Virus record (IMG/VR): IMGVR_UViG_3300030333_007612
Coordinates: 267-29,740 of that record
Origin: a virus
Strand: one strand, 5' to 3'
DNA: 29,474 nucleotides
In this document: positions 1 to 29,474 of the stretch, in pieces
Numbering within the stretch: the first letter of the stretch is position 1
Layout of the letters: each line of letters starts with the position of its first letter
Program-made: the position numbers and the translations under genes
Notes under the pieces: generated by a model
Seen by the model: only the letters and a program-made list of their open reading frames with translations
The model's database searches: none
What the model was told of the DNA's origin: nothing

Positions 1-298
1 TCAAAACATCCTTACCTTCACTTTTAGATTGAGCCACTAGTTCTTTGTAAGCTTTTGTTCTTTTATCCTTGTATTTGGATTGAACATAATCAACAACAAA
101 GCGGTCAGGCTCCAAAATGGCTGTATGGATTATTGTGCCTTGACGCATAGCGGGAGTTTCTTTGCGCTCCGGAGCTTGACCTGATTTGTATTGCCACCAA
201 TAATGGTGAGGGGACCTAGAGAAGACATCTAACATAGACTTTGATACACCCGGGGATGAGTGATAATCTTCATTAGAGAGGTCTTCTACAAGTGACAT
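1..298 (-). CDS. RecE-like / PD-(D/E)XK phage exonuclease, N-terminal part (cut by left edge)
   Basis: Translating leftwards from the ATG at 298 gives an open frame of 99 codons that runs off the window edge. It begins MSLVEDLSNEDYHSSPGVSK, then carries SMLDVFSRSPHHYWWQY and a GTIIHTAILEPDRF stretch. The pattern YH..pgvSkS.L....SP.HY, followed by G...H..iLEPdrF, is the N-terminal signature of the RecE/exodeoxyribonuclease VIII-like PD-(D/E)XK nucleases common in phages (PF12684-type). Such enzymes resect duplex DNA for annealing-type recombination. The catalytic core lies outside the window. The start has no Shine-Dalgarno; a TATAAT sits 7 nt upstream on the same strand, so the message may be leaderless. 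It is the last visible gene of the minus replication block. Family call fairly sure; exact activity inferred. Confidence 0.72.
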   Translation of the reverse strand, partial: MSLVEDLSNEDYHSSPGVSKSMLDVFSRSPHHYWWQYKSGQAPERKETPAMRQGTIIHTAILEPDRFVVDYVQSKYKDKRTKAYKELVAQSKSEGKDVL

Positions 299-304
299 AA
301 AATA

Positions 305-310
305 ATTATA
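305..310 (-). promoter_or_regulatory. Candidate -10 box for a leaderless exonuclease transcript
   Basis: TATAAT on the minus strand ends 6 nt before the ATG at 298, so a transcript starting at the usual distance would begin at or next to the A of the start codon. There is no Shine-Dalgarno in the very AT-rich 44-bp gap. No good -35 hexamer is visible, and TATAAT is easy to find by chance in such DNA. Confidence 0.3.
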
Positions 311-342
311 TATAAGCTATATTCTTATTTCTATACCATTAT

Positions 343-603
343 TTATTTTTTTTCTAACTCTTCTATTATTTCTATTAAAACTTTTACTTGTCTTTGAGCT
401 TTCTCTAAATGTTCTTCAAGAGTTCTAGTGTAAATGCCGTGTGCAAACAATTCTCTATCAACCTCTTCAAGCTCAGGATCGCCCCAAGATTTTAGCCTCC
501 TTAACCTATGCCTCATCTCATCTACATACCAAGGTTCAACTTCATTCATAAAAGATCTCTCCTCTCTATTTTTCATAAATTTAATTCTAGAAGGATTCTT
601 CAT
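343..603 (-). CDS. Small hypothetical protein with C-terminal coiled coil
   Basis: 86-residue protein of unknown function. The ATG at 603 (MKNPSRIKF) is preferred over an upstream alternative codon because GGAGGAG lies 8 nt before it and the frame starts one base after the helicase stop. The N-terminal half is basic; a central PWYVDEMRHRLRRLKSWGDPELEEV part looks folded; residues from about 58 to 86 are rich in Glu, Lys, Leu and Ile with heptad-like spacing, suggesting a short coiled coil. No catalytic motif, cysteine pair or membrane segment is seen. Its place between helicase and exonuclease suggests an accessory role in replication or recombination, which is only inference. Confidence 0.65.
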   Translation of the reverse strand: MKNPSRIKFMKNREERSFMNEVEPWYVDEMRHRLRRLKSWGDPELEEVDRELFAHGIYTRTLEEHLEKAQRQVKVLIEIIEELEKK

Positions 604-604
604 T

Positions 605-1870
605 TTAGACACTCCTCCAACAAACTTGATCAGCCACAAATTTTGCAGGTATAATTCCCGTCCTACCTTGACGAACCTTTAGGCATCGTATCTCATCAAC
701 AAAATGCTTCATAGCCTCATCATAATAAGACGGTCTATGCAATCCAAGTACGACATCGGCATCTTGTTCAATCGCACCCGAATCTCTTAGATCAGAAAGT
801 ACAGGACCTTTTTCGTTCCTAAACTCAACTCCACGGTTTAATTGAGATACTGCCACCACAGGGGCCTCCAAGTCCCCTGCAAGCATTTTTAAATTTCTTG
901 ATATATGAGCCACCTCTTGCTCTCGAGTTCTCTTATGTTGGCCCATAGACGGCGCTACAAGGCCAATGTGGTCCACGGCTATAAGCTTTAACTTTTTGCC
1001 TTCCTCTAATAATCGATCACGGGTAGCAATGGCATCATTTCGTATCTTCTCAATAGTCCACTGCCCTTTGGTCCGAAGGATCATACCGTTACCTCTAGCA
1101 TAGAAATCTAACTCATCCATATCTCTCTTAAACCTATGCGCCAATCTTTCACCAAAATCCTGCAAGCTCATTTCTAGTGAGTAATAAATACCCACACCAT
1201 CAAGGCCACAGCCATACTCGCATATCTCCATAGCAAAAGCACTCTTGCCCATGCCCGGCCTCCCACAACAAACAATTAATTGATTAGGCCTAAAACCACC
1301 ACCCAAGGCATCATTGAGATCCCATATATGAGTCTTCACCAAATTACTTTTGGATTCTTCAGACAAAGACTTTTTGTAATCCTCGACCGCATCAATTAAT
1401 CTAGAATCCTGATCAGAAATTCCTTCATTAGACTTTTTCCTAATGCTAGATATTAAAGACTCTATCTGATTCGGAAGATCTTCTACTGAATAGCCATTGC
1501 TTATATTCTTGTCCACAAATGACTGAAGCTCACTAGCTTGGGACCTGCAAATATAATTACGCCTCAAATTTTTAAAATGAACATCAATCCACGCCGCCGA
1601 TACCTCAGAAGATTTAGTGGCCATAAGTTCATCACCTGTCACATTTATATTCAGGTCTATTATTTTGCCTGCAACCCTATTAAGAGTATAGGATCCAATT
1701 TTTTCTTCCTCGCAAGATTTAATTGCCCTAAATATTTCTCTATTAATACGATCACCAAACCAATCTTCATTTAGACCGCAGCCCAAAAATGTGGAGAGTG
1801 TAGGCTTACCTGTTTCCGCAGAGATCATAATCCCCGCCAAAAATCCTTTTTCTGTGTTGTTGTTTTTCAT
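605..1870 (-). CDS. DnaB-type replicative helicase (SF4)
   Basis: 421-residue protein with the ordered motifs of the DnaB C-terminal RecA-like domain: Walker A GRPGMGKS at residues 203-210, Walker B ending IAVDHIG with the Asp at 300, then SQLNRGVE and the strongly DnaB-specific LSDLRDSGAIEQDADVV, and a final RQGRTG basic loop. The first 100 residues resemble a short DnaB N-terminal helical domain. It would unwind the fork as a hexamer, 5' to 3', in the host cytoplasm. I chose the ATG at 1870, four bases after the initiator stop; a longer reading starts with TTG at 1906 inside the upstream gene and is less likely. Ribosome-site evidence is weak, so translation is probably coupled. No primase domain is fused, so priming must come from the host or another phage gene. 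Confidence 0.93.
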   Translation of the reverse strand: MKNNNTEKGFLAGIMISAETGKPTLSTFLGCGLNEDWFGDRINREIFRAIKSCEEEKIGSYTLNRVAGKIIDLNINVTGDELMATKSSEVSAAWIDVHFKNLRRNYICRSQASELQSFVDKNISNGYSVEDLPNQIESLISSIRKKSNEGISDQDSRLIDAVEDYKKSLSEESKSNLVKTHIWDLNDALGGGFRPNQLIVCCGRPGMGKSAFAMEICEYGCGLDGVGIYYSLEMSLQDFGERLAHRFKRDMDELDFYARGNGMILRTKGQWTIEKIRNDAIATRDRLLEEGKKLKLIAVDHIGLVAPSMGQHKRTREQEVAHISRNLKMLAGDLEAPVVAVSQLNRGVEFRNEKGPVLSDLRDSGAIEQDADVVLGLHRPSYYDEAMKHFVDEIRCLKVRQGRTGIIPAKFVADQVCWRSV

Positions 1871-1874
1871 GTCT

Positions 1875-2603
1875 TTATTTATTAAAGCTCCCCTTGAGTT
1901 TTTCAAGATGCTCCTGAGCCTTGGCTTTGAGTTTATCTTCTCCTTGAACAGATTCCAACCTCTTTTTCAATTCAATTATTATTCTTTTGCCATAACCTGC
2001 TCTGCCAATTCCCTTAGGTGGCTTTGGCCAATTAGCAGCCCTAACAATCTCGTCCCAAAAAATCACATCCCTTATCTTCTTGCTCTTAGCCTCGTCCTGT
2101 AATTTCTCTATACTCCGAAGATGTTGCCAAACTTGCCTATCTTGAGATTGTGATCTCTCATCGCCTGTAATACTTGGGACCTTTTCTAGTGAAGACCAAA
2201 CTACATTTTTCAGATCTTCAGGACACCACTTTGGCGGATTCCACCTAATACTATTAATAGAGTTATTATCTATAGTAGGTGAAAAAACTGTACCTATTTC
2301 AACACCGCATTGGGTGTTAATCTGACACCCCCTATCACTAGAGGTGTTAATCTGACACCCCTCTTCAGTTTGTATAAGCCAAATTTTTGTACCCTTTTCA
2401 GATATACTTTTTATCAATCCTAGATCCTGAAGATTAGTCATTGCCTTAACCACACTGCTCTTACTTGAACCTATTGTCTCAGCTATCTCTCTGTAAGAAA
2501 GTCTGACCTGATCTCCCGGATTGCCTTTTAGCAAAATTGCACAATAAACCCTGAGTGATAGTCCCTGATTCTTAATTAATTGAAATGCCTTCTTTGATAC
2601 CAT
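1875..2603 (-). CDS. Replication initiator-like protein with N-terminal winged helix-turn-helix
   Basis: 242-residue protein. Residues about 10-75 form a winged helix: RVYCAILLKG, then LSYREIAETIGSSKSSVVKA as the turn and recognition helices, then DLGLIKSISEKGTKIWLI as the wing, like the N-terminal DNA-binding domain of lambda O-type and MarR-like replication proteins. A low-complexity linker (about 81-115) contains two GCQINT repeats encoded by identical DNA; a C-terminal part (about 120-242) is rich in charged helices. Adjacent DnaB-type helicase and the repeats inside the gene point to origin recognition and helicase recruitment. The ATG at 2603 is chosen over the GTG at 2618, because GAGGTG overlaps that GTG and could not serve it. 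Name by analogy; a transcriptional regulator is the alternative. Confidence 0.72.
   Translation of the reverse strand: MVSKKAFQLIKNQGLSLRVYCAILLKGNPGDQVRLSYREIAETIGSSKSSVVKAMTNLQDLGLIKSISEKGTKIWLIQTEEGCQINTSSDRGCQINTQCGVEIGTVFSPTIDNNSINSIRWNPPKWCPEDLKNVVWSSLEKVPSITGDERSQSQDRQVWQHLRSIEKLQDEAKSKKIRDVIFWDEIVRAANWPKPPKGIGRAGYGKRIIIELKKRLESVQGEDKLKAKAQEHLEKLKGSFNK
2249..2361. other. Candidate replication origin: two iterons plus AT-rich tract inside the initiator gene
   Basis: Two identical 19-bp copies of GGTGTTAATCTGACACCCC lie at 2313-2331 and 2343-2361, exactly 30 bp apart. Each holds an inverted repeat, GGTGT-7-ACACC. A further half-site AACACC at 2301-2306 faces the first copy. Immediately to the left, 2249-2290 is strikingly AT-rich and includes the perfect palindrome CTATTAATAG at 2251-2260, as expected for an unwinding element. 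The arrangement, iterons in the linker between DNA-binding and C-terminal regions of the initiator gene, is that of lambda ori in gene O. Function is inferred; autoregulatory operators are an alternative. Confidence 0.5.
2313..2361. repeat. Two exact 19-bp direct repeats, 30-bp period
   Basis: GGTGTTAATCTGACACCCC occurs at 2313-2331 and 2343-2361 with no mismatch and 11 bp between copies. A 30-bp period places both on nearly the same face of the helix. The repeats encode GCQINT twice in the minus-strand initiator, with identical synonymous positions. Confidence 0.9.
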
Positions 2604-2658
2604 TGCGTTGTTTGTCACCTCAAGAGAATAATAAAAGTACGATCATAATTGCAAGACT

Positions 2659-2664
2659 ATTATA
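2659..2664 (-). promoter_or_regulatory. Possible second promoter -10 for the initiator operon
   Basis: Minus-strand TATAAT lies just past the terminator T-tract, 55 bp before the initiator ATG. A weak TTTGGT sits 17 bp upstream, inside the terminator loop. If used, it would bypass the terminator. Weak evidence. Confidence 0.3.
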
Positions 2665-2705
2665 AAAAAAATCTAGCCCCGACCAAAGGAGCAGGCCGAG
2701 ACTAG
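2664..2705 (-). terminator. Intrinsic terminator / attenuator ahead of the initiator gene
   Basis: Read on the minus strand, CTAGTCTCGGCC (2705-2694) pairs fully with GGTCGGGGCTAG (2684-2673) as a 12-bp stem with three G-U wobbles and a 9-nt loop; one more U-A pair closes the base. One A and then eight Ts (2671-2664) follow. On the plus strand three of these pairs become mismatches and no T-run follows, so it is directional. It sits between the minus promoter near 2754 and the initiator gene. Confidence 0.8.
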
Positions 2706-2753
2706 AAAAAATAAAAACAAAACAACAGTATAATTAAATACTTTAGCTCGGGC

Positions 2754-2762
2754 ATTATACCA
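2754..2762 (-). promoter_or_regulatory. Minus-strand extended -10 promoter
   Basis: The minus strand reads TGGTATAAT, a consensus extended -10 element. No convincing -35 is present, which such promoters tolerate. The expected start is near 2747, giving an RNA of about 84 nt if transcription stops at the terminator ending at 2664, or an initiator-helicase-exonuclease mRNA if it reads through. Confidence 0.5.
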
Positions 2763-2769
2763 AATTGGT
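2759..2769. promoter_or_regulatory. Inverted repeat, possible operator
   Basis: ACCAA-A-TTGGT is a perfect 5-bp inverted repeat abutting the minus -10 box and only 2 bp from the possible plus -35 at 2772. A repressor here could control both directions. No repressor gene is visible in the window. Confidence 0.3.
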
Positions 2770-2771
2770 TT

Positions 2772-2800
2772 TTGAAGGTGTTGTACAAAGGGGGTAATAC
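2772..2800 (+). promoter_or_regulatory. Possible plus-strand promoter for the rightward operon
   Basis: TTGAAG at 2772-2777 and TAATAC at 2795-2800 are separated by 17 bp, a moderate match to a sigma-70 promoter (4/6 and 3/6). It faces away from the minus promoter. Initiation near 2807 would leave a structured leader of about 75 nt before the GTG at 2883. Confidence 0.3.
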
Positions 2801-2847
2801 GTAGTGCTAGCGCTCGAACTTCCCCCATAGGCCTTCAGCAGAGGGGG
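2790..2847 (+). other. Leader region with mutually exclusive G/C tract pairing
   Basis: GGGGG at 2790-2794, CCCCC at 2822-2826 and GGGGG at 2843-2847 allow two alternative hairpins using the same C-tract. A near-palindrome AGTGCTAGCGCT at 2803-2814 lies in the first loop. This could be a switching leader, but stems are short and no ligand-binding fold is recognised. Confidence 0.25.
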
Positions 2848-2882
2848 TCTCCTGAGAAAAAAGATCCGATGAGGAGGGTGGG

Positions 2883-2987
2883 GTGATCAATCCTAACACA
2901 TTTAAACCAAATGACTTGCGTTATTTTATGAGGTGGACGGACATACTTATATGTCTAGCCATATGGTGCATTATTACGCACGATTAA
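2883..2987 (+). CDS. 34-residue predicted single-span membrane protein
   Basis: GTG-initiated ORF preceded by a full AGGAGG (2872-2877) five bases before the start, the best ribosome site in the window. It encodes a polar N-terminus with NTFKPNDLRYFMRW followed by a hydrophobic stretch TDILICLAIWCIITHD that could just span or anchor in a membrane. No family is recognised. It is the first ORF of the rightward operon, 40 bp before the 16-codon ORF at 3028. Too short for coding statistics, so the ribosome site is the main support. A perfect inverted repeat GACATA-4-TATGTC (2940-2955) lies inside it. Confidence 0.5.
   Translation: MINPNTFKPNDLRYFMRWTDILICLAIWCIITHD
2940..2955. repeat. Short perfect inverted repeat
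   Basis: GACATA-CTTA-TATGTC forms a 6-bp stem with a 4-nt loop. It could be a small mRNA hairpin or a protein-binding site; it lies inside the 34-codon ORF, so coding constraint could also explain it. Confidence 0.35.
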
Positions 2988-3027
2988 GAGGATTGTAGGC
3001 ATTATATTTCATAAAAATAGGAGATTT

Positions 3028-3078
3028 ATGGACAGCTCGTCGCTTTATAATATAACCTACACACTACTAATAATATGA
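3028..3078 (+). CDS. 16-codon leader ORF overlapping the next gene by ATGA
   Basis: ATG at 3028 preceded by AGGAG (3019-3023), encoding MDSSSLYNITYTLLII. Its TGA (3076-3078) overlaps the ATG of the following gene (3075) as ATGA. The next gene has no ribosome site of its own, so this ORF most likely delivers ribosomes by translational coupling. The peptide has no recognisable function and may matter only through its translation. Confidence 0.5.
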   Translation: MDSSSLYNITYTLLII

Positions 3079-3380
3079 CAGACGAGACCTCAAGAATACA
3101 AGAAGGATACCAAGAGCTAGAGGCTCTGACGCTATCACTACTCTGCAAGATCCTGAGAGAAGCACTAGAGTCAGGAGAGACGGCAACGGCTTCACTACTA
3201 GGAACAGCAGTCTCCATGCTTAAAGCGGGGGGCATCCAACAGAACAGCACACAGTCATTGAGAGAGTCTCAGTCAACATCTGCTAGTTGGTTCAACGATC
3301 TGCCACAAGAGGCCAAGGACAAGCTAATGGAGGGGCCTGCGGGCGCTTACGTTGACAGGGTGTTGGACAATGAGGAGTAG
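3075..3380 (+). CDS. Candidate small terminase subunit (DNA maturase A-like)
   Basis: 101-residue acidic protein. Residues 14-55 show the pattern l..L.L..L...L.sGe.taa.LgtAvsmLKaGGIq, which resembles small terminase/maturase A proteins of T7-like phages, where a helical segment ends in a FLK.NGI-type motif. The C-terminus (SWFNDLPQEAKDKLMEGP, DRVLDNEE) is acidic and probably helical. Such subunits recognise phage DNA and regulate the large subunit. Translation appears coupled to the 16-codon ORF. Oddly, it lies on the opposite strand from, and 3.6 kb away from, the large terminase. The motif match is from memory and short, so the call is tentative. Confidence 0.45.
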   Translation: MTDETSRIQEGYQELEALTLSLLCKILREALESGETATASLLGTAVSMLKAGGIQQNSTQSLRESQSTSASWFNDLPQEAKDKLMEGPAGAYVDRVLDNEE

Positions 3381-3540
3381 CAAAGAGGATCAGGTTGAGG
3401 AGCTGTTAGACATGGAAGTATCCTGCTGCATATGCTCTAAACGATTAACTATTTGGGAGTTGTTTCAGACAATTAAGTGGCTGTTAAAGCACAGGGCTCA
3501 CGAGTGCGAATCATGCTATAAAGAACTAGAGGATGAATAA
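3370..3540 (+). CDS. Small zinc-ribbon-like protein
   Basis: 56 residues from the ATG at 3370, or 42 from the ATG at 3412. The second start has GAGGAG nine bases upstream and is the better ribosome site; the first overlaps the preceding gene and fills the gap between genes. Both forms contain CCIC...CESC, two CxxC pairs separated by a helix-like ELFQTIKWLLKH segment, which suggests a structural zinc site. Function unknown. The stop overlaps the next start (ATGAATAA at 3533-3540), so the pair are co-translated. Confidence 0.55.
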   Translation: MRSSKEDQVEELLDMEVSCCICSKRLTIWELFQTIKWLLKHRAHECESCYKELEDE

Positions 3541-4162
3541 GTTTTGTGATCACTGTGGTGTTAGAACTAACCGCAGGTTCTGTTCGCCATGCTCCACTAG
3601 AAGAATAATATATGGAGAAGCATCAGTTAACACTATCCAAAACCTGAGGGATTGCGGAACTTGGAGGAAGACTCTAACTAGGTGGAGAGCTAACGATCAC
3701 GAGTTCATGGATTACTATTGGAGAGCTGTGGCGATAGCTACCTGCAAGTGCGGTGAACTAGTAGTTGATGAGCTACAAAGAGCAGCACCAAGAAGAGGAA
3801 GTTTTAACCTGATCACTTCACTATCTAAGAGTGAGTCTCACCGAGGAATAGTTAGAAGATTGGCATTGGGAAGGGCGGCGCTGATCACCAACAACTACTG
3901 CCCAAAGAATATGTCCAAGGTGACTACTATGAGAACTTGGAGAGCCATGACAGCTCATTGGCTAAGGAGGCAGGGGGCAGGAAATAGGAGGCCAAGAAAG
4001 TGTCGGTCAACCATTCAATCACTAGTTCAGGTAGTTGTAAAAGTGGAGGAAGAGATCAAACCTTTCCTGAAAGTTGTGGAGAAAAAAGCAATAAAAAGAA
4101 AAAAAATATCAAAAAACAGGAAAAAAGACTTGCGGGCTGTCGATAACAATAATAAGATTTGA
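3533..4162 (+). CDS. Basic zinc-finger protein of unknown function
   Basis: 209 residues. The N-terminus CDHC-x8-CSPC (residues 5-20) forms a four-cysteine zinc ribbon; a further CKC lies near residue 71. The middle is rich in Arg and Trp (WRKTLTRWRAND, MRTWRAMTAHWLRR). The last 45 residues are a lysine-rich tail encoded by A-rich DNA. The overall charge is strongly positive, so nucleic-acid binding is plausible, but no family is recognised. Start is coupled to the stop of the previous gene. Base composition of the first 500 bp is less AT-rich than most of the window. Confidence 0.65.
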   Translation: MNKFCDHCGVRTNRRFCSPCSTRRIIYGEASVNTIQNLRDCGTWRKTLTRWRANDHEFMDYYWRAVAIATCKCGELVVDELQRAAPRRGSFNLITSLSKSESHRGIVRRLALGRAALITNNYCPKNMSKVTTMRTWRAMTAHWLRRQGAGNRRPRKCRSTIQSLVQVVVKVEEEIKPFLKVVEKKAIKRKKISKNRKKDLRAVDNNNKI

Positions 4163-4165
4163 GTA

Positions 4166-4215
4166 TGTCCAACCAAACGGGCATAACAAAACAAAATAAA
4201 ATAAAATAAAACAAC
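4166..4215 (+). other. A-rich untranslated spacer with AAAAT-type repeats
   Basis: The gap between two plus genes ends in a run of AAAATA-like units and contains no Shine-Dalgarno before the ATG at 4216. No hairpin or clear promoter is seen. An unstructured A-rich leader can help initiation, but this is inference. Confidence 0.4.
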
Positions 4216-4797
4216 ATGAAACAATCCTCAATTAAACAAAACAAATCAAATGAAATAGCTCGTCTACGTCTTTTATTTAAACAAGATGAAATCCGTGACA
4301 GGATCGAAGAACTAGAAAAAGTACTCTTTAGGGGTAATGACGTGGCTATAGAAAAATACTCTTCTGAGGAATACAAAACTCTACGAGAGTTAAGAAGAGA
4401 AAAAGATGCTATCTACAAAGAGTTAGATAAAAAACTAGCGGTAGTAGGAATGGGATGCAACAGAACTACCGGCTCAGATACTGATCCTTACGAGGTGGTA
4501 GAGGTTAAGAGCCCAACTACAATAGTTATTAGAGCTTGTAAAGCAGAGGGATTACACACCGCTGAAGATTTAGACTTTCAACCGGGCGGGTTCCTTGGCC
4601 ACTTTCAAAACTCAGCGCAACGTTGGGAAATTACTTCAGACCTAGAAGCTCCTCTGCTAACAGCTAGATATAGCAAGCATGGTTTTTGGAGAGTAAGTTA
4701 TTATTCTGTTGATGAGAATGGTAAGAAATATAGAAGGGGTTACTCAAAACACTACTTAAGTCCAAAGCCTTACAAGCGCTACGACTACAATTTTTAA
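4216..4797 (+). CDS. Phage protein with a conserved C-terminal domain of unknown function
   Basis: 193 residues in two parts. Residues 10-75 are highly charged and helical (IARLRLLFKQDEIRDRIEEL and on), probably coiled coil. Residues 78-193 look like a beta-rich domain seen in many marine phage proteins: GMGCNRTTGSDTDPYEVVEV, an IVIRACKAE strand, PGGFLGHFQN, then a RYSKHGFWR strand and a terminal tyrosine-rich YDYNF. No function is known to me for that domain. The ATG follows an A-rich spacer with no ribosome site. Domain resemblance is from memory of cyanophage and pelagiphage proteins ending in YYDP-F-like motifs. Confidence 0.7.
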   Translation: MKQSSIKQNKSNEIARLRLLFKQDEIRDRIEELEKVLFRGNDVAIEKYSSEEYKTLRELRREKDAIYKELDKKLAVVGMGCNRTTGSDTDPYEVVEVKSPTTIVIRACKAEGLHTAEDLDFQPGGFLGHFQNSAQRWEITSDLEAPLLTARYSKHGFWRVSYYSVDENGKKYRRGYSKHYLSPKPYKRYDYNF

Positions 4798-4808
4798 GGA
4801 GAAATAAT

Positions 4809-5021
4809 ATGAAACAAGAACAATGTTCATGGCATCGTTGCCAAAAGTTAGGAAACTATATCGCTGTATCAGATAGAAAGGAGGGTACTTACCATTTATG
4901 TGAAGAGCATTGGGTAAGAGTAGCCAACCGAGAAGGATCTGTTCAGGAACAACTAAGCCTATTGGCTAAACCATCATTACCAAAAGAGGAGGATACAAAT
5001 GGCATTGGCTACATATCTTAA
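4809..5021 (+). CDS. Small cysteine/histidine-rich protein
   Basis: 70 residues with CSWHRC near the N-terminus and HLCEEHW at about 29-35, a Cys/His pattern that could hold one zinc ion in a treble-clef-like knuckle. The C-terminal third is polar and probably disordered. AAGGAG lies eight bases before the ATG. The 3' end overlaps the integrase start by 23 bp, so the two are probably co-translated; an integrase-linked small DNA-binding protein could be an excisionase-like factor, but there is no sequence evidence for that. Confidence 0.6.
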   Translation: MKQEQCSWHRCQKLGNYIAVSDRKEGTYHLCEEHWVRVANREGSVQEQLSLLAKPSLPKEEDTNGIGYIS

Positions 5022-5796
5022 CCACTTAAAGGATCAAAATTGTTCGGATGCATACATCAGTAAGCAACAAAGAATTATTAGCAAGTTCTTTCCGACTTCC
5101 GCTCAAGATAAGTTAAACGAATTAGCCAACAGTTGTACTCAATCTACTATCAACGATTACTACAACAGGTTGAGGTGTTACGGCGCTTGGTTAAAAGAGA
5201 ATGGATACATAGATTGCTATGAGAACATTACTAGACCTAGCGCCAACACTATCAGTAAGAATAAGGCAGTCTTTACTAGAAAAGAAATTAAAAAGTTGAT
5301 CAACTCAGAAAACATTTCGGATCACAGTAAAGCTCTTTGGACCATACTTTCTCACACAGGATTAAGGCCTGTCGAGGCTAGTAGAGTCGAACCCAAACAT
5401 GTTGTCAAGCATGGCAAGAATTGGTTCTTAATGCTACCTGCATGTAAACAAAAATCTAAAAGACCTGATGCGATTGGTCTCACTGAAGAGGAGGCTAAAA
5501 TGATTAAAAAGTATTGTCCTTTGATCAAGGGAGATTACAAAAAACTTTATAGGTTGCTGCGATCTGATATGAAGAAGGCAGGAATACCTATTAATCAAAA
5601 TGGGGTGGCTAGAACTCCATACAATTTACGTTCTTTTTTTATAACAGAGTTGCTTAGAAATAAAGTTGACATAGAAACTGTCAGAGTTTTGGCTAGGCAT
5701 TCAGATATTAAAACAACACTCACTCATTATGCTCGGTTTAATCAAGAAGAAATTGCCGACACTAGAAAGAATCTTATTAACTTAAAGGAGATTTAA
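4999..5796 (+). CDS. int: Tyrosine recombinase / phage integrase
   Basis: 265 residues. Residues 1-85 resemble a SAM-like core-binding domain; 90-265 form the catalytic domain with Arg-I at 123 (HTGLRPVEASR), Arg-II at 211 (YNLRSFF), a histidine at 234 (LARHSDIKTT) and the nucleophilic Tyr at 244 (THYARF). The His of the usual HxxR motif is Tyr208 here. It should catalyse site-specific strand exchange between attP and a host attB, giving lysogeny. GAGGAGG is placed six bases before the ATG. There is no arm-binding N-terminal domain of lambda Int size, so it is a compact XerC-like form. No attP core or tRNA-like segment was recognised nearby. Confidence 0.9.
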   Translation: MALATYLNHLKDQNCSDAYISKQQRIISKFFPTSAQDKLNELANSCTQSTINDYYNRLRCYGAWLKENGYIDCYENITRPSANTISKNKAVFTRKEIKKLINSENISDHSKALWTILSHTGLRPVEASRVEPKHVVKHGKNWFLMLPACKQKSKRPDAIGLTEEEAKMIKKYCPLIKGDYKKLYRLLRSDMKKAGIPINQNGVARTPYNLRSFFITELLRNKVDIETVRVLARHSDIKTTLTHYARFNQEEIADTRKNLINLKEI

Positions 5797-5798
5797 AA

Positions 5799-6017
5799 AT
5801 GAACTCAATATTACTACAATTATTAGACGCTAAAGTTATAGTCGACAATGAAATAAAAAGACTAGAAAAAGCGGTTAAAGAAGGCTTTGAAAGTGGAGAT
5901 GAAGTTGAAGCTGCATATCAAAATGAAATGTTGGCCGATATGAGAGTCTGCTACGATTGCTTAACTATGATCTACCAAAGATATATTCAAAAGAAAAGGG
6001 AGAAAAACAATGGATAA
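5799..6017 (+). CDS. Small helical protein of unknown function
   Basis: 72 residues, almost entirely helix-forming: MNSILLQLLDAKVIVDNEIK, then charged heptad-like segments and CYDCLTMIYQRYIQKK. The single CYDC pair is not enough for a zinc site in a monomer. AGGAG lies nine bases before the ATG, inside the integrase end, and the stop overlaps the endolysin start (ATGGATAA), so it is part of the same mRNA. No family recognised. Confidence 0.6.
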   Translation: MNSILLQLLDAKVIVDNEIKRLEKAVKEGFESGDEVEAAYQNEMLADMRVCYDCLTMIYQRYIQKKREKNNG

Positions 6018-6429
6018 TTTCATAATAGGAACATTCTTTACTGTGTCTTTATTCCCTGATGCTAGGCTTGACAGATATACAGAAGAGCAGGAACAATTAA
6101 TGTCCGCAATTATAATGGTTGAATCGTCAGGAGATGATAAGGCTATAGGAGATAATGGGAAGGCTATTGGTTGTATGCAAATACATTTTTCGTATTTCTA
6201 CGATTCTACAGAATACACTCGAATGGGTGGAGAATACAGAGATTGCTTTAACAGAGACTTCTCAAAAAGAATCTTTGATGGCTATATGAAAAGGTATGCA
6301 AAAGAGGCTTGGACAGATCCCGCTAGTTTTGATCCTGAAAAAGTAGCTCGTATTCACAATGGTGGTCCAAGGGGTTACCGTAAAAAAGCAACAATAAATT
6401 ATTGGAGGAAAGTAAAAGATGCAATGTAA
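6010..6429 (+). CDS. Endolysin, lytic transglycosylase/lysozyme-like fold
   Basis: 139 residues. The SLT-like core shows IIMVESSGDDKAIGDNGKAIG with catalytic-type Glu38, then GCMQIH at 54-59, and ends with ARIHNGGPRGYRKKATINYW, the pattern of small phage muramidases of this fold. It should cleave the glycan strand of peptidoglycan for host lysis. The first 15 residues (NFIIGTFFTVSLF) are hydrophobic and could be an export or anchor segment, though there is no clear basic N-region. GGGAG stands before the ATG. It sits far from the small membrane proteins at 8713-9942, the likely holin candidates on the other strand. Confidence 0.82.
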   Translation: MDNFIIGTFFTVSLFPDARLDRYTEEQEQLMSAIIMVESSGDDKAIGDNGKAIGCMQIHFSYFYDSTEYTRMGGEYRDCFNRDFSKRIFDGYMKRYAKEAWTDPASFDPEKVARIHNGGPRGYRKKATINYWRKVKDAM

Positions 6430-6646
6430 ACAATGTAACGATACAGGTTTTTATTCTAAGGCAGGATTTTATTCAGTTAAAACTGTGGTGTGTGACTGTG
6501 AAGTAGGATCTAAATTTACAAAATGCTATGGTTGCGACACACCTATGGAGCTAGTAAATAAAAATTCTTTCTTCTTTAAAGCTAACAGTCCGTCATGTCC
6601 TGATTGCCACAAAGATAGAATGAGATACAAGTGCGAATATAGTTAG
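6419..6646 (+). CDS. Small double zinc-ribbon protein
   Basis: 75 residues with CKQC at 3-6, CDC at 25-27, CYGC at 36-39 and CPDC at 60-63, enough ligands for two zinc sites. The first half is reminiscent of DnaJ-type zinc-knuckle or rubredoxin-like ribbons. GGAGG occurs ten bases before the ATG, within the endolysin end. The TAG (6644-6646) overlaps the TAA of the convergent minus gene (6645-6643). Function unknown. Confidence 0.6.
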   Translation: MQCKQCNDTGFYSKAGFYSVKTVVCDCEVGSKFTKCYGCDTPMELVNKNSFFFKANSPSCPDCHKDRMRYKCEYS

Positions 6647-7008
6647 TCACCATGTAAGCTGCGATAGCAACCTGCGTAGGCACAAGCCCATGCTTCTCCA
6701 TGTCCTCCATCAGTTGATGCGAGATGCCAAGAGATAGCGTGGGCATATTCGTGTAATAATGTTTCCAAACAAAGCTCAAGGGAATCCCTAGATACAGGTT
6801 CTTCAGGAGGATAAATAGTTATCAAAAAATGGCTACCATCTCTCTTTGTTTTTCTTAGATCACAGGATCCATAGCAGTCTTTTATTTTAGCCATTCTTAT
6901 TTTGACGGGATATGCTATGGGGATCGATTGCAATAAAATATCTAGGGCCTCTAATAAAACATTTCTTACATCCTTTTTTGTGCTGATCTGCCTCTTGCTA
7001 ATGTCCAT
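6643..7008 (-). CDS. SprT-like zinc metalloprotease domain protein
   Basis: 121 residues from the ATG at 7008, preferred over a longer reading from 7056 because AAGGG lies five bases before it. The motif TLLHEYAHAISW holds HEYAH at residues 86-90, followed by a third ligand in GHGEAW (His103), as in SprT/WSS1-like peptidases. Phages often carry such proteins; their substrates are mostly unknown. A pair of cysteines (45 and 49) precedes the active site; no C-terminal zinc ribbon is present. It is the last gene of the long minus virion block and overlaps the terminase end by 43 bp. Confidence 0.75.
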   Translation of the reverse strand: MDISKRQISTKKDVRNVLLEALDILLQSIPIAYPVKIRMAKIKDCYGSCDLRKTKRDGSHFLITIYPPEEPVSRDSLELCLETLLHEYAHAISWHLASTDGGHGEAWACAYAGCYRSLHGD

Positions 7009-8720
7009 AATTTCCCTTTCTTCTTGATCTTGGAACTGATCGTTCCTTCCCACCATTCATCAAATTCTTTCTCAGCGTTTTCTTCTCGCATCCTAGCTAC
7101 AGCCAAATCTGTCTCTGTCTGCAAAAAAGTTGGTGCGAGATGCATTACACCGTGGGCAAGAGCGTCCAATCTATCATCGTGTTTAATGCCGCCGTCTTTT
7201 TCCCCGTAACGCATCATCGCTGCTTGATACTGTAGCAGATATTCACGCGCCTTGCCGGGTTCAGAACTTTTAATAGATTTTTTATATTCTCTTTCTACAA
7301 CTTTTTTATCAATAATTAATTGGCCACTTCTAAGAACAGGCTCCAAGGATCCCGCAATTCTATCTACTTTATTCCTAGTAGCCCTAACTTCTGTAACGGT
7401 GCAAGGGTATATACTAGAAATTGTTTGTTTAAAAAGTAGCGGCCAAGCGACCATGTTATTCTCAACCAATATTTCCTTGACCTTCCACCGCTTAGCTATT
7501 TTTCCTAAGGTCTCTAGGGTTTTCTTTGAAGATCCTTCTTTAAAACCACCCGCGTCAAGTATGTATAAGGATCCGGGAACAGCACCAATAACAACAAAAG
7601 CAGTTTCGTCAGTGCCTGAATCTCCCGCAGGATCCACAGCCATTAATATTGTAGCGTATGGCAACATCTCAGATTCATCAACGAATCCCGGCCTATACCA
7701 ACTATCTCCCGGCAAGCCCAAGCATGGCAAATCATCGATCCTGTTTTCCTGAGTCTTTGAAGGGACTATTTTTATAGGAGCACCATAAGGATTAACGCCA
7801 TCCCAAACAATAAAATCATCTAAGGATAATGGGTGTGAAAGTCGATCACTGACAGAAGTAGATAGCATCATTTGGATCTGCCATTGAAGAGCTCCCATGC
7901 CTAGCTCCATCCTAGTTAAATGATCGTGATCAAATCTTTGAGGATCCGTAGGTTTACCTGTGCAATCTCCTTTGCTATACATTTCTTTGACACCATCAGC
8001 CAACCTCCCTACATATTCATCATCCGAATCAGGCACTCGAGCAGGAATATATATAGCCTCATAACCTCTAGTCCCTGTCATATCATTGTATATAGAATTT
8101 AAACTTTGGAATGTACCCAATACTACGATCTTGGAGTCAGTGTCGGGGACAAGCATCGCCTCAACATCCATCACGTTACGGAGCAAAGTCTCTCTCTGTA
8201 GTTGGGAGGCAGAGTTGTTGGCCTGCTCAGCGTCATCAAGTATGGCCTTGGTACAGCGCCTACCCTGAATAGATCCGCCAACAGACATAGCCGCGAAAGA
8301 GGCCGAATGCTGTGTTGTAGCAGGGCCTATGTCCCAAGACAATTTAGAGTCCCTCTGAGACGCGCCGGGCCTTAAGTGGTGTAGGAAGGGGAGTCGAGGG
8401 TTTTCGAGCAGTGAGCGCACCCACAGGGACGAATCCACAGACCTCTGACTAGATCCCGAAAGGATCAGGATTTGCTCATCATAATTCTGCAACAAACACC
8501 ACAGTGCATAGCAAGCTGCAAGGTAGGATTTGCCTATACCACGAAAGGCAGCAATAAAGCCACGTTGTGGGCCATACTGTAAGAACTTAGCAATCTCCCT
8601 CTGACGATCTGTAAGGGGAGGCAAGTTAATAGCTTTCCAAACGGCATCACCAAAAACTTCAAACTCAGAAAATGCCTCCCTAATGGCAAGCACTTCCGGT
8701 CCTACATTTTTATTAGTCAT
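6966..8720 (-). CDS. terL: Terminase large subunit (T7 gp19-like)
   Basis: 584 residues, close to the 586 of T7 gp19. The ATPase has Walker A AFRGIGKS at 58-65, the packaging-type SSQRSVDSSLWVRSLLE region, and Walker B AILDDAE at 159-165, with the coupling motif LGTFQS near 201. The nuclease domain carries VDPAGDSGTDE (Asp363) and KHDDRLDAL (513-521). It packages and cuts DNA concatemers at the portal. The start overlaps the stop of the upstream 77-residue gene by 8 bp and has little ribosome-site signal, so coupling is likely. Confidence 0.96.
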   Translation of the reverse strand: MTNKNVGPEVLAIREAFSEFEVFGDAVWKAINLPPLTDRQREIAKFLQYGPQRGFIAAFRGIGKSYLAACYALWCLLQNYDEQILILSGSSQRSVDSSLWVRSLLENPRLPFLHHLRPGASQRDSKLSWDIGPATTQHSASFAAMSVGGSIQGRRCTKAILDDAEQANNSASQLQRETLLRNVMDVEAMLVPDTDSKIVVLGTFQSLNSIYNDMTGTRGYEAIYIPARVPDSDDEYVGRLADGVKEMYSKGDCTGKPTDPQRFDHDHLTRMELGMGALQWQIQMMLSTSVSDRLSHPLSLDDFIVWDGVNPYGAPIKIVPSKTQENRIDDLPCLGLPGDSWYRPGFVDESEMLPYATILMAVDPAGDSGTDETAFVVIGAVPGSLYILDAGGFKEGSSKKTLETLGKIAKRWKVKEILVENNMVAWPLLFKQTISSIYPCTVTEVRATRNKVDRIAGSLEPVLRSGQLIIDKKVVEREYKKSIKSSEPGKAREYLLQYQAAMMRYGEKDGGIKHDDRLDALAHGVMHLAPTFLQTETDLAVARMREENAEKEFDEWWEGTISSKIKKKGKLWTLARGRSAQKRM

Positions 8721-8946
8721 CCTTTTCTAGATTGTCTACTCGTACAGATAAGTTCTCCAATCTTTTTTCTATGACTAACATGTATTGAGCAAGCTTTTCG
8801 TCTGACTTATCAAACTTAACCTCGAGCCTGTCGACAGAGTGGTTTAAGTTTCCATACAGCTGAACAACCATCCAAGCCATAGCTGTGACAAGTGTACCCA
8901 TTATTACTTGGATCGCTTTTGTGTAATAGATTTCTTTATTTTTCAT
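8713..8946 (-). CDS. Small membrane protein with coiled coil (holin or i-spanin candidate)
   Basis: 77 residues. One transmembrane segment at about 11-31 (AIQVIMGTLVTAMAWMVVQL) with a Lys-containing N-terminus, followed by a coiled coil (SVDRLEVKFDKSDEKLAQYM and LSVRVDNLEKDD). The N-in, single-span, periplasmic-coil layout fits an inner-membrane spanin or a class of small phage holin-like proteins. In T7 the same place, just before gene 19, holds holin and spanin genes. It overlaps the upstream gene by 11 bp and the terminase by 8. Assignment from topology and position only. Confidence 0.65.
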   Translation of the reverse strand: MKNKEIYYTKAIQVIMGTLVTAMAWMVVQLYGNLNHSVDRLEVKFDKSDEKLAQYMLVIEKRLENLSVRVDNLEKDD

Positions 8947-9232
8947 TGTTAAATTTTTTGTTGTACATCATAGCTATGTAGTCTAGAGGTAAACGCATCA
9001 CTAAAAACAATGCACTAAGGAAAGCCCGAATAGGCTCTCTCATGCTAGGAAAAAATATTAACAAGAATACTGATAAGTAGGCGTAGCTCCAAATGCTATC
9101 TTCAACACCTTTCATTGCCGCACCCACTTGAGTTGTTGGAGCCGTTGAAGAAGTAGGAGTTGGAATACTAGGCACACTAGGCACTAGTGAACTACAAGAC
9201 AACAACAACGGAGCTAACAACAAGTATCTCAT
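8936..9232 (-). CDS. Small membrane protein with lipoprotein-like N-terminus
   Basis: 98 residues. The N-terminus MRYLLLAPLLLSCSSLV resembles a lipoprotein signal with a possible lipobox LLSC. A Pro/Ser/Thr-rich linker (SVPSIPTPTSSTAPTT) leads to two hydrophobic segments at about 50-62 and 67-82, then a basic NKKFNNEK end. The combination of putative lipid anchor and later membrane spans is unusual; if the first segment is a plain transmembrane helix, this would be a three-span holin-like protein. Start codon shares one base with the stop of the 49-codon ORF (TAATG). Confidence 0.6.
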   Translation of the reverse strand: MRYLLLAPLLLSCSSLVPSVPSIPTPTSSTAPTTQVGAAMKGVEDSIWSYAYLSVFLLIFFPSMREPIRAFLSALFLVMRLPLDYIAMMYNKKFNNEK

Positions 9233-9381
9233 TACATAAACTCAGGCTCTTCAATTATAATTGGAGTCTCAGGCTTCTCAATAAGCAATGGGAATGGTGC
9301 AGCGATTGAGCATGACAAGCAGAGGTAAACTGCTATCACACTTACAACCGTCAACAAAATAGTTCTAGTTTTTTTCTTCAT
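9232..9381 (-). CDS. 49-residue predicted membrane or lipoprotein peptide
   Basis: ATG at 9381 with AAGGA seven bases upstream. It encodes a basic start (MKKKTR), a hydrophobic segment ILLTVVSVIAVYLCLSCS, and a short acidic, proline-rich tail (EKPETPIIIEEPEFM). The Cys at 21 or 24 could be a lipidation site, although the -3 residue of the second is not ideal. Size and layout recall an outer-membrane spanin subunit, which would pair with the downstream coiled-coil membrane protein, but this is inference. Both ends share a base with neighbours as TAATG, so it fits tightly in the operon. Confidence 0.6.
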   Translation of the reverse strand: MKKKTRTILLTVVSVIAVYLCLSCSIAAPFPLLIEKPETPIIIEEPEFM

Positions 9382-9437
9382 TAGTATTTCCTTTTCTTAC
9401 CTTTAGTAGGTTTCTTTTTTTTATTTATTTTCTTCAT
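9381..9437 (-). CDS. 18-residue lysine-rich micro-ORF
   Basis: ATG at 9437 lies inside the end of the 173-residue gene and the ORF stops at 9381 in a TAATG shared with the next gene. It encodes MKKINKKKKPTKGKKRKY, with 10 Lys and one Arg in 18 residues. No ribosome site of its own. It may be a real micro-protein, or a device to carry ribosomes from the upstream stop to the next start. Confidence 0.4.
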   Translation of the reverse strand: MKKINKKKKPTKGKKRKY

Positions 9438-9942
9438 GTTCTAATTCAATAGTTTTATTTAATAGCTCCATGGCCATCTCCGTGGGGTCCCGGGGCTCCT
9501 CGCTCTTGATGACATTGGCTAATATAGAGGTTATGTTTACAACCAAGATACTAACAACAGCAGATACTACCGATAACACCTCAGCCTCAAGCACACCTGC
9601 TGCAAATATAAATCCACCTGCAAGTATTGTTATGTAGAAAAGACCATAAGAACTAATCATCTTCTTACCAATCTCTCTACCTGATTGTAATGCCTTAGCT
9701 TTCTGCAACTCCATGCGTTGCCTATTTCGTTCTAATTTAATTCTACCTTCCACCTCAACTCGCCTTAAGCGCACAGCGTCTGCTACATTTGTAAGTAACT
9801 GAGCTTCTTTCGTAGCCTTATCCATAGTTGTCGTAGTATCATCAACTTTGTATGGGGGATCACCACCGTTGACAATCTTGGAAGCTTCTTCTTTGGGTAT
9901 GTATTCCTTTTCAGGATCGGGGTCTTTCTTTTTTGTTGGCAT
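9421..9942 (-). CDS. Membrane protein of unknown function (two-span)
   Basis: 173 residues. The N-terminal 60 residues are polar (PTKKKDPDPEKEYIPKEEAS), the next part is a charged helix (RLRRVEVEGRIKLERNRQRM), then two hydrophobic spans, about 100-117 (GLFYITILAGGFIFAAGV) and 121-144 (VLSVVSAVVSILVVNITSIL), and an acidic tail. A long cytoplasmic coiled region before a helical hairpin could fit a holin, a superinfection-exclusion factor or an ejection partner; none is supported by a motif. AGGA lies eight bases before the ATG. It follows directly after the giant gene. Confidence 0.65.
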   Translation of the reverse strand: MPTKKKDPDPEKEYIPKEEASKIVNGGDPPYKVDDTTTTMDKATKEAQLLTNVADAVRLRRVEVEGRIKLERNRQRMELQKAKALQSGREIGKKMISSYGLFYITILAGGFIFAAGVLEAEVLSVVSAVVSILVVNITSILANVIKSEEPRDPTEMAMELLNKTIELEHEENK

Positions 9943-9951
9943 AATTTAATC

Positions 9952-12900
9952 CTATATTCCACTCCCGTATAACATTTTTAAATCTTGTATGGCTCTTTCT
10001 TTAGCTTGTTCAGGTCCCATAGGCATGTTTCCATATGAAGGATCCCCCTTCAAATAGGACTCTGTTTTTTCTTTAACTCTAATGTCCATATCAAGTTGAG
10101 GTATTTCGCTTCTAGTTTTTTCCCTAGCTGCTTTTAAATATTCAGAAAATATCTCACCCAATTTAGCATCTCTAGGTGATTCAAGATCATCCAATCCCAT
10201 TTCACTTAGCATTCTGTAATCAGGTTGAGTTATCTTCCAATTTAATTTTTCTTTCAGTGTTTCTGATCTACCTGTTTGTGGGTTTATCAGCTTTATTGTG
10301 CCTAAATGATACATCATTCTATCATAAGCAGTAGTTTTTCCTTTGTACTTATATTCTGTCCAATCAAGCCCTTGCTGTCTGATAGATGGCGTACTTTGAT
10401 TAGATTGTATACGGTACATCTCCATCTTAACAGGGTCATCACTTACCTCTTTGAAAGACATTGGACCTACCCAATTCTGATTAAATGGGTACATACCAAC
10501 TTGAGACTTCTTAACAGGATCACCAAACATGTCATACTTGTCCTGCAAATCATTCCTACTTAACAACCATCTCTCAGCCATGGCATCACCAATACTTCTT
10601 ATTTGCTTTAAATAATCTTGGCCGGGCAACTGTCCAACCATACCACTGTAAGGAACAAAGCCTGACGACATTCTCTGTAAGAATTGTTCTCCATATTCAT
10701 AAGGATCAGATAAGGCTTTCGATGCATTAAACATACCACTTAAATAAGACTTGTGAATAAGGTTGTTGGTTAAGGCAACAAATAATCCCTTCATCAATTC
10801 AGGTTTACCACCAAAAGCTTCTTGGTATTCTTTTATCTGAACAATATCAGCCATTAAACCATAGAAGATTGCGAATGGATCTAGCTTTTTATAGCTATAG
10901 TACTTACCGTTCTTGTAAATACTGTACTCTTGTATCCCTAAAGACTTCCAAACTTTTTGTTGATTCTTATCTATAGGACCTGAACCTGTAATTAAAGGAA
11001 GACCATCATCTGTTTCTTGACTAGCAAGACCATAAGCATGCATCATTAAAGTGATACCTGTAGCTCCACGTCCCACCAACTCAGCTCTATCTTCTTTAGA
11101 GTATGCTTTTCTAGCTTCCTTATCTGCCAACAATCTTAGTGAGTCACTAGCAAAACCTGTGGTCCTGTCTAGGTACATCTGCAATATGTTTGTAGGGGTC
11201 TTAATGAATGGGAATATAAACTTAATAACAGCATGCTCGTTACTTAAACCACTCATGGCGTTACTTATCCTAGCAACATTGGTCCTACTTAATGGATTGT
11301 ACTGAGTAAGAAAACCACTATTAGATTCACCAAAAGCATTTTCAGAATATTGAGAATTTAAAATTCCCTGATCATTAACATTTTTACTAGCGTTTCCTAT
11401 ATTAAATATACCTTTAGAAGATGCGTTAGAATCTAGTTGATTTGTAAATGTGTTTTCTTCAGCAACTCTAACAGCCTCAGCGTTAGCTCTCATAACATCT
11501 TTGTCGTAATAAGCCCTAACATTATTTCTCATAAAGTCTGAGTATTCTCTAGTGCCCGGCTCTAGATTCTGACTCTTAGCTTTAAGAGCTAGTTTTGATC
11601 GAACACTATCTATGCTGTACTGCTCTCCACTTGATCCAACCATCTCCCATTGCTTGGCTATGAAGTCTTCTTTTCTCATTTGAACCTCAGAGCTTTTAGG
11701 ATTTTCTCCAAATCTTTGATCAGCTATATCATAAATCCGTCTCCTCATTCTAGATCTATAATTCATCTGCCTCATAAATTCGTCCTCACTCATAAGCATT
11801 CTTGAAGGTACGTTAATGAAGTTTCCTATGTAATCATAGGTTTTACCCAAAGCTCCAATCCCTTTGCCGTCTTTAGTTATGTTTGGCTTTAAAGGGTTAG
11901 GCATATAATGACTAGCTCCAAATGCACTTAATTGGTTGTGACCTGCTTTACCTTCTATGGTTCCAAGATCATCAACAAGCTTAGGCCTTCCTTCTTTTAA
12001 AGCATAAGAGGCAATCTTGAACGCATCAAGGGAGGCCGCAAAGTAATACTTTAATTCTTTTAGTTCGCTTTTGGCTAAGCTAACATCAGCCTGAAGCAGT
12101 GCACCTAAAGATCTTTCAAGCCTTCTCAATACACCTGCACCAAAACCACCAACCAAGTTAGCAGTATGTGTAGACTGAAATCCTGAAAGAATATTATTCA
12201 TCCAATACTCCATTATTGCAGGAGCAAATCCAAACTTCTTAGTCTTGGGAGTAGTAGCCATAGGGTTGAATTGAAGATAAATATAATCTTGCATCAAAGA
12301 TAACCTTGCATTCTCAACACCACCAAACTCTGCATTTATATATTGAAGTGCTTGTTCGTGATCTTCTATCTTAGGTATCCACCTATCATCCATATCCGGA
12401 GTTTCACCCGAAGCTCTCTTAGCAAAACCTTCATCAACAGCGGCAAACCTGAACGAGCCTAGTGTTCGTGCAACCCTGCCCATATTTTCTCTAACCAAAC
12501 TTGAGACTTCGTAAAGAGTTTGTCTTCTACGCATAGCCTCTAAAAGTAAAGATGCATTTCCTATAAACTCACCCTTATTATTAGTGTTTGCTTCTACAAA
12601 TTCTTTAAAGTTACCCGAGACATCTAAGAGCATAGACCTCATAGCACCAACTTCATTTAATGATTTTTGTAAAGTAGCACCCTTCATTGATAGCATTTTG
12701 ACTAGGTCTTTATCATCCATGTCCATACCTAAATCATCCATCATTATCTGATACTCCTCACTAATCTTGGCTTGTTGTTGCTCTATAGATAAGTGTTCAT
12801 GCTGAGCCTCGCCATCAAAAGATCTCATAGTACCCGCATAAAAGTTATTTAAGCTATCATCATCGGATACATTATTAGGGTTAACACCCGCCATATTTGG

Positions 12901-15900
12901 ATCTTCAGCAGGGGTAGGCATCTTAGGCCTAGAATTGCTTGCCTGATAAAGAACCTCAGGTGCGTTCTTCCTGTCATCAAAGTTGTACTTCTTAGCGTTT
13001 TTAGCTAAGACTAATGGTCCAACTTGGATAACTCTCTCAGCGCTCTCAACCACTTCTTGAGTTTGTCGATCATAGAAATATGAATGTCTCTTAGGATCAA
13101 ATCCAACCTGAGTCCAAGTGTTATCTTTAGGATTTAAAGAGGAGGCCAATGCTTCTTTAGCTTCATCGTAAATAGCTTTAGGTTCTACAGTTTCGTAAGT
13201 TCCTTTTATTACAGCAAATGGAGATTTAGCTTTATCACCCATGCCAACCCTAGCCGCTTTATTCCCTTGATCAGGAAGCACAGCATTGTTAACAACAACA
13301 GCTCCGTGATAGGAAGTCTTCCTTGAACCCTGAGACTTGTAATGAACAGCAGGTATCCAAGTATTATTTCTAGTGTAAGCAGGGATGTCCAACCTTAATT
13401 CCACATTAGATCCCGAAACTATTTCAGACTCTACATCTTTAACTTGTCTTTTGTTTAACGCGGCTTCCATCTCAGAAGTAGTCGCAGGCTTAGGAACAAA
13501 AGCATATGGCCTAATAGGTTTTAGATCTGACACAACATCATTAAATTCTTTTTGCGTGATCTTATCCATAGTTCTATCCCTTACAGCATCTTCAAGATGT
13601 TTGTATGGTGTATGTCCCTTTTGTTGATAAAGAGGGGATGGTGCAGAAACTCTTCTTTGAATATCTGTTCTTTCTGAAATTTCTCCTCGCATGCCTCTAA
13701 AACCTGAGCGTGGCTCAATAAGAGTTTCACCGTATTCTACTTTATCAGGAGTTCTAAAACTCTCAGCATATTCAAAATACGCTCTACGTTGCTCATTCGG
13801 AGCGCTACGAACTTTAGGGTTTTCACGTGTACCCACCACTCCATAACCTTCGCCGTGCTCGCCACGCATCATTTTCTTATAGCCTTCTTCATTAAGTATG
13901 TAAGCATAGTCTTGATCAAGACCATCTCCTTTTGAAACTTCGCTTAATCTTTTTGTAAATGCTTCCATTGTGCCCTTGCCAAACTCAGAGTCACTACCAA
14001 AAAATAATCTCAAAACAGAGTTCTCGTCTGTTAATTTAGATTTTCCTTTATCAAAAACTTTTTTTGTCCAACCTCTACTATAGAAACGGTTTGCATTTGG
14101 GCCCTCTCCTCGCATAGTTTCTTTAGCAACATACCTTTGAAGACTATAGAGGGCTGATTCCATAAAGTTATTAATATCATCGAGCTCTTCAGAAATGCGA
14201 TTCCAAATATTGCTCTCCGAGTCTTCTGAATGTTTAAATTCTTTAAAGAAAGCAGTAAGTTTATCTCTATCCACACCAAAGTGGGCTAACAGTAATAAGT
14301 CAGTATCTTCTTTTGTTAACTTAATATTATACTTGTACACATCACCTGATTCAGAACCCGCGCTTTTGTTTGGATGCTCTAAGTTTTTAAAATATTCATA
14401 TTCAGCATCGCCTACTATGCCATTTATATTTAGAGTTAATTCATCCTCTTCACCACTCAAAACCTTTGAAAGGTGTATTCGTTGGGTATTTGGTCCATGG
14501 CTTGTTCCTACTTGAAACCTATTAGCGCCCATATGATTTTTCGCCATAACACCATAATCTCCTACCTCAGAAGGATCAGCAACTGTTCCGTCTGCCATTA
14601 ATCTACCATGCCTCATCTCTTCAGACACAAATTTTAAATCGGATTCGTCATACATATGATGTGCTGCTTCTTCTGTAAGAAAAAGATAATTCAAACCATT
14701 ATTTTCAGTTAGATCATGCACCCCTGAATAACCCATATATCTTCTAATTACCCTATCAGGCTCAGAACTATCTAATGTTTTTAATCTTCCACCATGACCT
14801 TTATCAAAAGGTACAGATTTTACTCCAACTTTTCTAGCAAACTTTAAAGCAGCCTTAGGAACCCTTATACCGTATTGAGATTTAGCTTTGTCTAAACTTA
14901 GACCTGTAACTTCTGAAGCAGGCCTCGGTGGGAAAAAGCTTATAGCATCATAACCTTCATCAGCAGCAACTTTAAACATTCTTTGCACTGCGTGTTCTAC
15001 CCAATTTTTCATAAGAGGATGCTCCTCAAACACTGTACCCCTAAGCATATTACTTGCCTCTTCGGTTAAATTACCCATCTTATCTAAACTATCCGTACCA
15101 ATTCCGGGCTTTAAGTTAAAGTCATCCAACAACATTGTTTGATACGGTTGGCTTGCTATGTTATCCCTAACGTGATTAAAGAAGAAACCCTCAAAATCAC
15201 TAATAGCATCTTTAGATTCTTTAAATGTATGATTAGCAGTTGCGGCCATGTATACCTGAGCAAAGTCCATCAAACTTGACCAATCAGTAGTCTCACCTGT
15301 CTTTATATCTTTAACCAAGGTTGTATCAAGTCTTTCATCAAACAGATCAGCGTTATCCCCTTGTACAGGTTTAAATCTAGAAGACATAACCCTTGGATCT
15401 TCTTCATCTATTCGAGCTAGGAAAAACCCAATGTCTTCAACACTATCAAATCCCCTATAAATAGAATCACGCATTTCTTCAAGCACACCCTTGAGAATAG
15501 TCCAATCTTGCATCATACGATTTTCTATTTCCTCTACTTTATTAGCCCTAGCAGATATCTCATGCTGAGAATCGTAGGCGTGAATGACAGAAATTAAATC
15601 ATTATTTGATTGTTTGGTAAGGTCTTCGTGAAACAAAATATCATAAAGTGGTCTCTTTGGCGCACCTTCGATATACTCATAATCATTAAGTGGTAAGAAT
15701 TTTTCAACCTCATCAAAGAACTTTTTATCCATCCCAAGCTCTGTTAAATAATTTCCACCTCTAGCAAACTTTCTAGGAAGATAACCTTGTTGCCTAGCAG
15801 CTAAACCCCAATCACTTTGCACTTCAAAAACAGTTAGGACTCTTCCTATACCATCAACGTATGTGTCCCCAAATCTAACATGAAACAAATTATTTGCACC

Positions 15901-18900
15901 AAAGCCGTGGTGGTGCCTAACACCTTTGTAGTGTCTCTTTTTATCTATATTTTGTTGATCTTTAAGCGTTCTAATATCTGAAATTATTTTTTTAGCATTA
16001 TCTTCATGATGACCTAAAGCCACCAAATCACTTTCACTTATAGAAGAATCTATATAGTCATTAGCACCCTTCCAATTTAAAGTTAAAACTCTGTAGTTGA
16101 AAGTGTCCCTATAACGTTTTGCCTCCTGAGGAATATTTGCTTGCCACTGTTCATCAGCCCTAGGATACATTCTTTCACTTTGAGTGTAGTCATAAATCTC
16201 AGCTAAGCCTCTCGCATCTTCAGGCATTAATTGTTCAGCTTCCTCTGACAACGGATCTCTAATATGTTTTCGAGAAAAGTTTGAAAGATCATCTTTGATA
16301 CCATCAATTCCCGAATAAGGTTCAGCACCTCGCTCAACATCTCCATACCTTGTTGTATCACCCATACCCGAATGAACTAAATACAATCTATAAGCTTCTT
16401 CAGCTATATCGTCGGCTTGCCCATCTCCCTTATCAATTAACTGAGAGTTATACCTAGTAATATTAGGCTCATCCTGAAGCCTCTTCATAAATTTTGTCAC
16501 TATCTCATGAACATCGTATTTCTTTATACTCCCATGAGGACCTCTTAGTTTTTCACTCACCTCATAAGCTAAAGCGCCTGCTTCTCGGTGTTCTATTTGA
16601 TCATTTATCAATCGTGTTAAAACTCGATACAAATCAATGGTCTGTCCTTTCTCATCGGTGTTTGTACTTCCTCCGTATATTTTTTCTTCAAGCTCAACAG
16701 GTCTGTATTTTTCTGATGCTTCTTTAATAGTAACGTCAGGGTTTTGCTCCATTAAAAAGTTCATCCCACTGAATTCCCACTCAGCTTCTTTGACACCCTT
16801 AATGGCCTTTTTAACTTGAGCCAATTTCATGTTACCTTGGTTTGTCTTTATGTACTCTTCTAATTTTTTAGGTAACATATAGAACCATTGTCTAGGCTCT
16901 GATCTATACTTAACTACTTTGTGTATTCCGTGGTACTTTGGACTATGCTTAACCACACTAGACTTTGGAGCCTGACCTTTCTTTTGAGGTAAGTAATTAG
17001 GGAGAAACCTTTGCTGCAATTTGCCGGGCGTGTAATCAAAACCTTTATGATCAGGATTAATCTTATACTCTACACCAAATATATCTGTCTTAACAGTAAC
17101 AGCACCATGAGCACTAAGCTTTGCCCAAAACCCATTATGAGCTGCTTTGTTTGCTATGTACCCACTATTCATTCCACCATGCTCAATAGCAACCCTTAAT
17201 AAAGAATGACTAACATCGCGCTCACTAGGGTCAAGAAACAATCCATACCCTTTACCATCTTTAACAGCTATGCCTGATTTGCCTGACTCACTAACAAATA
17301 ATCTTGCTCCTTCAAAACTTTCACTAACACGATCATCAAAAAATTCATTTCTGTTTTTCGTAAAGTGCATAACCGCAGCAGCTCTTTCTGAACTTAACTC
17401 AGCAATATTATGAGCAAGAATGTAATCACCTTCCTTAACAGCAGCTTTATTTGGTGCAAATAGATTGTTTACTTTCGGAGATCCATTTTTGTTTTTCTGA
17501 GCAACCCAATCAGATGGAGTATAAAAAGCTTTTTTAGATTTTCTTAACTCAGCAATATTTGACGATAAACCTCCAACTCCTCTGACGAAAGAGTTTCCCT
17601 TTCCTCGAGAAACCTTGTCACGCAATCTCGCGATGGTCGAGAAGACTGTCCATTCCCTCCACCTTCCTTGGACGTGGGCAATATGCCCCGGGTTAAGCCT
17701 TTTAGTGTACTTGTCAAATCCCTTGTCGGTTGCCTGTCTGAGCTTGTTCCCTTTGAGGATTGCGAGTAATTGGAGTCCTTCTTCGTAGATTTCTTCATTT
17801 TCTATCCATGGTCTAGTCTTGTCTGATATATATTTTAAACCCCACGCCTTACCATCGTCAAGCTTTCTTGGAGTTCCATTAGTGCTTTCTTTAAAGTATT
17901 TTTTTACTTCTTCCCATTCTTTTGCTGTTGTTTCTGCTAATTGTTGGCCACCATCCATATGGATCATAACCCCTCTGTTAGAGTTTCCGGGTTCACCTGC
18001 GCCATAAATGACACCATAGTTAGACGAATCATATCTAGTTTCCCGTATACCCTGACTGTACTCAGTACCCTGAATAAATGTTCTTAAAGTTTCATGATTT
18101 ACTTGTGACTGCTGATTAGCTATCCAAGTCTCCCAATGAAACCTACCCACAGTAGCATCATCTTGATTTCTTCCTAGCTGATCGTAAACATTTTTTACTT
18201 TAGCAGGAAGCGCAGTATTAAGAAGATCATACTGAACCATACCTATTGGACCATTAAGAGATTTGGCATATCCCTCTGTTGCCTTACCATTAGGCACACC
18301 ATACCAATTTTCAATTTGAATCCTGTCAAGTATGACTGAATCGTGGAAGCCACTAACCAATCTAGCAAAGTTTAAAAGCTTATTATCAAGTCCAACACTA
18401 GCGCCTTTAAATATTTTTGCAAAGTCCATTACAACTTTATTAGAAGATCTGTTTTTTGCAAACCAAGACTTGTAAACTTTGGAAAGAATATCCTCTCCAT
18501 TTTTCGCGGCTTCATTTACTTTAGTTAAAAAGTCTCTACCAAAACTATTGTAGTTGTGCTTAGTGCCTGTCCCTACTCTTTCAGAAGCTTGACCTTTTTC
18601 TGCTTTTTTAAATTTCCCATCACCCCAAGCAAAATATTCTTCTAAGTCAAACTTACCATCTCTTGCTAAATTGATAAACCTATCCATCTCATCAAGGCTA
18701 TCCAAGAATGCTGCTTCTTGTGTAAATGGTGTTATGCCCGCAGAAAGCTTTGACCAATAAAGAAGTCTAGCTAGATCTGTTGGGTTTTTTAAATTCTTCC
18801 CTACTTCTTTTGTTAAAGCAAGGCCATCTTCTACAGCAGCTCTTTGCTCAAAAGACAGGTTTTTTAATTTCTCAACAGCGCCTTTTCCATTATTCTTTGT

Positions 18901-21054
18901 AAGATCATCTATTAAAACCTTTGGAGCTGTAGGTGCAGAGTCTTGCCCTATATAAATATTTAAAGCTCTATCATAAGATTCTACTGAAGATAAAGGATCA
19001 AAATCAACCTTGTCTTTGCCTTTGGCTATTACAGGTAAAACTCTTCCATAGTTTCCCTCATTCAATTCCAAAGGAACTTGATCGTTCGTTTTTCTAATTA
19101 AAGTCTTATCAGCATTTTCTTTCACAAATTTCCCACTGTATTTACCCATGTTAAACTTGCCTTGAAAAAGAACATTGCCTTGAGAGTCAACATCAGGAGT
19201 CGGACTTGAACCTTCATTGATAAGTCTATTAGAATTTATGTCCTCTACATCACCCCTCTTAAACATTTTGTCAAAGATACTGTCTAATCCAAGCTCGTGA
19301 GATTTAGGCCAAGCACCTAGATCACCCATACCTTCTTTGACTCCTCCGTATATTTCGCGCATTACGCTGCTAATAATTTTAAAAGATTTACCTAGACCAC
19401 TTGTAGGGGTATCACCTTTATACATGTAAGACTCTAGAGCCCTTGCAAATATCTCTTCAGACTCCGTAGACCAAATCCAATTTCCATTAGCATCCTTCAT
19501 TGTGACACCACAAGCCTCAGCAACCTTGTCAATATCCTCAGGTGTAACACTTAAATATTTAGGACCACTTGGATCATCGGGCAACATTATCTTAGCATCA
19601 GGGTTTTCAAAAACTGTCAACCTTAATGCATGCCCCATCTCGTGAATAAATGTACTAATATCTCCCTGCTCTAAAAGATTAATAAAAACCTTTCCTATAT
19701 TTCCTCTAGCGTCTACATCATATTCTGTATAACCTTTTACCTCATCAGCCTCTGCTTGTGCAAGAGCTTTGTCACCTCTCCTTGATCTAAACAATGCATT
19801 GTCCACATCTACTCCAACTTTACTTAGATCTAAACCTGTAGCGTTTTTAAGAGTTACAAGGGCAAGCCATTCATCATATTTAAAGCCCGATGCTTTTTCT
19901 GCCAAGATATTTATCTCGTCTGTTATATCAAACTTTTGACCTTTATTATCAAATCCAAATTTTTTGTCTACCCCATTTACCCACCTATGAGTAGCCCTAG
20001 ATAACTTGCTAAGTATGCTAAACGTAGCGTCAAATATAGGACCTAAAGCTGCACCCTCTAAAGCATTTTTTAACATACCTGATAGAACAGTGTCATTCAT
20101 GTCAGCCTTTAACCATTCAGTCCATTCATTCTCAGGAACACCTAATTCTAAAAGAAAGTCAGTCAATCGTCCTTCATAAGGATTAAATGTTGCATCAGCA
20201 ACAGCACCCGCCGCCATAATCTTTGAGTAATTTTTACCCCTTAGTAATATTCTTTCACCTATACCCAAGACACTTCTGTTATTAAAAAGGCTTGCTTGAG
20301 GAGAATATCTAGGGACATATTTTAGTTTACCTAAAGCACCAACAAAAGGAGCGGCAAAGTCAACAATAGTCTGAGCCATAGCGGCCACAGGAGCTTCAGG
20401 TCTTGCAGGGGTTTTATAAGAAGCGTTAGGGCCAAATCCTTGATCTCCCCAAGTTGCAAGCCAACGAACAGAATTAGCAAGAGCAGCGGTAGCTGTGGCA
20501 CCTGCATTTTCAGGATTAACAGCGTAGTTGTATAGCCAACTATCTTGATCGTGCAAGACTTCTTTTCTAGTCATAAACCTCTCAGTGCCATCATCATTTT
20601 TAACTATAAATTCACTAGCACCTCCTTGTTGTACAGAACCGGGAGTAGCACCTCTAACAGATTGTTCACCTTGCTTAGCAGCTTCAATATCATCCCCGTA
20701 TCTTTCAATTAAAGAGTTATATCTAGATAATCTTGCTGCTTGCATTGCTCCGTAAGCAAAAGCCCCTACACCCTTAACACCATGCTCTATAGCTCGAGGA
20801 GCCATAAGAACTATATCTTCAGGTCTACCTATAACCTCTTTAGCCATACTCATTTGGCCACCTAATGCTTGGGGTCCAAAGATCCCATCTTCACCCAAGT
20901 ATTCTTGACTAGCGTCATCTATTGCTTCAAATGCTTCTTGAGTAGAACCAAGCCTAACCTTATCTCCCGGGAATGATCGATATCTTCCTCGAGATTTCTT
21001 TTTCTTCTCAGGGTCTTGTTCGTCTCCAAAGTCTCTGTCAAAATTGTAAACCAT
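9952..21054 (-). CDS. Giant polyvalent virion protein in the gp16 position
   Basis: Uninterrupted 3700-codon frame, filling over a third of the window. Visible modules in order: (1) residues about 286-345, ADATFNPYEGRL and MLKNALEGAALG, a motif shared by many phage structural proteins; (2) a metallopeptidase with HEMGH at 471-475 and EEIFARALE at 533-541; (3) a PRQWFYML...GVKEAEWEFSGM segment near 1400-1431; (4) FEVQSDW at 1743-1749 with W2018...EGYD, the paired EiQSDW/AaeeGYD motif of polyvalent proteins; (5) WTQVGFDPKRHSYFYDR at 2647-2663 and GPLVLAKN; (6) MSEDEFMRQMNYRSR at 3088 and FIFPFIKTPTN from 3279, like the LPD38-type C-terminal module. It directly follows the gp15-like gene, so ejection into the host is likely. 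No transglycosylase domain as in T7 gp16 is visible. Confidence 0.85.
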   Translation of the reverse strand: MVYNFDRDFGDEQDPEKKKKSRGRYRSFPGDKVRLGSTQEAFEAIDDASQEYLGEDGIFGPQALGGQMSMAKEVIGRPEDIVLMAPRAIEHGVKGVGAFAYGAMQAARLSRYNSLIERYGDDIEAAKQGEQSVRGATPGSVQQGGASEFIVKNDDGTERFMTRKEVLHDQDSWLYNYAVNPENAGATATAALANSVRWLATWGDQGFGPNASYKTPARPEAPVAAMAQTIVDFAAPFVGALGKLKYVPRYSPQASLFNNRSVLGIGERILLRGKNYSKIMAAGAVADATFNPYEGRLTDFLLELGVPENEWTEWLKADMNDTVLSGMLKNALEGAALGPIFDATFSILSKLSRATHRWVNGVDKKFGFDNKGQKFDITDEINILAEKASGFKYDEWLALVTLKNATGLDLSKVGVDVDNALFRSRRGDKALAQAEADEVKGYTEYDVDARGNIGKVFINLLEQGDISTFIHEMGHALRLTVFENPDAKIMLPDDPSGPKYLSVTPEDIDKVAEACGVTMKDANGNWIWSTESEEIFARALESYMYKGDTPTSGLGKSFKIISSVMREIYGGVKEGMGDLGAWPKSHELGLDSIFDKMFKRGDVEDINSNRLINEGSSPTPDVDSQGNVLFQGKFNMGKYSGKFVKENADKTLIRKTNDQVPLELNEGNYGRVLPVIAKGKDKVDFDPLSSVESYDRALNIYIGQDSAPTAPKVLIDDLTKNNGKGAVEKLKNLSFEQRAAVEDGLALTKEVGKNLKNPTDLARLLYWSKLSAGITPFTQEAAFLDSLDEMDRFINLARDGKFDLEEYFAWGDGKFKKAEKGQASERVGTGTKHNYNSFGRDFLTKVNEAAKNGEDILSKVYKSWFAKNRSSNKVVMDFAKIFKGASVGLDNKLLNFARLVSGFHDSVILDRIQIENWYGVPNGKATEGYAKSLNGPIGMVQYDLLNTALPAKVKNVYDQLGRNQDDATVGRFHWETWIANQQSQVNHETLRTFIQGTEYSQGIRETRYDSSNYGVIYGAGEPGNSNRGVMIHMDGGQQLAETTAKEWEEVKKYFKESTNGTPRKLDDGKAWGLKYISDKTRPWIENEEIYEEGLQLLAILKGNKLRQATDKGFDKYTKRLNPGHIAHVQGRWREWTVFSTIARLRDKVSRGKGNSFVRGVGGLSSNIAELRKSKKAFYTPSDWVAQKNKNGSPKVNNLFAPNKAAVKEGDYILAHNIAELSSERAAAVMHFTKNRNEFFDDRVSESFEGARLFVSESGKSGIAVKDGKGYGLFLDPSERDVSHSLLRVAIEHGGMNSGYIANKAAHNGFWAKLSAHGAVTVKTDIFGVEYKINPDHKGFDYTPGKLQQRFLPNYLPQKKGQAPKSSVVKHSPKYHGIHKVVKYRSEPRQWFYMLPKKLEEYIKTNQGNMKLAQVKKAIKGVKEAEWEFSGMNFLMEQNPDVTIKEASEKYRPVELEEKIYGGSTNTDEKGQTIDLYRVLTRLINDQIEHREAGALAYEVSEKLRGPHGSIKKYDVHEIVTKFMKRLQDEPNITRYNSQLIDKGDGQADDIAEEAYRLYLVHSGMGDTTRYGDVERGAEPYSGIDGIKDDLSNFSRKHIRDPLSEEAEQLMPEDARGLAEIYDYTQSERMYPRADEQWQANIPQEAKRYRDTFNYRVLTLNWKGANDYIDSSISESDLVALGHHEDNAKKIISDIRTLKDQQNIDKKRHYKGVRHHHGFGANNLFHVRFGDTYVDGIGRVLTVFEVQSDWGLAARQQGYLPRKFARGGNYLTELGMDKKFFDEVEKFLPLNDYEYIEGAPKRPLYDILFHEDLTKQSNNDLISVIHAYDSQHEISARANKVEEIENRMMQDWTILKGVLEEMRDSIYRGFDSVEDIGFFLARIDEEDPRVMSSRFKPVQGDNADLFDERLDTTLVKDIKTGETTDWSSLMDFAQVYMAATANHTFKESKDAISDFEGFFFNHVRDNIASQPYQTMLLDDFNLKPGIGTDSLDKMGNLTEEASNMLRGTVFEEHPLMKNWVEHAVQRMFKVAADEGYDAISFFPPRPASEVTGLSLDKAKSQYGIRVPKAALKFARKVGVKSVPFDKGHGGRLKTLDSSEPDRVIRRYMGYSGVHDLTENNGLNYLFLTEEAAHHMYDESDLKFVSEEMRHGRLMADGTVADPSEVGDYGVMAKNHMGANRFQVGTSHGPNTQRIHLSKVLSGEEDELTLNINGIVGDAEYEYFKNLEHPNKSAGSESGDVYKYNIKLTKEDTDLLLLAHFGVDRDKLTAFFKEFKHSEDSESNIWNRISEELDDINNFMESALYSLQRYVAKETMRGEGPNANRFYSRGWTKKVFDKGKSKLTDENSVLRLFFGSDSEFGKGTMEAFTKRLSEVSKGDGLDQDYAYILNEEGYKKMMRGEHGEGYGVVGTRENPKVRSAPNEQRRAYFEYAESFRTPDKVEYGETLIEPRSGFRGMRGEISERTDIQRRVSAPSPLYQQKGHTPYKHLEDAVRDRTMDKITQKEFNDVVSDLKPIRPYAFVPKPATTSEMEAALNKRQVKDVESEIVSGSNVELRLDIPAYTRNNTWIPAVHYKSQGSRKTSYHGAVVVNNAVLPDQGNKAARVGMGDKAKSPFAVIKGTYETVEPKAIYDEAKEALASSLNPKDNTWTQVGFDPKRHSYFYDRQTQEVVESAERVIQVGPLVLAKNAKKYNFDDRKNAPEVLYQASNSRPKMPTPAEDPNMAGVNPNNVSDDDSLNNFYAGTMRSFDGEAQHEHLSIEQQQAKISEEYQIMMDDLGMDMDDKDLVKMLSMKGATLQKSLNEVGAMRSMLLDVSGNFKEFVEANTNNKGEFIGNASLLLEAMRRRQTLYEVSSLVRENMGRVARTLGSFRFAAVDEGFAKRASGETPDMDDRWIPKIEDHEQALQYINAEFGGVENARLSLMQDYIYLQFNPMATTPKTKKFGFAPAIMEYWMNNILSGFQSTHTANLVGGFGAGVLRRLERSLGALLQADVSLAKSELKELKYYFAASLDAFKIASYALKEGRPKLVDDLGTIEGKAGHNQLSAFGASHYMPNPLKPNITKDGKGIGALGKTYDYIGNFINVPSRMLMSEDEFMRQMNYRSRMRRRIYDIADQRFGENPKSSEVQMRKEDFIAKQWEMVGSSGEQYSIDSVRSKLALKAKSQNLEPGTREYSDFMRNNVRAYYDKDVMRANAEAVRVAEENTFTNQLDSNASSKGIFNIGNASKNVNDQGILNSQYSENAFGESNSGFLTQYNPLSRTNVARISNAMSGLSNEHAVIKFIFPFIKTPTNILQMYLDRTTGFASDSLRLLADKEARKAYSKEDRAELVGRGATGITLMMHAYGLASQETDDGLPLITGSGPIDKNQQKVWKSLGIQEYSIYKNGKYYSYKKLDPFAIFYGLMADIVQIKEYQEAFGGKPELMKGLFVALTNNLIHKSYLSGMFNASKALSDPYEYGEQFLQRMSSGFVPYSGMVGQLPGQDYLKQIRSIGDAMAERWLLSRNDLQDKYDMFGDPVKKSQVGMYPFNQNWVGPMSFKEVSDDPVKMEMYRIQSNQSTPSIRQQGLDWTEYKYKGKTTAYDRMMYHLGTIKLINPQTGRSETLKEKLNWKITQPDYRMLSEMGLDDLESPRDAKLGEIFSEYLKAAREKTRSEIPQLDMDIRVKEKTESYLKGDPSYGNMPMGPEQAKERAIQDLKMLYGSGI

Positions 21055-21056
21055 AA

Positions 21057-24000
21057 TTATTCTTCTTCTGTAGTAGTAGTAGGTATTTCGTAAAATCTAA
21101 GCTTGGCTAAAGCATTTTGTTTTTCTTCTAATTCTTGAATTGCAGTAAGGCCATCTTCCTCTCCGTCTCTCTCTAATCTGTTTTGCACACTAGGAGGCAA
21201 TGCATCATATACATCCTCCCAAGTTTGGCCCTCTTGTGGAAACATTAAGAACCTTGTAGGATCAAAAAAGTCAGCATTCAAATGGTAGTCACTCCCCATA
21301 AAACTAATTTTATTTGCAGCTATTTCCTCTATAGTCAAACTAGTTTGCCTTACGTCCGTAGTCACATCACCATTATTATTTAAACCCGACATCTTGGCCA
21401 TAACAGCAACTCTTCTATTATTCCTAACTGTCATACTTCCAAAATTTAACTTTGCAAATTTAGACAACTTTCCTTGAGCCTCAATAAATTCAGCTTTTGT
21501 TGTGTCATATCTAGCTTTCTTTTCTTTATACAAAGGATCTGATTCGTCAAAAAATTCTGCCTTTTCCATCTCAAGCATTTCTTGTGAATTTCTTAAAAAG
21601 TCAGAGTCGGAAACAAAGTTACCTGTTTCACTAGGATTTAAAAATTTAACAACCTCTAAAATGTTACCTGCCTGCTCGAAATCAGCTTGAACCATAAAAT
21701 CCAATGTCATGCTTTGAAAACCTTGCATCTGCTGATTAATATTTTTTTCTCTTATATTCTTATCCATATTGGCTAATGAATGCCTATGTCTCTCTGTAGG
21801 GCTTAACATGTTCCACTCAATCGTACCCGGTTGTGCCCAATTACTACCAATAGGTTGTATATCATTTTCATTTATTGGATTATCATCATACTCAGGATAA
21901 GTCATAGTATTGGCATTCCCATATGTACCCAAACCCCAATAAGCTTTGCTGTAATCATTACCTTCTACTACACTTTCAGGTTTATGATCAAGCTCAGGGA
22001 ACCTAGCAATAATTTCTTCTTTAGTTTTTAAAGTGTCTAGTTGTCTAACGACCTCTTCAAATCTTTCAGCGGGAGCCAAGTGAGAATACTCCAAAGCAAG
22101 TTTGTTGAATATATATGTTGCCTCGTATGCAAAATTCTTAAGTTCCACAGCATTATTCCTAAGTCCTGTTATTTGCCTTCTCTCCCCATCAATTTCAGCA
22201 AAGCCTAAATTAGCCTGAAGCTCATTAGCGTAGTTATTTAGCCTCATTTCATACTGATTATTTTGTTGCAGATCCGCAAAGACATCAAACTCATCGTAGT
22301 CAGGATTTGCGCTTGTTATTTGTTGATCAACATTTTTCTGCAATATAACCTCAGTCTCTTCTTTTACAGTATTTTCTATCCACTCCAACAACAAACTAGG
22401 ATCTTGCAAAAGCTTTGGATCTTGGGAAGATCTTATAGCCACAGTGGTTTGCCAATCATTCCAAATCTTTGTCCATAAATTTCTATCAATATTTGTATTT
22501 TTAGTACCCCTAAGCGTATTAATTCTTTCTCTTGCTAAATCTAAAAACTTATCTAGCGGCATAGCCTTGTTGCTAAACACAGAAACTCCGTTCCTTCTTA
22601 TTGTTTTAAGATTTTCCATTTGCTCTTGACTTAAACCTAGTGTACTAAAATACCTTACCAATTCTTGATCAGTCATGGCGGTATCACTCTGATCTAATGC
22701 AGCGCTAATACCTACTTGGTAAGCATCCTTTTCGGTGTTCATTAAAAAATCCTGAGCCCTCTTAGATTCTTCTAAATACAATGCCCTCATAAAAGCTTTC
22801 TCATCGTCCCAATTTTTTTTCTTGTCAACAAGATCGTCTTTAATACCTACCTCCTGCCTTACACTATCCCAAACACTTTTAAAATTATCAAAAGCTGTTT
22901 CAAATCCCATGGTACTTGCTTCTTGAAAAAACCTACCACTAGATTCTTTCATTCTATTTTTAACCAACATTTTTTTGTTTTGATCTTCCTCAAAAGAGCT
23001 TAATTGTGCTTGCTGAGAATAATCATTAATGGCTTGTATCCAAACATCCTGATCAGTAGGTGTTATATAGCTACCCCAATTTTTTCTATTAGGCCCATCA
23101 ACAACAGTCATTAACTGCTTATAAAGCTCAACACCTCTATCTTTAATGTTTTTAATCTGCTCTTGAGTTTTAAAAGTTCCATCCGGATTCCGAAGTTCTA
23201 TTTGAGCTTTAATTAATTGTGTCAAAGAATCCAATGTAGGCTTCATACCACTTTCTCTAGTTACGTCATGCAACTCTGAAAGATTTTGTGTTAGTAAATC
23301 CATATCCAATTCAGATTTTGGATCTCTTAAAAAATGTCCGAGTTGGTTCCTAATGGCAGTACCTGAAGCATCTACTGTGTTTTGCTTTTGAGTGGCCTCT
23401 CTTTGAGAAAGACTTTTTTGTGTAAAGTGTTGAACTACCTGAGCTGAGTGTTTGTCATAGGAAGCACCGGCATAAAGACCTGTAGGCCTCATCTGAAGTA
23501 CAACGTCATTGATTTTAAGTTGGACATCTCCACGCGAATTATTAGGATCAGAAAGAAAGTCTTTCAATTCATCACTATTTAACGCATCATATAGATCGCC
23601 TGTAGCAACTGTTTGCCCAAGCATCTCTTCTATAAACACATGCCTCCAAGGATTATCTGCCGCAAAAGTAGGATCTTTTAATTCCCTTTCTAAATATTCT
23701 TTTTGAGACATACTTTTCCTGTCTCGAATATTACCTCCTGAACCAACACTTCTTAATAGAGTTCCATCTTCAGCTATATGAGCATGGTTTTCTTCTGCCC
23801 AAGCATTAGCTTCTTTTTCAGTTTTAAACAAAGGATAGTTTTTGCTTTTTAAAAATTCTTCAACTCCCTTATCGTTTAAACTTTGGCCACCTTCCATAGT
23901 GGGCACAACTGCAAAACCACCTTCTACACCAACTGTACTTAACATAACATTAGACTTAGTGCCGTCTGCGTTCTTAAGTGTTGGAAAACTACCTTTATAT

Positions 24001-24245
24001 CCTGTAAAGTTATTGATCGGCCTAGTAGACTTCCACTCCTCCTGCATATCTTGAAGCTTTTGTTGCTTATACTTTTGCCCATGCATCTCAGCGACTTTCC
24101 ATAAAGTTGGAGAAAGTTCAGCCAAAGCTTTATAAGTTTTATATTTAGAAGTTTCAAGGGGAGCTTGGTATGTATCAGCGGCAGCCTTTGCTGTAGGGGT
24201 AAAACCTACAGGTCCCATATTTCCAATTTGCTTTCTTTTCGTCAT
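21057..24245 (-). CDS. Internal virion protein C (T7 gp15-like), enlarged
   Basis: 1062 residues, against 747 for T7 gp15. The start overlaps the gp14-like stop as ATGA. Residues 30-72 (ETSKYKTYKALAELSPTLWK) and the region from about 200 (NPWRHVFIEEMLGQTVATGD) match the pattern of gp15-like ejection proteins of podoviruses; long helical stretches follow to the acidic TTTEEE end. Residues about 85-154 interrupt this with an unrelated-looking module, TVGVEGGFAVVPTMEGG...FKTEKEANAWAEENH, which I recognise as a recurrent small module of other phage proteins. It should be ejected to form part of the trans-envelope channel. Strong support from position. Confidence 0.85.
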   Translation of the reverse strand: MTKRKQIGNMGPVGFTPTAKAAADTYQAPLETSKYKTYKALAELSPTLWKVAEMHGQKYKQQKLQDMQEEWKSTRPINNFTGYKGSFPTLKNADGTKSNVMLSTVGVEGGFAVVPTMEGGQSLNDKGVEEFLKSKNYPLFKTEKEANAWAEENHAHIAEDGTLLRSVGSGGNIRDRKSMSQKEYLERELKDPTFAADNPWRHVFIEEMLGQTVATGDLYDALNSDELKDFLSDPNNSRGDVQLKINDVVLQMRPTGLYAGASYDKHSAQVVQHFTQKSLSQREATQKQNTVDASGTAIRNQLGHFLRDPKSELDMDLLTQNLSELHDVTRESGMKPTLDSLTQLIKAQIELRNPDGTFKTQEQIKNIKDRGVELYKQLMTVVDGPNRKNWGSYITPTDQDVWIQAINDYSQQAQLSSFEEDQNKKMLVKNRMKESSGRFFQEASTMGFETAFDNFKSVWDSVRQEVGIKDDLVDKKKNWDDEKAFMRALYLEESKRAQDFLMNTEKDAYQVGISAALDQSDTAMTDQELVRYFSTLGLSQEQMENLKTIRRNGVSVFSNKAMPLDKFLDLARERINTLRGTKNTNIDRNLWTKIWNDWQTTVAIRSSQDPKLLQDPSLLLEWIENTVKEETEVILQKNVDQQITSANPDYDEFDVFADLQQNNQYEMRLNNYANELQANLGFAEIDGERRQITGLRNNAVELKNFAYEATYIFNKLALEYSHLAPAERFEEVVRQLDTLKTKEEIIARFPELDHKPESVVEGNDYSKAYWGLGTYGNANTMTYPEYDDNPINENDIQPIGSNWAQPGTIEWNMLSPTERHRHSLANMDKNIREKNINQQMQGFQSMTLDFMVQADFEQAGNILEVVKFLNPSETGNFVSDSDFLRNSQEMLEMEKAEFFDESDPLYKEKKARYDTTKAEFIEAQGKLSKFAKLNFGSMTVRNNRRVAVMAKMSGLNNNGDVTTDVRQTSLTIEEIAANKISFMGSDYHLNADFFDPTRFLMFPQEGQTWEDVYDALPPSVQNRLERDGEEDGLTAIQELEEKQNALAKLRFYEIPTTTTEEE

Positions 24246-24790
24246 ATCTTTAATCCAAATGGGTTAGAGAAAATACTTGTTTCTGCAACGTCATAATAAC
24301 CTGCCTGACCACCCATCATATGAGCACCTAATGCGCTTTGAGCCAAACCTATATTTAATTGACCACTAGTTACAGCCTTAGACTTCAATTCATTCATTCT
24401 ATTTTTTGTTTGTTCGACTGCGTCTTCTTCGTCAAAATCTAATTGTTGTATACCATAAGCGGTCTGTGTTCTAATAGAAGATTCTTGTCTACCTATCAAT
24501 CTACCATACTCTAAGAACGTATCATCTTTTGCGCCTCCACCTGCGCCACCTTCTAAACCACTAAGAACTACTTCCGAAGAAGCAGAGTCTGCTCTTTCTA
24601 AGAGATCATTTATTTTACTCTCTGCTGCCATCATTCGTTGATGCCTAGCTCTAGCTAGTGCTTCACGTTGCCTATTCAAAGACCTACTTGCACTATCTAT
24701 ACCTTGCTGAACCGCTTTATTAGTTTCTTTTGCTTGGCCAATTTGCCCCATTGCTTGCATGCCAAACATCGCTGCGGGAACACTACACAT
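24242..24790 (-). CDS. Internal virion protein B (T7 gp14-like)
   Basis: 182 residues, near the 196 of T7 gp14. The N-terminus has small hydrophobic residues (MCSVPAAMFGMQAMGQIGQA), then a long amphipathic helix with SASRSLNRQREALARARHQR and a GGAGGGAKD hinge, then QTKNRMNELKSKAVTSGQ and a Gly/Ala-rich end. This is the usual composition of gp14-like ejection proteins, which insert in the outer membrane. GGAGG lies eight bases before the ATG, which overlaps the previous stop by 8 bp. Assigned largely by order and composition. Confidence 0.8.
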   Translation of the reverse strand: MCSVPAAMFGMQAMGQIGQAKETNKAVQQGIDSASRSLNRQREALARARHQRMMAAESKINDLLERADSASSEVVLSGLEGGAGGGAKDDTFLEYGRLIGRQESSIRTQTAYGIQQLDFDEEDAVEQTKNRMNELKSKAVTSGQLNIGLAQSALGAHMMGGQAGYYDVAETSIFSNPFGLKI

Positions 24791-25250
24791 TTGTAAAACC
24801 TCCTATCATATCAAACTTATAAAAACTACCTCCTGTTGGAGTTATATAAACAGAATCTGTCTGTATGGTAAAACCGATCCTTTGAAGCCATTCTATAGAG
24901 GGAGAACCTTCCCAAACATAGTTTGACAAATAATTATACTTTGCTTTCCAACCCTCTAAAACTTTTAGTGCAAATTTGTGGAAAGCTACAGGGTACTTAG
25001 AAACTTCTTCAGTACCTAAAAACCAAGGGCAACCAACATCTTCTTTAACTTCAGGACAACCTGCTATACCCAAAAGAGAGTTCTTGTGCCTTAAACTTAA
25101 AAAGGAATCAGACATGTCCCTCCGTTGTTCATCAAAAACATCCGCCAAGTCTCTCCCCGGATGCATATACTTAACCTCTTGAGCGTCGTGAGGCCTAATC
25201 CTTAAGGCCATCTCCAAACAATCGTATCCTGTAGTCTCAGTCAACATCAT
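24783..25250 (-). CDS. Internal virion protein A (T7 gp13-like, GNAT-like fold)
   Basis: 155 residues. It contains GIAGCPEVKEDVGCPWFLGT, followed by a helix and SPSIEWLQRIGFTI, the pattern of gp13-like proteins that resemble a degenerate acetyltransferase. Part of the internal core or assembly machinery. ATG at 25250 shares a base with the nozzle gene stop (TAATG); a second Met codon follows directly. The canonical Q/R-x-x-G-x-G/A acetyl-CoA loop is not evident, so enzyme activity is doubtful. Confidence 0.82.
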   Translation of the reverse strand: MMLTETTGYDCLEMALRIRPHDAQEVKYMHPGRDLADVFDEQRRDMSDSFLSLRHKNSLLGIAGCPEVKEDVGCPWFLGTEEVSKYPVAFHKFALKVLEGWKAKYNYLSNYVWEGSPSIEWLQRIGFTIQTDSVYITPTGGSFYKFDMIGGFTNV

Positions 25251-28200
25251 TAACCGAACCTCCTACTTCTAGAATTGTATGTAGCCTCATACTCTAAAGT
25301 TACAAATCTTGTCGGATAAGGAGAATCATTTACAAGATCACAAACATATTCATTGGATCTAGAGCTAATAGGTATAGTGTATGCCTTTTCATTTGCTGTG
25401 ATCTCAGACGTGGCACCCAATCCAACATCAGCAGATGGATGATGATCCGTATTTAAGGATCTGCCTGTTGGAGTAACCTCTGTTTTAAAGTACCCTGAAT
25501 TAGCGACATCAACCCAAGCTCTTCTTACTTGAATCCTTCCTGTGACCAAAGTTCCTTGTTGAGTCTTGATCGACGGAGCACTTAATGTGTGCCTCATTGT
25601 GTAAGGCAAACCAATATAAAACTTCTTACCTGTATGGTTACTGCTAAATACTACTTGATTTGAATAATCTGTAGAGGCCCCTGCCACCGTAGCTACTTCT
25701 CTAAATCCTCCAACTTGACCACTGACACCGTGCCTATACACCAACTCTACCTTTGTTCCTCCCGGTAGATAGTATTGTCCGGGGAAAGTTACAGTGGTCC
25801 CACCACCTGACAAGGAAACATCCTCACTAGCTAATCTTCTGTCCAATCTAGATACATACCAAACATCGTCAGTAGCTACAGTTGAAGCTATGTCCACAAC
25901 ACCTTTTTCTATATCGATCTCCTCAAGATAAACATGGTTAGTTTTTGTCGTATTGTTTTGAGCCCTAGTAACTAGTAAATAGATCTTAGAATCAATTATA
26001 TGACAACCCCTAATGCTTCCATAAGTGTCACTTCCTTGTGTGATCGTAGTTGGGCCCACAGTCCATTTAAACCAAGCAGATTGAACTCTCTTATTACCCA
26101 TATCGGCCCACTTGTAAACATAGAGAGTATCCGCGTCTTCCGTTAAGACTAACATTATTTTTTCCTGATCAGAAACAGTTATGTCTGTAACTTTACCCTT
26201 AATATACTTTGGAACTTGCTCAGCAATATCTTCAGCTTTAAACAAATCAGCAGCGCCACCCGCAGGATAAAGCCTATGGATCCCTGAATAAGCATTCTTA
26301 AAATATGGAAAATATACACTAAATCCCGCAGATCTAGGCTTAGCACCAACAAGAGATTCATAACTAGAAAGGAGTTGCAAACCAACCGTGCTGCTAGACA
26401 ACGTGTCTCCACCGCTTGATAATAGAAATTGAGTGTGCTCAGAAAACAATATTAAATTTTTATTTACCTCTACAGCATGATTAAACACACTTACTTTTTC
26501 TGATCTACCTGTAATATCAAACCTGTCAGTCGCTCTTTTTGAAGCCACACTTGTTTTCCAAAAATTATAAGGCCCCGCAGCTTCACTCATAATAAAGTTT
26601 ATTCCTGACATAAGACCAAGCCTACCCCTATAGTAAGTTATACCCGAAATAGTATTACCTACAAAAGAAGGGGTTTTATTTGTAAGACTATCACCTACTG
26701 CATTAGCATCCCAATCCTGAGTTTTTAAATGGAAATATGGTGCACCATTAGCAACCACACTAGTTGCAGGATCCGTAGAACTTCCACTACTAATTTTACT
26801 CAGCATCACCTGAGGCATTGTTGTCGCATCAAAAGATAGTCTGTTTTTATTAGGTGTGCTTTCTTCCCATACACCCTTACCGAACCATTGGCCCCAACAA
26901 CTTCCTTCATTTCTGTAATCTTCAGAAGCATCTATATCCGCGACAAATTTTAAATAATAATCATCCTCGTCATTTGCCGGACTTCCCATGATCTTAATCA
27001 TCTGACCATCAAGAGCTACGCTAGGAATTTCTTCAAAAGTAAGTGCGCTTTTGTGAGCGAGGGCCATAAATTGTCCGCCACCATCATCTTCAACTTTTAT
27101 AGTCATGGCTCTACCCGCATACTGTTCCTCGTCAGGTTCCCCCGCAGTTGTAAGACCACCAACAAATTTCATTACAGTTATTGAAGAGTGTGTTCGCCTA
27201 GCAGCATAGCAAGCTTCGCCCGCAGGTGGCTCATACTCAGAATCTGTTACATATATGTTTCTTATTTCCGTGTCACTACTTTGATCAAAGTCAGCAGTTA
27301 TTTCCATACCCCACCATTTATTTGAAACTACAGCGCAACTCAAACCTGCCATACTAGATCCAACAACAATACTATGCTCACCACTATCATCTAAAGCACG
27401 AAGCTTTGTTTCTATATCAGCAGCTATAGTGGTATATCCACCTGTTATATCTTTGCCGAAATTTATAAAATCTGTCTCTGCAACTTTCCAATCCTTACTA
27501 GTAGAATCATAATACTCTACTCCTAATTTGAACTTAGTTTTGTTTGGGGTGCTACCATCCAATCCATCTTGCCACTTTGTTATATCTCCATACAGCCTCC
27601 ATTTTCTATGGTTAATTGACGGATCAGAATCAGAGGCGATTGTTGAGTAGTCACTATCCATACCTGTTCTTGAACTAGATTCTGTATGAATAAAATGAGT
27701 GCCCTTTCCTGACTGAATTATACCTAAAGCTTTCTTTTGTTGATCTTGACCGCTCGCTCCTTGCATTACAGATGTTACAGGATCTGAAGCGGAATTGTCC
27801 CAACCTGCCTCAACAGCAGTATCGACGGGACCTAAGTGCTCGTTGTAACCACCATACATTAGTCGGTTAGCTATATACCTTGTCCTAGTCTCATCAGCGT
27901 TTAGTCCACTTATCGTACCACTAGCCTCACCCGCAGCTCTAGTTGTGTAAAAATACTCTACGCCATCAATAGTTATACGATAACTAGCTTTGGCTATTCC
28001 TTGAGTTATTTGAATTGTAGCAATATCATCTTCGTGCTTATCTTGAGGAGTAGTTGATAATGCGGTAACTCTATTTCTATTTAACAAGAATGTCGTATCA
28101 GCAACAGTTAAAGCTTCAAAATCATCGTCCCTAAACTGAACCTTTTGACCTGTCGTAACAAAATAAGTTGTAAAGTCGCTAGTAGCAACAGCAGCTAAAT

Positions 28201-28549
28201 CATCCGCAACTATGGGGACCTCTGTCCCCGCAGCAATAGTAGACTCTGCTACAGAGTTGTAATAATCTTTTAGTAAAAATGCTTTAGCAAATACAGCACT
28301 ACTTGTGTCTCTGTAAAACCATATTCCATATTGTTCATCAGGTGATCTTTTAATCACATGAAAGTAACCATTAGTCGTACTGTTTTGAACAATATCAGCT
28401 AAATGTTGAGTAGGATTTCTTTTATCTAAACCATGCACTATATCAGGGTAAGCATTTATAGACTCTTCAGCCATGTTGTCTAACCTAATACTTTCAGGTT
28501 GTTGACTAACACCGCCAAGAAAATTGCCTACTGATCTACTGATTGCCAT
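25250..28549 (-). CDS. Tail tubular protein B / nozzle (T7 gp12-like)
   Basis: 1099 residues, longer than T7 gp12 (794). The N-terminus SVGNFLGGVSQQPESIRLDN, then EESINAYPDIVHGLDKRNPT, is diagnostic of the gp12 nozzle family. The middle contains beta-rich segments, including YRGRLGLMSGINFIMSEAAG and ILFSEHTQFLLSSGGDTLSS, the family's conserved core. The C-terminus has SNEYVCDLVNDSPYPTRFVT, again typical, so the extra length lies in insertions, mostly before residue 600. It forms the distal tail tube through which DNA leaves. Start shares a base with the adaptor stop (TAATG). Confidence 0.95.
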   Translation of the reverse strand: MAISRSVGNFLGGVSQQPESIRLDNMAEESINAYPDIVHGLDKRNPTQHLADIVQNSTTNGYFHVIKRSPDEQYGIWFYRDTSSAVFAKAFLLKDYYNSVAESTIAAGTEVPIVADDLAAVATSDFTTYFVTTGQKVQFRDDDFEALTVADTTFLLNRNRVTALSTTPQDKHEDDIATIQITQGIAKASYRITIDGVEYFYTTRAAGEASGTISGLNADETRTRYIANRLMYGGYNEHLGPVDTAVEAGWDNSASDPVTSVMQGASGQDQQKKALGIIQSGKGTHFIHTESSSRTGMDSDYSTIASDSDPSINHRKWRLYGDITKWQDGLDGSTPNKTKFKLGVEYYDSTSKDWKVAETDFINFGKDITGGYTTIAADIETKLRALDDSGEHSIVVGSSMAGLSCAVVSNKWWGMEITADFDQSSDTEIRNIYVTDSEYEPPAGEACYAARRTHSSITVMKFVGGLTTAGEPDEEQYAGRAMTIKVEDDGGGQFMALAHKSALTFEEIPSVALDGQMIKIMGSPANDEDDYYLKFVADIDASEDYRNEGSCWGQWFGKGVWEESTPNKNRLSFDATTMPQVMLSKISSGSSTDPATSVVANGAPYFHLKTQDWDANAVGDSLTNKTPSFVGNTISGITYYRGRLGLMSGINFIMSEAAGPYNFWKTSVASKRATDRFDITGRSEKVSVFNHAVEVNKNLILFSEHTQFLLSSGGDTLSSSTVGLQLLSSYESLVGAKPRSAGFSVYFPYFKNAYSGIHRLYPAGGAADLFKAEDIAEQVPKYIKGKVTDITVSDQEKIMLVLTEDADTLYVYKWADMGNKRVQSAWFKWTVGPTTITQGSDTYGSIRGCHIIDSKIYLLVTRAQNNTTKTNHVYLEEIDIEKGVVDIASTVATDDVWYVSRLDRRLASEDVSLSGGGTTVTFPGQYYLPGGTKVELVYRHGVSGQVGGFREVATVAGASTDYSNQVVFSSNHTGKKFYIGLPYTMRHTLSAPSIKTQQGTLVTGRIQVRRAWVDVANSGYFKTEVTPTGRSLNTDHHPSADVGLGATSEITANEKAYTIPISSRSNEYVCDLVNDSPYPTRFVTLEYEATYNSRSRRFG

Positions 28550-29190
28550 TAACTTCTATAATCCTCATAAGGAGATCTTCTTATTGCCCGATCAACAGAG
28601 CCTGTATCACTCATTCTGTAATCCATAGTCTCTGCTTCATATCTATCAAATGCTGCATAAGCTTTAGCCTCATCCTGCCTTAACATGCTGCTAGCTTCAC
28701 CAAACATTCTTTCTGCAAACAATCTACTAGCCGATCTAGCTACATAGTTTCTAGCAGGATGGGGTAGCTCCTCAAACTGAAGACCCACCACCATATCTAC
28801 TTCAATGGTTTTTCCTAAAGCATCAGTATCTTCGTTAATATCGTATAGATACCATTTTTTAGGAGTACCTGTAGTCTCTCTTCGTATACCGTATTTTTTA
28901 GATCGTTCTCTAGATGTAACCATTAGTGGCACAGGAAGAACTTGATCTCCTGAAGTTGACGAGTATGGAAGATAAGTCCTGTAAGGTGAACTGCCATCAG
29001 GAGCAATGGACACCTTAATTCGTCTATTAAAGGACCAACCTTGCATCTGAAACTCTGCATTCACCTCAGATAAAATGCTTTGAGCATTAGACACATCTGT
29101 GGGTAATGTACCTGAAAGGGAGGTGACTTTAGTTTCACCAACACTCTCAAGCATCATGTTTACTGCATTAAGTTCCGTGATGTCAATCAT
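28549..29190 (-). CDS. Tail tubular protein A / adaptor (T7 gp11-like)
   Basis: 213 residues, close to T7 gp11 (196). Signature stretches: AVNMMLESVGETKVTSLSG, AQSILSEVNAEFQMQGWSFN, and LPHPARNYVARSASRLFAER followed by an Asp/Glu-rich helix. The protein forms the dodecameric ring between portal and nozzle. The ATG at 29190 follows GGTAGGG closely and lies 4 bp after the stop of the 33-codon ORF. Confidence 0.95.
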   Translation of the reverse strand: MIDITELNAVNMMLESVGETKVTSLSGTLPTDVSNAQSILSEVNAEFQMQGWSFNRRIKVSIAPDGSSPYRTYLPYSSTSGDQVLPVPLMVTSRERSKKYGIRRETTGTPKKWYLYDINEDTDALGKTIEVDMVVGLQFEELPHPARNYVARSASRLFAERMFGEASSMLRQDEAKAYAAFDRYEAETMDYRMSDTGSVDRAIRRSPYEDYRS

Positions 29191-29194
29191 AGCC

Positions 29195-29296
29195 CTACCA
29201 AATAAACTTACCGATTAAGCAGCCTAATGTGAAAAAAATAATTGAACTCGTATGTTTCTGACCGAATTCCTTAAACCAATTTGAAAATGTACTCAT
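29195..29296 (-). CDS. 33-residue predicted membrane peptide between capsid and adaptor genes
   Basis: ATG at 29296, immediately after the T-rich tract of the terminator region; encodes a polar start (STFSNWFKEFGQKHTS) and a hydrophobic SIIFFTLGCLIGKFIW end. It stops 4 bp before the adaptor ATG. There is no Shine-Dalgarno, only a U-rich leader, so it is less certain than the other mini-ORFs. Confidence 0.4.
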   Translation of the reverse strand: MSTFSNWFKEFGQKHTSSIIFFTLGCLIGKFIW

Positions 29297-29299
29297 AAT

Positions 29300-29345
29300 A
29301 AAAAAAAATATTTAAAGGGTTGCCTAGGAGGCCGAAGCCCCCTAG
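29300..29345 (-). terminator. Hairpin terminator after the capsid gene (T-phi-like)
   Basis: On the minus strand CTAGGGGGC (29345-29337) pairs with GCCTCCTAG (29332-29324), with one G-U pair and a TTCG tetraloop. A T-run (29308-29300) follows, but about 15 nt downstream, which is unusually far. T7 has its main terminator in the same place, between genes 10 and 11. Confidence 0.6.
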
Positions 29346-29356
29346 ACGTAAAACGA

Positions 29357-29474
29357 TTAATCGTCAGCGGCGATAATTACCGCAGATTGACGGCGTAGTG
29401 CCGCAGTACCCATAACATTGGATGCTGTAATTAAGTGAGCAAGGTATTCGCTCTTATAATCAACAGTAGTTGCA
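29357..29474 (-). CDS. Major capsid protein, C-terminal end (cut by right edge)
   Basis: Frame open from the right edge to TAA at 29359-29357; 38 residues visible. The pattern YKSEYLAHLITASNVMGTAA, then LRRQSAVII, matches the C-terminus of T7-like capsid proteins (y.s..la.liia.yamG...lRpe.a). Its position just before a hairpin terminator and the adaptor gene agrees with T7 gene 10. Scaffold and portal genes would be expected beyond the edge. Confidence 0.75.
   Translation of the reverse strand, partial: ATTVDYKSEYLAHLITASNVMGTAALRRQSAVIIAADD

Follow-up and report, generated by a model that had tools for sequence, protein, structure and literature searches.

The locus analysed here raises the question of what a gene of 3700 codons does at the place of gene 16 in a short-tailed, T7-like phage. 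The window, a stretch of 29,474 nucleotides, corresponds to positions 267 to 29740 of a viral record of 36,412 bases. Since the ends of this record overlap by about 370 bases, near-identical around an N run, the near-complete 36.4-kb contig probably represents a complete phage genome, and about 30% of it is taken up by this single gene.

The gene and its operon

The gene on the minus strand starts with ATG and runs through 3700 codons without an internal stop or an N, an uninterrupted frame of 11.1 kb that is far beyond chance expectation. A preliminary description made from the sequence had called the gene intact and nearly three times the size of T7 gp16, and this agrees with our count (2.8 times the 1318 residues of T7 gp16). 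All of the motifs reported there were located as well, with HEMGH at residue 471, EVQSDW at 1744, GYD at 2034, WTQVGFDP at 2647 and RHSYFYD at 2656, and the modules that carry them have independent homologues. The coordinates of all features are given in Table 1.

Table 1. Features of the gp16-position gene and its neighbours in the window
Feature	Residues	Window position	Strand	Evidence
Whole gene, 3700-aa putative gp16-position ejection protein with polyvalent insert	1-3700	9952..21054	-	frame and synteny
N-terminal chassis (hydrophobic segments ~223-241 and ~331-349)	206-358	19981..20439	-	BLASTP, iterated profile, hydropathy
Cargo bay	~359-2724	12883..19980	-	between the two chassis parts; gap sizes in relatives
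Zincin-like metallopeptidase (HEMGH 471-475, window 19630-19644; third ligand E534)	405-640	19135..19842	-	BLASTP, alignment
DNA-glycosylase-like domain (HhH, OGG2/AGOG-like; K892, window 18379-18381; D910, window 18325-18327)	665-1098	17761..19062	-	AF2 model, Foldseek, Pfam, profile comparison
Orphan stretch	1111-1640	16135..17724	-	no relatives found
EVQSDW...GYD module (tentative GNAT-like fold)	1653-2043	14926..16098	-	loci, alignment, model
Orphan stretch	2111-2480	13615..14724	-	no relatives found
QVGFDP/RHSYFYD module	2487-2688	12991..13596	-	phrog_586; weak Phage_L5_gp82 match
C-terminal chassis	2725-3700	9955..12882	-	phrog_6651 5e-35, BLASTP, iterated profile
Tail adaptor (gp11-like)		28549..29190	-	PF17212 1.7e-29
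Tail nozzle (gp12-like), 1099 aa, enlarged		25250..28549	-	PF25675 2e-156
gp13-like protein		24783..25250	-	phrog_308 2e-28
gp14-like ejection protein		24242..24790	-	PF24072 1.3e-9
1062-aa gene in gp15 position		21057..24245	-	position only
T7-type terminase large subunit		6966..8720	-	PF22530 1e-24; tblastn to 2535 phage records

The order of genes on the same strand is T7-like and comprises the adaptor, the nozzle, a gp13-like gene, gp14, a gene of 1062 aa, the 3700-residue gene, a holin-like gene and a T7-type terminase. A gp15-like gene had been described in front of the giant gene. The 1062-aa gene indeed holds this position, but its identity as gp15 is positional, as we found neither a family match nor a BLAST match to the gp15-position proteins of relatives; near its N-terminal third it carries a stretch of the form GYKGSFPTL...NADG...LSTVG. 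The nozzle protein is longer than its counterparts in relatives (784-814 aa), with about 200-250 extra residues around positions 230-480. No tail-fibre gene was recognised behind the gp16-position gene or elsewhere in the lists of open reading frames (ORFs); therefore, this nozzle insert may be a receptor-binding part.

Searches with the whole 3700-residue protein or overlapping slices against Pfam, PHROGs, NCBIfam and PADLOC returned only phrog_6651, phrog_9880 and weak matches. Matches to POL2_thumb and ExoX were sub-threshold and were dismissed. Sequence searches of the PDB with the whole protein and with four module alignments gave nothing credible, and single-sequence scans of viral contigs with both protein ends found no close relative.

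A split chassis and the bay between its parts

Both ends of the protein align with proteins in the gp16 position of marine T7-like phages. In BLASTP, residues ~206-353 matched the N-terminal region of these proteins (in HTVC200P, CRP-114, CRP-227 and jiawei), and residues ~2738-3669 matched their C-terminal 750-950 residues. Homologues of these two parts, termed the chassis here, include P-SSP7 gp16, Syn5 gp45 and proteins of pelagiphages and roseophages. Iterated profiles of the N- and C-terminal parts both matched P-SSP7 gp16 (1.9e-5 and 1.5e-61, respectively) as well as Syn5 gp45 (4e-14 and 2e-86), and the C-terminus falls into the ejection-protein family phrog_6651, annotated as 'internal virion protein'. 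These comparisons support an assignment to the gp16-position ejection proteins of the marine T7-like (marine Autographiviridae) lineage. Two earlier proposals have to be revised accordingly. Gp16 had been thought to be replaced by a polyvalent protein, whereas the two ends of this protein are those of the gp16-position family, with the polyvalent modules lying as an insert between them. Moreover, the C-terminus had been called LPD38-like, but it belongs to the phrog_6651 family; LPD38 gave no match in the protein at E<=10, and a search with PF18857 was empty too, its controls being silent as well.

No similarity to T7 gp16 itself was detected with either chassis part, as hhalign against 18 T7-type sequences was not significant and the profiles gave no match. 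Homology to T7 gp16 by sequence is therefore not supported, and comparison of the chassis with the PDB was also negative. Because of this lack of detectable chassis homology, the ejection reading is based on synteny and on relatives among the cyanophages, in which gp16 was in turn assigned by synteny and size. P-SSP7 has been counted among the phages with gp16-like ejection proteins, which are reported at 609-1337 aa, and its inner core reportedly disappears upon attachment, when a tube is seen in the envelope (PMC8954989).

The position in the operon, and the ejection role implied by it, are shared with T7 gp16, which has an N-terminal SLT transglycosylase and is 2.8-fold smaller. Family searches with the whole 3700-residue protein and with slices found no such N-terminal SLT domain. 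The preliminary description was thus correct on this absence. It had further read the peptidase and the other modules as standing in for the transglycosylase; no SLT domain was found in the gp16-position proteins of the relatives scanned either, and therefore no swap of transglycosylase for peptidase took place. The sole SLT match in the whole record is a small ORF on the opposite strand (window 6010-6429; Destabilase 2.5e-10, SLT 1.8e-5), a candidate endolysin.

The closest known counterpart is thus the internal virion protein D of marine T7-like phages (P-SSP7 gp16, Syn5 gp45, HTVC200P, CRP-114, CRP-227), which shares both chassis ends, the gene position and, in those scanned, the lack of a transglycosylase. 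These proteins typically have 1100-1400 aa with a gap of ~270-500 residues between the chassis parts, in contrast to 3700 aa with ~2370 residues inserted here. We scanned viral contigs with the C-terminal chassis and considered the best 80 loci of more, which are not a random sample. Both chassis parts were present in 61 proteins from these loci; the gap ranged from ~270 to 2600 residues with a median of 511, and the largest one is that of the 3700-residue protein.

Among the same best 80 loci the peptidase was found in 12 bays, including the one described here. In three of the bays (L021, L065 and L066) the QVGFDP module precedes the peptidase, whereas in the 3700-residue protein it follows by ~1900 residues. 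The nearest relative in architecture is a protein of 2666 aa (L017, 4217-12211) with the peptidase and then the glycosylase-like domain, in the same order. Its bay also holds a class I methyltransferase-like stretch (Methyltransf_23, 1.3e-4), and a similar stretch was seen in the bay of L022. The four cargo modules are also combined variously in other large phage proteins that lack the chassis. Recurring modules, with other contents or another order in relatives, are expected of a modular bay, and the sequences are consistent with the gp16-position bay being one. That a polyvalent, multi-module protein lies in the ejection operon, as had been suggested before, is borne out by several disparate modules in a neighbourhood of virion genes. 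While polyvalent proteins and the mosaicism of gp16 are already known, the split chassis with a measured and reshuffled bay in the gp16 position and the extreme size of this protein are new as far as our searches reach.

Modules of the bay

The peptidase module has homologues at 31 loci, and its catalytic residues are kept in the alignment. Alignment with these homologues places a Glu at residue 534, downstream of HEMGH, in agreement with the metallopeptidase that had been proposed from the motif. The resulting HEXXH...E arrangement equals that described for polyvalent proteins in the survey by Iyer et al. 2017 (PMC5512222).

The next module was assigned by its predicted structure. An AlphaFold2 model of residues 400-1110 had a mean pLDDT of 74, with much of the helical core at 90 or above. 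Foldseek with this model found the OGG2 8-oxoguanine DNA glycosylase 3n0u (E 4.2e-4, probability 1.00, TM (target) 0.64) and AGOG 7ou3 (probability 0.93). Pfam Ogg-HhH was matched by 3 of 46 family members with a best E of 0.0025; the 3700-residue protein itself gave no Ogg-HhH match and the curated cut-off was not reached. For a profile comparison, we used a motif to retrieve OGG2 genes of archaea and bacteria from public genomes. The motif GxDNK...LDR of the phage family was in register with the OGG2 motif GxGxK...LDR, and the comparison scored 25.0; 100 column shuffles gave a mean of 14.7 and reached at most 21.9. Asp910, which lies outside the DNA search motif, is kept in 107 of 107 sequences; Lys892 is kept in 108 of 108, a conservation that is partly built in because the DNA motif that collected most members contained DNK. 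Residues 665-1098 hence look like an 8-oxoguanine DNA glycosylase with a predicted HhH-GPD fold and a retained Lys/Asp pair. OGG2 and AGOG (3n0u, 7ou3; PF22175) have this predicted fold in common with the phage domain and their catalytic Lys and Asp align with it, but sequence identity is very low and the protein itself is without a Pfam match.

Within the cargo-bay reading, the same residues could belong to another DNA enzyme of the HhH superfamily, for instance a phage thymine-hypermodification transferase, as PUGT 8z2n and a phage 'amino acid:DNA transferase' are among the weak fold matches. We regard this as unlikely, since OGG2/AGOG 8-oxoguanine glycosylases give the best fold and Pfam signals and have a Lys...Asp pair with which that of the phage domain aligns. 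For the domain read as glycosylase-like, ~113 matching stretches were found in other phage contigs. None of its structural relatives in BFVD is annotated as a glycosylase, the best being 'uncharacterized' or named for other domains. Furthermore, the excerpts of the survey of polyvalent proteins (PMC5512222) do not mention a glycosylase domain, and our literature search found no virion-borne phage glycosylase. Within the range of these searches, the DNA-glycosylase-like domain is widespread in phages, new and apparently unannotated.

The EVQSDW...GYD module occurs at 119 loci, most of which were collected with the EVQSDW DNA motif. Its model reached a pLDDT of 67 and the top Foldseek matches were mostly spermidine acetyltransferases, all with E of at least 0.12, so that we tentatively describe the module as GNAT-like. 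The QVGFDP module was found in 21 further stretches. Aligning the EVQSDW and QVGFDP regions together left the invariant columns out of register, so this alignment was set aside; no support was found for an acetyltransferase-like stretch near residue 1251. Large central parts of the protein had been described as unrecognised. This no longer applies to residues 665-1098, but it does to residues 1111-1640 and 2111-2480, about 900 residues of the bay without relatives in family and viral contig searches.

Proposed delivery and comparison with known systems

Enzyme modules lie inside a protein of an ejected type; therefore, enzymes in finished form probably enter the cell along with the genome. Judged from the sequence and from analogy, we consider it probable that this is an inner-core (ejection) protein in the gp16 position of a T7-like phage, with a middle part that serves as a cargo bay for the delivery of pre-made enzymes. 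The chassis would pack the protein into the inner core and, on adsorption, lead it out through the tail ahead of the DNA. The modules would follow partly unfolded, regain their fold in the cell and be active ahead of all phage gene expression. The peptidase would most likely cut the cargo free or trim a precursor; for injected multi-domain proteins, both cut and uncut, there are precedents or proposals (PMC5512222). The glycosylase-like domain would most likely have as its substrate a damaged or modified base, either in the incoming DNA or in that of the host, be it for the repair of oxidised phage DNA or for action on modified host or defence-related DNA, and the data favour neither. PADLOC gave no match with the 3700-residue protein, and the disabling of defences that had been proposed is therefore one option among several. 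That 3700 residues must thread a narrow tail counts against delivery, but the virion RNA polymerase of N4 (~3500 aa) may serve as a precedent. The wider proposal, that marine T7-like gp16 proteins hold an evolvable cargo bay for injecting ready-made enzymes and that a widespread, undescribed virion-borne DNA glycosylase acts on incoming or host DNA at entry, is made tentatively and falls somewhat short of probable.

The insert might instead be structural or regulatory, filling the core, ordering the ejectosome or being trimmed by the peptidase in assembly, without acting as an enzyme in the new host. The long stretches without assignment and the several enlarged genes in the virion module would fit this, as would P1 DdrB, which is cleaved before packaging (PMC5512222). 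Nevertheless, both the peptidase and the glycosylase-like domain have retained their catalytic residues, and the same modules recur in giant proteins of other phages without the chassis, which makes this explanation improbable. Even less credit is due to the idea that the protein has its main role in the producing cell or lysogen, in superinfection exclusion or late host takeover, rather than after ejection. The phage does carry an integrase-like gene (window 4999-5796, plus strand), and a role against superinfection has been proposed for polyvalent proteins (PMC5512222); against this, the protein still has its gp16 chassis, and its gene is flanked by the gp15-position gene on one side and the lysis and terminase genes on the other. 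An assembly artefact that joined genes of different phages in one ORF can practically be dismissed: the contig is a scaffold with N runs elsewhere, but the gene contains no N, its GC3 is fairly uniform, its frame is uninterrupted, and L017 has the same order of chassis, peptidase and glycosylase-like domain.

If the cargo-bay reading is true, it would join the literature on the T7-type ejectosome to that on polyvalent injected effectors. The conserved chassis would provide marker sequences for reading off the cargo of any such phage, and would define a place at which cargo could be deleted or swapped in a cultured relative. A glycosylase-like module in more than 100 phage proteins would suggest that base-excision enzymes are brought in with phage DNA, for its repair or to act on modified DNA.

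As in the 3700-residue protein, disparate modules including a zincin peptidase are combined in one protein near virion genes in the polyvalent proteins surveyed before (Iyer et al. 2017, PMC5512222). It differs from these in that its modules sit within a split gp16 chassis, none of the LPD families was recognised and it has a glycosylase-like domain, which the excerpts of that survey do not mention. The virion RNA polymerase of N4/DEV (gp50) is a third ejection protein of ~3500 aa with the enzyme between N- and C-terminal parts, and it is still delivered (PMC12633501). The likeness, an enzyme in the middle of a giant ejection protein, would be one of architecture; the 3700-residue protein has other enzymes, and no RNA polymerase domain was found in it. 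Carin1 gp32 (2854 aa) and the giant proteins of Ab9 (2839 aa), HU1 (2062 aa) and PfDIW6 (2039 aa) share the operon position and the peptidase module but match neither chassis profile. LPD22 occurs in Carin1, together with PBECR5, and in PfDIW6, in contrast to the 3700-residue protein with no recognised LPD family.

By eye, the ORF lists of this phage contain no T7-type RNA polymerase or DNA polymerase, and a DnaB-like helicase was seen; a T7-type virion module thus appears joined to a temperate-looking replication set. Genes of 2000-3100 aa in the same position, with the peptidase and without a chassis-profile match, were seen at five loci (L009, L010, L011, L012 and L014, that is Carin1, PfDIW6, HU1, LS06-2018-MD07 and Ab9); four of them are labelled hypothetical, and the one of LS06-2018-MD07 is labelled 'methyltransferase'.
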